From NCBI RefSeq assembly GCF_038432375.1, contig NZ_JBCAUS010000003.1, positions 186,001-250,000 of the forward strand: a stretch of 64,000 nucleotides of DNA. Direction: 5' to 3'. Below the pieces are notes generated by a model. The model searched no databases. It saw only the letters and a list, made by a program, of their open reading frames with translations, and was not told the DNA's origin. Made by a program: the position numbers and the translations under genes. Shown here piece after piece: positions 1 through 64,000 of this stretch. The first letter of the stretch is position 1; the number at the start of each line of letters is the position of its first letter. The stretch is from Methanococcoides sp. LMO-2. Lineage in GTDB: Archaea > Halobacteriota > Methanosarcinia > Methanosarcinales > Methanosarcinaceae.

Positions 1-1
1 C

Positions 2-79
2 ACCACTGTCAGCATCTCCGCACACATATATGACCATGACTGGGACAAGATCGAGAAAATTGTAAAAGGGGTGCAGTAA
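2..79 (+). CDS. 3' end of an unidentified gene upstream of aroA
   Basis: An open frame enters from the left edge and ends at TAA (77-79), directly abutting the aroA ATG at 80. Only 25 residues are visible, ending ...DWDKIEKIVKGVQ. The abutting stop and start make co-transcription with aroA very likely, so an aromatic-amino-acid (shikimate or prephenate) gene is a reasonable guess from context. The fragment itself is too short for me to name a family. Confidence 0.6.
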   Translation, partial: TTVSISAHIYDHDWDKIEKIVKGVQ

Positions 80-1363
80 ATGAAAGTAACAGTCGGAAAA
101 TCAGGTGTACACGGGGAAGTGTTCGCACCACCCTCAAAGAGCTATACACACAGGGCCATCACCATAGCCGGCCTTTCAAAAGATTCAACTATCCACAGGC
201 CACTCCTGTCTGCAGATACACAGTCCACCATCCGCGCCTGTGAGATGTTCGGCGCATACATCGAAAAGGAAGGAGAAGATCTTTTGATCAGCGGTGTGGA
301 AGGTGCTCCGGAAGTTCCGGAAGATGTCATCGACGTCGCTAATTCAGGAACAACTCTCAGGTTCATGACCGCCATCTCTGCACTTACAGAAGGAACCACC
401 GTGCTTACCGGCGATAATTCAATAAGGTCAAGGCCAAACGACCCGCTCCTCAGGGTCCTTAACGACCTTGGTGTTGAAGCCTATTCCACACGTAACAACG
501 GCTGTGCACCGATCGTTGTCAACGGAGGGCTTAAAGGTGCCATCGTCAAGATCGACGGGTCCATCAGTTCACAGTTCATATCCGCATTGCTTCTTGCATG
601 CCCGCTCACAAAGAACAGCACTACCCTTTCCATTAAAGGTGAGCTGAAATCCAAACCATATATCGATGTCACACTGGATGTCATTGAAAAAGCAGGTGTT
701 GAGATCCTCGTTGAGGACAATAACAACCCCAAGTTCATTATTCCCGGAAACCAGAGTTACAAACTTGAAGAATACACAGTCCCCGGGGACTTTTCATCAG
801 CATCCTACCTTCTTGCAGCCGCTGCAATGACAAATTCAAGCGTGACCGTCAAGAATCTCTTCCCTTCAATGCAGGGCGATATTGCGATCATAAACATACT
901 TAAGGAGATGGGAGCAAACATTTTCTGGGATATGGAAGCAGGAACTGCAACTGTAAATGGAGGAGAGCTTCACGGAATCACCATGGATGCAGGAGCCACA
1001 CCCGACCTTGTTCCGACAGTTGCAGTCCTTGGGGCCATGGCAAAAGGTGAGACCACCATAAACAATGCTGAGCATGTACGCTATAAAGAAACAGACAGGC
1101 TTCATGCAATGGCAGTGGAACTTGAGAAGATGGGAATCTTCTGCAAAGAAGAAAAGGACAGCCTAACCATAAGGGGAGGAGAATTCAAGGGTGCGGAAGT
1201 ACACGGCTGGCACGATCACAGGATCGTAATGGCCCTGACACTTGCCGGAATGGTTGCAGGAGATACAATCATCGATACCGCAGAATCCATTTTCATCTCA
1301 TATCCTAACTTCTTCGACGCAATGCGTTCAATAGGCGCTGACGTTGTCCTTAGTGAACAATGA
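80..1363 (+). CDS. aroA: 3-phosphoshikimate 1-carboxyvinyltransferase (EPSP synthase)
   Basis: Transfers the enolpyruvyl group of PEP to shikimate-3-phosphate, the sixth step of the shikimate pathway, in the cytosol. The 427-aa product has normal family length and visible signatures: PPSKSYTHRA near the N-terminus (substrate-binding Lys-Ser), NSGTTLRFM around residue 89, GSISSQFISALLLA near 160, YKETDRLHAM around 335 and WHDHRIVMA near the C-terminus. The ATG sits directly after the TAA of the upstream gene, so it is translated as part of an operon. A stop-overlapping hairpin plus T-tract follows, so transcription probably ends here. Family assignment is secure. Confidence 0.97.
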   Translation: MKVTVGKSGVHGEVFAPPSKSYTHRAITIAGLSKDSTIHRPLLSADTQSTIRACEMFGAYIEKEGEDLLISGVEGAPEVPEDVIDVANSGTTLRFMTAISALTEGTTVLTGDNSIRSRPNDPLLRVLNDLGVEAYSTRNNGCAPIVVNGGLKGAIVKIDGSISSQFISALLLACPLTKNSTTLSIKGELKSKPYIDVTLDVIEKAGVEILVEDNNNPKFIIPGNQSYKLEEYTVPGDFSSASYLLAAAAMTNSSVTVKNLFPSMQGDIAIINILKEMGANIFWDMEAGTATVNGGELHGITMDAGATPDLVPTVAVLGAMAKGETTINNAEHVRYKETDRLHAMAVELEKMGIFCKEEKDSLTIRGGEFKGAEVHGWHDHRIVMALTLAGMVAGDTIIDTAESIFISYPNFFDAMRSIGADVVLSEQ

Positions 1364-1378
1364 AAAAACCATTGTTCA
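1354..1378 (+). terminator. Hairpin terminator overlapping the aroA stop codon
   Basis: Perfect 9-bp arms TGAACAATG (1354-1362) and CATTGTTCA (1370-1378) enclose an A-rich loop. The left arm overlaps the TGA stop (1361-1363). The T-rich run TTTTATTTTT follows at once. This fits hairpin plus U-tract transcription termination. Confidence 0.75.
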
Positions 1379-1409
1379 TTTTATTTTTCTTCCTTTTTGA
1401 GCTGTTCTC

Positions 1410-2609
1410 ATGATCTATGATGTCGTTGTTGTCGGAGCCGGACCCACGGGATCCACAGCTGCACGCTATGCTGCCAGTTATGGTGCGAAAGTTCTCATGA
1501 TAGAGGAACACGCCTCCATAGGGACACCTGTAGAATGCACCGGCCTCTTAAGCACACGTGCTGTGGCAGAATGTGACATTGCCCCTGATGATGAGTTCGT
1601 GCTAAACAGCGTACGTGGTGCTTTTGTGCACTCGCCGAACGGAACATGTCTTCCCATAGATGGCAGGAAGACAAAGGCGTATGTCGTTTCCAGGAAGATC
1701 TTTGACCGCAGGCTGGTTTCAATGGCAGTGAACGAAGGTGCGGAACTGCTGCTTAAGGGACAAGTTACAGGACTGGAAGAGAAGGAAGGATTACAGGTCC
1801 TTTCAGTGATGCATATGGGAAAGCCGGTCACGATCAGGGCAAGGGTCGTCATCGGAGCTGATGGTGTTAAGAGCACAGTCGCCAGATTCGCAGGCCTCGG
1901 AAAGGTCAAAAGGGTCCTTTCAGGAATTCAGATAGAAGCTCCTTACAGGTCTGAGAACGATGATTTTGTAGAACTGTTCGTAGGTTCGAGAGCACCGGGA
2001 TTCTTTGCATGGACCGTACCTGTGAATGAAAATATATCAAGGATCGGCCTTGCTGTTGAACAGGGTAATGAGCAGAATGCGATTAATTACCTCAGAGATA
2101 TCATCTCTTCAACTCCTCACGTTTGCGACAGGCACTCCGGGAGTATGCTGGACCTTGTTGTTGGAGGGATCCCCATCGGTCCCCTTGAACGCACTTACAC
2201 AAAAGGAGTACTCATTGCAGGAGATGCTGCAGGTCAGGTGAAGCCGACTTCAGGTGGTGGCATCTATACCGGGGCCGCCTGTGCGAAGATCGCAGGAGAG
2301 GTTGCAGCAAAGGCTGCACTTGACGAGGATGTTTCAGCACAGAGGCTCAGTTTTTATGAAAAACGCTGGAAAGGCGAGCTTGGCCGGGAACTTGGTATCG
2401 GTATGAAGATCCATGATTTCGTAGGTGGCCTGAGCGATGATGAACTGGACGAAATGATAACAGCAATGAACAATCCTGCAATACTTGATATGATCACAAA
2501 ATACGGGGATATGGACCACCCCTCGATATTGATCAAAAAATTGCTGAACCCGATGAACTCAAGGCACCTGATCGGGGTCTTCAGGGCTTTTGCAAAAGCA
2601 GTCCTGTGA
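1410..2609 (+). CDS. Geranylgeranyl reductase family FAD-dependent oxidoreductase
   Basis: 399-aa flavoprotein of the geranylgeranyl reductase family, which saturates isoprenoid double bonds (archaeal membrane lipids, or quinone or other isoprenoid tails). Visible features: N-terminal dinucleotide-binding motif VVVGAGPTGSTAARYAA, the ECTGLLS segment typical of archaeal members (about residue 43), VVIGADGVKST in the middle and the second FAD motif VLIAGDAAGQVKPTSGGGI around residue 268. There is no long hydrophobic segment, so it is probably soluble or peripheral. It lies 46 nt after aroA beyond a terminator-like hairpin, so it may have its own promoter. Methanosarcinaceae carry several paralogues, so the exact isoprenoid substrate cannot be assigned from sequence. 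Confidence 0.88.
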   Translation: MIYDVVVVGAGPTGSTAARYAASYGAKVLMIEEHASIGTPVECTGLLSTRAVAECDIAPDDEFVLNSVRGAFVHSPNGTCLPIDGRKTKAYVVSRKIFDRRLVSMAVNEGAELLLKGQVTGLEEKEGLQVLSVMHMGKPVTIRARVVIGADGVKSTVARFAGLGKVKRVLSGIQIEAPYRSENDDFVELFVGSRAPGFFAWTVPVNENISRIGLAVEQGNEQNAINYLRDIISSTPHVCDRHSGSMLDLVVGGIPIGPLERTYTKGVLIAGDAAGQVKPTSGGGIYTGAACAKIAGEVAAKAALDEDVSAQRLSFYEKRWKGELGRELGIGMKIHDFVGGLSDDELDEMITAMNNPAILDMITKYGDMDHPSILIKKLLNPMNSRHLIGVFRAFAKAVL

Positions 2610-2671
2610 CAACGACTATTTCAATTCCCATCGGTAACCGGAATGGATGACAGAAAAAAGTAGGTATGATA

Positions 2672-3175
2672 TCAGTAGATACTGACACCTTTTACACTTG
2701 GGAGCTTCAGGATATCACTGACAAGCTCACCGGGGATCTTTGAGTCAGTAATAATAGTCAGCTTTGCCTTGTTGCTGAAATGCGGATCATCAGAAACGGC
2801 CTGTCTGATGCTTATTCCATGGTCTGAGATCACCTGTGAGACGTTGGAAAGAATACCAACATCTGCGGCATCCTCAGGAGTGATTATAATAACGCCAAGA
2901 CCCAGTGACGGAGCAACATCACGAAGGAATGGTATTGACCTTACGTTCTGGAAGATGTTCTTCAGAAGATCATCTGCAAGAATTGTATCGGTGGTAGCAT
3001 CGACCACTCTGCGGTCCACACCTGCTTCTTTTGCAAGTTGTGTATGAGGGATCTCAATTGAACCGGATGTTACCTTTCCTTCATCGTTCACCTGAAAGCC
3101 ACGTTCAAAAAGGATCTTTATGACCTTTTGCTGTGCAGGGTGCTTCTCGAACTTTTTGAGTACTGTGCTCCACAT
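2672..3175 (-). CDS. HTH-ACT domain regulator of amino-acid metabolism (predicted)
   Basis: About 167-aa protein with an N-terminal winged-helix-like part (HTQLAKEAGVDRRVVDATTD) and a C-terminal ACT-type region (VGILSNVSQVISDHGISIRQA ... LTIITDSKIPGELVSDILKL). ACT domains bind small effectors, usually amino acids. This layout fits the family of predicted archaeal amino-acid metabolism regulators. The frame opens at 3196, but the Met at 3175 (MWSTVLKKF) fits the usual N-terminus better. Target genes are unknown; proximity to aroA suggests but does not prove control of aromatic biosynthesis. A 180-bp AT-rich gap separates it from the transporter operon. Confidence 0.7.
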   Translation of the reverse strand: MWSTVLKKFEKHPAQQKVIKILFERGFQVNDEGKVTSGSIEIPHTQLAKEAGVDRRVVDATTDTILADDLLKNIFQNVRSIPFLRDVAPSLGLGVIIITPEDAADVGILSNVSQVISDHGISIRQAVSDDPHFSNKAKLTIITDSKIPGELVSDILKLPSVKGVSIY

Positions 3176-3355
3176 GATAATCAACTTGTTTCCCAAATTA
3201 TAAAGAATTAAGTTCTAACTCATAGAAAAAAGGACTTAATAAATGTTCCGTTGATGAAGTCAAACAACTTACCTTCAGGTACTATGTTTTTAAAAATAAA
3301 AATAGATATGGAGAAAATTCCCCATGATCCAGTAATCGGTTATCTTAAGCCGATA

Positions 3356-4264
3356 TCAGTGTTTGTAGCTTGAAATTACTTCATCCACCATATCATGAGT
3401 GTTCTCATGTACCTGAAGGCTCATTTTTCCTTCAAGAGCCTCAATGGCCTTTGTCAGCTCCTCAACAGATTCATCTATTGACATAGGGGTTTGTGAATGA
3501 GCCCCTCCGAAACAATTCATGATCTTGAAGAACTTAAAAATGTCAGGAGCATCCAGATTGTTCTCTTTTACAAGTATGGGATCCGAAAAGATATCTCTGG
3601 TTGTACCTTCTGCCACAATGGACCTGTTCAGGACGTAAACCCTGTCTGCAAGCTCAGAGAGAGCATTGATATCATGCATTGCAATAATAGTGGTGATTCC
3701 ATGGTTCCTGTTCAGGTCATTGATCACCCTGATCAGGTCTGCCCTGCTCTTAGGATCGAGGTTTGCTGTAGGCTCATCCAGGACGAGGACCCTTGGTTCC
3801 ATGGAAAGAACTGCTGCAAGAGCAGCTTTTTTCTTCTGTCCAAAGCTCATGTGATGAGGTACCTTTTCCTCGAATCCCTCAAGACCGACAGTTGCAAGTG
3901 CTTTTTTGACCCTTCTGTCAACCTCTTCTTCATCAAGGCCCATGTTCAGGGGACCGAATGCAACGTCGTCGTAAACTGTGGACATGAACAACTGGTCATC
4001 AGGTTCGGCAAAGACAACTCCGACTTCCCTGATCCTGTCCTCGGTTTTCATTTTTCCGATATTTTGCCCGAATATCTTCACGCAGTCCTGGTCGGAGCGA
4101 ATGACACCATTAAGATGAAGGAAAAGAGTGGTCTTACCGGCACCATTCGGACCCATTATGACGATCTTCTCGCCCTGTTCGATCTCAATATTCACATTAT
4201 CAAGTGCTTTCGTGCCATCCGGATAGGAATAATTGAGATCTGTGATACATATAGCTTTTTTCAT
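3356..4264 (-). CDS. cbiO: Ni/Co ECF transporter ATP-binding protein
   Basis: 302-aa ABC ATPase driving nickel or cobalt uptake at the cytoplasmic face of the membrane. Walker A GPNGAGKTT (about residue 38), signature MSFGQKKK and Walker B RVLVLDEPTANLDP are present, followed by the H-loop region TTIIAMHD. After the usual ATPase there is an extension of about 50 residues with a Glu-rich helix (SIDESVEELTKAIEALEGKM), seen in some archaeal members. Its ATG overlaps the cbiQ stop by 4 bp, so it is the last gene of the operon. Cobalt for corrinoids and nickel for F430 are both in heavy demand in methylotrophic methanogens; sequence alone does not tell which metal. Confidence 0.92.
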   Translation of the reverse strand: MKKAICITDLNYSYPDGTKALDNVNIEIEQGEKIVIMGPNGAGKTTLFLHLNGVIRSDQDCVKIFGQNIGKMKTEDRIREVGVVFAEPDDQLFMSTVYDDVAFGPLNMGLDEEEVDRRVKKALATVGLEGFEEKVPHHMSFGQKKKAALAAVLSMEPRVLVLDEPTANLDPKSRADLIRVINDLNRNHGITTIIAMHDINALSELADRVYVLNRSIVAEGTTRDIFSDPILVKENNLDAPDIFKFFKIMNCFGGAHSQTPMSIDESVEELTKAIEALEGKMSLQVHENTHDMVDEVISSYKH

Positions 4265-5025
4265 GATAACGACATCCCATATAGCTTAAATATGATAATT
4301 ACACCCACAAAAACAAATACGATACCGTAATCTGCTGTCTGCATTTTAAACTTAACAATTGTCCGGGATTCTCCGGTATAACCTTTTGAGGACATGGAAT
4401 GATAGACCCGTTCAGCCCTTTCATAGCTCCTCACAAGGATCATTCCAACAATATTACCTATTATGGAAAGAGAATGCCTGTTTGCTTTTAGTTTAAACCC
4501 TTTGGCTGCCATCGATGTCCACATGTTGCGGAATTCATCAATGAACACAAAAATGAACCTGTAAGAGAACATCAATGTCTGGACAAAATGGGAAGGAACC
4601 TTTAGTGAATGGAGGGATTTCATCGTAGTGTCCATTTTTGTTGTTCCGAGCATGGTAAGTGCAAGCATAATAGAAGTTGATGCCCTGACAAATACCAGAC
4701 CTCCATAGTATAGCCCTTCATAGGTCATGCTTATGCCGTGATATGAGTACATAACATCGCCGGCTACTGTAAAAGGCATTACTACCAGGAATGGCAGCAC
4801 AAAGAAAAGACCTGGCTTCATTCGATGAAACATGAACCTCAGGGGTATCTTTGACATGAGCAAAATGCAGAACGAAAACAGCAGGCTTGCAAATGCGATC
4901 CTGATGTCTTCTACAAAAACAAAAGAAAAAATAAGAAGAGTGAAAGTGATTATCTTTGCCCTTGGATCGAATCGATGAATAATGGAATCAAGTTCCGCAT
5001 ATTTATCGATCTCAGGGTATTTCAT
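4261..5025 (-). CDS. cbiQ: Ni/Co ECF transporter transmembrane protein
   Basis: 254-aa CbiQ/NikQ-type membrane subunit that couples the ATPase to the substrate-binding component. Several hydrophobic helices are visible (IITFTLLIFSFVFVEDI, LFFVLPFLVVMPF, AYGIVFVFVG-like C-terminus), as is the cytoplasmic coupling motif region RSYERAERVYHSMSSKGYTG (ER...A...RG-like). It starts 17 nt after the small membrane protein gene and overlaps the ATPase gene by 4 bp. Length is normal for the family. Confidence 0.9.
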   Translation of the reverse strand: MKYPEIDKYAELDSIIHRFDPRAKIITFTLLIFSFVFVEDIRIAFASLLFSFCILLMSKIPLRFMFHRMKPGLFFVLPFLVVMPFTVAGDVMYSYHGISMTYEGLYYGGLVFVRASTSIMLALTMLGTTKMDTTMKSLHSLKVPSHFVQTLMFSYRFIFVFIDEFRNMWTSMAAKGFKLKANRHSLSIIGNIVGMILVRSYERAERVYHSMSSKGYTGESRTIVKFKMQTADYGIVFVFVGVIIIFKLYGMSLS

Positions 5026-5042
5026 CTTCGATACTCCGCTTA

Positions 5043-5480
5043 TTAGTTATTTTCTTTCTTTGCAGTGTAGACCATTGCTATACCTGCAATTCCCAGGAGA
5101 TATCCAAAACCGGTGAAGATCCTCATGAAAAGCGGAAGCTCAGCTGTTTCGTTGCTACCACCAATTGCATTTATCGTAGTTTCTCCCATATGACCGAACT
5201 GATCTACTGTCACATGATATTGTTCAACACCTTCGACAGGTGCAAAACTTAAGAAACCATCTTCATCGGTCTCACCTTCATAAAGGACTTCATCGGTCTC
5301 TGCATTGAGTACCTGGTACTCTGCCAGGCCCATTGGTGCATCCCCGTCATAGAAAGCTTTGACAACGATCTCGTCTGCGTTAAACTGCTCTACATAACAC
5401 CTGTGTGCGGATGCAGCAGGTGTGAGTGACATACATAGGACCAATAATATTCCTATAGTGATTATTTTGCTGGATCTCAT
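5043..5480 (-). CDS. NikN-like accessory membrane protein of the Ni/Co transporter
   Basis: 145-aa protein with a signal peptide (IITIGILLVLCMSLTPAASA), then the mature start HRCYVEQF, an extracytoplasmic beta-type domain (YDGDAPMGLAEYQVLNAETDEVLYEGETDEDG) and one C-terminal transmembrane helix (GFGYLLGIAGIAMVYTA). Position between nikM/cbiM and cbiQ matches the small N or L subunit of ECF metal transporters. The His and Cys right after the predicted signal cleavage site could contact metal; this is inference. Its ATG overlaps the TGA of the upstream M subunit (4 bp), so expression is coupled. Confidence 0.75.
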   Translation of the reverse strand: MRSSKIITIGILLVLCMSLTPAASAHRCYVEQFNADEIVVKAFYDGDAPMGLAEYQVLNAETDEVLYEGETDEDGFLSFAPVEGVEQYHVTVDQFGHMGETTINAIGGSNETAELPLFMRIFTGFGYLLGIAGIAMVYTAKKENN

Positions 5481-6103
5481 TTTTTGTCCTCCCTCTTAAG
5501 TGGAAGAAGTTCCGGTTTTACCTTTGCAAGGTATGATACTACTGATGCTGTTACTAGTGCTTCGATCACCATGATGACCATGTGTGGGATAACCACAAGC
5601 TTTGCCATCATTTCAAATTGCTGTCCTGTTGTGATAAGAGTAAGAGCCAGGAAGACCGTGGTAAGGAGAATTGCAAGACCTCCGCAGATCCCACCGATGG
5701 CAGGTTTTGAGATCCCCATTCCAGACCCTTTCCGGAATACTGCATAACAGATCAAAGCAGGTGCACCCACGTTGAAGCTGTTTACTCCTATTGTGGTTAT
5801 ACCCCCATGCTGGAACAACAATGCCTGAAGTACCAGGCCGATGAACATTGCAGGATATGCAAGTGCACCAAGTACAACGCCCAGCAGGCCGTTCAGGATA
5901 AGATGAACACTTGTAGGAGGTACATTAATGTGAATCAGTGAAGCAACAAAAAAGGCTGCTGTAAACACAGATAGTTTTGGGATCTGTTCTGCAATGCTAC
6001 CCTCTTTTTGAGCCCACCTGAAAGCAAGAGCGATGAAAATTATAGAAGATATCCAGCCAAAAGCAATGACAGCTGGAGAAAGCACACCGTCTGAAATATG
6101 CAT
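5477..6103 (-). CDS. cbiM: Ni/Co ECF transporter substrate-binding membrane component
   Basis: 208-aa CbiM/NikM protein, the component that captures the metal. The hallmark N-terminus MHISDGVLSP is present: in characterised homologues the N-terminal Met-His segment inserts into the protein and binds the metal. Multiple helices follow, with VNVPPTSVHLILNGLLGVVLG-type and FQHGGITTIGVNSFNVGAPAL segments typical of the family. It is preceded by a hairpin (6129-6150) that separates it from the His-rich first gene. Metal specificity (Ni or Co) cannot be settled here. Confidence 0.93.
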   Translation of the reverse strand: MHISDGVLSPAVIAFGWISSIIFIALAFRWAQKEGSIAEQIPKLSVFTAAFFVASLIHINVPPTSVHLILNGLLGVVLGALAYPAMFIGLVLQALLFQHGGITTIGVNSFNVGAPALICYAVFRKGSGMGISKPAIGGICGGLAILLTTVFLALTLITTGQQFEMMAKLVVIPHMVIMVIEALVTASVVSYLAKVKPELLPLKREDKK

Positions 6104-6128
6104 TATATATCTCTCCTTAAAAATAAGT

Positions 6129-6150
6129 AAAAGGGATGTTAATCCCTTTT
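6129..6150 (-). terminator. Intercistronic hairpin (attenuator) between His-rich gene and cbiM
   Basis: Perfect 9-bp arms AAAAGGGAT/ATCCCTTTT around a 4-nt loop, 11 nt past the stop of the upstream gene. On the minus strand it is followed by a T-rich run (ACTTATTTTTAAGG). It could partly terminate transcription or stabilise the upstream message, giving more surface protein than transporter. Confidence 0.6.
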
Positions 6151-6161
6151 AGGTTCGTTAT

Positions 6162-7316
6162 TTATTTCCTTCTGAAAAGGCAGATTGCACCAAGGATGCC
6201 TGCAATTGCAATTGGGAATCCAAATCCTGGTACGCTGTTGCCTTCAGCTTCTGTAGAAACTGCGGAAGGTTCTGCTGCTACTGGTTCAGGTGCTGCTTCC
6301 GGATAAAGGGCAGCTTCAAGTTTCTCTCCCTTCTTCTGGAGCTGTTTTGCTTCATACTCTACCTTGTGAACAGCGTCGTGTGTTGCAGTTGCATGTGTAA
6401 GGTATGGCTCCTCAAGATCAAGGATTGCGTGAACAGCTTCATCGTGGCTCATAAGCTCATCTATGATACCCTGTGCGTGGTCATTGATCTCAGTGATCTT
6501 TGCCTTGACGGCAGCTTCATTTGCAGCTGGTTCTGCAGCGAGTGGCTTGAGCTCATCAATGTCCTCAAGGATTGCGGTTGCAGCCTGTTCTACATCATGG
6601 GATGAAAGGTGTACTTCCTCACCATAGTCTCTCCACTGCTGGTCAAGTGCTTCATCGTCAGCAATGTACTCGGTCTCATCGTGGATGGAGTGGGAAAGTT
6701 CAAGCATCTCGTTTGCAAGCTCTTCCATAGCGGTTACGTATACTCCTGCATCACCTTCAAGTACTACAGCTTCTGCAAGACCAAGGTCTTCTTCTACTTC
6801 TGCAGCGTGGGTCTTGATGTGATCTGCAATTGCACCTACTTCGGTTACAGACTCTTTGATATCTGCTGCATACTGCTGGTGTGACTCCGGTGCATCGGAA
6901 AGCATCTTCTGAAGGTCTGCCTCCTTGCTGTCAACGAGTTCAAGTGCTTCATCTGCGTGCTCGTTGATCTCTTCAAGAGCGATCTTTATCTCTGCTTCAT
7001 TTGCTTCAGGGTCAGCTGAGAGTGCTTCAAGTTCCTCTGCATGTTCCTTGATAGCAGCCCCGATATGTTCGATATCATGGGAAGAAAGATGGATAGATTC
7101 TCCTGCAGCCCTGATGTCATCATCCAGACTCTCATCATCTGCAATTAACATGGTCTGGTCGTGAATTGTTGCGGACATCTCCACAAGTTCTTCTGCGTGT
7201 TCAATAACCTCATCGATAGCCATATGCTCATCCCCGTGTGCAGATGCAGGGAATACGCTTGCTACCATAAGGACAAGTGCTATTATTGCAATTCCAAATA
7301 TTTTATTAAAACTCAT
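6162..7316 (-). CDS. His-rich surface protein with duplicated domain and PGF-CTERM anchor
   Basis: 384-aa exported protein, first in the nickel/cobalt operon. It has a signal peptide (FGIAIIALVLMVASVFPASA), a mature start HGDEHM, then two tandem helical domains of about 150 residues. The copies share SIHDQTMLIADDESLD vs SIHDETEYIADDEALD and HLSSHDIE vs HLSSHDVE. His, Glu and Asp are very abundant and His recurs at fixed places in each copy. The C-terminus VPGFGFPIAIAGILGAICL plus a basic tail is a PGF-CTERM signal, processed by an archaeosortase and lipid-anchored in characterised cases. From position and composition I infer a cell-surface metal-collecting protein for the transporter. The frame opens with GTG at 7325, but ATG 7316 after GTGAGATCT looks the better start. 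Confidence 0.75.
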   Translation of the reverse strand: MSFNKIFGIAIIALVLMVASVFPASAHGDEHMAIDEVIEHAEELVEMSATIHDQTMLIADDESLDDDIRAAGESIHLSSHDIEHIGAAIKEHAEELEALSADPEANEAEIKIALEEINEHADEALELVDSKEADLQKMLSDAPESHQQYAADIKESVTEVGAIADHIKTHAAEVEEDLGLAEAVVLEGDAGVYVTAMEELANEMLELSHSIHDETEYIADDEALDQQWRDYGEEVHLSSHDVEQAATAILEDIDELKPLAAEPAANEAAVKAKITEINDHAQGIIDELMSHDEAVHAILDLEEPYLTHATATHDAVHKVEYEAKQLQKKGEKLEAALYPEAAPEPVAAEPSAVSTEAEGNSVPGFGFPIAIAGILGAICLFRRK

Positions 7317-7362
7317 AGATCTCACTTCTTTTGTAACCTAAACATTCTGATTTTTCAAACAC

Positions 7363-7379
7363 CATAACAAAAGGTTATG
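7363..7379. promoter_or_regulatory. Candidate operator upstream of the Ni/Co operon
   Basis: Inverted repeat CATAAC-N5-GTTATG, 47 nt before the start of the first operon gene, in an otherwise AT-rich promoter region. The position, close to where transcription should start, suits a metal-responsive repressor. The short spacing does not match the wide NikR site of E. coli, so the regulator is unknown. Chance occurrence is possible with 6-bp arms. Confidence 0.35.
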
Positions 7380-7741
7380 TTTTTTAGTACAGGCTGTAAA
7401 AATAAACATGCATATATAGTTTATCTTTTGATGATAATTATATATATATTAGGTAACAATTGTAAATCAAAGCCCCCTCATATCTAATTTAATAAATGAA
7501 ATCACAACAAATAATCGATAACGTCGTAAACTTCAAAAAATAAATTTAAATAAAAAATAACATCAGTATATAAACAAGCAATCATTAACAGTGTAAACTT
7601 TTAAAAAATAAACGAAGTGATGCGGCACAACCAAACGGCTTGAAAAAGAAAGACATTTTAAGGATAAAGTCATACAAGGCTTAAATCAATCAGAAAGACA
7701 GATCAGATAATGATGTTTTTTACAGACAGGCTCCTACCCTA
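7380..7741. other. AT-rich intergenic region between divergent transcripts
   Basis: No convincing gene. The stretch is very AT-rich, with runs such as TTATATATATATTAG near 7440 that could hold TATA elements for the minus-strand metal-uptake operon, and several A-tracts. I see no repeats or RNA gene in it. Confidence 0.5.
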
Positions 7742-7767
7742 AAAACGGACTGTTCTTAAACCGTTTT
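7742..7767. promoter_or_regulatory. Dyad upstream of the DRE-TIM gene promoter
   Basis: Inverted repeat AAAACGG-N12-CCGTTTT. A likely TATA element (AATATAAAGG, near 7775-7784) follows about 10 nt downstream, and the ATG at 7845 lies about 60 nt after that. This is the expected place for an activator or BRE-overlapping regulator. Inference only. Confidence 0.4.
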
Positions 7768-7844
7768 GTCAATGAAATATAAAGGACCTGCAAATGGCTT
7801 TTACCATAAAGTCTCACGATCAATTACATTCAAGGAGGTATTTT

Positions 7845-9131
7845 ATGAATATATACAGAACTTATGATGATCTCCCAAAGATCAAGCTTCCAAAGGGACA
7901 GGAAGTAAGCATAAGTGACAGTACCATTCGCGATGGGGCACAGATGCCCGGTATTGTCTTAAAGGCCGAGCACAAGCTCAGGATCTATGAATTTTTACAT
8001 AAGATAGGAATTGAAAAACTGGAGACATTCGCCTACAATGAGCGTGATAGGAACGCCATAAAGATGATGTTCGACAGGGGCTATGAATCACCGGAGATCA
8101 CCGGCTGGGCAAGAGCTGTCCCCAGTGATATCGATCTTATCCTTGATATTGAGGATATCAAAGAGACAGGTGTTTTGATGTCGGTCTCCGACGCACACAT
8201 GCTGGACAAGATGGGATTGCCCAACAGGGAAGCTGCAGAAGAGAAGTACCTGAACGCACTACAGTATGCAGTTGACCATGGTCTTCGCACCCGTGCACAT
8301 ATTGAAGATATGACAAGGGCTGACAATACCTATTTCGTTTATCCGCTTATAGAGAAAATCCTGGAGATCGATCCGAACTGTACCATCCGTCTTTGTGACA
8401 CCATCGGTTACGGAGTCCCGTTCACAGGTGTTGAGGAGCCATTCGGAATACCCGAGATGGTAAGGCACCTGAAAGAAGACCTTAAGGCAAAGAATATTGA
8501 AACACATTGCCACGATGACTTCGGACTGGCTGTAGCCAACTCCATTGCAGGCTACTGGCACGGTGCTAACTGGTCAAATGTAACTTTCCTGGGAATCGGT
8601 GAAAGGGCTGGAAATGCTGAAATGGAGAAATTGCTTCTGTTCCTTGGACGACGTATCGAAGGTTTTGATAAATACAACCTCGAATGCCTCGCAGAGTTTG
8701 CACAGTTCATGCAGAAGGAGATCGGAATCAGGATCCCGAGGAACAAGTCCGTTGTAGGAAGCAACGTCTTTGCTCACGAATCAGGTATCCACACCGCTGG
8801 CGTGATCAAGAACCCATTCACATACGAGCCATATCCACCTGAGGTCGTAGGTGGGAACAGGGTATTCCTCATAGGCGATTCATCAGGTATCGAAGTACTG
8901 CGTTTCAAGGTACAGGATACCCTCAAGGAACTCATGGGAGTCCAGCTTACCGTAGAAAAGGATGACAAGCGCCTGAGGTCCATCCAGAAGGATATACACA
9001 AACTTTACGACAAGGAAAAGCGTGTATCCTGCATATCCGATGAAGAGATACAGGCTTATGTCGAGAAATACTTCCTTTTCGAGCCTATTGTTGAGAAGAA
9101 CATGGCAAGAAAAGTAAACGGCATCGAGTAA
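7845..9131 (+). CDS. DRE-TIM family synthase (homocitrate/isopropylmalate/citrate synthase-like)
   Basis: 428-aa enzyme of the acyl-CoA:2-oxoacid Claisen-condensation family. It shows the variant first motif DSTIRDGAQMPG (family DxTLRDGxQ), the metal-binding ETHCHDDFGLAVANS and GIGERAGNAEMEKLL, and no LeuA regulatory domain. Arg in the first motif and the HxH-like region support catalysis. The start is ATG 7845, set by a perfect GGAGGT eight bases before it; the frame extends to 7794 but that extension lacks such a site. Candidate activities are homocitrate, citramalate, isopropylmalate or Re-citrate synthase. An isocitrate dehydrogenase gene lies 4 kb away, which would suit a citrate synthase role, but this is only context. 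A strong terminator follows. Confidence 0.8.
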   Translation: MNIYRTYDDLPKIKLPKGQEVSISDSTIRDGAQMPGIVLKAEHKLRIYEFLHKIGIEKLETFAYNERDRNAIKMMFDRGYESPEITGWARAVPSDIDLILDIEDIKETGVLMSVSDAHMLDKMGLPNREAAEEKYLNALQYAVDHGLRTRAHIEDMTRADNTYFVYPLIEKILEIDPNCTIRLCDTIGYGVPFTGVEEPFGIPEMVRHLKEDLKAKNIETHCHDDFGLAVANSIAGYWHGANWSNVTFLGIGERAGNAEMEKLLLFLGRRIEGFDKYNLECLAEFAQFMQKEIGIRIPRNKSVVGSNVFAHESGIHTAGVIKNPFTYEPYPPEVVGGNRVFLIGDSSGIEVLRFKVQDTLKELMGVQLTVEKDDKRLRSIQKDIHKLYDKEKRVSCISDEEIQAYVEKYFLFEPIVEKNMARKVNGIE

Positions 9132-9158
9132 AACTTGTCCGCCACTAGCGGATAAGTT
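9132..9158 (+). terminator. Hairpin terminator after the DRE-TIM gene
   Basis: Arms AACTTGTCCGC (9132-9142) and GCGGATAAGTT (9148-9158), one mismatch, begin directly after the TAA stop. A T-run (CTTCTTTTTTTG, to 9171) follows. Strong intrinsic-type terminator. Confidence 0.8.
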
Positions 9159-9196
9159 CACTTCTTTTTTTGATTCAATAACTTTAAAGTAGAAAC

Positions 9197-10645
9197 TCAG
9201 GATTCGTCCGGGTTATCCGAGTTAACAATAACATCTTCGCCCAGGATCTGCCTTTTCGTTTCAAGCTTTGAGTCCTCGAACTTTTCCAGCATTGCTGGCT
9301 TCTTGCCACCGACCCATTTGTCCATGACCGCACAGGTCACAAGATCCCCTGTGACATTCACAGATGTACGGCTCATATCAAGTATCCTGTCCACACCTAT
9401 AATCAGTGCGATACCTGCGGTCGGTATACCCACACTGCCCAGTATCATGGCAAGTATGACAATACCAACTCCCGGCGTCGAAGGAGTACCGATCGATGCT
9501 CCCACAACAGTGACCATGACCAGCAGTAGAGCGCCAAATCCAAGTTCCACCCCAAACACCTGCGCGAGGAAAACTGCTGCTATGCTCTGGTAAAGGGCTG
9601 TACCGTTCATGTTTATTGTGGCACCCAGAGGGATGACGAACTGGGAGATTGAAGGTCTGACACCCAGCTTTTCCTCTGCGGTCTTGATGGACAACGGCAT
9701 GACAACTGCAGAACTGGATGTAGAGAATGCAAGTAAAAGGACGTCCCTTACAGATCTCAGGAAATCAATGGGGCCTTTCCTTGAAATTATGAAGATTATC
9801 AGCAGATAAACGCCAAGCAATAACAGAAGCCCCAGAAGTACGGTCCCCACATAGACCAGCATCCCCACCAGCGCATCGAGACCGAGGTTCAGCGTGAACT
9901 TGCTGATGAGACCAAAGACCGCGAGCGGTGCAAGCAGCATGCTCCACCTGACAACCGTCATGGTCACTTCCTGGAGCGAACCCAGCAGGTCAAGCAGGGG
10001 TTTGGATTGTGCAGGAGCCATCGAAACCAGGGCAAGGCCGATGATGATAGAGAAGACCACCACCTGAAGCATCTGTCCGGTAACAAGTGATCCCAGCGGA
10101 TTGGTTGGCAGTATATTTGTGACCAGCCCCGGAACATCTGCAATACCGGGAGTCGTGACGGTACCCTCGGTCACCTCCGGAATATCCGAGCCCATGGTCC
10201 CCTGGACCAGTTCGCTACTGATGTAATTGCCCGGACTGATGAGCAGAGCGAGGCTCAGGCCGATCAGTATGGCAAGTGCAGTGGTTGCAAGGAAGTATCC
10301 CACCGTACGCAACCCGACCATTTTCAGCTGCTCCATGTCCTCTCCCGAGGCAATACCCCTGATAATAGATGCAAAGACAAGGGGAACAACTATCATCTGC
10401 AATAGTGCCAGGAAAATGTATCCCGGCAATGCCAGCCATTCGCCTATAGTATAGGATATATCCGGACTTACGAAACCTGTCGAAGGTCCAAGTATAAGAC
10501 CGACAATGATACCAAGGAACATTCCGATGAGTATCTTGAGCCACAGCCTGCCTTTGATCAGTGACTGAAGCTGGGAGCTAAGGTACTTCAATGAGCGAGG
10601 ATGAATCAGGGAAAGTGGTTCAGGAATACGGTATCTGTTTGGCAT
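9197..10645 (-). CDS. Dicarboxylate/amino-acid:cation symporter (DAACS/GltP family)
   Basis: 482-aa secondary transporter of the SDF family. Hydrophobic helices run throughout. The conserved hairpin-loop serine-rich motif FSTSSSAVVMPLS and the cation/substrate motif GATINMNGTALYQS are both visible, as are TPSTPGVGI and DRILDMSRTSVNVTGD near the C-terminus. These are the glutamate/aspartate/C4-dicarboxylate binding elements. The N-terminal 35 residues before the first helix are longer than usual; a later start is possible but no better site is evident. It is convergent with the DRE-TIM gene and separated from it by the terminator. Confidence 0.92.
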   Translation of the reverse strand: MPNRYRIPEPLSLIHPRSLKYLSSQLQSLIKGRLWLKILIGMFLGIIVGLILGPSTGFVSPDISYTIGEWLALPGYIFLALLQMIVVPLVFASIIRGIASGEDMEQLKMVGLRTVGYFLATTALAILIGLSLALLISPGNYISSELVQGTMGSDIPEVTEGTVTTPGIADVPGLVTNILPTNPLGSLVTGQMLQVVVFSIIIGLALVSMAPAQSKPLLDLLGSLQEVTMTVVRWSMLLAPLAVFGLISKFTLNLGLDALVGMLVYVGTVLLGLLLLLGVYLLIIFIISRKGPIDFLRSVRDVLLLAFSTSSSAVVMPLSIKTAEEKLGVRPSISQFVIPLGATINMNGTALYQSIAAVFLAQVFGVELGFGALLLVMVTVVGASIGTPSTPGVGIVILAMILGSVGIPTAGIALIIGVDRILDMSRTSVNVTGDLVTCAVMDKWVGGKKPAMLEKFEDSKLETKRQILGEDVIVNSDNPDES

Positions 10646-10693
10646 GGTCAGGAATTGAATTACGTGGTCGGTGGTTTGAAATGCTGATTAAAT

Positions 10694-12393
10694 TTACAAG
10701 CGGCAACCTGTCTTTTCACAGGTCCCTATGATAATAGTCGTCCTGTACGATTTAAAGTCTTTGAACGAAACTTGTATTGGATTTTCTTCAAAGGAATTCG
10801 AGGGTTCGTATAAGCTTAAACTTTTAAGTTGAAAATCCAAAGATTTAGTTACATCTCCTTTTTGTAGATATATTAAAGAGAGATTGTTAAGTAAAGATGA
10901 AACACCATTATCATAGTCTAACTTATAAGACAAATCTAACAGTTCAGTAAATTTACTTTCAGCACTATCAAGATCATGTTTTATGACATATATTTTACCA
11001 AGTATGGTTCCAATAAAAATCCACACTTCGGGAGGCAATGTTTCTCGCTTGTACATTTGCAAGAGATCAAACAAAGGAGTTACATACCCTTGTCTAAGCA
11101 GCAACTCACTTGTGTGTATTGTGATTAAAGCGGAATTTAAATCGTCTTCAGCGTTAAGCAAATGATATTGTAATTCGATTAACTCATTTGTTTGAACTAC
11201 CTTTTTGGATAGATAATATTCAGCTGCTGAGTCGTGATATGACGCTTTATTTTCAATTAAAGAGTATGAAAGATTCTTGATAATAGGATGAGATGAATAG
11301 AGTTCGCCATTTTTTTCAATTAAGTGCTTACTGGATAATTTAAAGGAAGTTTCAGTTGTATTTGAAAATCCATGTGCGTTTATAGCGTCAATGTTGACGG
11401 CTGTTCTATAGACTGATAGTGCTTTTAAGAACTGTTTTTCTTCAGTTGACAAACCTAAAAATATTTCATTAAAGAGATAAGAAACAAGATTATCAGGTAG
11501 GATTAGAGCATGATTAAATAAGGAATCCAAATCCGGAACATTTTTTTCATATAAAGAAATCAGTTCAAGTGCAATAGGGTGTCCGGCAGTCAAATCATAA
11601 ATCTTTGAAAAAGTATTTTCGTTAATATTACAACCCAAATTAGCTAATTTTTTCTTGCTACATGTATAATTTAGGCCTTTCAAATTGATTTGAAATATCA
11701 TTCCAGAAGAAAGATCATGTTCTGTATAAAACTTACAAGATGGAAAAGGTCGAGAGATAACTACCAATATACTTTTTTTGAAGCGCCTCTTAAACTTTTC
11801 AAAAATAACTTTAATTTGATTATCTTTTATAGTATGGTAATCATCAAAAAACAGAATAAAATTCCCTTTTTCTAGGTCCTCAATTATACAGTCACTCAGA
11901 AAATTTAAATCACTATTTCCTTTACAGAGTAAATCGTGTGCTTTAGAGAAGTTATTTTGATGTAAAAATGAAGACAATTGACATAAAATAGTTTTAGCGG
12001 AATCTATTTCGTTGATTGTATACCAAAATATTTTTTCTCTAAATAATGTTGCTTAGCAATTTCAGTACCGAAATACGTTTTTCCAATTCCTGGTATTCCT
12101 TCTATGACAATGATTTTTGAGTCATGGTCTTTAATATTTTTAAAATATTCATCTCGTCCTAAAAAATGATGATTAGTAGGAATAGATTCTTTGTACTCAC
12201 AACATTCAACATTATTGTTATTGAGCTTATCTAAAAACTCAGATAATCTTTTATCTTGTCTTTTTTTAATTGCTAAATTTGCAGAAGCAGATATGAAACC
12301 ACCAATAAAAGGTACTGAACTTAGTGTTGTTGCAATAAATTGAACCTTATCTTCCATATCAGTGGAAATGGTATTATTAGTTGTTTTTTCCAT
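10694..12393 (-). pseudogene. Frameshifted STAND-type P-loop ATPase with TPR-like C-terminus
   Basis: Two adjacent minus-strand frames form one protein. The first (12393-12004) has a Walker A GIPGIGKTYFGTEIAKQ and stops after KKYFGIQSTK. The second (11977-10694) has a Walker-B-like FILFFDDYH, a winged-helix-like middle and helical TPR-like repeats (AESKFTELLDLSYKLDYDNG, SLLNNLSLIYLQKGDVTKS). Reading the A6 run at 12031-12036 (T6 on the plus strand) with a -1 shift gives KKIFWYTINEIDSAKTILCQLSSFLHQNN, joining the two exactly. The intact product would be about 565 aa. STAND ATPases act as signal-dependent switches, often in defence. The sequence is more AT-rich than its neighbours. A real inactivating indel, a homopolymer sequencing error or programmed slippage are all possible. 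Confidence 0.7.
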
Positions 12394-12573
12394 TTGCTTG
12401 TATTTAATTTATTCAATACTAATAAATTTTATGACATAATGGCTATCATATTAGTAAAAGTAACAATCAGTTATTTTATCTTTTTTAAATCCAAACTTAG
12501 ATTAGTGTGTCTTTTTACATTTGTCTTCCATGTCTCTTGGACTTGTCTCCTAAATATAGCATATGGGGATGAA

Positions 12574-12589
12574 GGAGACGCAGGTCTCC
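12574..12589 (-). terminator. Short hairpin after the 12597-12839 fragment
   Basis: Perfect GGAGAC-GCAG-GTCTCC hairpin 8 nt beyond the stop of the minus-strand fragment. No clear T-tract follows, so its role as terminator is uncertain. Confidence 0.3.
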
Positions 12590-12596
12590 ATCAAAA

Positions 12597-12839
12597 TTAG
12601 CTATTTGCAACAAGCTTTTCCCACTTATCCAAACGTTCTTTATTATGAGAATTAAGCGTAAAAGGCTTGTCTGCTTTGGCATTCTGTTTCATGTAATGCA
12701 AAGTACCCTTAGAAAATCCCATCTTCTTCCATTCAGTATAAGGCATTTCAATGATCTTCTTCCTCAACAGATCAGTATCATCCCTTTTTCCAACATAAGA
12801 AGGTTTCATGAACTTATGCTTAATCAGAAAAAACAGCAT
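12597..12839 (-). pseudogene. C-terminal gene fragment, possibly Cas1-like
   Basis: 80-residue frame without a proper upstream start region. Its sequence (EWKKMGFSKGTLHYMKQNA then KPFTLNSHNKERL) looks like the end of a larger protein. From memory it resembles the C-terminal tail of some archaeal Cas1 integrases, but I cannot verify this and no cas gene or repeat array lies nearby. It starts near the end of an open frame (MLFFLIKHKFMKPSYVG), as expected for a truncation. I treat it as a relic in the accessory stretch. Confidence 0.4.
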
Positions 12840-13160
12840 GACCTAAAAATAGAGTCTTTTTCGTCCAATTCGAAACTCAAATACCAGTTGCAATCCGCTA
12901 AAGAAGTGCAACAGAAGAAAAGAATAGTGTACAGGATCCGCAGATCCCGTACACTCAAAGTCCCATTCTCGCCAGAGTCGGACTTACTACGTATAATATT
13001 CAACATCTTTTGCTAGTTGGCTGTCAGTTATACGGAAACGTCCTTTGACGGAATCCACATCACGAAAACTGACGATTTCATGATAGAAGACGCATATGTC
13101 TTCCCAACCCAAGCAGAAGCAGAAGCTTTAGCTCCCTGATCACATTGCTTATTCAGATAC
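12840..13160. other. Gene-poor stretch with coding relics
   Basis: No intact gene. On the plus strand a frame from just after TAG 13014-13016 to TGA 13137-13139 encodes a protein-like tail (TSFDGIHITKTDDFMIED, ending AEAEALAP) without start or upstream partner. On the minus strand a 60-codon frame (ADCNWYLSFELDEKD) also looks like a fragment. Together with the flanking fragment and broken ATPase this suggests decayed, acquired DNA. Confidence 0.4.
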
Positions 13161-13188
13161 TAAAAAGCTCCGGCCGAAACCGGGGCTT
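13161..13188 (-). terminator. Bacterial-style intrinsic terminator after icd
   Basis: GC-rich hairpin: arms AAGCTCCGG (13165-13173) and CCGGGGCTT (13180-13188), loop CCGAAA, then TTTTTA on the minus strand (13166-13161). It lies 22 nt past the icd stop. GC-rich stem plus U-run is the bacterial form, in line with the bacterial type of the gene. Confidence 0.7.
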
Positions 13189-13210
13189 CCCTTTTGTTTC
13201 CACAATAAAA

Positions 13211-15785
<2,575 letters not shown>

Positions 15786-15809
15786 GTGGAAATGAGAAAT
15801 CATTCCCAC
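15786..15809 (-). terminator. Hairpin overlapping the stop of the zinc-ribbon gene
   Basis: Arms GTGGAAATGA (15786-15795) and TCATTCCCAC (15800-15809), one mismatch, with a GAAA loop on the plus strand. The stop codon (15800-15802) is inside the stem. An AT-rich stretch with T-runs follows on the minus strand. Likely terminator. Confidence 0.6.
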
Positions 15810-16144
15810 TGGCTATATCCAAATGTATCCTGATAACGTTTTACAACAGAACCCAGATAATTGGACATTGTCCTCGATGACATACCGGACATGAAATTGT
15901 TCAACGGGAACTCAGTATCACAATGTACACAACGTGCATGCTCACATCCATTTACTGATTCAGGACAACCGGTGCAAAGTTTTGCTCTGGAGTAGAACAG
16001 GTTAAAGGTTGTTCCACATTGGGGACAGGTTACGTTCCTGTTAGCATCGTACAGGTTCTTACTCACACCTTTTCGTTTTAGTTCCTCGGAATACCTTTCA
16101 TCCCGGGTAAGGTTTGCCATTAATTTCTTCTCTTCCATATCCAT
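15800..16144 (-). CDS. Small Cys-rich zinc-ribbon protein of unknown function
   Basis: About 114-aa cytosolic protein with an Asp/Glu/Lys-rich N-terminus and dense Cys clusters: CPQCGTTF, then CTGCPESVNGCEHARCVHCD. These can form two zinc sites or an iron-sulphur or rubredoxin-like site. The frame opens at 16189, but ATG 16144 follows a GAGGTG ribosome site at good spacing and removes an unlikely hydrophobic leader. It is divergent from the Old-Yellow-Enzyme gene, and the shared intergenic region carries the palindrome found at the other methyltransferase promoters. I infer co-regulation. No family recognised with certainty. Confidence 0.65.
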   Translation of the reverse strand: MDMEEKKLMANLTRDERYSEELKRKGVSKNLYDANRNVTCPQCGTTFNLFYSRAKLCTGCPESVNGCEHARCVHCDTEFPLNNFMSGMSSRTMSNYLGSVVKRYQDTFGYSQWE

Positions 16145-16229
16145 CGTTAACACCTCACGGAAATAGCTCACTAAAAAAAAGATGATCATTTCGCTATATA
16201 TAACGACTCATATTCGGGAATCAACGCCT

Positions 16230-16242
16230 TTGATATTATCAA
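16230..16242. promoter_or_regulatory. Palindromic operator copy 1, TTGATATTATCAA
   Basis: Thirteen-base palindrome around a central T in the gap between the divergent zinc-ribbon and flavoprotein genes. The flanks (AAAACCATTAATAT on the right) match those at 29389-29408. An AT-rich TATA-like stretch (TTAATATAATAGG) overlaps its right side, so binding could block or help plus-strand initiation. Same motif at 18653-18667 and 29389-29401. Confidence 0.6.
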
Positions 16243-16360
16243 AACCATTAATATAATAGGGATTAAAGCAAAGTTTAGATTACTTTCAGCATGTTTCCTC
16301 GAAGTTCATCCCACGATGGAATACTGATGACATGTGTATGAAATATGTAGAGTGAAAAAG

Positions 16361-18529
16361 ATGGTCTACAAGAAATTATTTGAACCCTGCAATATCGGTA
16401 CATGTAATTTGATTAACAGGGTCATTATGGCCCCAATGGGAAATATCAATATGGCAGACCCCATTGGCCGTCCAACAGAAAAGATGATCGCATACTTCAG
16501 GGAGCGGGCAAAAGGTGGTACAGGTCTCCTGATTACAGGCCTTGTCCCGGTTTCATACGGGATCGACCCTACTGTTTCCGAAGAAAATGACACCACATAT
16601 TTTCCACGTATAGATGGAACTTCAAGGACCCGCCTTTCAGGATGGAGAGACCTGACAGCTGCGGTGAGACCCTATGGTTCAAAGATATTCATCCAGCTAT
16701 CTGCCGGACTTGGAAGGGTTGGGTCCCCTGAGCCTTTTTTGAAAGGCAAGATCTTAAGATCTGCCTCATTTAGCAGGAACTTCTACGTTCCACAGGTCCC
16801 GCATTTTCCACTTTCGGACAGAAAGATACGCAAGATAGTGAAAAGCTTCGGACAATGTGCAGTCAATGCAAAGGTTTCCGGTTTTGACGGTGTACAGATA
16901 CATGGTCATGAAGGTTACCTGATGGATCAGCTAACCTCTGACCCTTGGAACAGGAGGAAAATCGGCAGTTATAGGAACAAGTTCCAGTTCGGCATAGACG
17001 TAGTGAAGGAAATCAAAAGAAGATGTGGTGATGATTTCCCGATAATCTACAGGATAGACCTTACCCAGGCACTGGAAGAAAGCTACGGTAAGGAGATATT
17101 CAGGAAACGTTTCCGTGGAAAGGAACGTAGCATCGAGGAAGGGCTGGAGTTCTGTAAAGTCCTCTATGAAGCCGGTGTTGATGCTTTCGATGTTGACAAA
17201 GGATGTTATGACAACTGGTTCTTGCCACATCCACCTGCTTATTTCGATGATGCCATCTATGCTGAAGAACTCGCAGGCAGACTGAAAGCCAATTTCCGCA
17301 AAGAGAACATCGACGCAAAGGTAATTGCTGTGGGGAAACTTGGAAAGCCTGAAGTTGCTGAAAATGTCCTGGAACAGGGATGGGCAGACTATGTGATGCT
17401 CGGAAGACCACTTCTGGCAGATCCTTACTGGACCAGGAAAGTGAAGGAAGGCAGGACAAAGGAGATAGTCCACTGTATCGGTGATCAGGAAGCCTGTCTC
17501 GAATCGCTCAAACTGGGTGGTCATTCCTGCTGTACTGTCAATCCTTACATGGGTTTTGAAGATTCCAAGCAACTGACCAGAACAGATGCCAAGAAAAGGA
17601 TTGCTGTCATAGGTGCAGGTCCTGCCGGTTGTGAGGCTGCAATGACCGCTCATAAAAGAGGGCATGATGTAACTCTTTTCGAAAGGACGAACCATATCGG
17701 AGGACAGCTTCATCTGGCGGGGAAACTGAAGATCAAGCATGATATCAGGCGATATCTTGAGAATCTCCGGTACCAGCTAGACCTGTTAGTTGATAATGGC
17801 CTGAAAGTTGAATTTAATAAAGAAGTAACTCCTGATGATATCAAAGAAGAGTTCGATGTGATCTTTTGTTGTACCGGGCTGGAAACAGCCATCCCGAATA
17901 TTGAGGGACTGGAAAACATCCCACATATGGATATTCGCGAGTTCCTTAGCAATAATATGCAGCTCCCGGATAACATAAAAGACATTATGGTAGTAGGTGG
18001 AGGGATCCTTGGATGTGAGGTAGGCTATTCACTTGCCTATGAAAAGGGACTCAATGTAACTGTTGTCGGAAAGAACAGAGACCTGATACCTAAGACAGTA
18101 ATGGCAAACCGGTCGCATATGTTATGGATGATGATGGGAAAAGGATCGCCTTCCGGTAAAAAGGACGATGTCCTGAAAGAACCTGTCACTGCTTACAATG
18201 CATCGGAAGTTGTACGTTTTTCAGGAAACAAGGCGACCCTTGCAGTGAACAAAGACAGGGAACCTCCATACACACCATGGAAACCACTTATTCCTGAAAA
18301 TGTGAATAATCCGTTCGAAAAGAAACTCAAAACTGGAAATGTTGAGGACGTGGAAATAGATGTGGACTTTGTCCTCTTCGCAACATCCGGTAAGCCAAAC
18401 AATTCCTTATATTATCATTTACTGAAAAAATGTCCATCCAAAGAGATATACTCGATAGGGGATTCGAGCGAACCGGGGAACTTGTGGAAGGCTATTAATG
18501 ATGCAAACGAGGTCTCAAGGAATATCTGA
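16361..18529 (+). CDS. Old-Yellow-Enzyme/dienoyl-CoA reductase-type FMN, Fe-S, FAD oxidoreductase
   Basis: 722-aa three-part flavoenzyme. Residues 1 to about 350 form the FMN TIM barrel (LFEPCNIGTCNLINRVIMAPM, GFDGVQIHGHEGYLMDQL). Next is the Fe-S loop. From about 415 there is an FAD/NAD(P) module (IAVIGAGPAGCEAAM and DIMVVGGGILGCEVGYSLA). The family includes 2,4-dienoyl-CoA reductase, enoate reductase and trimethylamine dehydrogenase; all move hydride from NAD(P)H or substrate via FAD, [4Fe-4S] and FMN. The Fe-S motif is odd: CIGDQEAC has Asp375 where the second cluster Cys normally is, and the last ligand is a CC pair. The start is ATG 16361; GTG 16334 is less likely. The promoter carries the shared palindrome, so it probably serves the methyltransferase system. 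Substrate unknown. Confidence 0.85.
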   Translation: MVYKKLFEPCNIGTCNLINRVIMAPMGNINMADPIGRPTEKMIAYFRERAKGGTGLLITGLVPVSYGIDPTVSEENDTTYFPRIDGTSRTRLSGWRDLTAAVRPYGSKIFIQLSAGLGRVGSPEPFLKGKILRSASFSRNFYVPQVPHFPLSDRKIRKIVKSFGQCAVNAKVSGFDGVQIHGHEGYLMDQLTSDPWNRRKIGSYRNKFQFGIDVVKEIKRRCGDDFPIIYRIDLTQALEESYGKEIFRKRFRGKERSIEEGLEFCKVLYEAGVDAFDVDKGCYDNWFLPHPPAYFDDAIYAEELAGRLKANFRKENIDAKVIAVGKLGKPEVAENVLEQGWADYVMLGRPLLADPYWTRKVKEGRTKEIVHCIGDQEACLESLKLGGHSCCTVNPYMGFEDSKQLTRTDAKKRIAVIGAGPAGCEAAMTAHKRGHDVTLFERTNHIGGQLHLAGKLKIKHDIRRYLENLRYQLDLLVDNGLKVEFNKEVTPDDIKEEFDVIFCCTGLETAIPNIEGLENIPHMDIREFLSNNMQLPDNIKDIMVVGGGILGCEVGYSLAYEKGLNVTVVGKNRDLIPKTVMANRSHMLWMMMGKGSPSGKKDDVLKEPVTAYNASEVVRFSGNKATLAVNKDREPPYTPWKPLIPENVNNPFEKKLKTGNVEDVEIDVDFVLFATSGKPNNSLYYHLLKKCPSKEIYSIGDSSEPGNLWKAINDANEVSRNI

Positions 18530-18652
18530 ATGAGAAGATATTGACTGGGACTTATTTGTGTATTGAAACCTTTTAGGATAAACATAATTTCAAAAATTCT
18601 AGAAAATATCTTTTTTTGGCCACCAGATTCTGTTACGGTTGATATTCACGGG
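18530..18652. other. Intergenic spacer after the flavoprotein gene
   Basis: AT-rich spacer with T-runs (TATCTTTTTTTGG, 18607-18619) that may end the flavoprotein transcript. No gene seen. Confidence 0.4.
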
Positions 18653-18840
18653 GTTGATTTTATCAACGCCGTTATTTTTCCATAATGGCTCTTTTTCTGA
18701 CATGGCTTGATTCATGAACATCATCTCTTTCAGAACCACGACCCAATTGGAAGACATACCATTGATAATACTGCTGATAGCGATTTTCAGTATGAAATTG
18801 TTATAAGTATCTTAACTCGAATACTGATTATTAGTCAATA
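18653..18840 (+). promoter_or_regulatory. Duplicated promoter block upstream of the methyltransferase gene
   Basis: A 188-bp segment that matches, in opposite orientation, 29401-29215 upstream of the corrinoid gene. The last 60 bases (18781-18840 vs the reverse complement of 29221-29280, offset aligned) differ at only about 4 positions. It holds: palindrome GTTGATTTTATCAAC (18653-18667); a TATA-like TTATAAGTA (18801-18809); and a dyad AGTATC-N8-AATACT (18806-18825) just after the TATA. The start should lie near 18830, leaving a 5' leader of about 145 nt before ATG 18975. Such sharing implies the same regulator at both promoters. Confidence 0.75.
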
Positions 18841-18974
18841 GGAAGTGGTATGACCTCATTCTATTGACATGGATCGAAGAAAGATACTGCATCAATGATC
18901 ATGAGTGGTAACTATGGAAAAATTTGCACCTCTGACTATTGATGCAAAACATAAACAGATTGGGTGATGAAATC

Positions 18975-20087
18975 ATGCCAGCAGAAGATTATGCACCAAT
19001 AGACACAAATTGGCTAGAAAATGCAGGGAACTTATGGACAACTCCGTTCGTAGATACTCCCTCGGAAAGAGTGATTGTGGATCCGATCATCCTGTCACAT
19101 GCAGCAAGCGTTTTCAAGAAAAACGTTGGCTACTTTTGGCAGAATCCGGCAGAAGCAATGAGAATGGTCTGTCATACATGTGAGATGTATGATGTGACTC
19201 CGGTAGGTCATTACCTATATGCAGATTATTGGGGTGAGGACTACGGAGCTAAAGTAAAGGTCCAGGCAAACTCCCCACCAGGAATTACAAAGCGTCCAAT
19301 AAAAGATGCTGCAGATGTTGATAATTTTGAAGTATTGAGTCCCGAAGATCTTGCAAAAGGTCCTACACTAACAAAACACTTTGAGGCACTGGACACCTGT
19401 CACAATGAATTCCCACAGATGTTCGCACCGATCACCCAGCTAGGTGGTACAATGGAGGTAGCAACAAACTGGGCTTCTATTGATGATGTTTTCATGTGGA
19501 TGATCACTGAACCGGAAGTTGTCGATAAGCTCACAACCAAGGCATCCGACCACATGGCAAATGCCTGTAAAGCCACAGCAAACCGCTATGGTGCAAACGT
19601 AATGATCACCGGTTCAGTAATTGCAAGCGGTGACCTGATGGACAGGGAACAGATCAAGAGGTTCAGTTACAACCCGGTCTCTAAAGCTGTCAGGAAAATG
19701 ATGAACGCAGGTGCAGGTCCTGGAGTTTACTACCACCTTTGTGGAAACCACAGTGATGACTTCGACCTCTGGAAAGATGCTCCAATGAGTCCTTTCACTG
19801 TTGTCCAGATCGGATACGACGGCAAGGATATCTTCCCATCAGAAAAGCTTGTCGAGAACTTTGGTAACAGGTGTACCTGTTTCGGAACAGTTGATACCAA
19901 GCTTGTGGACCGTGGTACACAAAAGCAGGTCTATGAACAGGCAAAAGAACAGATCCTTGCAGGAAAGGATAGTCCAAGAGGATTCATCATTGGAACTTCC
20001 TGTGAATGTCCAACAAATGCTCCACCAGCAAATGTCCATGCACTGGTAAAGGCTGCAAGAGATTTCGGAAAATATGAGAAGTTCTGA
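18975..20087 (+). CDS. UroD-family corrinoid/thiol methyltransferase
   Basis: 370-aa member of the uroporphyrinogen-decarboxylase superfamily to which methylcobamide:CoM methyltransferases (MtaA, MtbA) and several demethylases belong. The zinc motif HxC...C is intact: His254-x-Cys256 in [11 protein letters not shown] and Cys343/Cys345 in [13 protein letters not shown]. So it can activate a thiol or a methyl donor. The start is ATG 18975, preceded by GGTGAT at 6-nt spacing; earlier TTG/ATG codons at 18939-18942 lack this. It lies under the duplicated promoter and heads a four-gene plus-strand operon. With a corrinoid protein under the twin promoter, methyl transfer to or from cobalt is the natural role. 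Which substrate, and whether it is the CoM-side or substrate-side enzyme, is not visible. Confidence 0.85.
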
Positions 20088-20129
20088 AGTTCGGAATACA
20101 AGGTGTACAAAAAATAAGGAGTGTTATCT

Positions 20130-20603
20130 ATGGATCTAAATGTATCTGATGAAGTAAACGACCTGTTAAAAGACAACGGGTTCAGGATCGAAGAAATCCA
20201 GGAAATAATCGAGAACGCAGAATCCAGTGGCAACAAACTGAAAGATGCGGATGGAGCAGTCTTCCTTGCAAAAGGTGTTTCAGACAACCTGACAACCTAC
20301 GCAGTCTATTCTCCTCTCGATAATGGTGCATTTGAACTGAAAAGTGCATATGCACATAAGATGGACATTGCCGGATTGACCGGTGGTTCCTTCGTCGAAG
20401 TCGAATATGACGATGAGAACGGATGGATCTGCAACAACTGTAACGAAGCATCCGTGGACAGGAATGTAGACATGTCCTACCTGGATGTTTCAAGACCAGG
20501 TCCCGGCATGGTCTGTCCGAAATGTGGTGAGATCTACATTTCCGAAGGTGTCAACAAGACACTGAAGACAGCCGAATCCATCCTGGAAGAAAAGAGAGCC
20601 TGA
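20130..20603 (+). CDS. Small Cys4 putative redox protein of methyltransferase clusters (DUF7479-like)
   Basis: 157-aa soluble protein. The N-terminal 90 residues are helix/strand with a conserved-looking core (SDNLTTYAVYSP, FELKSAYAHKMDI). A zinc-ribbon or rubredoxin-like pair of knuckles follows, CNNC and CPKC, about 30 residues apart. The C-terminal VCPKCGEIYISEGVNKTLK resembles small redox proteins next to UroD methyltransferases in anaerobes (NCBI names such as DVU_1557 or CLJU_RS11820 family, from memory, unverified). The start is ATG 20130 with AAGGAG upstream. It sits 42 nt after the methyltransferase and 35 nt before the radical SAM gene. It could pass electrons for corrinoid or radical SAM chemistry; this is inference. 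Confidence 0.65.
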   Translation: MDLNVSDEVNDLLKDNGFRIEEIQEIIENAESSGNKLKDADGAVFLAKGVSDNLTTYAVYSPLDNGAFELKSAYAHKMDIAGLTGGSFVEVEYDDENGWICNNCNEASVDRNVDMSYLDVSRPGPGMVCPKCGEIYISEGVNKTLKTAESILEEKRA

Positions 20604-20638
20604 TAAACCTGTGTAACTAAAACTCCGGGAGGGATAAG

Positions 20639-22138
20639 ATGGAACAGATCGGAAAAGTTGGTACCATTTGCCCTGAATGTCTCAAGAGCATTGAAGGTAT
20701 CAAATTTGTAGAGGATGGAAAAGTATACATCAAAAAAGAATGCGATGAGCATGGCACCTTTACTACACTCATTTCCAATGACATAAACCACTACCTGAAG
20801 ATGGAAGAGTGTTTCGATGTTGATCGTGCCAGGGTCAAAGCACCTTTGACTAATGTTAACAAAGGCTGTCCTTATGATTGTGGCATCTGCCCCTCCCACA
20901 AACAGGATACATGTCTTGCAGTTGTGGAAGTTACCGACAGGTGTGATCTGGGTTGTAAATATTGTTTCGCTGATTCCACAGCTGATGCCAGTAACGACCC
21001 GGATATGGATACAATAAGAGGAATGTTCGAAGCAGTAAAAGCCTGCTCCAACGACCCAACCTGTGTCCAGATATCAGGAGGAGAACCGACATTGAGGAAT
21101 GATCTGCCTGAGATCATCAGACTTGCAAAAGAAGTCGGCATCTCCCACGTTGAACTAAACACTAACGGACGACGCATTGCAAGAGAACAGGATTATCTTG
21201 ATCTCATAAAAGAAGCAGGCGTTGATGCGATATACCTCGGTTTTGATGGTGTATCTGATGATGTATACATGCAGAGGACCGGGAAAAAGCTGTTCGACAT
21301 AAAAGCTAAAGTCATCGATAGATGTGAGAAGACCGGAATTGGGGTCGTACTTGTACCACTTGTGGCAAAGAATTACAACCTCCATGAAGTTGGCGAAATA
21401 ATCAAGTTTGCCAGCCAACATGTTCCAACTGTCAGAGGGGTACATTTCCAGCCGGTCTTCTATTCCGGAAGGTCTCCTGATGAAATGGAAAACAGGACAA
21501 CAATTCTGGAATTGCTCGAAGCAGTAGAAGCTCAAACCAACGGGCAGTTGAAAGTTGATAATTTTACACCCTCTCTGATGCCAACTGCCCACTGTGGAGC
21601 AACCTGCCTGACACTTGTTGATGATAGTGGTTTCATTCCCCTGACCAATGTCTCAATGGGTGCTATAAAGTCAAAATCCGATGTTGCTAACAAGACAAAG
21701 AATTCGATAATGGGACGCTGGAAAGGTTCAACACCTGCACTGCAACCGGTCACAAAACCATCATGTTGTGACCTGCTTACCAAGACTGCACTTAGCAATG
21801 CCAGCAAGAATGATGAAACATCTTCCTGCTGTGAAAAGCCCGGGAACACCATCCCACTTGAAACGATACCGATGGAAAGCTCCTGCTGTCGTTCCGGCGG
21901 AGGATGGACAGACTTCATTGAGATGAGCATGAATAAATACCTGACCATTTCAACAATGGCCTTCCAGGATGTCTGGTCATACGAAAAGGAACGTGTTGAG
22001 AACTGTTGCATACACGTCGTGACCAAGGATGGAAAACTTATCCCGTTCTGCAACTACAACCTTAGCAATTGTAACGGCGACTTCCTGTACCGTAGCAAGA
22101 ACGACAAGAAGAACAAGGCTATTGGAATTGAAAAATAA
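20639..22138 (+). CDS. Radical SAM enzyme, Tes/MJ0619-like
   Basis: 499-aa radical SAM protein. N-terminal zinc-type Cys pairs ICPECLKSIEG and KKECDEHG (residues 11-38), then CPYDCGICPSHKQDTC (77-92), the canonical cluster C102-x3-C106-x2-C109 in TDRCDLGCKYCFAD, the SAM-binding QISGGEPTLR and ELNTNG. The layout matches the archaeal MJ0619/tetraether-synthase-like clade, which alkylates or couples unactivated carbons. The C-terminal third is unusual: three CC pairs (SCCDLL, SSCCEK, SSCCRS) in about 50 residues plus NCC and CNYNLSNC, enough for extra clusters. A strong GGGAGGG ribosome site lies before ATG 20639. Substrate unknown; its place between redox protein and AMP ligase suggests a carbon-modifying step in the same pathway. 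Confidence 0.82.
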   Translation: MEQIGKVGTICPECLKSIEGIKFVEDGKVYIKKECDEHGTFTTLISNDINHYLKMEECFDVDRARVKAPLTNVNKGCPYDCGICPSHKQDTCLAVVEVTDRCDLGCKYCFADSTADASNDPDMDTIRGMFEAVKACSNDPTCVQISGGEPTLRNDLPEIIRLAKEVGISHVELNTNGRRIAREQDYLDLIKEAGVDAIYLGFDGVSDDVYMQRTGKKLFDIKAKVIDRCEKTGIGVVLVPLVAKNYNLHEVGEIIKFASQHVPTVRGVHFQPVFYSGRSPDEMENRTTILELLEAVEAQTNGQLKVDNFTPSLMPTAHCGATCLTLVDDSGFIPLTNVSMGAIKSKSDVANKTKNSIMGRWKGSTPALQPVTKPSCCDLLTKTALSNASKNDETSSCCEKPGNTIPLETIPMESSCCRSGGGWTDFIEMSMNKYLTISTMAFQDVWSYEKERVENCCIHVVTKDGKLIPFCNYNLSNCNGDFLYRSKNDKKNKAIGIEK

Positions 22139-22207
22139 CTTTTTCTTTTTTAAATTTAGATCATGAGGTTTGAACTGTGAGTCAATAATAGAAGCGGAGG
22201 CAATAAT

Positions 22208-23359
22208 ATGAATCTTCCTGAAAAGATCAGCACATCCATAAGGATGAATGTAGCAAAAAGAAAACTGGATTCCAGAAAGATAAAAAGCACACATGGAAAT
22301 CCATTGGAACAGTGGGGCGTAGCTAAGATCAAAAAAGAGATAGCCAAAGATAAGGAACTGAAGAAGCTCTTTGGAGATAAGGATCTTAACAGGGATGATA
22401 TAAAGGCATACAAGCTTCTGAAACTAAAGGAACTGGTAGATTATGTTTCTAAAAACAGTCCGTACTATAAGGAACTGTATGCAGAACATGGTCTAAACTC
22501 ATCACAGATAAACTCATACGAGGACCTTGCAAAGATACCCCTTACAGAGCAGGACACGTTGGCAGCACACCCCTACCATTTTCTCTGTGTTTCTAGGAAA
22601 GATATTGCGCGTGAGTTTACAAGTTCCGGAACCACGAATATGCTGAAAAGGGTGGCATATACTCAAGGAGAATTACTTGAGATCGTTGATTCCGTGATCT
22701 CCGGCTTGAAGATGGCAGGAATGGATTCCAATGAGGACACCCTGCAGATAATGTACCCTACCATAACCGCAACATGGGATCCCGGGCTTGTTCTGAGCAA
22801 AGCCTGTGACCTTGGAGGCTTCCGTTCTGTGATCAATGATTCGGTTGATGCCCAGAGCCAGATCGACACAATTAAAGAAAAGGAAACTACCGTAATGATC
22901 GGTACTTCGTCGTTCATCTATAATTTTACAATTGAAGCAAATAAGATCGAAAACGTAAGGAATCTTGGCATCAAAAAGATCATTTGTTCATCTGAACCTC
23001 TAACTGACACCATGAGAATGGTAATAGAAAGCGTTTGGGGCTGCAAAGCTGTCAGACAGTGGGGTATGACAGAACTGGGGCTGGCGAATGCTATCGAATG
23101 TGAGGGGGAGGATGGTTTACATGTAAATAACCCGGATTTCCTGATTGAGGTTATTGACCCCAAAACCGGTGAGATCCTGCCCCCTGGAAAAGAAGGAGAG
23201 CTTGTAGTTACAACATTAAGACGCAGGTGTATGCCCCTCATTCGCTACCGTACACGTGATATTTCTGCAATCTTCGATAAGAAATGCAATTGTGGTGCTC
23301 ATCTGGACCAGAGGATCATGAATGTGAAAAGGATGGATGACTACAGCAGTAAAAATTGA
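22208..23359 (+). CDS. PaaK-like AMP-dependent carboxylate ligase
   Basis: 383-aa adenylate-forming enzyme of the phenylacetate-CoA ligase type. The phosphate-loop FTSSGTTNMLKR, the core VRQWGMTELGLANAIECE, GEILPPGKEGELVVTTL and RYRTRDIS are present. PaaK proteins are nearer 430 aa, so this one is compact: the C-terminal lid domain is short, ending KRMDDYSSKN. It may therefore adenylate or transfer rather than complete CoA ester formation. GGAGGC precedes ATG 22208. It lies 69 nt after the radical SAM gene. Comparable AMP ligases occur next to UroD methyltransferases and redox proteins in some sulfate reducers (recalled, unverified). A UUCG-loop terminator follows. Confidence 0.78.
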   Translation: MNLPEKISTSIRMNVAKRKLDSRKIKSTHGNPLEQWGVAKIKKEIAKDKELKKLFGDKDLNRDDIKAYKLLKLKELVDYVSKNSPYYKELYAEHGLNSSQINSYEDLAKIPLTEQDTLAAHPYHFLCVSRKDIAREFTSSGTTNMLKRVAYTQGELLEIVDSVISGLKMAGMDSNEDTLQIMYPTITATWDPGLVLSKACDLGGFRSVINDSVDAQSQIDTIKEKETTVMIGTSSFIYNFTIEANKIENVRNLGIKKIICSSEPLTDTMRMVIESVWGCKAVRQWGMTELGLANAIECEGEDGLHVNNPDFLIEVIDPKTGEILPPGKEGELVVTTLRRRCMPLIRYRTRDISAIFDKKCNCGAHLDQRIMNVKRMDDYSSKN

Positions 23360-23399
23360 CCTGATCAGCTCATACATTTCAAAAGCGATCGCCTTTTTG

Positions 23400-23417
23400 T
23401 GTCTCCTTCGGGAGACA
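23400..23417 (+). terminator. UUCG-loop hairpin terminator after the AMP ligase gene
   Basis: TGTCTCC-TTCG-GGAGACA: a 7-bp stem closed by a C(UUCG)G tetraloop, followed by TGATATTTTTC. It separates the ligase gene from the aquaporin gene, which may thus be read less. Confidence 0.7.
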
Positions 23418-23458
23418 TGATATTTTTCTATTGATACGGGATCGTTTGCCTTTCTTCT

Positions 23459-24175
23459 ATGAAACAAGGGGGAAGCTCGTTGATAAATTCAATCGAAAAA
23501 AGCGTTGCAGAGTTCATAGGAACATTCGCTTTGGTCCTTGTTGCTGCCGGATCGGTTAATGTGAACTGGAGTTTTCTGGGATCACACGACATTCTTGGTG
23601 TGGCAGCTGCATGCGGTCTCATAGTTACCATTGCAATGTACTCCATAGGGAATATATCAGGGGCACACATAAATCCTGCAGTTACCACATCCCTGTTCAT
23701 TACAGGACAAATGGAGATGAAAAACACGATATCCTATATTTTAGCTCAACTGATGGGAGCAACGGGTGCATGTTTGTTCCTTTCTTACTTGTTGCCGACA
23801 GATATGGGAAAAATGCATATTGGAACAACGGTTCTTGCATCAGAAGTTACCTTCACGGCAGGAATTCTGATCGAAGCTGTCCTCACTTTCATACTGGTGT
23901 TCACAATATTTGTGGTTGCCGTAGACAACAGGACATCGACCAAGTACGCCGGTGTCATCATAGGAGCTATTGTATTCCTGGACATCGTTGTAGGCGGGAG
24001 CCTGACAGGGGCATCAATGAATCCGGCAAGGACATTTGGTCCCGCATTTGTCCTTGGCCATTGGGCAGATCATCTTGTGTACTGGATAGGACCTATCACA
24101 GGTGGGATGTTCGCTGCTATCTTTTATGCAAAGGTGTTTTCCCAGAGGACAGGGAACAGGACGGAAAAAGCCTGA
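23459..24175 (+). CDS. MIP-family aquaporin/aquaglyceroporin
   Basis: 238-aa channel with six hydrophobic helices and both NPA boxes: SGAHINPAVTTS and GASMNPARTFGPA. The second box with Arg after NPA is the selectivity-filter Arg. N-terminus AEFIGTFALVLVAAGSVNV is typical. It probably passes water or small neutral solutes such as glycerol, or gases. A TTG start at 23480, directly after AAGGGGGAAG, is an alternative to ATG 23459. It is about 100 nt beyond the AMP ligase gene in the same direction but after a hairpin, so it may be partly separate. Why a methyltransferase locus has an aquaporin is unknown; uptake of an uncharged methylated substrate is one idea. Confidence 0.88.
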   Translation: MKQGGSSLINSIEKSVAEFIGTFALVLVAAGSVNVNWSFLGSHDILGVAAACGLIVTIAMYSIGNISGAHINPAVTTSLFITGQMEMKNTISYILAQLMGATGACLFLSYLLPTDMGKMHIGTTVLASEVTFTAGILIEAVLTFILVFTIFVVAVDNRTSTKYAGVIIGAIVFLDIVVGGSLTGASMNPARTFGPAFVLGHWADHLVYWIGPITGGMFAAIFYAKVFSQRTGNRTEKA

Positions 24176-24298
24176 AACTCAATTACTTCTTTTATCCTTC
24201 GTTTTTGTTCGCATTTACCGGATAGCGAATACCAACACAAATTAACAAAATAAAAATCAGAAAAGTAAAAAGATCCCCAACCCGAAAAGGGTCAAAGA

Positions 24299-25069
24299 TC
24301 AGTTGTTCATATCCATGGGAATCAGAAATGAACTTGCCTGCTCGTCCAGGCCAATGCGTTCAGCTATCCTGTAAACACAATCTCTGTCACATTGTGCATT
24401 GTATGGGGTATACTGACACTGGACATTCGTATTACATTCATTTATCCAGTTGATCCCGAACATTTCGGACAGGTACTTCATGCCTTCCCTCAGAGAGATA
24501 CGGGTAGCCTTTTTACAGCATCTTGCTCCGCCTGCATCCGCAATTGCTTCCAGTGACCTCGAAGTTCCCCTGTTTGCATGTGAACGCTCTTCCGGAGTCA
24601 ATGGTGTAGCATCCAGCAGGACACTTATTGCAATTCCTGCACCGATTCCTCCACCACATGCTCCCTGGTAACCACAGAAACCGCCTGCAACCTTTTGTCC
24701 TCTGCTGATACCTTTGACGATCTTGGTATAATCCTTCTGTCCTACGTAGTTCATGTAAGCAGTTATGAGGGCAGCAGGTACGAGTGAATGATGTTCAGGG
24801 CCATGCATTGGCATTTTCGGATGTGCCATGATCTTTTCCGCAATAAGGATCGGGTTTTTCAGATTCGTGCTCATGCAAACACTTTCAATGATCTCCAGTG
24901 CGTCTGCACTATGACATTTGTCACACACGTAATGTGCGCTTTCACAGCACATGTAGGTATCTTCTTCGGCTCCGCAGTAGTAGCATTTTGCTTTGCATGT
25001 ATGGTCATGGTAGCTAATGTCATTACCGCAGACCATACAATTCGTTGTTCCTTTTGGTATTGCATCCAT
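24299..25069 (-). CDS. DUF5714 Cys-rich protein (C-GCAxxG-C-C-like)
   Basis: 256-aa protein. The N-terminal 60 residues form a dense Cys/His zinc domain (CMVCGNDI, CKAKCYYCGAEEDTYMCCES, CDKCHS). The core has GFCGYQGACGGGIGAGIAIS and GGARCCKKATRIS, which together resemble the C-x-GAC...CC signature of the C_GCAxxG_C_C group; such Cys sets often hold an Fe-S cluster or act in redox or corrinoid chemistry. The C-terminus has a further Cys set (NECNTNVQCQ, QCDRDCVYRIAE). The start is ATG 25069 with AAGGTGAT upstream, and the frame's extension to 25141 is not used. It is the last gene of the minus-strand operon, 17 nt after the SDR. Function unknown. Confidence 0.75.
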   Translation of the reverse strand: MDAIPKGTTNCMVCGNDISYHDHTCKAKCYYCGAEEDTYMCCESAHYVCDKCHSADALEIIESVCMSTNLKNPILIAEKIMAHPKMPMHGPEHHSLVPAALITAYMNYVGQKDYTKIVKGISRGQKVAGGFCGYQGACGGGIGAGIAISVLLDATPLTPEERSHANRGTSRSLEAIADAGGARCCKKATRISLREGMKYLSEMFGINWINECNTNVQCQYTPYNAQCDRDCVYRIAERIGLDEQASSFLIPMDMNN

Positions 25070-25086
25070 TTTAATCACCTTCTTTC

Positions 25087-25935
25087 TTAAATTTGCGAAT
25101 TTTTTTCTCTTAGTTGAGAACGTGAAAATATTACCAGCCATTTCGTAGGCAGTCTCTTTACGAGCTTATGCGTCAGATCAAGAACACGACCAGGAATGAC
25201 CATATCCTTCTTTTTCTGCATCGCACGATAGGTCTCAAGTGCGACCTTTTCAGGTGTTGTGGCCATCCACGAACTGAATGTGTTCGTATTCTCCATCCGG
25301 GCAGCTTTCTGGAATCCGGTGCCTTTGACCGCAGTAGGACAGACTGCCATTACATGTACATTGGAACCCAGCTCCCGAAGTTCGTAGTTCAGGCTCCTGC
25401 TGAATTGAAGAATGAAACTCTTGCTGGCCCCATATGTAGTAAAATAAGGATTGGGCTGGAAGGCTGAGATCGAAGCCATATTTATGATCTGGCCCTCATC
25501 ACGCTCCAGCATGTCCTTAAGGTAAAGACGCGTGAGGTCATAGAGCGTAAGTACATGAAGATGAAGCATGTCGTGTTCATGCTGGCTGTCTATATCGTTT
25601 ATGAATCCGTAGGTTCCAAATCCGGCACAGTTAACCAGTACATCGACATGGGAGCAATGCTCCTTTGAAAATGAATATACCTCCCGCGCACATCCTGACC
25701 TGGAAAGGTCAACGGATCTCACCATAATTCGCGTTCCAGGATAAATCTCCTGCAGAAGCTTACGGGCATTGAGCAGTTCATCTTCCGGTTTAGCTACAAG
25801 GAGCAACTGATAACCATTTTCTGCGAACAATTTTGCCAGCTCGAAACCTATGCCACTTGATCCGCCTGTTATGAGAGCCGTTCTTTCATGGTGATCAGCT
25901 TCCAGTTCATTGTTGTCATTGTACAGGCTTTCCAT
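25087..25935 (-). CDS. Short-chain dehydrogenase/reductase
   Basis: 282-aa NAD(P)-dependent oxidoreductase of the classical SDR type. The cofactor motif TGGSSGIGFELAKLF, the NCAGFGTYG motif (Asn-Ala-Gly), and the catalytic Ser ... YGASKSF (Tyr-x-x-x-Lys) are complete. The C-terminus is basic and partly hydrophobic (HKLVKRLPTKWLVIFSRSQ), so membrane association is possible. A start at 25935 overlaps the aldehyde dehydrogenase stop by a few bases (GTGATC then ATG), so the two are translationally coupled. Such SDRs reduce aldehydes or ketones; with a class 3-like ALDH beside it, a long-chain aldehyde, alcohol and acid interconversion is plausible. Confidence 0.85.
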   Translation of the reverse strand: MESLYNDNNELEADHHERTALITGGSSGIGFELAKLFAENGYQLLLVAKPEDELLNARKLLQEIYPGTRIMVRSVDLSRSGCAREVYSFSKEHCSHVDVLVNCAGFGTYGFINDIDSQHEHDMLHLHVLTLYDLTRLYLKDMLERDEGQIINMASISAFQPNPYFTTYGASKSFILQFSRSLNYELRELGSNVHVMAVCPTAVKGTGFQKAARMENTNTFSSWMATTPEKVALETYRAMQKKKDMVIPGRVLDLTHKLVKRLPTKWLVIFSRSQLREKNSQI

Positions 25936-25940
25936 GTTGA

Positions 25941-27356
25941 TCACATCCACCTGTAGATCATTCTGAAAATCTTCCGGATGTTTTCCGTATAAGGCGGATA
26001 CAACATACCCATTGAACCCCACGTACGTTGCATCACAGCCCGCTCATTGGAAAAACCCACAAACCCGTGGAAGCCCAGTGACTTTCCGATACCACTGCTG
26101 TTTATACCTCCAAAAGGTAAGTGAGGGTTGCTATAACTGAGCATATAATCATTGGTAAGAGTGCTTCCTGAGGGAATGCTGTCAATGAAATAATCGATAT
26201 TGCCCTGATTCTCACTGGCAATGTACAGGATCAGTGGTGATGGGTTCTGCTCGATGACAGGGATAACATCTTCCCTGTTCCTGTATGTGATCATTGGAAG
26301 CAGGGGACCAAATATCTCCTCCTGCATTATCTTCATATCAGCGGAAACGTTTTCCAGCAAGGTAGGAGCTATGTAAAGATCGGAATCATCGAAATCGCCA
26401 CCATACAACACCCGAGCATCCTTTTCACATGCATCATTATAGAGATTCAGAAGCCTGTTGTAGTGATGATCGTTGATGATGCGACAGTAATCCGGGGAAT
26501 TCCGTATGCCTTCTCCCGACGGATCATAAAGCTGCTCCATTGCTTTTCCAAACTCAGTTACAAAACAATTCCTTGAAGACTCATGTACAATGAGATAATC
26601 AGGTGCAATGCACGCCTGGCCGTTGTTGATGAACTTTGCCCATGCAAGATTTTTTGCTATTTTCCTTACATTTGCTGTTTCATCTATGATTGCAGGTGAT
26701 TTGCCACCCAATTCCAGAGTAACACTGGATAAATGTTGAGCAGCCCTTGACATTATCTCTTTTCCGACACGTGGACTGCCTGTAAAGAATATATGATTGA
26801 AAGGAAAGTCAAGCAGTTTTTTTGCGACTGATTCATCCCCTTCGAAAACTGCAACCTAGCTCTCGTCAAACAGTTCATACACCATCAACGAGATGTAAGC
26901 TGAAGTCTTAGCAGCCATTTCGCTGGGCTTCAGTATAACTGCATTCCCGGCTGCAATGGCATAGACAAGAGGAACAAGAGTCAGGTTGAACGGGAAGTTC
27001 CAGGGTGCTATGATAAGGACAACGCCTTTTGGTTCATACCTAATGTGAGATCTTGTTCCCATAAGTGGAAGTGGTGTTGGTACTTTCCTGTCCTTCATCC
27101 ATTTGTGAAGGTTTCGTTTTACATGATTGATATGTGCCTGTACTATGCCTACCTCTGTAGCTATGACCTCGGCCTCAGGTTTGCGAAGATCATGGTACAT
27201 TGCTTCATAAAGATCGTTCAGGCGCTCCTCATCCTGAAGATAGCTCTCAATGCGCCTGATACGTTCCAGTCGTTCCTCTGCATTTGCCTGTGCAAGATTA
27301 GGCACATTCTTCTTCTGGATCTCAAAGACCTGCTGGATCTCCAAACACATATTCAT
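25941..27356 (-). CDS. Class 3-like aldehyde dehydrogenase with in-frame UAG (probable pyrrolysine)
   Basis: 471-codon NAD(P)-dependent aldehyde dehydrogenase, 27356 to 25941, broken only by TAG at 26858-26856 (codon 167 from 27356). Before it: LVPLVYAIAAGNAVILKPSE and IIAPWNFPFNLTL. After it, in the same frame without further stops: VAVFEGDESVAKKLL, HIFFTGSPRVGKEI, VTLELGGKSPAII, the catalytic Cys in NNGQACIAP, and EIFGPLLPM. All active-site motifs are intact, so decay is unlikely. In homologues the amber position is variable, often Tyr or Leu in this loop. I infer UAG is read as pyrrolysine. ATG 27350 with TGAGGA upstream is an alternative start. It lies 25 nt after the membrane-protein gene and overlaps the SDR gene. 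Confidence 0.88.
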
Positions 27357-27381
27357 TCCTCACATAAGGAAAATAAAGTGC

Positions 27382-28245
27382 TCAGACTGCACTGAGCCCA
27401 AGCAAAGATAGAGTATAGAAAGATGTCAGCAAAAATGCGGCAGTAGCCTCTCTTTTTGTCCACTCTTTCTGTCCGTTGACAAATCCTTTTAGTGCAGATA
27501 TACAACCTATCAAGCGTTCACTTCCATTATGGAGCCCTTTCCTTGCTTCTCTAATCTCGGCAAGTGACAGGCATATCCAGAGAAGGAATACATAGCCTGC
27601 CATAAGGGAAAGCAATGAAAAGGTCGGGTGTGACCATGTTCCAAGTGTTTCTCCTGCAGTTTCTGTAAGAACCGTAAAGAATCCTGTAAAGTATGCAAGC
27701 CTTAACAGGTTGAAGTTCCTGAATAGCATGAACACGATTCCGAATTTGACCGCTGTGATCAGGGGTTCTTTTGCCAGGTCAAAGTACCTGTAGTCTGCCA
27801 GTATGAGCAAAACAAAGCTCAGAATGACAAAGTGGTTTACATAATGGAACCAGCCTGCTTTTGAATAGTGATCTTCGAATATCTTCCATAAATTGTGGGC
27901 TGACCAGAATATTGTTCCATATCCGGGCAATATCCAGATCGGGACATTTCCAATTGCACCTCCCAGGTATGTGAAATATCCGTATTGAACACCCAGAAGC
28001 TCATGGATATAACCAAAAACGGAAGCAATAATCAGGAATATTTTCCCTTCCGTCTGGCTGTTCTTCCAGAAAAGGATCCATAATGCAGATAGTATGATCG
28101 CAGGAGCAATCTCATCTTTTGTCTGTATGTAATATGTAAGAACTCCAAATATTGTAAAGAGCATGAACAGACAAAAGTACAATGGAGTGTTGACAAGTAT
28201 TCTGCTTTTGTTCTCAATATCTTTTAAGGGGATCAATCCGCTCAT
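27382..28245 (-). CDS. Polytopic membrane protein, DUF817- or carotenoid-biosynthesis-like
   Basis: 287-aa integral membrane protein with about eight hydrophobic helices (LYFCLFMLFTIFGVLTYYI, AIILSALWILFW, FVILSFVLLILADY, LAYFTGFFTVLTETAG). Conserved-looking polar motifs lie near helices: HELLGVQYGYFTYLG, WSAHNLWKIFEDH and ETLGTWSHPTFSL. The last resembles DUF817 or the CruF/carotenoid-hydratase-like fold; I am not sure. AAGGAG precedes ATG 28245. It begins the tight gene string membrane protein-ALDH-SDR-DUF5714, about 195 nt and one hairpin downstream of the corrinoid gene. A hydrophobic substrate such as an isoprenoid or lipid would fit. Confidence 0.65.
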   Translation of the reverse strand: MSGLIPLKDIENKSRILVNTPLYFCLFMLFTIFGVLTYYIQTKDEIAPAIILSALWILFWKNSQTEGKIFLIIASVFGYIHELLGVQYGYFTYLGGAIGNVPIWILPGYGTIFWSAHNLWKIFEDHYSKAGWFHYVNHFVILSFVLLILADYRYFDLAKEPLITAVKFGIVFMLFRNFNLLRLAYFTGFFTVLTETAGETLGTWSHPTFSLLSLMAGYVFLLWICLSLAEIREARKGLHNGSERLIGCISALKGFVNGQKEWTKREATAAFLLTSFYTLSLLGLSAV

Positions 28246-28378
28246 AAACAGAACTCCTTGGTTTTACACCGATGATTTTTATTTCGTTTTTAGTTCCAAA
28301 ACTGTGAGAACTTCAAAAAGACCATCTTTTAGGTTTTTAAATCGTGCTGTGACCTTAAAGGGGGAAGGGAGGAGTTGT

Positions 28379-28402
28379 CAGGCAGTGGCATAAGACTGCC
28401 TG
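28379..28402 (-). terminator. Intercistronic hairpin after the corrinoid gene
   Basis: Perfect 8-bp arms CAGGCAGT/ACTGCCTG with an 8-nt loop; GGGA/TCCC pairing may extend the stem. It lies between the corrinoid gene (stop 28441) and the membrane-protein gene (start 28245). It could end or attenuate the corrinoid transcript so that this abundant protein is made in excess. Confidence 0.55.
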
Positions 28403-28440
28403 ATGGTCCCTCTTCAGGTGTTACTTTTTGACAAAAGACC

Positions 28441-29106
28441 TTAATTCCATCTGTTGTCTGAAAGGTCAACGAGCAATTCTTTTGCTAACCTTGCAGCTTC
28501 CATGGCATCAGTTGCAGTTCCGTCTGCTCCGACCTCATCTGCAAAGGCCTTGGTTACTGGTGCACCACCGATCAAGATCTTCACTTTGTCCCTGATACCC
28601 TGGTCATGGATGTGTTTGATAGTTGCTTCCATGTTGTCCATTGTTGAGGTCATCAGTGTGCTCAAAGAGATGATATCTGCCTGGTGCTCGACAGCTGCAT
28701 CTGCAAAATCGTTGATCTCTACATCCTTTCCAAGGTCGATAGCCTCAAATCCGTTTGCAGTAAGCATGGTCTTTACAAGGTTCTTCCCGATGTCGTGGAC
28801 GTCTCCTTCTACTGATCCGATAATAGCTACTGCGGATTTTTCTCCATCTTCCTTCTTGAGATGTGGTGTAAGGATGTTCATCCCACCATACATTGCGTTT
28901 GAAGCCATCATGAGCTGTGGCATGTATGCTTCTTTGTTGTCGTATTTCACACCCATGATCTCCATACCCTTTGCCAGTCCGTCAATGACTGCAACGTATG
29001 GGTCGATGCCAAGTTCGAGTGCCTTTTCTGCATAAGCGGTAGCATCATCCTTGTTACCGGTTACAACTGCTTCTGTAAGATTACTGATTACATCATTTTG
29101 TTCCAT
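28441..29106 (-). CDS. Corrinoid (B12-binding) protein of a methyltransferase system
   Basis: 221-aa two-domain protein of the MtaC/MtbC/MttC type. Residues 1-88 form the helical cap domain (KALELGIDPYVAVIDGLAKGM). Then the Rossmann cobalamin domain shows the base-off ligand motif GDVHDIGKNLV (Asp102, His104, Gly107), ISLSTLMTSTMDNM and ILIGGAPVTKAFADEVGAD. His104 should be the lower cobalt ligand carrying the methyl group between enzymes. The start is ATG 29106 after GGAGGC; the frame extends to 29163 without a ribosome site. The promoter is the near-twin of that of the UroD methyltransferase, the strongest evidence that the two are partners. No MtaB, MtmB, MtbB or MttB-type gene is adjacent. 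Confidence 0.95.
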   Translation of the reverse strand: MEQNDVISNLTEAVVTGNKDDATAYAEKALELGIDPYVAVIDGLAKGMEIMGVKYDNKEAYMPQLMMASNAMYGGMNILTPHLKKEDGEKSAVAIIGSVEGDVHDIGKNLVKTMLTANGFEAIDLGKDVEINDFADAAVEHQADIISLSTLMTSTMDNMEATIKHIHDQGIRDKVKILIGGAPVTKAFADEVGADGTATDAMEAARLAKELLVDLSDNRWN

Positions 29107-29214
29107 AGTATGCCTCCTTCGTTCTGGTGGCCAGTGAGTGGTGTGTATGTCCATAAATAACATCCATGACCACCAGGATCCATAGTATCAATGAACTGAT
29201 CATTGGAGATCCGT

Positions 29215-29401
29215 TATTGACTAATAATCAGTATCCGAGTTAAGATACTTATAACGATTTCATACAAAAAATCGCTATCAGAAGTAATATCGAAGGCATA
29301 TTTCCCAGTTGGGTCGTAGTTCTGAAAGAGTCCTTGTTCAGGAACAAAACCATGTCCGAAAAAAAGGCAGGGTAAAAAAATAATGGCATTGATAATATCA
29401 A
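29215..29401 (-). promoter_or_regulatory. Duplicated promoter block upstream of the corrinoid gene
   Basis: Reverse-complement twin of 18653-18840 (187 bp). It contains palindrome TTGATAATATCAA (29389-29401, flanked by AATGGC/AACCATT so that the dyad extends to 29382-29408), TATA-like TTATAAGTA (29254-29246) and a perfect dyad AGTATC-N8-GATACT (29230-29249) just downstream of the TATA. The start should be near 29222, giving a leader of about 115 nt before ATG 29106. The leader itself is not conserved with the other promoter, so the shared block is for control of initiation. Confidence 0.75.
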
Positions 29402-29522
29402 AACCATTGTTTTTAGCACGGCTGAAAATAATGGGAGTTTGCTGAAATGAGGTCAGCCATGCCTTTTTATATGCTTTTATAAGAATGTAATAACAAATAC
29501 TAAAATGAAATGCTGGTTGTCA
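29402..29522. other. Spacer between the regulator gene and the corrinoid promoter
   Basis: About 120 bases with AT-rich sequence (TTTTTATATGCTTTTATAAG, 29464-29483). It receives the end of the regulator transcript and lies upstream of the corrinoid promoter. No gene seen. Confidence 0.4.
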
Positions 29523-30314
29523 TCAGTCTGATTTTTTGACTTCTTCTGCGATTCCCTTGTAATACTCAAAAAGTTCTTTACCCCATGAAAGCGCACTTTC
29601 TTCGAAACTAAGCAACTTCTTATGGTCAAATACACCTTCACTGTTGAAAAATGCGATCAATAAAAGGTTATCTGTTATCGAAAGTGCACCCAGTTTTGCT
29701 GCATCATCCTCAACAACATACAAGCTTGAGTTCTTTGATGCTATCATTTCATTGTACTGGTCCTCATACTCTTCTACAAGTCTTGTGTATACAGATCTTG
29801 TCAGGATGAGTGTAAAGTTCGTCTCTTTTCTACCCAGTTCCGCATAGTTGTAGGGACATGAAGGACAGAAATATGAATAGAACGTTGAAACGTTCTCTGC
29901 ATTCTTAAGACTCTGAAGCAACTGTTTTGGTGGTTCGAACAAATGACTAAGATCTGGTTCATGAATTATCACTTCTCCAAGATCTCCGATATTATCAAGA
30001 GCTGACTCAGGAAGGCCACTTAGATCCCTACTTTGCCAATATTCTTTGTTACTTTCCAGTACATCGAGCGTTTTTATTAAAGGAGCTATTTTTTTAAGGA
30101 CGATCTGTCCGATGTAGGTTAACTCGTAATCATCCCCTTTCTGTTCGATAAGCCCCTGTTCGAGAAGGATCTTTACCTGAGCCATTATTGCACTGGTACT
30201 GCCTTCAAGTGATTCTTTTATCCGGTCTATTGTGGTCGGACCATCCATTAACATAAGGACGATCTTTTTTCTTTTTTCGGATAAAAAAACTGTACTTACT
30301 AATTCAGATGTCAT
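29523..30314 (-). CDS. Msr-type DUF1724 winged-helix transcription regulator
   Basis: 263-aa regulator. An N-terminal ArsR-like winged helix (LMDGPTTIDRIKESLEGSTSAIMAQVKIL) is followed by the DUF1724 domain, with the family-typical EPDLSHLFEPPKQLLQSL and GALSITDNLLLIAFF. In Methanosarcina acetivorans, Msr regulators of this type control methanol and methylsulfide methyltransferase genes and can be paired with a neighbouring sensor kinase (MsmS/MsrG; established knowledge). Here it lies 416 nt upstream of the corrinoid gene in the same direction and 38 nt after a PAS-GAF kinase. GAGGGAG precedes its ATG. It is the best candidate to bind the TTGATNNNATCAA palindrome or the dyad at the TATA box. 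Two Cys in YFCPSCPY could sense redox. Confidence 0.88.
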   Translation of the reverse strand: MTSELVSTVFLSEKRKKIVLMLMDGPTTIDRIKESLEGSTSAIMAQVKILLEQGLIEQKGDDYELTYIGQIVLKKIAPLIKTLDVLESNKEYWQSRDLSGLPESALDNIGDLGEVIIHEPDLSHLFEPPKQLLQSLKNAENVSTFYSYFCPSCPYNYAELGRKETNFTLILTRSVYTRLVEEYEDQYNEMIASKNSSLYVVEDDAAKLGALSITDNLLLIAFFNSEGVFDHKKLLSFEESALSWGKELFEYYKGIAEEVKKSD

Positions 30315-30352
30315 ACAAACTCCCTCACTTTTTTATAGATAAGATTGCTGGA

Positions 30353-31996
30353 TTATATAGTTTTGTTCTTTGGCAGACTTATGATAACTGTCGTTCCCTT
30401 CCCTTCCTCACTATCGACACGTATATCCCCACCATGAGTATCGATTATGTTCTTGCAAAGATAGAACGTTGACTTCAGCTCTTCATAATCCTTGCTCAAA
30501 ACAGAAGTATCCTCATCCTGAACCTGATAGAACCTAACGAACAGGTTCGTTACAAGTGATTCCGGTATTCCAAGGCCGTTATCCTTCAGTTCAAAATAGA
30601 CAATATTATCTTCTTCAGAGACTTCAACATCAATGTTTCCGTTCTCAGGTATGAACTGTATAAGGCTTTCAATCACCCTTGTAAGTACATCTGAGATCTT
30701 ATCCTTGTCAACATTTATTGTGGTTATCTCGTCCGGTATTTTCTTGGTAAAAGATATGTTCTTCTCATCGATCCTCAATATCACATTCAGGGTAACATTA
30801 TCAATGATCGAACGTACATTCACCAAAGATGGATTATAGTTCTTCTTCTCGAACTCTTCCATGTCAATGTATAACAATGAATCAACAATGCTCTTTAGTT
30901 TTTCAGAACTTCTTATTACAGTCTCCACAGCTTTGTTCTGTTGTCTGTTCAGGGAACGGAGAGTTTCCTTCTCGATAAAGCTGCCTTCACAGATCATGGT
31001 CGGCAGGTCTTCCTTGCTGTGTACAAACTCTCTTTTTATGCTGTTCACAGACTTCAGGTCATTGTTTGCCTTTTCAAAGTCCTCAGAGAACACCTTCAAG
31101 GCATCCTCCACCTCTTTACGGAAAATTACCTTCCACATATCTTCGAAAAGAAGCTTTAACTGCTTAACATCAAAATCAGTATAATCGGTCTTTTTGTTGG
31201 CCACGCCGACGAGTGCCACGATCTTCTGCCCATCATATATTGGAACGCTCATGTGGCGGACGATCTCCATATGCCCTTCAGGATATCCGTTTTTTACCGA
31301 ACCTGAAAGATGGTTATTGAAGATCACAGGTTGGCGCTGCCTGATAGCTTCCAGGAACGAACAACTCTCTTCAACGGAATAGAGTTGTTTCTTTGTTTTT
31401 ACATTGCAGGTCGTTCCTGCTGTTTCAGACTACGAATGAACAGTGATGGTATCTTCAGACTGGTTCACCAGGGCAAAGTAACCAGCTTCGCTTCCCATCA
31501 GTTTGATACCTTCTTCAAGTATGAATTCAATGATCTCTTTGACCGAATGGGAACTCATCTGATTGAGCCTGAGAAGCGTTTCCAGTCGTGCTTCATTGAT
31601 CTGAAGGGCTTCTTCGACTTTTTTGTTCTCTGTGATATCAAAAATAATTCCCTGGATGCTTTCAATATCCCCGCGATCATTTCGTTTCATAAGTGATCTT
31701 TCATCGACCCAGCGAATCTCCCCAAATTTGGTAATAATCCGGTACTGCCGTGTGAAACCAACAAGTTTGTCCTTTTTAGAATAATCTAAAAAGTCCTCTT
31801 TTAAATGATCAATGTCATCAGGATGCACTATATCTGCATACGTTAACTTTCCATCTATGAACTCTTCCGGATCATAACCAAACTGGAGTATATTCTCTGA
31901 TACAAAATCAACATTCCAGTCCTCATCGGTATCCCAAAGGAAAATTACTGCCTGACTACTGTTTATTATTATTTCAATGTCTTCACTGCTGATCAT
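30353..31996 (-). CDS. PAS-GAF sensor kinase with in-frame UAG in the GAF domain
   Basis: 547-codon soluble sensor, interrupted only by TAG at 31432-31430 (codon 189). Order: PAS (about 1-125, AVIFLWDTDEDWNVDFVSENI), GAF (about 140-300), a degenerate dimerisation helix region (SEKLKSIVDSLLYIDMEEF) and an HATPase domain (VNVDKDKI-type N box, ELKDNGLGIPES, GKGTTVIISLPK). The amber codon lies inside the GAF domain: DTITVHS-UAG-SETAGTTCNV, where related methanogen kinases usually have Trp in the motif SWS. After it the frame runs on with QRQPVIFNNHLSG and MEIVRHMSVPIYD. The GAF Cys eight residues later recalls the haem-binding Cys of MsmS. I see no clear phospho-accepting His in the usual motif. 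It sits 38 nt upstream of the DUF1724 gene, so the two form a sensor-regulator pair. Confidence 0.85.
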
Positions 31997-32253
31997 CCAA
32001 GAATCATTTCCTTTTTTGTTGAGGATATATAGGCCTTAAATTGTGAGTTTATATCGTATATTATCTTAACGATTGTGAAGAAACATTCGTGGCGTGGCGA
32101 ACTTTCTACAAATAGTATATCCACTTACTACTATAATAAAAAAGAATAAATTCAATTTCCCAAAGAATTGGCTACTAAATATATGTCTTTTCTTAATCTC
32201 AAATAAAAGTTCAAAAATCAAACCTGCAAATTTTAAATGCAGATAAATATTAA
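31997..32253. other. AT-rich spacer between the two sensor kinase genes
   Basis: About 257 bases, AT-rich, with promoter-like boxes for the smaller kinase on the minus strand. A T/A-rich tract follows the larger kinase's double stop. No gene seen. Confidence 0.4.
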
Positions 32254-32262
32254 TCAATCAGA

Positions 32263-35200
32263 CTAAGAACATCTATTATTAAGTGAAACGTTCAGTATGG
32301 AATCCCCACAACTGAAGGGATCATCGTTGGTATTGAGCAGATTGGCTTTTTCCGATACAATCGGAATCGTAAATGTAAACTTACTACCAACACCCAATTC
32401 GCTTTCAACCCAGATCTTACCACTATGAAGATTCACATATTCCTTTGCAAGCATGAGCCCCAGACCGATGCCACCATATTTACGGGTAGTTGAGCCATCC
32501 ACCTGCATGAACGGATTGAATATCCTGACACGATCTTCCTTCGAAATACCAATTCCCGTATCAACAACTGATATACGGGCATGGTCGTCCTCCCTGGTAG
32601 CATAGATCTCTACAACTCCTCCTTCAGGAGTGAATTTGATCGCATTATCTACAAGACCATGAAGAATGTCTTTGATCTTCACAGGATCAGCAAAGATCTC
32701 TGCCAATTGTGGATCAACATGTGATTCTAACAGAACGTTCTTTTTTGATGCAATTACAATGCGTGATTCCTTTACCTCAACAATGCTTTTTTGCAGGTTG
32801 AACAGATCACATTCCAGATCAGTATTTCCAGCATGGATATTGCTTATATCAAGTATGTGATTAATAAGATTCAGCAGTTCTTCCCCATGATTTTTAATTG
32901 TAAAAGCATATTTCTTCTGTTTCTCATTAAGTTCACCAGCCATCTCATTGGCCAGTATGTCTGAAAAGCCAATGATAGGGTTGAGCGGAGTCCTGAGCTC
33001 ATGACTTACATTTGCAAGGAATTCGGATTTAGTCCTGTTTGCCTCTTCGGCTGCAAGTTTGGAAGCTATCAAGGCCTGTCTGGCTTGCTTCCAGCTGCTT
33101 ATATCCCTGAGAATTGCCATGGTCGCCGGATGACCCTTATATTGGACTACAGATGCACTTACATTCACAGGAAGCAGGGCTCCAGACTTAGAGATGATCT
33201 CTATCTCATAATGGTTAGAGACTTTTTCCCCGTTCAGTCTCCTCCTGTACTTTTCCTTTATAGTATCAACATGCTTCGGAGAAACAAATTCAATAAAGGA
33301 CCTTTCAACGATTTGTTCATACGAATAGCCGGCCATTTCCTGCATCGTTCTGTTGGCAAATTTGATAGAATCACCCTGAAGGATAATTATACCATCGTTA
33401 CCATTTTCAACGATCGTTGAATACTTTTTCTCACTTTCATATAGCTTGAGCTCGGCTTTTTTGTGTTCAGTGATATCATTGATTAGACATATTGTCCTCT
33501 CATATTTACCATTGGACTTGTTGATACCGGACGAATTGATGACCACATCAATGAGAGTTCCATCTTTCTTTACCACCTTGTACTCTTCATTATAGGAAAC
33601 TCCGGTTTCAAGTATTTCCTGAAGGGATTCTAAAGCTTTATCCATATAATCCGGATGGATGATCTTTGACATTGGATTCCCAACGATCTCTTTTTTATCA
33701 TAACCCAGGACATTTTTGATCCGACTGTTGCAATCTACAATGATACCATTTTCATCAACTGATGTGATAAGATTGGCTGCAGATTCGAATATTGAGCGAT
33801 AAAGTTCTTCACTCTTATTAATTAGATCTAAATTTATTTTGTTGTTCAGCGATATTGCAAGATAATCACCGAATGTCTTGGCAAGGAGTGCATCATTTTC
33901 ATTGAAATCACCATCTTTGTAGGAAAAACCCATTAAACCCAGAGTTTTGCCTTCTATACGCAAAGGAGTGAACAGCACATTCGGAAGGTCCATATGACCT
34001 TCGGGCATATACTTTGTCCATTCACTGTTCATGAAATCATTGTGATAGACAACATTCCCCTTCTTGTATACTTCATCCCGTAATCCCCTTACGGGCATTG
34101 GCAACTCAGGATCAACGAAGCACGACATACCACCATCTTCCAGGAAAAGGACCTTATTCTCATCCCCTGTTTCCGATAGCAATGCAACATATCCGGCTTT
34201 TGCACCAATGGTCCTTGCACAGGCATCAAAGACAATCCTTGCTACTGCTTCAAAATCCTTGTTCTTCAAAATTGAATGGGCTGAATTCAGAAGTTCTGTT
34301 ATCTCATTTTCTTTCTGGGTAGAATATTTCAGTGTTTCTATAAGCTCAAATTCAGCGCTTTTGTTTTTTGTAATATCTTTCTTAAAAGTAATTATACGCT
34401 CATCAGAAAGTACCGAAGAACTCACATTCCACCATCTTTTACATCCATTCTTTGTCAAGAACTGAACATCAAGATCAATAATACCATTCTTCTTCAATTC
34501 ATTGAATTTTTTCAGCAAAAATTCATGATGTTCTACAGGAGTTATATCCAGGAAGTTCATTCCGACCAATTCATCTTCAGAGTAGCCTGTTATTCTACAT
34601 GCAGACTTATTGACCTCAATATAGTTTCCATCCAGATCGGATACAAATACAGCATCAGGTGCATTATCTATGTAATTTCTGAACTTAGCTTCACTTTCTA
34701 TCAATGATTGCTTTGCCTTTTTGCGATCAGTTATGTCCCTTGTTGTTCCCTGGAATCCTATTGGAGAGCCATCTTCATCACAAAGTACCTTCCCAACAAT
34801 CTCAACGGGAAACTCTGTACCATCCTTTCTACGAAGTACAGCCTCAAATTTCACTCCTGAAGCATCCGGCAGCCTGTCAATACCTTCCTGAATGAAATTC
34901 AAGATCGTCTGGTAATTCAGATCATCGCAGTGATCATAAACTTTAGTCCCGATGAACTCATCGGGAGTATATCCTGAAATAATATAACAAGATGGACTTA
35001 CATAAGTAAACTCCAGATCTTTATTCATGACCCATATAGCATCAAGACTGTTATGTGCAAGAAGACGATAGTTTTCCTCACTTTCTATTAAGGTATTCTC
35101 AGCTTTCTTGCGTTCAGTTATGTCAAGTGCACTGAAAGTAACTCCTTTCAATTGATCATCGGGATCTATAGGTGATGAACTAAGAATTATGTCAATGATG

Positions 35201-35889
35201 TTGCCATCTTTTCTCTTCCATTGAGTTTCTACAACTCCGGTGCCCTTTTTTTGGATCAGGGAATATTTTTCCCTTCCAACATACTCAAATTCATCATTTG
35301 TAGGATAAAGTATCCTTGCACTCTGACCAAGCAGTTCATCTCTTGAGTATCCTGTCATTTTACAAATACGGTCATTAACTTCTCTTAGGATTCGCTCCTG
35401 AACAACACCTATTCCAGCAGGTACAGCCCTGAATATGCTATCAAGACGATTTCCCCTATCACGTATTTGTTCTTCTGCAAGTTTGCGATCAGTGATATCA
35501 ATGTGCTGTAAAAGGACATTTGTAGGATAAGTTTTTGAAAGTGGTGTCACCTTCAGCAAAAACCAGCGCTTTTCATCAGGACTGTGACAGGGGTACTCTA
35601 TTTTTAATAGGCCTTTATTTCCATTTATGACATCAATTATCCCTTTTGCTATACATGAAGCTTCAATTGAGTTTTCACCTGTTGATTCATTACAAATATT
35701 CAAGTAATTTGTTCCTTCGCTGAATTTTGCAGGATAAGATCCACTATCCCCAGCAAACTGTTTCCAGCTCTGGTTTGTATAAATAATAATACCCTCAGAA
35801 GACACTATTGCAATGTTGTCTTCCCACAGATCGAAAATGCCTGAAAAGCTTAGATCGCTTTTCTAATTGTCAGAAAGGAAATCTGACAT
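32263..35889 (-). CDS. Large multi-PAS/GAF histidine kinase with amber codon 9
   Basis: About 1208-codon cytosolic histidine kinase. Domain order: PAS (FDLWEDNIAIVSSEG), three more PAS (RAVPAGIGV, NSLDAIWVMNKD, NAPDAVFVSDLDG), GAF (FDACARTIGAKAGYVALL), two PAS (SAANLITSVDENG, NGNDGIIILQ), HisKA with the complete H-box ANVSHELRTPLNP, and HATPase (DNAIKFTPEGG, DTGIGIS, GGIGLGL). The longest TAG-free frame starts at GTG 35805, inside the first PAS. Read upstream, ATG 35889 opens MSDFLSDN-UAG-KSDLSFSGIFDLWEDN, completing that PAS with only TAG (35865-35863) in the way. It also ends in TAG (32265-32263), two codons before TGA (32256-32254). No receiver domain. It probably feeds the neighbouring regulator. 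Confidence 0.85.
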
Positions 35890-36170
35890 CGACAAATTAT
35901 TACCACGTTTTTCCAAAAATCCACCTATTGTGAAATAGTAAATTATAATATATAAAATTTGAAGTATATCTATAATAGAATATTAGTTGATTGATATAAT
36001 CATATAGGAATGAGATTCAAATTTTAGGATTTATTACAAAAGTATAAATGTCTAACATATACTGAATCCAGGATCATTTGTTTTATTTATCCAGTTAGAA
36101 ACTAAATTTAATATATCACCACATAGAAAAAGAAAAAGTATAAGTGATTTTAGAAAATGGTGTAAAGATC

Positions 36171-36545
36171 ATGTCAGACATCCTCTTCTGGGTATACCTG
36201 GTAAATGCAGTCCTGCTGATAAACCATGAGATCGATTCTGCTTACTGGAAAGAATGGGATCTCTTCAGGCTGCCAGGTGGAATAACAGGATTCCTTCTAA
36301 TACACATTCCGGTACTATTTTTTGTACTATACGGACTGGTCCTGGTCTTCCAGCAGTCTTTCACCGGCCTGATATTTTCATTGATCCTGAGCCTTAGCGG
36401 CATCTTTGCATTTACAGCCCACATGTATTTCATAAGGAAAGGCAGAGATGAGTTCAAGACAACTATCTCACTATTCATTCTGATCTCAACGCTGATAGTA
36501 TCACTGGTACAAGCCTACCTCACCATCAGCCTAATTCTAAAATGA
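36171..36545 (+). CDS. Small four-helix membrane protein (DUF6713-like)
   Basis: 124-aa integral membrane protein with four hydrophobic helices (ILFWVYLVNAVLLI, GFLLIHIPVLFFVLYGLVLVF, SLILSLSGIFAFTAHMYFI, SLFILISTLIVSLVQAYLTI). A conserved-looking loop HEIDSAYWKEWDLFRLPGG joins helices 1 and 2. This motif fits a family I recall as DUF6713, of unknown function. The start is ATG 36171 with GGTG upstream rather than the frame's start at 36144. It stands alone between the kinase and the TatD-like gene. Confidence 0.65.
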   Translation: MSDILFWVYLVNAVLLINHEIDSAYWKEWDLFRLPGGITGFLLIHIPVLFFVLYGLVLVFQQSFTGLIFSLILSLSGIFAFTAHMYFIRKGRDEFKTTISLFILISTLIVSLVQAYLTISLILK

Positions 36546-36604
36546 TGCAGCAAGAAAAGACAGTAACAAGTAACATTATCTGCCTTCACCACATCTATTA
36601 ATTC

Positions 36605-37453
36605 ATGAACACATCACCAAAGATCCCCATCACCGATGAGCATATGCACATAGATCCCCGTGCAAAGGGACTGAAAGCTGTCAAAGAGTTCCAGAATGTA
36701 GGAGGAACTCACATAATCCTTGTTACCAAACCCACCTGGACCATCGGAGTGGAGGTCACAAAACCGGAGGACTACAGGATCGTCTTCGATGAGACCGTAG
36801 ACCTTGCCAGACAGATCAACGAGACCGGTGTCAAAGCTTTCCCGGTGCTCGGTGTCCACCCGGCCGAGATCACCAAACTCACCGAACGCATGGAACTTGA
36901 CAGGGCTGTTGAACTTATGAAGAGCGGCCTTGAGATCGCTGCAACGTACGTCGATGAAGGAGTTGCCGTAGGACTCAAGAGCGGACGCCCACACTACCCG
37001 GTCTCAGAAGAGATATGGGATGCTTCCAATGAAATCATGGAACATGGATTCATGCTCGCAAAGGATCATGACTGTGCGATCCAGCTGCATACCGAGAGCG
37101 TTGAGGAGCCGGAACTTATCGATATAACTGAAAGAGCAAAAAGAACAGGCATCCGACTGAATAAGGTGGTCAAGCATTACGCCCCCCCTCTTGTGAATGT
37201 TTGTGAGAAGCTTGGGATATTCCCAGGAGTGCTGGCTGGCAAAGGTGCCATCGAGCAGGCCCTTGAAGAAGGAACACGGTTCATGATGGAAACCGATTAT
37301 ATTGATGATCCTGATAGGCCGGGGGCCGTACTGGGACCAAAGACCATTCCCAGAAGGACATTGAAGCTTGTGGAAGAGTACGGTGAGGAGCCGTTCTGGA
37401 AAGTGCACAAGGAGAATGTGGAAGAGGTCTATGAGGTTGAGATCGAAATTTAA
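36605..37453 (+). CDS. TatD-related metal-dependent hydrolase
   Basis: 282-aa TIM-barrel hydrolase. The N-terminal metal motif ITDEHMHID (HxH), VLGVHPAEIT, the later HTESVEEPELID (His, Glu) and the C-terminal acidic ETDYIDDP are the expected metal ligands of the TatD/amidohydrolase group. Archaeal members of this branch have no established substrate; DNase or deacylase functions are known for bacterial TatD. It lies 59 nt after the membrane protein gene. Family assignment is good, function open. Confidence 0.82.
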   Translation: MNTSPKIPITDEHMHIDPRAKGLKAVKEFQNVGGTHIILVTKPTWTIGVEVTKPEDYRIVFDETVDLARQINETGVKAFPVLGVHPAEITKLTERMELDRAVELMKSGLEIAATYVDEGVAVGLKSGRPHYPVSEEIWDASNEIMEHGFMLAKDHDCAIQLHTESVEEPELIDITERAKRTGIRLNKVVKHYAPPLVNVCEKLGIFPGVLAGKGAIEQALEEGTRFMMETDYIDDPDRPGAVLGPKTIPRRTLKLVEEYGEEPFWKVHKENVEEVYEVEIEI

Positions 37454-37497
37454 AACTTCAAATTAAAATTTAAAACCTCAAACTTTTATTTTTAATA

Positions 37498-37926
37498 TTA
37501 AACCCCGAACCCTTCCTGCAGGCACTTTTCCCTCCTGCAACCGGCTGTCAGCCTTAGTTCCTCTCGTATCTCTATACAGTTCTCCCATGGACCATGGACA
37601 TTGCAATATGCAATTGCACAAAATTCCCGGTACTTGCCAAAATATACCAACCCGAAAACAGCATCCGGTTTTACTCCCGGACCGAAGGTTGCCCTGCCGA
37701 TGGTGACCGTGTCCATCATCTTGGTGCGGCCATAGAGCTCAATATATTCGATATGATGCTCAGGGGTGTTCGGATGTATCGCTTTTTCTCCCACAACAAC
37801 GCGGATATATTCCTTCCCTGTACCTTCGTAGTTTCTGAGAACTTCGATTGTTGGGATGTGTCTTTCTTTTGAACGGTCATCGACATTATTTGTGTCTTCG
37901 GACCCTATGATCTCAGAAAATTCCAT
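37498..37926 (-). CDS. Superoxide reductase/neelaredoxin-like protein
   Basis: 142-aa protein of the desulfoferrodoxin iron-centre-II family that reduces superoxide to peroxide. Ligand pattern visible: His in ERHIPTIEV, His in IHPNTPEHHIEYIEL, and the Cys-His pair in AIAYCNVHGPWE, giving Fe(His)4Cys. The usual active-site Lys in EKHxP is replaced by Arg (ERHIP). The C-terminus carries an extra CRREKC pair. No N-terminal desulforedoxin domain. Single gene, convergent with the TatD-like gene. Oxygen-stress defence is the expected role. Confidence 0.85.
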   Translation of the reverse strand: MEFSEIIGSEDTNNVDDRSKERHIPTIEVLRNYEGTGKEYIRVVVGEKAIHPNTPEHHIEYIELYGRTKMMDTVTIGRATFGPGVKPDAVFGLVYFGKYREFCAIAYCNVHGPWENCIEIREELRLTAGCRREKCLQEGFGV

Positions 37927-38088
37927 GATATTACATTCTGGTTGTTGTGTGATATTCTTAACGGGAACCTTGAGATGGCAACACTAAAGATTTAAATCGA
38001 GGAGCTCTGGAAATCCAAAACTTTATTGCCACATAGACATTGAAAGTTCTTTTAATATTAAATGAATTTTTAATTGGGGTATAGGATA

Positions 38089-39177
38089 ATGAGAATTATT
38101 GTAAAGACTGGAGTGAGCATATTGATAATAGGCATTCTGCTCGTGGGATTTGCATGGGGAGGGTCGTCGGATCCTGTAAATAACGATGATAGCGAATTAG
38201 ATGATCCCGAACATACTGATGGGATCTTTGATCCAAATAACTCCAATTCCCTTTTTGAAGAGTACAAGAGTGATCCATTGTTCATAGCCAGCAGAGGAAA
38301 CTTTCCCGAAACAATCGATAGGGAGTGGAAAAATTCAGTTAATGACTGCTGGCTATCTCTTTCCATAAATCAACCGGCATACACAATTGATAGTTCTATA
38401 AGAAGCATCGCTGCCAATAGTGAATTTTTGATCGTAGATATAAGCTATGATCAGCATGGAAAAATGAATGAGTCAAGAATTGATGAGATCTATCGGAAGA
38501 TCGATGATCACTGTGAGCGTGAAGAGGGTATCAGTGGTATATCCGTGGTATTTATGTGGCCAATGGAAGATGAGAGCATACCACTTCCTGATTATGGACC
38601 GGAGATCTTTGAGGAAGCTAAAAGCAGTCCATCGTTCATAGCTGCCTACGGAACAATGCCTGTGATTACGCAGGAAAGTGAAAAAAGAAGATGGATAGAT
38701 TAGCTTGGACATACAAAAGATAGGGAACTCGACCCGTTCTTTGCTTCATCTAACGGACCTCTGATAAGTTATGGAGTGTACATCAACGGATACCTGAGTG
38801 TGGGCATGAACTCAGAAACACCTGAAAAAGTAAACGAATCCGTAATTGACGAAATATATCAGACGATAGACAAGCACTTCGAACAGGAAGCAGGTATAGA
38901 CGAAGTCCCGGTAGTATTTGAATGGGAGAGTCCTATAATCCTATGTGAAGAGGTAGTCAGTCCGCCATCATCGGATGAAGAAGATATTTGTGTGATAGAT
39001 GATGATGGAAATGTTGTAACCTATACAAGGGATGAAGCTTATTTAGATGAAGAAGGGAATCTTGTGGTCATCGATAATGGAACACCGGAGGAGATCGGGA
39101 CAGAAACCCAAACACCGGGATTCACCTCAATACTGCTCACTATCGGACTGTTATTTTCGGCAAGGCTGAGAAAGTAA
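38089..39177 (+). CDS. Exported PGF-CTERM protein with tandem domain and in-frame UAG
   Basis: 362-codon surface protein, ATG 38089 to TAA 39177, with one in-frame TAG at 38701-38703 (codon 205). Signal peptide IIVKTGVSILIIGILLVGFA, then Asp/Asn-rich linker. Two homologous domains follow: the first ends RIDEIYRKIDDHCEREEGISG, the second VIDEIYQTIDKHFEQEAGIDE, both followed by a VVF-W strand. TAG falls inside the second copy (EKRRWID-UAG-LGHTKDRELDP), opposite a normal residue of copy 1, and the frame runs on without further stops. It ends TQTPGFTSILLTIGLLFSA plus RLRK, a PGF-CTERM anchor. Signal at one end and anchor at the other make read-through essential for a surface protein. Function unknown. 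Confidence 0.78.
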
Positions 39178-39195
39178 TTGGATAATCAGATCAGC

Positions 39196-39220
39196 GGATC
39201 AGGGAGATCATCCCTGATCC
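39196..39220 (+). terminator. Terminator after the PGF-CTERM gene
   Basis: Perfect 10-bp arms GGATCAGGGA/TCCCTGATCC, loop GATCA, then AGACATCTTTTCC. It ends the surface-protein transcript before uvrA. The remaining gap to 39464 is AT-rich, with a TATA-like TATATTTAAG (39312-39321), and holds no gene. Confidence 0.75.
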
Positions 39221-39464
39221 AGACATCTTTTCCAATAAAAGAGGAAGGAAAATCTTTGCCATATTGACTGAAAAATACAATGACAATGTTTTTGGCAGAC
39301 CCTCTTGAAGAGTATATTTAAGTTTGTAATGAAAAACTAAGAAACTAATAATAAAGCAATATTTCACCTCAACAGCAAACCTTTAATGCTCTCACTCAAA
39401 TATCTCAAACCCCAACTTATCCTTCAAAGCATTACATATCTGAAAACACTACCTTCCAGAAACC

Positions 39465-42290
39465 ATGTCCCTGAAAAATATAATCGTCAAAGGTGCCAAG
39501 GAGCACAACCTGAAGAATATCGATCTCGTATTCCCCCGTGACAAACTGATAGTCATAACAGGGCTCAGCGGATCAGGAAAATCATCCCTTGCTTTTGATA
39601 CCATATATGCAGAGGGACAGAGGCGATACGTGGAATCACTTTCAGCTTATGCGAGGCAGTTCCTGGGACTTATGGAAAAACCGGACGTCGAGTACATAGA
39701 GGGACTTTCCCCTGCGATCTCCATCGAGCAGAAGACAACCAGCAAGAACCCGCGTTCCACAGTGGGAACGGTTACTGAGATCTATGACTATCTCAGGCTG
39801 CTCTATGCAAGAATAGGCATCAGGCACTGCCCAAAATGTGGCAAGACCATAGAGCCTCAGAGTGTTGACCAGATCGTTGACAGCATCATGAAAATAGATG
39901 AAGGGTCAAAGGTCCATATCCTTGCACCCCTTGTGAGGGAACGTAAAGGAGAGTACAAAAAATTGCTCACGGACCTCAGGGGAGAAGGGTTTGCACGCGC
40001 AAGGGTGGATGGAGATATCGTATCACTGGATGATGCCGAGACCATCGAACTTGGACGCTACTACAAGCACAACATCGAAGTGGTTGTGGACAGGCTTGCC
40101 ATCAAGAAAGGCATCGAAGAAAGATTGTCGGATTCCGTGGAGACTGCGCTTGAGAAGAGTGGCGGTACCCTGATGGTACATGTTCTTGACGGCGATGAGA
40201 TGGTGTTCAGCGAAAACCTCGCATGTACGGACTGTGGGATCGGATTTGAGGAAATGGAACCTTCTGCGTTCTCTTTCAACAGTCCTCAGGGTGCATGTGA
40301 AGAATGCCACGGTCTTGGAACTTCAATGGAGTTCGACCCTGAACTGATCGTACCTGACCCCACCCTGACATTGAGAGAAGGTGCCATCGAGCACTGGAGC
40401 AAGAAAGACGGCTACTACATGCAGGCACTGGAATCCGTGGGACAGCATTTCGGATTCTCACTGGATGTGCCCTTCGAGGAGCTTGAACAAAAGCACAAGG
40501 ACATAATCTTCAACGGTACCAATGAAATGATAAACTACGTGCACATCGGTAAGAACGGTGGTATGTGGAAGCATAAAGGTCGTTTCCGGGGAGTCATCTC
40601 CAATATTTCAAAAACTTATGATAATACCGAATCTGAGAACACGAAGGACAGGTTGAGGAAGTATATCACAACCAAGCCATGTACTACCTGTAGTGGCAAC
40701 AGGCTGAAACCCGCCAGCCTTGCTGTGACCATCAACGACAGCAACATCATCCAGGTCACGCAGATGTCCGTGGAGACATCATTGCAGTTCTTCGAGGAAC
40801 TGGAACCGACCCTCACACCACGCGAGTATTCCATTGCACGACTGATTCTCAAAGAGATCAAGGCAAGGCTTGGTTTCCTCATGGACGTCGGCCTTGATTA
40901 CCTTACACTTAGCCGTTCAGCAGCGACCCTTTCAGGAGGAGAGGCACAGCGTATCAGGCTGGCCACCCAGATCGGATCCAGCCTCATGGGAGTGCTGTAC
41001 ATCCTGGATGAGCCAAGCATAGGGCTGCACCAGAGAGACAACCTCAGGCTGATCAATACACTGAAACATCTTCGTGATATCGGCAACACGGTAGTTGTCG
41101 TGGAGCATGACGAAGAGACCATACTCAATTCAGATCACGTGGTAGATATGGGACCTGGTGCAGGTATCCACGGTGGAGAGGTCGTGGCAGAGGGCACGCC
41201 TGAAGAAATTATGGCACACCCTGATTCTCTTACCGGTCAGTACATGAGCGGAAAACTTGAGATCGCTGTGCCGGAGAAGAGGCGCAAACCAGCCGGTAAG
41301 CTGATCTTAAAAGGTGCATCACAGAACAATCTCAAGGGTATCGATGTGAAATTCCCACTTGGTGTCATGGCATGCGTCACCGGCGTATCCGGTTCCGGAA
41401 AGAGCACACTGATCAATGAGACCCTCAACAAAGTGCTTGCACAGAAGCTCCACCGCGCAAGGGACAGGCCTGGCAAGTACAAGGAAATCAAGGGTCTTGA
41501 CCTGATAGACAAGGTCATCACCATCGACCAGTCACCGATCGGAAGAACACCACGTTCCAATCCTGCTACCTACACCAACCTATTCACACCTATCAGGGAG
41601 CTATTTGCACAAACAAAGATGGCAAAGGCAAGAGGATACAAACCCGGAAGGTTCAGCTTCAATGTTCGCGGAGGACGGTGTGAGACCTGCTCAGGTGACG
41701 GTATCATTACAATTGAGATGCACTTTTTGCCTGACGTCTATGTGCCCTGTGAGGTCTGTCACGGGAAGCGCTACAACCGTGAGACACTTGAGGTGACCTA
41801 TAAGGACAAGACCATCGCAGATGTGCTGGACATGACCGTTGAGGAAGCACTGGAATTCTTTGAGAATGTACCCAAGATCAAGAGAAAGCTCCAGACTCTC
41901 TACGATGTTGGTCTTGGATATATCAAGCTGGGACAGTCCTCAACAACCCTCTCAGGAGGAGAGGCACAGCGTGTGAAGCTGGCAACCGAGCTTAGCAGGC
42001 GTTCTACCGGTAAGACGGTCTACATTCTTGACGAGCCTACAACAGGACTTCACTTTGATGATGTAAACAAGTTGCTTGATGTGCTCCAGAGACTTGTGGA
42101 TGCAGGTAACACGGTTATCGTGATCGAACACAACCTCGATGTCATTAAGACAGCGGACTGGGTCATCGACCTTGGACCAGAGGGTGGAGAGCGTGGAGGA
42201 ACCATCGTTGCCGAAGGCACACCTGAGAAACTGGCAAAGAGCAAGGACTCCTATACAGGGGAATTCCTGAAGCGGGTACTCAAGGGATAA
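39465..42290 (+). CDS. uvrA: Excinuclease ABC subunit A
   Basis: 941-aa DNA-damage recognition ATPase of nucleotide excision repair. Two ABC modules are present: Walker [14 protein letters not shown] (about residue 31) and [13 protein letters not shown], signatures [13 protein letters not shown] and [13 protein letters not shown], Walker [14 protein letters not shown] and [12 protein letters not shown]. Zinc knuckles CPKCGK, CxxC...CEECHG and CETCSGDG...CEVCHG are in place. Length is normal. In archaea uvrABC is patchy and of bacterial origin, though common in methanogenic Euryarchaeota. uvrB and uvrC are not in the window. Confidence 0.98.
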
Positions 42291-42328
42291 ATTGAGAATA
42301 ATAAAAGAAGCTAAAAAAGATTAAAATG

Positions 42329-42352
42329 GATATCTGACCAACGTCAGATATC
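42329..42352 (-). terminator. Hairpin overlapping the stop of the FmdE-like gene
   Basis: Perfect 10-bp arms GATATCTGAC/GTCAGATATC with CAAC loop. The TGA stop of the minus-strand gene (42344-42346) is inside the stem. On that strand a T-run (ATCTTTTTTAGC) follows. It also separates uvrA, which converges on it. Confidence 0.78.
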
Positions 42353-42928
42353 ATGACCTTCAAAACATGAAAGACAGACCATCTGTCCGTTCTTTACACG
42401 AAGACGTGTTTCCATTGCTTCTTCGCCGCATTCTGCACATGCTATGGAACGGTAGACCATGGCCTTTTCAGGCGGTTCGATCTCTACATTTGTTGCAGTG
42501 AAAAGTTCCTCATCCGGAATATCAAGGATTGCGAGACCCCTTTCTGCATGCCTTTGTTTGAACTCTTCCTTTTCCTCGTCAGTGGCAGTACCATTTCTTA
42601 CTTTGGGGAAAAGTTCGTTGTAGCGAGGATCTTCCCTGCGCTGGCGGGGATTTATTGAGATCCTGAGCGCTTCAGGGTTTCCTCTCTTGAAGAAAGTATA
42701 GACATGCTTTCCAAGGTCCCTGAACACAAGGTTGCCTTTTCCAAAGGTGCATCCATTGACCACTTGGATAGCATCCACACTGCAGGACTTGTTCTCAACA
42801 ATGACAACAAGTTCCTCGTCCTCAGCCCGATCCTTGAACTTATTGGCTGCATAGGTTGCAACCCTGTAACCAATAACAAGTCCAGGGCAGAGATGCCCGT
42901 GGAATTTTATAACATCATCCAGTTCCAT
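42344..42928 (-). CDS. FmdE-family protein with zinc ribbon
   Basis: 194-aa protein of the FmdE group, first described as a subunit co-purifying with molybdenum formylmethanofuran dehydrogenase. N-terminal FHGHLCPGLVIGYR and NKSCSVDAIQVVNGCTFGKGN are the conserved metal-binding Cys/His elements. The C-terminus has a zinc ribbon CAECGEE ... CLSC. The gene begins 9 nt after the purB stop and so is probably in one operon with it. The role of stand-alone FmdE proteins is not settled; metal delivery or redox sensing are possible. Confidence 0.88.
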   Translation of the reverse strand: MELDDVIKFHGHLCPGLVIGYRVATYAANKFKDRAEDEELVVIVENKSCSVDAIQVVNGCTFGKGNLVFRDLGKHVYTFFKRGNPEALRISINPRQRREDPRYNELFPKVRNGTATDEEKEEFKQRHAERGLAILDIPDEELFTATNVEIEPPEKAMVYRSIACAECGEEAMETRLRVKNGQMVCLSCFEGHDI

Positions 42929-42937
42929 GAGGTCACC

Positions 42938-44278
42938 TTAGAACTGACTTCTGATCTTTGCAACGACGTTCTCGACCTGGGTCACTGCAGTACCGATGTA
43001 CCTGTCAGGGTTCACAAGGTCTGTGATGTCATCCTCACTAAGGTATTGTGTGACCTCTGGCTTGGCCAGAAGTACTTCCTTGAGGTGCTTGCCTGACTCG
43101 TGTGCCTCCATTGCAGAGCTTCTCACGATCTCGTGGGCTTCCTGCCTTCCTACACCGCGCTTTGCAAGCTCGATCATGATAGCTTCACCCATGTTAAGAC
43201 CACGGAGAAGGTCAAGGTTCTTGCGAATGTTCTCAGGATAGAACCTGAGGTTTTCGATAACACCGATGGCCAGCTTGAGAAGGTGGTCGGTCAGCACACA
43301 GCTTTCAGGGAAAACTACCCTTTCACATGAAGAGTTGGTGAGGTCACGCTCATCCCAGAGAGTGTTGTTCAGAAGTTCCGGCTCGACCATTGAGCGGACG
43401 ATACGTGCCAGACCGCTGATCTGTTCTGACTTGATAGGGTTCCTCTTGTGAGGCATGGTGGAAGAACCTACCTGTTTCTTGCGGAAGCTTTCCTCGACCT
43501 CTGCGATCTCGCTTCTCTGGAGGGAGCGGATCTCCACTGCGATCTTGTCAAGGGTTGTTACTGTATTTGCCATCCACATGACGAACTCTGCGTGGCGGTC
43601 ACGCTGGATGATCTGGTTAGATACATCGACACTACCAAGACCAAGATATTCCATTGCATGTTTCTGGATCTCGATACCATCCTGTCCGAATGCTGCCTGT
43701 GTACCCACAGCTCCGGTCATCTGTCCTACCAGAAGACGTGGTGTGAGCTGGCCCAGACGCTCGAGGTGTCTTGACATCTCACTTGCCCAGATAGCAAACC
43801 TGAGACCGTATGTTGTTGGGACACCGATCTGACCGTGTGTTCTTCCTGCACAGACAGTATTCTTGTGCTCTTCTGCCTTTATCAACAAGACATCCAGAAG
43901 CGTGCGTACCTTGTCTTCAAGGATAGCAACTGCATCCATCATCTGAAGAGCGGTGGCTGTGTCCAGGATATCGTTGGATGTTGCACCAAAGTGCACCCAT
44001 TTTGCAGCATCTTCGCTGCACTGCTCGGAGATTGCGAGAACGATGGCCATCATGTCATGATGGATCTCATCTTCTATCTCTGTGACCCTTTCCAGTTTGA
44101 CAGAGCCAATGCTGTGCTCGATTGCATTCGCAGCTTCAACAGGTACGATGCCTACCTTTGCTTCAGCCTGTGAAAGAGCTGCCTCGGTCTTTAAGAGCTT
44201 TTCAAGGCGGTTTGCCTCACTCCAGACATATTTCATTTCGTCGGTACCGTAACGATATTCAATAGGATGGATTGCCAT
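42938..44278 (-). CDS. purB: Adenylosuccinate lyase
   Basis: 446-aa lyase acting twice in purine synthesis (SAICAR to AICAR, adenylosuccinate to AMP). Signature GSSTMPHKRNPIKSEQISG, the base region WVHFGATSNDILDTATALQM and AGRTHGQIGVPTT are visible. It has normal length and starts MAIHPIEYRYGTDEMKYVWS, a typical N-terminus. It is the first gene of a two-gene string with the FmdE-like gene. Confidence 0.97.
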   Translation of the reverse strand: MAIHPIEYRYGTDEMKYVWSEANRLEKLLKTEAALSQAEAKVGIVPVEAANAIEHSIGSVKLERVTEIEDEIHHDMMAIVLAISEQCSEDAAKWVHFGATSNDILDTATALQMMDAVAILEDKVRTLLDVLLIKAEEHKNTVCAGRTHGQIGVPTTYGLRFAIWASEMSRHLERLGQLTPRLLVGQMTGAVGTQAAFGQDGIEIQKHAMEYLGLGSVDVSNQIIQRDRHAEFVMWMANTVTTLDKIAVEIRSLQRSEIAEVEESFRKKQVGSSTMPHKRNPIKSEQISGLARIVRSMVEPELLNNTLWDERDLTNSSCERVVFPESCVLTDHLLKLAIGVIENLRFYPENIRKNLDLLRGLNMGEAIMIELAKRGVGRQEAHEIVRSSAMEAHESGKHLKEVLLAKPEVTQYLSEDDITDLVNPDRYIGTAVTQVENVVAKIRSQF

Positions 44279-44471
44279 ATCTTTTGGTCTCCTTGGATTG
44301 TGAAATTAAATTTACCAATGAACTATATGGGGTACATAAACAACAAACCCATAAATAAGCTTTGAGCATGAGATCCATTCAGAGTGAGACCATTTTCAAA
44401 AGTGACTAAAAAGACAATGTTTATCTATTGATAAATGCCATAAATTATATTGAGAACAGGGGGAAGCTATT

Positions 44472-44885
44472 GTGGAAAAATTACATGTGTTCCTTGAAAA
44501 GCTTGACAACAATGAGTTTACAACTAAGGATATTGACCTGCTTTTAAAGCAGATGGCAGAGGATGCAAAACAGGGTGCCATTAGAATGTCAAAGGATGAC
44601 AGGCAATGGTTACAGACATATGCATTCGGACTCCAGCAATTTGAGGTCATGTGCAGCAAAGACCCGTCAAAGATGAGAGCAGGGGACTGGAGACAGGTTG
44701 TAGAGGACTTCAGCAAGGTCAGGTTCTTTGTAGATGATATGGAAGAAAGAGGGCTTGTAAAGAACGTATTCTGGAATGTGGAAGGAATCGTTACGTTCGA
44801 TATACCGGATAATTTCGGATATAGAAATTTCATTTATTGCAGGATCAAAAGCTATCTTGAGAAACTGTATGCCCCGGAAAAATAA
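44472..44885 (+). CDS. Conserved-looking hypothetical protein
   Basis: 137-aa soluble, mostly helical protein starting at GTG after a GGGGGAAG ribosome site. No domain recognised. It is rich in charged residues with a WLQTYAFGLQQFEV and RAGDWRQVVEDFSKVRFFVDD core and a short C-terminal strand region (FWNVEGIVTFDIPDNFG). There are no Cys motifs, signal or membrane helix. Codon use and length look like a real gene. Upstream, divergent purB; downstream, tRNA-Arg on the other strand. Confidence 0.65.
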   Translation: MEKLHVFLEKLDNNEFTTKDIDLLLKQMAEDAKQGAIRMSKDDRQWLQTYAFGLQQFEVMCSKDPSKMRAGDWRQVVEDFSKVRFFVDDMEERGLVKNVFWNVEGIVTFDIPDNFGYRNFIYCRIKSYLEKLYAPEK

Positions 44886-44973
44886 TATAATAACTGATCC
44901 AACAAGCTTGTCAAACCAGTGAAGTTACTGCTTCAACAACGCCAATAGCTACAGAAAGGGCAGTATAGTAGAG

Positions 44974-45045
44974 CGGGCCTGCCGGGAATCGAACCCGGGT
45001 TCTAAGCTCCGGAGGCTAAAGTGATATCCACTACACTACAGGCCC
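44974..45045 (-). tRNA. tRNA-Arg(CCG)
   Basis: 72-nt cloverleaf on the minus strand: acceptor GGGCCTG/CAGGCCC, D-arm GTG...CAC, T-arm CCGGG-TTCGATT-CCCGG. Anticodon loop CTCCGGA gives anticodon CCG (Arg CGG codon). The anticodon stem has one U-U mismatch at its second pair. The 3' CCA is not encoded. No intron seen. Confidence 0.88.
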
Positions 45046-45353
45046 ACGATAGGAGCGTCTTAAGCTCTCATCAAGTGTTTTCAATTGTAACTGGTTCTAG
45101 GATAAACCAGTTATTATATTATTGTTTTGGAATACGCACTTAAAGGACAAACAAGAAGATTCAAAGTGAAGATCTTGAAGATGCATCCCGAAATTAGTTC
45201 AGTAATATAACTTTATTCAATCGAATACCATAGTTTATTGATATAATTTTATTGTTGAAAACATATTAATACGCAATTCAATACATTAAAGCATGGATAT
45301 AATGGAGTCATTGCCATACAATATTTACAAAAACGACCTAATTCATACAAAAA
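45046..45353. other. Intergenic region between tRNA-Arg and a sensor kinase
   Basis: AT-rich stretch holding the tRNA promoter (minus strand, AT-rich box near 45110-45125) and that of the kinase. No further gene seen. Confidence 0.45.
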
Positions 45354-46955
45354 ATGACAATGAAAAAAGAAGAACAAGCCTCTGAAAATTCTCAACAGAT
45401 TGCAGAACTGCAACAAACTATAAGGGAACTCAAAGATGAGATGGACCTTGTTAAAAGAAGGTCCACTGAGAAAGAAGAGTTCTACAAACTGCATCTTGAG
45501 AACCTTAACGATGTTGTTTTTAGTATCAACAATGAGGGCAATTTTACATACATCAGCTCTGCTATTGAGCACTTCACCGGCTATCTTCCAGAAGAAGTGA
45601 TCGGTACTTCTTTTTCAAAATACATCTATCCTGATGACCTTCCGGGCCTTATTGAAGATATGGACAGGACAATTAAAGGTGAACATAAACCTTACATGTT
45701 CAGGGTGATCGCAAAATCCGGAAAGATAACTCACGTACACACATCTTCAAAAGTGATGATCAAGGATGGGGAAATTACCGGCCTTAACGGAATAATGGTA
45801 AATATTGATCGTCTCAAAAAGGTCGAATTTGAGCTGATGAAGGAAAAAGAAAAAGCTCAGCATTATTTGAATGTGTCAAATGTGATTTTCGTCGCTATTG
45901 ACAGAAACCAGAAGATCACACTCATAAACAGGAAAGCTGAGGAAATCCTTGAGTATTCTGAAAATGAGATTCTTGGAAAGAACTGGTTTGATCTGTTCAT
46001 ATCTGAAGACATCTCAGAAGAAATGAAAGATATATTCAATAAAATAATGGCAAAAGATGCCGAAATTTTTGAATATCACGAAAATCCCATCATCGTAAGA
46101 TCAGGTCATGAAAGAATCATTTCCTGGCATAACTCTTTGCTTTATGACAGTAAAGGGTATATCACAGGAGTACTTGCTTCGGGCATCGATGTTACTGAGA
46201 AGAAGATCGCAGAAAAGGAACTTATATCTGCAAAACTTGAAGCTGAGACTGCAAATCAGGCAAAGACTACATTTATTGCAAACATGAGCCATGAGCTGCG
46301 CACACCTCTTAACGCAGTTATTGGTTTTTCGGAGATTCTTCTTGAAAGAAAATTCGGAGATGTCAATGAAAGGCAGGAAAAATACCTTTTAAATATAAAT
46401 TCCAGTGGAAAACGATTGCTTGATGCATTTAATTTAATGCTGGAGCTTTCAAAGATCGAATCCGAAGTTTTTGAACTTGAATACAACACAATTGAAGTAA
46501 CCGAATTTATCAACGGGCTAAGGGAACACTTCGTACCAATAATCCGGGAAAAGCAGCAGGAACTGTCATTTGTCATCAACACAGATGTAAAATATATTAT
46601 AATCGATATTGAAAAAGTAGAACATAGTATCACCCACCTTATCGAGAACGCAAGTAAATTCTCACAAAATGGCGGTTCTATTGAGGTAGAGGTCCACGAT
46701 ACCGGTAAAGATATTGTTTTCGAGATCTCAGACAAAGGTATCGGAATATCTGAAGAGAACATCGATAGGCTTTTCAACCCATTTACTCAGATCGATTCAT
46801 CTTCAACAAGAGCCCACGGAGGAATGGGTCTTGGACTATGCCTTGCAAAAAAGCAGTCAGAACTGCATGGTGGATCACTCAGTGTAAGCAGTGAGTTGAA
46901 TAAAGGTAGCACTTTTACTTTTACGATACCAATAAAACCTGAGATCAAAAAGTAA
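45354..46955 (+). CDS. PAS-domain sensor histidine kinase
   Basis: 533-aa cytosolic histidine kinase. An N-terminal coiled coil (QQIAELQQTIRELKDEMDL) is followed by two PAS domains (DVVFSINNEGNFTYISSAIE; VIFVAIDRNQKITLINRKAE), HisKA with a complete H-box IANMSHELRTPLNAV, and an HATPase domain (LIENASKFSQNGG, ISDKGIGISEENI, GGMGLGLCLAKKQ). No receiver domain and no membrane segment. Partner unknown. Starts ATG 45354, or in-frame ATG 45360. Confidence 0.92.
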   Translation: MTMKKEEQASENSQQIAELQQTIRELKDEMDLVKRRSTEKEEFYKLHLENLNDVVFSINNEGNFTYISSAIEHFTGYLPEEVIGTSFSKYIYPDDLPGLIEDMDRTIKGEHKPYMFRVIAKSGKITHVHTSSKVMIKDGEITGLNGIMVNIDRLKKVEFELMKEKEKAQHYLNVSNVIFVAIDRNQKITLINRKAEEILEYSENEILGKNWFDLFISEDISEEMKDIFNKIMAKDAEIFEYHENPIIVRSGHERIISWHNSLLYDSKGYITGVLASGIDVTEKKIAEKELISAKLEAETANQAKTTFIANMSHELRTPLNAVIGFSEILLERKFGDVNERQEKYLLNINSSGKRLLDAFNLMLELSKIESEVFELEYNTIEVTEFINGLREHFVPIIREKQQELSFVINTDVKYIIIDIEKVEHSITHLIENASKFSQNGGSIEVEVHDTGKDIVFEISDKGIGISEENIDRLFNPFTQIDSSSTRAHGGMGLGLCLAKKQSELHGGSLSVSSELNKGSTFTFTIPIKPEIKK

Positions 46956-46988
46956 ATCGGTCTGAAAAAAAGAAGATATAAAAAAGGA

Positions 46989-47189
46989 TCATTCCTTTGA
47001 AACATCGTAGTAGCATCTTTTAGGAGAATATACCAGGCCTTTCTTTTTCAGGGATGCAATTGTTTTACTAACAAGTTTGCTTTCAAGACCTGTGGACTCT
47101 GCAATGTCACCTGGTCTTAAGGATTTGTCTGAGCTTTCCAGAGCATTCAGTACTGCAGATTCTGTTTCAGTTAATGTTTCTTCACTCAT
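46989..47189 (-). CDS. Small winged-helix DNA-binding protein
   Basis: 66-aa single winged-helix domain: helix-turn-helix LRPGDIAESTGLESKLVSKTIASL, then the wing KKKGLVYSPKRCYYDV. Related to stand-alone MarR-like or transcription-associated wHTH proteins of archaea. Lies downstream of rps10 beyond a terminator. Target unknown. Confidence 0.75.
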   Translation of the reverse strand: MSEETLTETESAVLNALESSDKSLRPGDIAESTGLESKLVSKTIASLKKKGLVYSPKRCYYDVSKE

Positions 47190-47322
47190 GATTCAACCTC
47201 ACACTGATATGGAAATGTGATGATATAAACGTTTTCTAGAGATGATAAAACCAAACGATAAGGATAGCTTGAGCTCACACTCAGAATTTTAGAAAATAAA
47301 TTAAGAAATAGGGAGGAGAGAT

Positions 47323-47344
47323 GTTACAGATAAATATCTGTAAC
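47323..47344 (-). terminator. Terminator at the end of the rps10 transcript
   Basis: Perfect 10-bp arms GTTACAGATA/TATCTGTAAC, 2-nt loop (likely opens to a slightly larger loop), 36 nt past the rps10 stop. T-rich sequence (TTTCTTAATTTATTTTC) follows on the minus strand. It closes the long RNA polymerase-ribosomal block. Confidence 0.75.
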
Positions 47345-47379
47345 GTTGTTCCATTTCGTTTTGAACAATATCGATGTAC

Positions 47380-48992
<1,613 letters not shown>

Positions 48993-49102
48993 AATATATT
49001 CTCCTTTATTTTTTGATTGTTAGATGCAATATCTATAATTTTGACCTAAATTGTTGTTTCTGCTTTTAAACCTTTCCAACGGATAGGACATTTCATAGCA
49101 AA

Positions 49103-49125
49103 AAGATGGATTTAGTATCCATCTT
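49103..49125 (-). terminator. Hairpin overlapping the fusA stop
   Basis: Perfect 9-bp arms AAGATGGAT/ATCCATCTT with loop TTAGT on the plus strand. The TAA stop (49124-49126) overlaps the stem. TTTTTGC follows on the minus strand. Likely a terminator or processing site between fusA and tuf. Confidence 0.65.
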
Positions 49126-51316
49126 ACATGCTCATAAAGTCCTGTGCCTGTGGAAGATCCTTCTTGAGTCCTTTGCGCTCACGGATACCTGAAACTACTT
49201 CAGTGATCATATTGGTTGGGAGTGGTTCAAATCCTGCGAACTCTGTGCTCCACATTGCACGACCCTCTGTTGCAGACCTGATGTCACCGGCAAATCCGAA
49301 CAACTCGGATACTGGTGCCTTGGACTCAATGATGGTTGTGTCACCCTCGGAGGTCATGTTGATGATAATACCACGACGTCCCTGAATCTCCTTTGTAGCT
49401 CCACCCATCTGTTCCTGTGGGGTCTGGATGAATACCTTCTGGTATGGCTCGAAGAGTGTATCTTCTGCCATGAGCATTGCTGCCTGGATTGCCTGCCTTG
49501 ATGCAGGAATTACCTGTGCAGGACCTCTGTGGACAGCATCCTCGTGGAGCTTTGCGTCCATGAGCTTGACCTTTACACCCATGCATGGTTCCTTTGAAAG
49601 TGGACCGCCTTTCATAACTTCGACGAATCCTTCAAGTACAAGCTCCATTGTTTCGTTCAGGTGCTGGATACCTTTGGTCATGTCAAAGTAAGCGTTGCTC
49701 TCAAAGATGTCAGCAATCCTCTTTGCTTCTTCTTTGTCCATACCTGCTGCAATGAGCTTCTCCCTTCTTTCAAGTTCAGGCATTCTCATGGAGATCTCGC
49801 CTCCACGGATAAGCTCACGTACTTCAGGCTCAAGTGGTTCGACAACAACATAGAATCTGTTGTGTCTGTTAGGGGATTTACCCTCAACAGGACCTGCTAC
49901 ACCTGTAATAGTTTCACGGTATACCACAATAGGTGGTGTTGTTGTGATCTCTACACCCTTGTCACGCTCGATCCTGTGAGCAATGACCTCAAGGTGAAGT
50001 TCACCCATACCTGCCATGAGGTGTTCACCGGTCTCTTCGTCCAGTGTGATCTTAAGTGTTGGGTCTTCCTTTGCGACCTGACGCAGAACCTCAACGAGCT
50101 TTGGAAGATCTTTCATGTGTTTTGCTTCCACAGCTACGGTCACTACAGGTTCACTTGCGTGTCTGATACTCTCAAATGGAGACATGCCTTCAAGAGAAGT
50201 TACAGTAGAACCTACAATAGCATCTCTGAGACCTGTTACTGCAGCAATGTTACCTGCAGGGATCTCGTCCACTTCAAGTCTCTCAGGGCCCATGAAAACA
50301 CCGACCTGCTGGATCCTGTTCTGCTTTGCTGCACCTGTTACGTAAACTTCCATTCCACGTGAAAGTGAACCACTGAAAAGCCTGCCTGTTGCAACTTCTC
50401 CTGCGTGTGGGTCCATGGAAATATCAGTAACCATGAATGCAAGATCGCCCTTTGCATCAGCATCAGCCATCTGCTTTCCAATACCGGTCTCAAGATCGCC
50501 GTGCCAGATGACACCGACCCTGTCTTCCTGAGCATCGATAGGACTTGGAAGGAACCTGATGACCATGTCGTTGACAGCTTCGTGGAGCGGACATTTCTCT
50601 GCAAGTGCTTTCATATCTTCAGCACGGCAGAAGTCATATACCTCACCAAAACTGACACCGGTCTTCTGCATCATAGGAACACTGATAGCCCAGTTGTAAA
50701 GAGCTGAACCGAATGCTACTGTACCTTCTGCAGCATTGACCTTCCAGCCTTCGTTGTAGCGCTCTTCGTTCATGCCTTTGATAAGCTTGTTGACGTGGTC
50801 AATGAGCTTACCGAGCCTGATCTGCATTTCCTGTGCATCTACCTGTAACTCGTTGATAAGACGGTCGACCTTGTTAATGAAAAGTACTGGCCTTACGTGC
50901 TCTTTAAGTGCCTGTCTCAGAACGGTCTCGGTCTGAGGCATGGTACCTTCCACAGCATCAATAACTACGACAGCACCATCTACTGCACGCATTGCACGTG
51001 TAACGTCACCACCAAAGTCAACGTGACCTGGTGTATCAATAAGGTTGATAAGGTATTCCTCGTCCTCGAACTCGTGAACCATTGATACGTTCGCGGAGTC
51101 GATTGTGATACCTCTTTCCTGTTCCTCTTCATCAGAGTCCATGAACAACTGGCGACCTGCAAGATCCTTGGAGATCATTCCAGCACCTGCAAGAAGGTTG
51201 TCTGAAAGTGTGGTCTTTCCGTGATCGATGTGAGCGATGATTGCGATGTTCCTTACCATTACCGGGTTGCTCATCAGCGCTGTTACACGCTCAACCATTT
51301 TTTTCCTTCGTCCCAT
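49124..51316 (-). CDS. fusA: Translation elongation factor 2
   Basis: 730-aa translocase GTPase. [25 protein letters not shown] and NKVDR are the G-motifs. Domain IV holds the diphthamide loop [14 protein letters not shown], where the His is the site modified in archaea and eukaryotes. N-terminus [15 protein letters not shown] is typical. Length normal. Between rps7 and tuf. Confidence 0.98.
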
Positions 51317-51364
51317 AATAAAACCTACAATTGAATCTTTATGATAAAATAAAGAACAACACGA

Positions 51365-51925
51365 TTAACGTGCTGCCTTTGCGACTCTTTCCTTTCCGTC
51401 CTTTCTGTTAATAGAGAAGCACTTTGCATCACGGTTTGAAGCTGCAATGAGCTCAGATGCAAGGCACTCGGAAGCAGAGCGCTTTGATTTGAATGATGCC
51501 TGGTTTGCACCCATTGTTATGTATCTCAGTGCGTTGTCAACACGCCTCTGTGGTGCGGTATCTACTGCTTTCGGTACGGAGATACCACCGTATTTGAGCC
51601 TGACGACCTCTTCCCTTGGACCTGCATTAGCAATAGCTTCCACAAGTACCTGAACAGGGTTCTTCTGGGTCCTCTTGTTGATGATATCAAAGGACTCGTT
51701 CACAATACGAAGAGCGAGCTGCTTCTTACCGGTGTTCTGCTCATTGCGCATAACGTTGTTGACGAGACGCTCAACAATGCAAAGATCGGATTTGTTGAAC
51801 TGCTGCCTTGCGTGCTTACCTGATGTGTGTGGAATGACAACAGGGTCAAGATTTACATATCTCTGGATACCAGCATCAGCAACCTCTACCTCTGTAAGGT
51901 CCCATTTTCCGAATAACTTGTACAT
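51365..51925 (-). CDS. rps7: 30S ribosomal protein S7
   Basis: 186-aa uS7. Starts at ATG 51925 ([15 protein letters not shown]) after AAGGAG; the frame's extension to 52048 runs into rps12 and is not coding. [21 protein letters not shown] and [18 protein letters not shown] are family features. Four nt after rps12. Confidence 0.97.
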
Positions 51926-51929
51926 GGAA

Positions 51930-52358
51930 TTATCTCCTTGGCTTTTCCTTTCTTCCAATGACCATTTCCCTAAGGCTGACATTGTTAACTGCAGTGACCT
52001 TGAAGCGCACTCCTGGAATATCACCCATTGCACCACCCATACGGCCACCGATCCTTTCTACGGTCACTTCGTCGTGTTCATCGATGAAGTTGATAGCACC
52101 GTCACCAGGACAGAATGCTGTTGCCTGACGACCGTTCTTGATCAGCTGGATCCTTACACATTTCCTGATAGCAGAGTTTGGCTGTTTTGCTTCCACACCT
52201 ACTTTCTCAAGTACTATTCCACGACCCTGTGGTGCTCCGCTGAGCGGGTCAGATTTTACATCCAGACCTAAGGTACGCCTGCTGTAACCGGTGTCTTTCC
52301 ACCTGGCGTCTTTACGGACCTTTTGAAGTCTGTGAGCTGCATATTTTCCATTTGGCAT
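51930..52358 (-). CDS. rps12: 30S ribosomal protein S12
   Basis: 142-aa uS12 of archaeal length. Decoding-centre motif [16 protein letters not shown] and [14 protein letters not shown] are visible. It begins [17 protein letters not shown], as in related archaea. Between nusA and rps7. Confidence 0.98.
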
Positions 52359-52426
52359 ATATTATCCTCCCAATAATGTTCCGTACATAATGAGTTGAAT
52401 TTATTATAATCATATGTGAACGATGT

Positions 52427-52852
52427 TCACTGTAAGATCACATCATCGATATCGTGATGGCGACTAACTACCATTTTTACTTTTTCGATATTACTTCCGT
52501 TGCGTCCGATAGCAAGACCTTTTTCACTTGCAGGCACATCCACGTAGGCGACCTTCTTGCCACCTTTCTCAGATATATTAACGGACTTGACAGACACTGT
52601 ACCGAAAGCATTCTTTATAAATGTAACCGGCTCATCTGCGTATTCGATGAGCTCAATGTGTTTGTCAACGGATTTTTTAACCCGATTTATGTTGTCTCCA
52701 CGTTTTCCAATAGCAGCACCCATGTCACCAGTGTTCACGACATAGATGACTCTGCCATCATCGATAATACAATCCTTAATTGCGGCGTGAGTCACACTTT
52801 CGAATAAGGCAATATACCTTACACATTCTGTTGAAAGCCTGATCTCGCCCAA
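52427..52852 (-). CDS. nusA: NusA-like transcription factor (KH domains)
   Basis: 141-aa archaeal NusA consisting of two KH RNA-binding domains: AAIGKRGDNINRVKKSV and LAIGRNGSNIEKVKMVV are the GxxG loops. No S1 or AR domains, as usual in archaea. Standard place between rpl30e and rps12. Confidence 0.95.
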   Translation of the reverse strand: MGEIRLSTECVRYIALFESVTHAAIKDCIIDDGRVIYVVNTGDMGAAIGKRGDNINRVKKSVDKHIELIEYADEPVTFIKNAFGTVSVKSVNISEKGGKKVAYVDVPASEKGLAIGRNGSNIEKVKMVVSRHHDIDDVILQ

Positions 52853-52870
52853 TTAATACAACTCCTGATC

Positions 52871-53158
52871 TTAAGCCACTGCAAGTATGTCTGATTCTCC
52901 TGCATCCATTATAGCCATTGCTGCAATTGTGAATGGCTTACCACATGCAGGACCAAGATCTACACTTGTTCCACCATAGTTCAGGACCGGCACGCTTGTT
53001 GCTTCGATCTGCTCTCTCACATCTGCAGGACAGTTGGATGCAAGAACTATCATCTTTGCCTCGTTCTTGACAGCTGCATCAATGGTGCGGTTAGCACCGA
53101 TGATAACAGACCCTGTCCTGATAACTTTGATAAGTGCTTTATCAACATTAATATCCAT
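52871..53158 (-). CDS. rpl30e: 50S ribosomal protein L30e
   Basis: 95-aa eL30 RNA-binding protein: [39 protein letters not shown]. Sits between rpoA2 and nusA, the conserved archaeal order. Confidence 0.95.
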
Positions 53159-53237
53159 TTTACATCAACTCATATATTTGTAAATTTGAGATTTGTATTC
53201 TAATAACTGATTCCTTATATCTACTTTCTGGTTGTGC

Positions 53238-54410
53238 TCATTGCTCCCCAAGGTCTTCAAGAGGATTCCTGGCCACCAGATGAACGTCACCGGTACCAAG
53301 TTTTATTGGCTGGCCAACAATGATGTTCTCAGTGACACCATTAAGTTCATCCACATCACCGCGCATTCCTGCATCAAGCAGGTGGTTCACAGTAACCTCG
53401 AATGCTGCACGGGCAAAGACACTGGCCTTTTCTCCGGAAATACCATGACGACCGATCTGTTTTACTTCACCATCACAGGTCATGATATCTGCCACAAGCA
53501 TGATGTGACGAATATCAACAGTAAGACCCTGCTCACGCAGAGTGTCACTTGCTTCCTTTATGATGGAATTACGAGCAGCTTCGATGCCGAACACCTCATA
53601 GATCTCACCAATGTTGTTGGTGTAGGTTCTTGTGATATCAACACCCTCAACGTTGAGAACTTCCCTGAGCACGGAGCCTTCCGTATAAAGAGTATACTCT
53701 TCGCCATCTTTCCTGATAACTACCCTCTTGATACCTTCAATACCTTTGAGAGTAATAGTGTGGATCTTCTTGGCGAGCTGAAGTAATTCCCTGTATGATG
53801 GCTCATTTGGCTGGACAATGATCTGATTGCTCACAGCACTTGAGATCTTGACAGCAACTCCAAGCTCATCCTCAAGCTTCTCTGCAATAGAATCTACAGA
53901 GATGTCCCTCTGAATGAGCATTTTCTCGTTCAGGTCAACGACAAGGTTCATGTTTGCAAGATCGGTGGTTACATCTGCAAGATGTGCAATGTGAGTTGCT
54001 TCGATCTCCCAGGCAACCTTCCTTGCAAGATCCCTGTCAGTTGCATATCCTTCTTCAAGAGCAACGGTCATCATAGGAGTACTTGGTGTTTTCCTGGCAT
54101 CCACAATCTCGATCAGACGTGGAAGACCAAGCGTAACGTTAATCTCTGCGACACCAGCGTAGTGGAAAGTACGCATGGTCATCTGAGTACCCGGCTCACC
54201 AATGGACTGTGCGGATACAACACCCACAGCCTCACATGGTTCGACACAGGCATAGTTATAGTCTGCCATTACACGCTCGATGATCTCTTCGAGCTCTTTC
54301 TTGGTAACACCGACCTCCATCACATCTTTCTTGAGGGTCGCAAGTGTGGTCATCGGAAGTGGGAGACCACCTATCATGGAATCAATAGTTGCTTCACTGA
54401 TGGACATCAT
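53238..54410 (-). CDS. rpoA2: DNA-directed RNA polymerase subunit A''
   Basis: 390-aa C-terminal part of the largest polymerase subunit, separate as in all archaea. [23 protein letters not shown] (trigger-loop region) and GITREVL-like [20 protein letters not shown] are visible. The start overlaps the rpoA1 stop by 4 bp. Confidence 0.97.
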
Positions 54411-57064
54411 GCCACCTCCTTTCCTGTAACAGCCCTGACAACACGATGTATCGCCTCAGGCTTACTGTAATCACTCTTTGTGGAGTCGATACCATCTTCT
54501 CCATACTTGAACTGGACAATGACACCTCTGGTCTCACGAACAGATCCGTCATACTGGACCTCAAGATCCTGAAGTGCGTTCACAAGACGCCTCTGCAGGT
54601 AACCTGACTGTGAAGTACGTACCGCAGTATCCACAAGACCCTCACGACCTCCTATTGCGTGGAAGAAGTACTCGGTCGGGTTCAATCCGCTCTTGTAACT
54701 TGCCTTGACGAAACCGTGCGCATCTGCACCAAGGTCACCCTTGTCAAAGTGAGGCAGTGTCCTGCCGGCATATCCTCTTCTGATACGCTCACCACGAACA
54801 GCCTGCTGTCCGACACAGGCAGCCATCTGGGTCAGGTTCAATATAGAACCACGAGCACCAGACCTTGCCATGATAACCGCAGAGTTCTCAAGACCAAGCT
54901 GGTTATCTGCGATCCTACCAGTGTCATCCCTGGCCTTACCCAGAGTTTGCATGATCCTCATCTCAATTGTTTCTGCAAGGGTCCTACCGGGCAATGGTTC
55001 GAGTTCCTTTGCCTCATATGCCCTGATAAGTGCAGCCACTTCGTCCTCAGCTTCCTTGAGCCTTGCTGCGATCTCGATCTTGGCATCCCTTGGAATATCC
55101 TCATCACTGATACCGAAACTAAGTCCGGTCTTCATGACACCCCTGATGGCAAGTCTTGTGAAGTCATCCACAAACTTGGCACCTGCAGTGGTTCCGAATT
55201 CCTTGACAACCTTATCAAGGATCTTGCCCTTGAAAGCACCAATGGACTGTTCATCGATAGTACCTTTGAGAAGTTCACCATCTTCAATAACAACATAAGC
55301 GTCATGCTCACATTCTCCCTTCTTGCAGGTATCACACTTGTAACATACCTGTGCAGGGAACTCTACGTAAAGTCCCTTAGGAAGGATCTGACTGAAGATC
55401 TGCTTACCGTTCCAGTATGGTTCACCATCTTCAAGGTGTCCTGCAGGTTCCGGCAGCTCACGCAACTCGGACTTACGAAGAAGTTCCAGAGCATCGTTCT
55501 TACTGATGAAGTTCTCATTCCTTGTAAGAAGGAAAAGACCAGAGATGTGATCGTGGATACCACCAATAATAGGACCACCGAAACGTGGGGACAGGATGTT
55601 CTCCTGTACCTGCATGAGGATGCTTGCCTCTGCACGGGACTCCTCTGTCTGAAGAACGTGCATGTTCATCTCATCACCATCAAAATCAGCATTGTATGGA
55701 GGACATACTGCCGGATTGAGCTTGAAGGTCTTGCCAGGAAGTACCTTTATACGGTGTGCCATGATACTCATCTTGTGAAGGGAAGGCTGCCTGTTGAACA
55801 GAACGATATCCCCATCCTGCATTTGCCTTTCAACGACCCATCCGGGTTCAAGTTTCTCCACAAGTTCCTCATAGTTGAGATCTGTTACCCTGATACGGCG
55901 ACCGTCATCACGGATGACATAGTTAGCACCCGGATGGACCATCTTTCCACGACGGACATATTCCTTCATCAACTCAAGGTTCCTTGAGATAACCCTCACA
56001 GGGACAGTCATATGCTTTGCAATTTCAAAAGGTACACCAACCTCATTGATACTGAGGTTAGGGTCCGGGGAAACTACCGTACGTGCAGAGAAATTCACAC
56101 GCTTACCGGATAGACTGCCTCTGAAACGTCCTTCCTTACCCTTAAGACGCTGGGTAAGTGTCTTCAGCGGCCTTCCGGACCTGTGCCTTGCAGGTGGTAC
56201 ACCTGAAACTTCGTTGTCGAAATAAGTTGTAACGTGATATTGCAACAGTTCCCACAGGTCCTCAATGATGAGCTGTGGGGCACCAGCATCCCTGTTCTCC
56301 TGGAAACGCTGGTTGATACGGATGATATCTACAAGCTTGTGCGTCAGGTCATCTTCACTTCTCTGACCGGACTCAAGTGTAATTGAAGGTCTCACTGTCA
56401 CCGGTGGGACCGGAAGTACTGTGAGGATCATCCACTCAGGACGTGCAGTGTCAGGGTTCATTCCCATAACACGGATATCATCATCTGAAACGTTCTCGAA
56501 CCTGTCACGGATCTCAGTAGGAGTCAGCTTGTGACCATCTTCGATGTACTCACTTGGCTTCTCGAACTTGATGTCAAGCTGAGTTTCTCCACAATAAGGA
56601 CAGACCTTTGACTTTCTTGCCTCCTTAAAGACATCATTGATGACATCATCAGGGAGATGGCCCATGTCCTTGTACTTGGACAGCTGTTCGAGGTAGTCTC
56701 TCTTCTTGCCTTCCTCGAGCATCAGAGAGCTGCATTTGCAACATACTGAACGTAAGATCTTACGGATAGTCTTGTTAAAGCCCACGTGGATCACAGGGGC
56801 TACAAGTTCAATGTGACCGAAGTGACCGGGACATTCTCCGGCGCGACTTCCACAACTCTTACATTTGAGACCGGGGTCAATAACACCAAGACGCAGGTCC
56901 ATAAGTCCCATATCGATAGGGTAACCATCGTCATCATAGGTGTCCGCAGTTATGATCGATGTGACACTCATCTTCCTAACTTCACGAGGAGAAATCAAAC
57001 CGAATTTGATCGCACCGATCCTTTTTGGTATTGAGGGTATCATATTATCCATCTTCATCACCAT
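54407..57064 (-). CDS. rpoA1: DNA-directed RNA polymerase subunit A'
   Basis: 885-aa N-terminal part of the largest subunit. Zinc sites [20 protein letters not shown] and CPYCGETQ, catalytic Mg motif [12 protein letters not shown], and bridge-helix region [16 protein letters not shown] are present. The frame starts at 57064 overlapping the rpoB1 stop; ATG 57052 ([13 protein letters not shown]), just after GGTGATG, may be the true start. Confidence 0.97.
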
Positions 57065-58878
57065 CAGACTGCATCATCAAGTCTAAGTCTAGGAGCAACT
57101 CCCAGAGATTTGATCTCATCAAGGAGCAACTTGAAAGCATAGCTCATTTCCACCGGGTGAATATCTGTTTCCGCACCACAGTTCGAACAATATCTTATAT
57201 TACGTGTCCGGTCAAAGGTAGCGACCATTCCACAGTGTCCGCAGACAAGCTCGACAACCTTGTCAGATTCATCAAGCAACCTCTCCTTCAGAGTCATTGC
57301 AGCACCGTGACCGATCAGTACATCCCTTTCCATTTCACCAAACCTGAGACCTCCTTCACGGGCACGTCCTTCTGTTGGCTGGCGAGTCAATACCTGTACA
57401 GGACCTCTTGACCTGGCGTGTATCTTTGATGCAACCATGTGATGCAGCTTCTGATAAAGGATAACACCTACGAAAACATCTGCCTGGATCTTCTTTCCTG
57501 TCACACCGTCAGAGAATACCTCCTTACCGGTGTGTGAGAAACCGTGTTTCTTAAGTCCGTCACGGATATCATCCTCAGTCTCACCTGAGAAAGCGGTTGC
57601 GTTGATACGGCGTCCCTCAATGGAACCTACCTTACCACCGATCATCTCAAGAACGTGAGCAACGGTCATACGTGAAGGGATCGCGTGTGGATTAATTACA
57701 AGGTCAGGAACCATTCCGCCTTCTGTGAATGGCATATCCTGATATGGAACTATCAGACCGATAACTCCTTTCTGACCGTGTCTTGATGCGAACTTGTCGC
57801 CTATCTCAGGGATCCTCTGATCCCTTATCTTCACCTTTGCAAGACGGGTACCATTAATGGATTCGGTCAGAATGACAGTGTCCACGATACCTTTCTCGTT
57901 GGAACGCATGGTAATTGCACTTTCCCTGCGCTGCTCAACGGTGATACCGAAATCGGACTGCTCTTCAAGGAACCTTGGAGGACTGGTCTTTCCGATAAGT
58001 ACATCGTTTGGACCTACAATGGTCTCCGGGTTCACAAGACCGTCAATATCGAGGTTTGCATATGCTTCTGCACTGCGGGCACCTCTGAACTCGGAGTCAG
58101 GGATCTCGAACTTGTCTTCCTGTCCACCAGGATAACGGCGTTCTTCTCCCTCGAATGTCCTAAGGAAGTGGCTTCTTCCAAGACCCCTCTGGATGGAGCC
58201 TTTGTTGAAGACCAGTGCATCTTCAATATTGTGTCCTTCGTAGGACATGACAGCAACAACGAAGTTCTGTCCTGCAGGACGGTCATCAAAGTGAATGGAC
58301 TCACAGGTGTGAGTACGTGTAAGTGCTTTCTGCGGATAGTGAAGTACGTGTGCACGTGTGTCCGGCCTGAGCTTGATGTTAGAGGTGGAGACACCAATAC
58401 ACTGCTTGATCATCGCTGCACCCATAGTGTTCCTTGGAGATGCGTTGTGCTCAGGATATGGGACCATTCCGGTACAGATACCAAGCATAAGTGAAGGGTC
58501 GATCTCAAGGTGGGTGTGATTTGGAGTGAGGTCTTCTTCATAAAGACCAATGAAAGCATTCTCCTCTTCCTCAGCATCCAGATATTCAACATATCCCTGT
58601 GCAATAAGTTCAGGGAAAGTAATGTCACCGGAATTCAGTTTTTCGATATGTTCGCCTGTTACCAGAGGAACACCATCCTCAACTACGACCAATGGCCTTC
58701 TTGCACGGCCCATGTCTGAGTTTATGATCACTTCATGAATGTCTTCATAAAGGGTCACGTTGAGCTGGGGTGACAACATACCATTGCGGCGCTGCTCTCT
58801 GATATCCTTTACGAGCTCTACCGGGTTATTATGTGTTCCGATAAGCTCCCCATCAAGGAATACCTTTGCTTCAGTCAT
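57064..58878 (-). CDS. rpoB1: DNA-directed RNA polymerase subunit B'
   Basis: 604-aa C-terminal half of the second largest subunit, split in methanogens. [45 protein letters not shown] and a C-terminal zinc ribbon CGHCGM...CSNCG are visible. Overlaps rpoB2 by 8 bp. Confidence 0.97.
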
Positions 58879-60475
58879 TCAATAACACCTCCGTTTTATC
58901 ATCACCGATAGGGTCAACGTTCTCATCCATAAGCTCATGATATTCATCCTCTTTAGGAGTCTCAGCCACAGTTTCCTCAGGTGCTATATCAAGTTCTTCT
59001 GCATAGATGACATCGGCAGAATAATCAAGTATCTTTTCAGGTACATACAGTTCAACAGGAGCCACACCGATACCATGCAGGATGTTCTTAATGGAATCCA
59101 CATCTTCTGCACCTGTTGAGAGCTCGACCATCTGGGCAAAGTTCTTCACAAGACCACAGTTAGGACCTTCAGGGGTTTCTGAAGGACAAAGACGACCCCA
59201 CTGTGTTGGGTGCAGGTCACGGGCCTCGAAGTGAGGCTGTGCTCTTGACAATGGAGAGATAACACGTCTTAAGTGTGAAAGGGTTGAAATGTAGTCTGTA
59301 CGGTCAAGCAGCTGTGATACACCACTTCTTCCACCTACCCAGTTACCTGTAGCAAGTGGGTGCTGGAGCCTGTCAGTAAGAACATCTGCACGCACAAGGG
59401 TTGCCACGTTCAGTTCCCTGTTCCTCATGTTAGCTCTCTCAAGCTGGTATTTTACATCACGTGCAAGACGGTTGAAAGCCACCCTGAACAGGTCCTCCAT
59501 CAGGTCACCTGTCAGCTTGAGCCTCTTGTTGGAATAGTGATCCTTATCATCGCCGCTCCTCCTGCCAAGTGCAAGTTCGAAGCATGACTCTGCCATCCTT
59601 CCAAGGAAGTGTGCTTTTGCGATCCTGTCTGCAGGATCATTTCCAAGGTGTGGGAGCAGGTAGCGGTCAATTACGTAATTTGCACGCTTCATCTGGTATT
59701 CCCTTGCCTGGCCTGATGCCACACGGCCACCGATCTTCTCGATAGCATCCTCAATAGTGTGTACCTCAGCTTCCTCAAGGTTCTCGAACATGAACTTCAT
59801 GATCTCCTGATCGGTGGAGACCACCTTCACGACATCCTCATCGGTCTCAATTCCAAGAGCACGGAGCAATGTGATGAAGTTGATACGTCCGGATATGGAT
59901 GGGAAAGATACTTCCAGAAGGGACTTCCTGCCTCTTTCTACAACTACCAGTGCCCTGTAACCTCTCCTCTGGGAGAAGACCTTTGCGACCTCGATAGTAT
60001 CACCATAGCGTTCACCAAACTCTGCAAGGATCTTGTTAGGTGCAAGGTCCTCAAGGGTCATGACAACACGCTCGGTACCATTGACGATGAAATATCCTCC
60101 GGGATCGAGTGGATCCTCACCATGCTGGATCATTTCAGAATCATGAATCCCAACCAGATTACAGATATCCGATTTGATCATTACAGGAAGCTGGCCGATC
60201 TTGGCCTCCCTTGGTTCCTGTTCCTCACCATTCTGTACAACAGACATCTCCAGGAAAAGGGGAGCTGAATAGGAAAGGTTACGTAACCTGCCCTCGTTCG
60301 GATACAATTTTTCAATTGCACCGTCGGCTTCCTTAACTACCGGATTTTCCACCCTTATCCTGCCAAGTTTTACATAGATATCCTCAAGATCGGTCTCGAT
60401 TATACCCTGCTCATCAATGATCTTCTGGAGACCAGATTTGAGAAACTTGTTGTAAGAGTCAATGTGATGCTGCAC
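58871..60475 (-). CDS. rpoB2: DNA-directed RNA polymerase subunit B''
   Basis: 534-aa N-terminal half of the second largest subunit. [46 protein letters not shown] are highly conserved. The only standard start is GTG 60475 ([12 protein letters not shown]), but coding-like sequence continues upstream in frame for about 18 codons ([17 protein letters not shown]) and the GAGGGTG ribosome site lies before that extension. The true start is therefore uncertain. The C-terminal 45 residues are acidic ([20 protein letters not shown]) and may be a lineage-specific tail. Confidence 0.93.
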
Positions 60476-60718
60476 AATCTTGTCCTTTGTGAAATAGGCC
60501 TCTGATAATATGCTTGTATCTAATGCGATGATAGCACCCTCTTTTAGTTAATTGGATATTTTGGAGTAATAAAGCGATTATAATCATATGATACGGCATC
60601 CACCGGAATGGACACAGTACTAACTAGCCCTGCTGCAATGTGATAAAATTTCATAATGCTGCGGCCAAAAAAAGTAGAGAAAGAATAAACGGAATGTCTC
60701 AAATTTGAAACCTCGTAT

Positions 60719-60955
60719 TCACTCTATTACATATCTGTAATACAGTGCTTCGCCTGCAGTCTGACTGTTGCGGGTAATCTTAACAACGTCGCCAGGTGCC
60801 GCATCAATTTCCTGTGCGATAGGATCTGTTACTTTCAATTTCGGCAACTGCTCCCTCTCAACATTAAAATGTTTCAGGACAGTTCTCAGTTCATCCTCAT
60901 CCATGATCTCATGATGAGGGATGAATTCGTGGTCAAGCAGGCTGAACGTGTTCAA
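60719..60955 (-). CDS. rpoH: DNA-directed RNA polymerase subunit H
   Basis: 78-aa RpoH/Rpb5 C-terminal homologue: LLDHEFIPHHEIMDEDEL and LPKLKVTDPIAQEIDAAPGDVVKITR. Starts at TTG 60955, set by a perfect AAGGAGGAG. First gene of the polymerase block, 47 nt after tRNA-Lys. The 240-nt gap to rpoB2 is AT-rich and gene-free. Confidence 0.96.
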   Translation of the reverse strand: MNTFSLLDHEFIPHHEIMDEDELRTVLKHFNVEREQLPKLKVTDPIAQEIDAAPGDVVKITRNSQTAGEALYYRYVIE

Positions 60956-61001
60956 ATTTACTCCTCCTTAAAAACATGCAAGCAAAATCTTCCCGGATTG
61001 C

Positions 61002-61078
<77 letters not shown>

Positions 61079-61384
61079 AGTGTGTTACGTTGTCGGTGCC
61101 ACATATAACATGCCTCACACGACGGGACTACAAGGGAATGATGATATATAAGCGTTTCTACATGTCAGCCTTTGAAACTTATACACAGGACTAAGAGGCA
61201 CTTAACATATAAAAAATATAGTATTGTAAAGACAAACAGAATAAATACAGTTCAATAGGTATATATAATATAATTTATCACTTTTACAAAGTTACAGGTT
61301 TGAATATAGAAGAAAAAATCCCGGACCTTCTTTTGAACATAAAAAACAATCCTCCCCAGAGTTAACTTCTAACTAAAAAGATAT
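61079..61384. other. AT-rich intergenic region between tRNA-Lys and the hydrolase gene
   Basis: Very AT-rich (TATATATAATATAATTTATC near 61260). Contains the tRNA-Lys promoter and the terminated end of the hydrolase transcript. No gene or repeat recognised. Confidence 0.5.
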
Positions 61385-61404
61385 GCAGGACAATTATGTC
61401 CCGC
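61385..61404 (-). terminator. Hairpin overlapping the stop of the homocysteine hydrolase gene
   Basis: On the minus strand: GCGGGACA-TAAT-TGTCCTGC with one G-U pair; the TAA stop (61394-61396) lies in the loop. Then ATATCTTTTTAG. A compact terminator built on the stop codon. Confidence 0.7.
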
Positions 61405-62629
61405 ACTCCCAGCCTTCCATATATTCGGTCTGGTGGGATTCAAGTTCATCAATTTCTATGCCCATTGATTTGAGCTTCAGTTCAGCAACATACATATCAA
61501 GGTCACGAGGTACCGGATGTACTCCTGCCTCAAGCTTGTTCTCTGCGATGTGCTTAACACATAATGCCTGGTTTGCAAAGCTCATGTCCATGACCTCTGC
61601 AGGGTGTCCGTCACCTGCTGCAAGGTTAACAAGCCTTCCATCAGCAAGAACGTTGATCTTCCTGCCACCGACATTGTACTCCTTGATGTTGTTCCTGACG
61701 ATCTTGATCGTATCTGCCATTGCAGTGAGCTCTTCAAGGTTGATCTCCACATTGAAGTGACCGGAGTTTGCAAGGATCGTACCGTCCTTCATGACCTCAA
61801 AGTGTTTCCTGGTAAGGACATCAACGTTACCAGTGGTTGTCACGAATATGTCACCATACTTTGCAGCTTCTGTCATTGCCATTACACGGTGGCCGTCCAT
61901 ACGTGCCTCAAGTGCCCTTATAGCATCGACCTCTGTCACGATCACATCAGCACCGAGTCCTGATGCGCGCATTGCTGCGCCTCTTCCACACCAGCCATAC
62001 CCGCCGATAACGACGGTCTTTCCTGCAACAAGCAGATTGGTGGTCCTCATGATACCATCCCAGGAGGACTGGCCGGTCCCATAGCGGTTATCGAAAAGGA
62101 ACTTGGTCATTGCATCATTGACAGCAATTACAGGCATCTTAAGAGCACCGTCCTTGTCCATTGCCTTGAGCCTGTGGATACCGGTTGTGGTCTCTTCACA
62201 GCCACCAAGGATCTCAGGGATCATGTCCTGGCGTTCTGTGTGAAGCTTGAAGATAAGGTCTGCACCATCATCAATGGTTATGTCAGGCTTCATATCAAGC
62301 ACTTTGTCAATAGCCTCATAATATTCATCGCCGCAGCAATCATATTTAGCATAGCATTCGATGTTATCCCTTGTATTAAGGGCAGCTGAAACGTCATCCT
62401 GTGTGCTCAGTGGATTACAGCCGGTAATAGCTACCTCTGCACCACCAATTGCAAGGGTCTCAACAAGAGCAGCGGTCTTTGCCTCAACGTGAAGCGCCAT
62501 TGCGACCTTATGCCCTTTAAGAGGCTGATCGCGCTCAAAGTTCTCCCTGATGATAGACAGCACGGGCATGTGGTTGCGTACCCAGCCGATCTTCATATCA
62601 CCGGATTCTATCAATTCTTTTTCACTCAT
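61394..62629 (-). CDS. ahcY: S-adenosylhomocysteine/S-inosylhomocysteine hydrolase
   Basis: 411-aa NAD-dependent hydrolase. NAD motif VVIGGYGWCGRGAAMRA, substrate region DDGADLIFKLHTER and HVEAKTAALVETLAIGGAEV are visible. Archaeal homologues are shorter than the eukaryotic enzyme, as here. In M. jannaschii the corresponding enzyme prefers S-inosylhomocysteine after deamination of SAH by DadD (established). The neighbouring gene is a DadD-like deaminase, so the same route is likely here. It recycles the SAH formed by many methyltransferases. Confidence 0.93.
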   Translation of the reverse strand: MSEKELIESGDMKIGWVRNHMPVLSIIRENFERDQPLKGHKVAMALHVEAKTAALVETLAIGGAEVAITGCNPLSTQDDVSAALNTRDNIECYAKYDCCGDEYYEAIDKVLDMKPDITIDDGADLIFKLHTERQDMIPEILGGCEETTTGIHRLKAMDKDGALKMPVIAVNDAMTKFLFDNRYGTGQSSWDGIMRTTNLLVAGKTVVIGGYGWCGRGAAMRASGLGADVIVTEVDAIRALEARMDGHRVMAMTEAAKYGDIFVTTTGNVDVLTRKHFEVMKDGTILANSGHFNVEINLEELTAMADTIKIVRNNIKEYNVGGRKINVLADGRLVNLAAGDGHPAEVMDMSFANQALCVKHIAENKLEAGVHPVPRDLDMYVAELKLKSMGIEIDELESHQTEYMEGWECGT

Positions 62630-62707
62630 ATTTGGATCTCCAACTTAAAGCGTAATATATAGTAACATACTGTATAACGTAATCAATTCAATAGATGAAC
62701 AGCCATA

Positions 62708-64000
62708 TTATTTCTTCGCATCCACACGGGATATCAGTTCAGCTGCTGCATCACGGGCCTCATCGATGACCTTCTGCTCATCCATGCAAACGACCCTGTA
62801 ATCATCCATAAGCACCTTACCATTCACAATCGTGGTCCTCACATCACTGCTTCCTGCAGAGTAAACAAGGTGTGAAGGAACATCATACAATGGATTGAGA
62901 TGTGCTTTGTTCATGTCAACAATAATGACATCTGCATTATAGCCTTTCCTTATCATTCCACTATTAATATCAAGCGCCTTTGCACCATTAACGGTGCCCA
63001 TCTCAAGCACCTGCCTTGCAGGAAGTGCCATCGGATCCATTGTATCAACCTTCTGTAACAGGGCTGCCGCTTTCATTTCCTCGAACATGCCAAGATTGTT
63101 GTTGGAAGCACAGCCATCAGTACCAAGACAGACATTAGCTCCACGGTCAAGCAATTTTGTTACAGGAGCAATGCCTGATGCAAGCTTCATGTTGCTTACA
63201 GGATTGTGAGAAATGTTCACATTGTTGTTGCGCAGAATATCCATGTCACCATCGGATAGCCAGATACAATGTGCAGCAAGCACATCGGGACCAAAGAAAT
63301 CAATGCTGTCCAGCATGTTCACAGAACACATGCCATATTGCTCTTTCATCTGGTTCAGCTCGGCCTCGGTCTCAAGCACATGGATGTGGATCTTCGCATT
63401 GTCCTCCGTAGCCTGCTCCCTGACCTTCATGAGGAACTCCTTTGAACAGGTGTTCGGAGCATGCGGACCATACATAGCAGAGATCCTGCCATCTGCCTTA
63501 CCGTTCCACTCATTAACGAAGGACTTGCCTTCCTTGAGTTCCCTCTTGCCTTTCTCCTCGTCCCACAGTTCGATCATACCATAGGAAAGGGCAGCTCTAA
63601 GGCCTGAGGACTCGACAACTTTACCGACCTCATCCATGAAGAAGTACATGTCTGCAAATGCAATGGTACCGCTCTTGATCATTTCAAGACATGCAAGACG
63701 AGTACCTGCATAGACATCTGATGCTGTCAGTTCTGCCTCTGCAGGCCAGATATGATTCTCAAGCCAGTCCGAGAGAGCAAGGTCATCTGCATATCCCCTG
63801 AAAAGGGTCATTCCCGCATGAGTGTGGGTGTTAATAAAACCGGGCATCACAACACTGCCCTGTGCATCAATTACAATGTCAGCCGCCTCTTCTGTCTTCT
63901 CGCAAACATCTGTGATCCTGCCATCCTCAATAACAACAACACCATTCCTGATGTTGTCCACGGACGGGTCCATTGTAAGAATATAACCGTTCTTTATTAT
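62708..64000 (-). CDS. dadD: 5'-deoxyadenosine/SAH deaminase (DadD-like amidohydrolase), 5' end cut
   Basis: At least 421 residues of a metal-dependent amidohydrolase. NTHTHAGMTLFRGYADDL (metal HxH), IHVLETEAEL, AHCIWLSDGDM and GTDGCASNNNLGMFEE carry the metal and catalytic residues of the MTA/SAH deaminase family. The frame continues past Met 63973 to the window edge (IIKNGYILTMDPS), so the real start lies outside. In methanogens such enzymes deaminate 5'-deoxyadenosine (from radical SAM reactions), SAH and MTA. Located 78 nt upstream of the hydrolase gene, same strand. Confidence 0.88.
   Translation of the reverse strand: MIKNGYILTMDPSVDNIRNGVVVIEDGRITDVCEKTEEAADIVIDAQGSVVMPGFINTHTHAGMTLFRGYADDLALSDWLENHIWPAEAELTASDVYAGTRLACLEMIKSGTIAFADMYFFMDEVGKVVESSGLRAALSYGMIELWDEEKGKRELKEGKSFVNEWNGKADGRISAMYGPHAPNTCSKEFLMKVREQATEDNAKIHIHVLETEAELNQMKEQYGMCSVNMLDSIDFFGPDVLAAHCIWLSDGDMDILRNNNVNISHNPVSNMKLASGIAPVTKLLDRGANVCLGTDGCASNNNLGMFEEMKAAALLQKVDTMDPMALPARQVLEMGTVNGAKALDINSGMIRKGYNADVIIVDMNKAHLNPLYDVPSHLVYSAGSSDVRTTIVNGKVLMDDYRVVCMDEQKVIDEARDAAAELISRVDAKK

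Follow-up and report, generated by a model that had tools for sequence, protein, structure and literature searches.

Two operons of the window (the 64-kb stretch analysed here, positions 186001-250000 of contig 3 in a 2.31 Mb genome; window coordinates are used throughout) converge, one with a methyltransferase gene (MT) and the other with a corrinoid protein gene (CORR), and they are preceded by inverted copies of the same 187-nt block. We consider it likely that these homologous blocks serve as promoter modules within a single methyl-transfer regulon and are read by a dimeric regulator, most likely the product of the neighboring gene REG. Such modules would give the FilR1/Msr-type regulators of methylotrophic methanogenesis a concrete operator within a defined promoter architecture, and they delimit a regulon that can be tested and that centers on a methyl-transfer pathway not yet characterised. 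The open literature that was searched held no published FilR1/Msr operator motif and nothing direct on the cluster. The pair also gives a clear archaeal case in which recombination has held two promoters alike, and this in several genera.

Two copies of one promoter

A repeat search recovered the two blocks (Table 1) as inverted arms, 82% complementary and 10374 nt apart. The preliminary description had them aligning along their whole length with equal spacing, and the alignment is indeed gapless, with 147 nt between palindrome start and TATA-like box in both copies (18654 to 18801; 29401 to 29254). Of the bounds it gave for the plus copy (18653-18840) the end stands, while the block starts one base later. 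Its estimate of about four differences in some 60 bases at the TATA box agrees with pairwise alignment of the 67 nt CTGATAGCGATT...TTAGTCAATA flanking TTATAAGTA, where the copies differ by four mismatches. The operons are convergent, as described (18972-24175 on the plus and 29106-24299 on the minus strand), and what lies beyond the blocks is unrelated: the leaders directly past them share 20-47% identity in 30-nt windows, and the first genes encode a URO-D methyltransferase and a B12-binding corrinoid protein.

Searching the whole genome (BLASTN) with the block returned the second copy (E 6.4e-49) and no third full-length copy, the next match being the palindrome at 16230 (E 0.07). With R1, a sequence-only profile built from 33 blocks, the MT and CORR blocks stand alone at about E 1e-30, and the palindrome between ZN and OYE is added as a partial match. 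The genome search that had been proposed thus gave two full copies and none scattered elsewhere. Two inverted copies within one genome might point to a repeat that is mobile or dispersed, such as an insertion sequence, a MITE or a REP-like element, an origin to which we give next to no weight, as the window genome holds no more copies and those of relatives lie at orthologous genes; copy number, fixed gene context and rigid TATA spacing led us to reject it.

Each block is ordered as a palindrome (TTGAT-NNN-ATCAA), a conserved spacer of ~100 nt, two TTGAT half-sites, BRE/TATA and the start region. The conserved elements are TTGATATTATCAA with a T-run, GTTTTC, TTTGAAC, TTGATAATA at +108, TTGATTAATTA at +126, AAGTTATTATATATA and a terminal GTCAATA; the TATA-proximal half-sites are degenerate in the window species. 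Nine of the ten other exact palindromes in the window genome fall within open frames. Conservation in the blocks carries no helical signal of 10-11 nt, and a weak peak is seen at 8.75 nt. Strong conservation over ~190 nt, together with one open frame in the CORR copy, could also be what a conserved RNA leader, a riboswitch or a small gene would leave; we hold this to be extremely improbable, given that the TATA box comes only after the bulk of the block. There was no Rfam match at gathering score between 12000 and 36000 of the window. A coding sequence was rejected, since the MT copy and nearly all relatives have the CORR-copy frame closed, and no reading frame is open in more than two of 45 blocks.

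Table 1 Features of the cluster (window coordinates)
Feature	Position	Strand	Remarks
ZN	15800-16189	-	with OYE forms the third palindrome-bearing unit (15800..18529)
Third palindrome TTGATATTATCAA	16230..16242		between divergent ZN and OYE; R1 partial match E 1.8e-4
OYE	16334-18529	+	
MT promoter block	18654..18840	+	187 nt, 82% to CORR copy, gapless; R1 E 3.8e-30
Distal palindrome TTGATTTTATCAA, MT promoter	18654..18666	+	putative operator; kept upstream of MT in relatives
TATA-like box TTATAAGTA, MT promoter	18801..18809	+	aligns with TTATTATATATA in relatives
MT, URO-D family methyltransferase	18972..20087	+	PF01208 E 1e-33
Rest of MT operon	20121..24175	+	DUF7479 redox protein, TrsS-like radical SAM, AMP ligase, MIP channel
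Rest of CORR operon	24299..28245	-	membrane protein, aldehyde dehydrogenase (in-frame TAG), SDR, DUF5714 protein
CORR, methyltransferase corrinoid protein	28441..29106	-	PF02607/PF02310; TIGR02370 202 bits, slightly below cut-off
CORR promoter block	29215..29401	-	187 nt, gapless alignment; R1 E 2.6e-31
TATA-like box TTATAAGTA, CORR promoter	29246..29254	-	aligns with TTATTATATATA in relatives
Distal palindrome TTGATATTATCAA, CORR promoter	29389..29401	-	putative operator; kept upstream of CORR in relatives
REG, FilR1/DUF1724-family winged-helix regulator	29523..30314	-	candidate palindrome reader (co-occurrence); PF08350 E 8e-33
Sensor kinase	30353..31996	-	two open frames divided by in-frame TAG, upstream of REG

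Conservation and recombination of the pair

Of 112 family genomes, 23 have MT, and in almost every one of them a CORR relative is found at a distance of 5-30 kb. The block stands before MT and CORR alike in 22 genomes of Methanosarcinaceae, which fall into five genus groups. The palindrome, exact or near-exact, lies upstream of both genes, the distance to the aligned start being mostly 280-310 nt, and recurs in the ZN/OYE region of many genomes. Although identity between genera falls to 50-60%, block length stays at 185-188 nt in 44 of 47 promoters, and with few exceptions 144-148 nt separate palindrome and TATA box. Because the CORR leader 3' of the block ranges from 46 to 179 nt, this constancy of length is a property of the block itself. 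Two congeners without MT and CORR orthologs retain only a decayed relic of the block, near 8108 of locus L116 (G016) and near 5919 of L117 (G018), with no gene at the expected place.

The block pair had been called a duplicated control region and not a repeat element; a control region, and a non-mobile one, it appears to be, but the duplication is not recent. The identity of 82%, the sharp edges and the unrelated flanks would fit a recent segmental duplication in which one operon received the promoter of the other. MT, however, has its own block at the equivalent place in G020, G021 and all other genera, i.e., in close and distant relatives alike, which makes a recent duplication very improbable. 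Moreover, the leader just 3' of the window MT block remains MT-like (90-100% to the MT promoter of G020 in sliding windows), so that partial, local replacement of an existing promoter fits better than insertion.

The likeness of the two promoters bears the marks of concerted evolution. The MT/CORR label switches seven times in the block tree, and a single clade of all MT blocks is rejected (AU p 4.6e-7). The two blocks of G073 are 92.5% identical to each other vs 68-70% to the nearest relative, and those of the window genome 82% vs 62.6% for the window MT block to the MT block of G020. Sliding windows place the right half of the window MT promoter with CORR (83-97%) and away from the MT promoter of G020 (43-57%). 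This mosaic is what gene conversion between promoters would leave. By these comparisons, the MT and CORR promoters evolve in concert by gene conversion, and their near-identity reflects this process acting on an old duplication. A few reciprocal differences between G000 and G019 at block positions 134, 135 and 166 hint that the exchange continues.

Gene order is OYE>MT...CORR<REG in Methanococcoides and REG>MT...CORR<OYE in Methanolobus, and thus the inner segment is inverted relative to its flanks. Its joints fall at the blocks or close to them, as a crossover between inverted block copies would leave them. A half-swap comparison placed the Methanococcoides blocks about equally close to both Methanolobus promoters. 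Tentatively, and with considerable doubt, one may go further and picture the inverted pair as an active recombining device, in which conversion would hold both convergent operons to a single control sequence and crossover would flip the 10-kb segment, swapping the flanking regulator and oxidoreductase, while FilR1/Msr paralogs and TTGAT/TTAAT operators would have co-diverged into a readable methyl-substrate code.

A candidate regulator and the wider regulon

REG homologs (E<1e-75) occur in 22 of the 23 genomes with MT vs 5 of the 89 others; among these five, the cluster of G055 sits on a contig that is cut short, and G016 retains a relic block. Wherever the region was read REG adjoins a block, and in Methanolobus-type genomes, where it is duplicated, each copy does so. 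Given this co-occurrence with MT and this adjacency, REG is the best candidate for the palindrome. On such correlative evidence we postulate that REG dimers most likely occupy the distal palindrome, and probably the TTGAT half-sites directly upstream of BRE/TATA as well, and that REG would jointly set transcription of the MT operon, the CORR operon and the ZN/OYE unit, so that coordinated corrinoid, methyltransferase and oxidoreductase units could serve some methyl donor. Since one conserved 187-nt promoter is common to both, the MT and CORR operons are probably switched on together under the neighboring regulator. REG would act mainly as an activator, a presumption that comes from analogy and layout: the operator lies upstream, and published relatives activate (MsrA/B) or bind and raise expression (FilR1). 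The transcription start sites are likewise predicted ones. The claim that MT and the corrinoid gene belong to one regulon is supported by the comparison between genomes, which suggests a wider regulon with ZN/OYE and, in relatives, a RamA homolog.

It is less probable, though worth weighing, that the promoter is shared but its palindrome is read by another factor, with REG merely linked. Linkage and co-occurrence are no proof of binding, two other signaling genes (the split kinase) adjoin REG, and in G071 and G057 TTGAT dyads stand beside a different FilR1 paralog; control might in fact lie with the kinase or with an unlinked factor. Yet REG keeps its place beside a block when its surroundings are rearranged, each duplicated Methanolobus-type REG included, and related FilR1-type regulators adjoin related blocks, which is why we favor REG as the reader.

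R1 matches at E<0.01 were found in 45 of 112 genomes, with G052 having weak blocks only. Methanolobus-type genomes carry an extra block between the second REG gene and a RamA-family activase (TIGR04270, 693 bits vs a cut-off of 500), as well as weaker full-length matches immediately 5' of fused corrinoid-methyltransferase genes, each adjoining its own FilR1-family gene. The dyads at these fused loci are mostly TTRAT-NNN-ATTAA, some of them arranged in tandem 9 or 18 nt apart. In their regulators the presumed recognition helix reads NVTSSAMMTQIKIL or DVTSSAIMTQIKIL as against G(S/T)TSAIMAQVKIL. Exceptions are the TTGAT-type dyads in G057 and G071 and some loci without an exact dyad. More block-like matches lie away from MT and CORR in L181 (G073, 8919-9124), L187 (G036, 1559-1716) and L182 (G028, 7796-7977), their neighbors being a possible secreted protein with a copper-like domain, a radical SAM/ABC-transport unit and a sensor kinase; these may be further regulon members.

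In Methanosarcina acetivorans the activators of mtaCB1 are MsrA/B and those of mtaCB2 MsrD/E (cited in PMC11218639), and mtpCAP-msrH is required for growth on methylmercaptopropionate (PMC7374477). Across the Msr systems (MsrA-H with mtaCB, mtsD/F/H and mtpCAP) a FilR1-family regulator adjoins corrinoid/methyltransferase genes that are probably under its control, and the window shares these features, i.e., an adjacent FilR1/DUF1724 gene and URO-D and B12-binding neighbors; in its relatives the promoter family of the window blocks also precedes fused corrinoid-methyltransferases. The window pair differs in serving two convergent operons plus the OYE unit, in its single TTGAT dyad at a fixed distance and in its other, uncharacterised enzymes. 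A further difference is that the exact dyad of the window type is absent from all three mts promoters of the genome that we take, from gene positions, to be M. acetivorans, where mtsD carries TTTGATC-rich repeats.

REG also shares the middle domain of FilR1 from the FilI/FilR1 system of Methanosaeta harundinacea. That protein has an ArsR-related domain, binds methanogenesis promoters in EMSA and raises expression (PMC3991700), and a term search of the same paper found no operator motif; it is a REC-bearing response regulator, whereas Pfam shows no REC domain in REG. HdrR of Methanosarcina barkeri is likewise a winged-helix activator of a methanogenesis operon with a palindromic sequence at its footprint, but its target and its motif are either different or not stated there (PMC11218639).

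Gene content of the cluster

The cluster spans 15.8-32 kb and comprises divergent ZN and OYE, the two operons, REG and the sensor kinase. MT falls below the cut-off for the MtaA/CmuA family, scoring 72 bits where the NCBIfam cut-offs for MtaA/MtbA methylcobamide:CoM methyltransferases are 235-244, and 55 against MtaA (cut-off 400). The radical SAM protein (20639-22138) narrowly misses TrsS NF045646 (467 bits vs a cut-off of 490). The radical SAM, AMP ligase, redox and DUF5714 proteins of both operons match the NCBIfam set TrsS/MbdU/DVU_1553/DVU_1557, families without known role; they differ from it in being all under curated cut-offs and in their combination with corrinoid methyl transfer.

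Several minor observations concern these genes. The radical SAM, AMP ligase, DUF7479 and DUF5714 proteins encoded in 20121-25141 resemble bacterial TrsS, DVU_1553, DVU_1557 and the double selenoprotein MbdU, and are here joined to a corrinoid methyl-transfer cluster. An MtbA-like CoM methyltransferase follows the corrinoid gene in the Methanolobus-type loci L177, L178 and L180, and the window genome is without one between CORR and the membrane protein. The in-frame TAG of the aldehyde dehydrogenase (26856-26858, minus strand) occurs in the window genome only, most relatives having Glu, and that of the sensor kinase (31430-31432, minus strand) is also present in G019 and G020, with Trp in other genera; both could be pyrrolysine codons or lesions.

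Follow-up and report, generated by a model that had tools for sequence, protein, structure and literature searches.

In the methylamine methyltransferases MtmB, MtbB and MttB, pyrrolysine (Pyl) is located at the active site and is conserved, as stated in the accessible sections of PMC8211752. The same sections add transposases to the list of pyrrolysine proteins, and a further case is Thg1, the tRNA-His guanylyltransferase of M. acetivorans, whose amber codon arose in this species alone and is dispensable (Rother and Krzycki, in the accessible part of PMC2933860). Pyrrolysine was observed in Thg1, the activity of the enzyme did not require it, and neutral evolution was invoked to account for its presence (passages of PMC2933860, PMC3639795 and PMC8211752, after Heinemann et al. 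2009). Neutral gain of in-frame UAG codons is also discussed in excerpts of PMC3639795, where a histidine kinase is among the candidates. According to passages of PMC2933860, UAG serves as both a sense and a stop codon in such archaea and was read with an efficiency of 20 to 30% in an M. acetivorans reporter, and excerpts of PMC3941956 describe amber as little used as a stop in the Methanosarcinaceae.

Here we describe an amber codon within an aldehyde dehydrogenase gene of Methanococcoides sp. LMO-2, located in a contiguous stretch of 64,000 nucleotides, referred to as the window; coordinates without a locus or contig label refer to it. Like Thg1, this gene encodes an enzyme outside the methylamine methyltransferases and carries an amber codon found in one species; however, the enzyme is a different one, and pyrrolysine was physically detected in Thg1, whereas here it is predicted from the gene. 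The in-frame TAG and the presence of pylTSBCD are shared with the MtmB, MtbB and MttB systems, but in our case the codon is peculiar to one species and falls in a loop of a protein with an unrelated fold. Some archaea reportedly read all TAG codons as pyrrolysine, a 'Pyl code' said to have been described by Kivenson et al. in Science in 2025, and the genome studied here resembles them in that TAG is nearly absent as a stop and occurs in frame in many unrelated genes. The gene thus adds one more predicted protein to the known cases of pyrrolysine outside the methyltransferases. It does not constitute the first of them, since Thg1 and transposases have been published (accessible sections of PMC2933860 and PMC8211752). 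For this reason, and given several more such genes in our genome sample, we do not maintain the view of the first-pass annotation that such a residue would be new outside the methylamine methyltransferases. A search of the open-licence literature yielded, among the matches listed and judged by title, no report of pyrrolysine in an aldehyde dehydrogenase, a result that we do not extend to a claim of absence from print.

An amber codon in an otherwise intact aldehyde dehydrogenase gene

The minus strand between positions 27356 and 25941 constitutes a single frame of 471 codons, and its lone internal stop is a TAG at positions 26858-26856:

25941..27356, minus strand: class-3-type aldehyde dehydrogenase (ALDH), 471 codons with TAG as residue 167, stop codon TGA
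26856..26858, minus strand: in-frame TAG, ALDH codon 167, a single-step change from the GAG (Glu) codon of the nearest relative

All four ALDH elements, FTGS, LELGGKSP, GQAC and EIFGP, are retained, and the Pfam Aldedh profile (PF00171) matches the entire length of the protein across the amber (E value of 4.8e-89), both halves forming one domain. On this point the first-pass annotation, which had reported an amber codon in an otherwise intact ALDH, was correct. In an alignment of 35 sequences, the invariant columns include N120, K143, E215, C249, Q345-E346-E347-I348-F349 and P351. We take C249, E215 and N120 to be the catalytic cysteine, the general-base glutamate and the oxyanion asparagine, respectively, as established for ALDHs. 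With a full-length Aldedh domain and all three of these residues, the protein has the hallmarks of a class 3 (ALDH3-like) enzyme. Its closest matches in sequence and in fold are class 3 ALDHs as well (TM 0.88-0.93 at ranks 1-14), headed by AldH of Staphylococcus aureus (6k0z, 6k10). The fold and the catalytic elements are common to S. aureus AldH (39-40% identity), ALDH3A1 and FALDH; in contrast, at the position of the amber the sequence alignment shows Tyr for 6k0z and Leu for 1ad3, while Pyl is predicted in our enzyme.

The structure of the read-through protein was predicted by AlphaFold2 from the alignment of 35 sequences, with Lys in place of the amber residue. The resulting model revealed an intact fold with a mean pLDDT of 93.9 and positioned residue 167 in a loop that connects helix 146-162 with strand 168-170. 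Residue 167 is distant in sequence from N120, E215 and C249, and its loop appears to be situated away from the catalytic residues.

A nearly invariant glutamate at the amber position in relatives

ALDH homologues were detected, at the cut-off used, in 26 of the 111 genomes of the family, and only in LMO-2 does the gene contain an internal stop. At the amber column, the nearest sampled relative (G019, 92% identity) carries GAG and the next species (G020, 83%) carries GAA, 22 further close relatives have either GAA or GAG, and the distant locus L027 (37%) has TAT, encoding Tyr. Hence, the codon is a sense codon in all 25 relatives from the Methanosarcinaceae and specifies Glu in 24 of them. Among 46 further homologues, which are mostly bacterial and include one row that duplicates a family genome, 39 have Glu at this column and four have Asp. 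The first-pass annotation had proposed an alignment of orthologues as a check on which residue occupies this site and whether TAG recurs; the answer is Glu almost throughout, and TAG does not recur. For neutral cases of pyrrolysine, such as Thg1, conservation of the UAG among orthologues is no prerequisite.

It had also placed the amber in a variable surface loop. The loop is supported by the AlphaFold2 model, but variability is a property of residues 164-166, which immediately precede the amber and differ among homologues. Position 167 itself can no longer be regarded as variable, its column being almost invariably Glu in the family and either Glu or Asp in 43 of the 46 other sequences. The pattern among relatives, from which the direction of the change is deduced, indicates that a single base change from GAG to TAG replaced this near-invariant Glu after the split from G019. 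Loss of so strongly conserved a residue may be harmful to the enzyme.

A single-base difference found in one assembly might alternatively reflect an error of sequencing or assembly, the real codon being GAG. However, the assembly in question (2.31 Mb in 14 contigs) is 99.9% complete and 0.04% contaminated, and other in-frame TAG codons of this genome are backed by relatives; we consider such an error very improbable.

UAG is almost certainly a sense codon in this genome

The RuBisCO of this genome is close to PDB entry 5mac, from Methanococcoides burtonii, which points to the same genus. The pylT, pylS, pylB, pylC and pylD genes of LMO-2 are located together on contig C6, where the tRNA-Pyl(CUA) gene lies just before PylS and is followed by PylB and by the pylC and pylD ORFs. 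PylB was recognized as an NCBIfam equivalog, whereas pylC and pylD were named from gene order and length; with this basis for the latter two, the genome encodes the tRNA-Pyl(CUA), PylS and PylBCD set on which a pyrrolysine protein depends. Among 593 called genes (644 kb including the window, 28% of the genome), 334 ended with TGA, 247 with TAA and 12 with TAG. Trinucleotide counts of 15778 for TAA, 29038 for TGA and 9013 for TAG would lead one to expect TAG at about 17% of stops, and the codon is far rarer than that. Similarly, TAG terminated four of 270 called genes in the nearest relative, G019.

Ten genes on 400 kb of contig C6 and in the window ended with TAG, and in seven of these the coding score remained positive for at least 45 codons past it. 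The exceptions are pylB, an 80-codon ORF and the gene at 32263-35805, in which TGA follows two codons later. Genes with internal TAG codons include MtbB (codon 356), ALDH, a histidine kinase described below and three additional genes; TAG codons close to the N terminus, probably mostly artefacts of start-site assignment, were left out of this count. The three additional genes are:

Locus L128, 12469-13914, plus strand: YjeF-type NAD(P)H-hydrate enzyme, in-frame TAG at codon 335
Locus L112, 16551-17723, minus strand: FrhB-like protein, in-frame TAG at codon 345
Locus L146, 16696-17691, minus strand: CcmF-like protein, in-frame TAG at codon 181, common to G019

The comparison with G019 comprised 217 gene pairs and 67,498 aligned residues. 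It was performed on called genes in place of all open frames, because shadow frames had swamped the comparison of TAG codons in the latter. In the CcmF-like gene, omega was 0.079 before the shared TAG and 0.101 behind it. Two genes in the window also carry TAG codons that are shared with relatives:

30353..31996, minus strand: PAS/GAF histidine kinase, in-frame TAG at residue 189, common to three species
38074..39177, plus strand: hypothetical protein without a family match, TAG at residue 210, common to the nearest relative

The best local evidence for a sense TAG is provided by the kinase, which has the identical codon in LMO-2 (G000), G019 and G020. Omega of this gene was 0.123 before TAG 189 and 0.126 behind it in the comparison with G019, and 0.090 and 0.095, respectively, in the comparison with G020, at dS values of 1.0 and 1.4. 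For the hypothetical protein, the corresponding omega values were 0.289 and 0.346. If translation ended at these shared TAG codons, the sequence behind them should drift; since it is similarly constrained, UAG is read here as sense, and we regard this conclusion as nearly certain.

Three TAG codons of LMO-2 were absent from G019, namely, those of ALDH, of a 91-codon ORF and of a small methyltransferase, in which codon 161 encodes Asp in G019 and omega was 0.146 before the TAG and 0.283 behind it. Conversely, two TAG codons were specific to G019, one of which falls within the segment overlapping the end of ALDH, before the likely start of the downstream short-chain dehydrogenase/reductase (SDR) gene. 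Species-private internal stops of LMO-2 in this two-genome comparison comprised two TAG, one TGA and no TAA codons, numbers so tiny that the count alone does not separate tolerated TAG codons from chance nonsense mutations.

Selection on ALDH and the most likely reading of its amber codon

Between LMO-2 and G019, omega of the ALDH gene was 0.134 before the TAG and 0.081 behind it; the coding sequence is thus conserved on both sides of the in-frame UAG, as expected of a pyrrolysine protein. Changes assigned to the LMO-2 branch behind the TAG were synonymous in 17 cases and nonsynonymous in 11, while the numbers of sites alone (198 to 714) predict the reverse. No further frame damage or disabling change was found in the 471 codons, and the gene shows neither the accumulated lesions nor, at 17 synonymous to 11 nonsynonymous changes, the relaxed selection of a pseudogene. 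Of the sites conserved in at least 95% of relatives, 167 is the sole one altered in the ALDH of LMO-2 alone, and a second departure at such a position is common to LMO-2 and G019. As the TAG occurs in one species only, these figures mostly reflect selection before the mutation and do not prove read-through at codon 167; moreover, the TAG may be young, and for this reason they exclude old decay and not recent decay.

A recent nonsense-like lesion, at which most ribosomes stop and with which the decay of a dispensable accessory enzyme begins, has therefore to be weighed. The ALDH gene was found in three of the 11 genomes of the genus and is missing from eight, indicating that the enzyme is dispensable within the genus, and both the loss of a nearly invariant Glu and the restriction of the change to one species would fit incipient decay. 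On the other hand, the frame carries no other damage, 167 is the only highly conserved site altered in this gene alone, synonymous changes outnumber nonsynonymous ones behind the TAG on the LMO-2 branch, and TAG is a sense codon in neighbouring genes. Taken with this evidence, decay appears unlikely.

The ALDH is most likely produced at full length with Pyl167 as a tolerated change, an explanation that, as a whole, we hold to be probable. In this methanogen of the Methanosarcinaceae, UAG would be read by tRNA-Pyl as a sense codon, and, in the gene of a functional ALDH3-type enzyme with an accessory role, the GAG codon for Glu167 would have mutated to TAG after the split from the nearest sampled relative. 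With UAG decoded by tRNA-Pyl, such a mutation would be missense, exchanging Glu for Pyl, rather than nonsense. A full-length ALDH with Pyl167 would then be made, the substitution in the loop would be tolerated or mildly costly, and the SDR encoded behind ALDH would still be translated. A mild cost is plausible, since the replaced Glu is conserved, and much truncated product may accompany the full-length enzyme, given the reading efficiency of UAG in the M. acetivorans reporter. A full-length ALDH is likely, and the exchange of Glu167 for Pyl is probably near-neutral; the ALDH mRNA would be read through efficiently, pyrrolysine would be the inserted residue and the enzyme would presumably work. 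The first-pass annotation had left the choice between a functional residue and a merely tolerated substitution, and the second is the better option. The pyl genes, the purging of TAG from stops and the selection behind shared TAG codons render it very probable that this TAG is read as pyrrolysine.

Reassignment of a stop codon thus turns a would-be nonsense mutation into a missense one, here striking a conserved residue. Under the standard code, such genes look like two fragments or a pseudogene, and the proteomes of methanogens of this kind are easily under-counted as a result. The case is valuable chiefly for its genome, in which one can examine how far UAG has become a sense codon in an archaeon; the ALDH alone offers no new chemistry.

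ALDH belongs to a predicted aldehyde-handling module

The ALDH gene is part of a same-strand run of genes, listed here with a nearby corrinoid-protein gene:

27382..28245, minus strand: gene for a membrane protein without a Pfam family, immediately upstream of ALDH and a conserved partner of it
25087..25935, minus strand: SDR, conserved ALDH partner
24299..25141, minus strand: DUF5714 protein, last gene of the run
28441..29163, minus strand: corrinoid protein resembling MtbC, scoring below the TIGR02370 family cut-off

The end of the membrane-protein gene is separated from the ALDH start by 25 bases, and five bases separate the ALDH stop from the SDR start codon. Genes for the membrane protein and the SDR flank ALDH in all 25 close loci (L002-L026, LMO-2 included), and the DUF5714 gene follows the module in 21 of the 25; neither the membrane-protein nor the SDR gene was found beside the ALDH of the distant locus L027. 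Extra copies of the membrane-protein gene also occur without ALDH. The module of membrane protein, ALDH and SDR, with or without DUF5714 (24299-28245 of the window, minus strand), is conserved in the Methanosarcinaceae.

The first-pass annotation had assigned ALDH to a possible new methyl-transfer locus. The corrinoid gene was seen beside the module in LMO-2, G019 and G020 only, with flanks of 1.5 kb that are possibly too short elsewhere, and no methyltransferase gene adjoins it among the genes examined (24299-31996). Nor does the ALDH gene itself belong with MtmB, MtbB or MttB, as it matches the ALDH family and no methyltransferase family. Because the module is conserved in 25 of 25 loci and the corrinoid gene was seen within these flanks in three species of the genus only, ALDH is best seen as a member of a predicted aldehyde-handling module composed of the membrane protein, ALDH and SDR, and not as a methyl-transfer enzyme. 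A new methyl-transfer locus was accordingly discarded for ALDH, which travels with the membrane-protein and SDR genes.

A special role for Pyl167 is unlikely. The residue could be adaptive if its reactive imine ring, or the lost negative charge, endowed ALDH with a new property, such as a different substrate or partner or a Pyl-dependent control of its level. That the replaced residue is conserved and not variable would fit such a scenario, as would the proximity of a methyltransferase-type corrinoid gene and of a kinase with a conserved TAG, and truncation at the UAG would presumably couple the ALDH level to the Pyl supply. However, the change is found in one species, the nearest relatives with the same cluster have Glu, the site is in a loop distant in sequence from N120, E215 and C249, and a one-base step from GAG to TAG requires no selection, so that adaptation is highly improbable. 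Function in the wider sense, in which Pyl167 alters the partner or substrate chemistry of ALDH or in which the UAG ties the amounts of ALDH and of the coupled SDR to the pyrrolysine supply, strikes us as very improbable; if true, it would place an aldehyde-oxidising module under the control of growth on methylamine.

TAG codons of the kinase and pylB genes

Compared with ALDH, the PAS/GAF histidine kinase, whose gene is located close to that of the corrinoid protein, is the stronger candidate for a selected or functional pyrrolysine. Its TAG 189 takes the place of a Trp codon (TGG) that is kept, within an HSWS-like motif, in eight paralogous loci.

The stop codon of pylB is itself a TAG, situated one base before the start of pylC in all 11 genomes of the genus (L119:13161-13163, corresponding to C6:213161-213163, and loci L165-L175). 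A TAG at the same place in M. burtonii, M. mazei and M. acetivorans is noted in the accessible part of PMC2933860. The codon has been kept even though TAG terminates only about 2% of the genes called in the sampled genome, and its read-through would add 42 residues to PylB. A feedback of pyrrolysine on its own pathway is one possible explanation of this arrangement.
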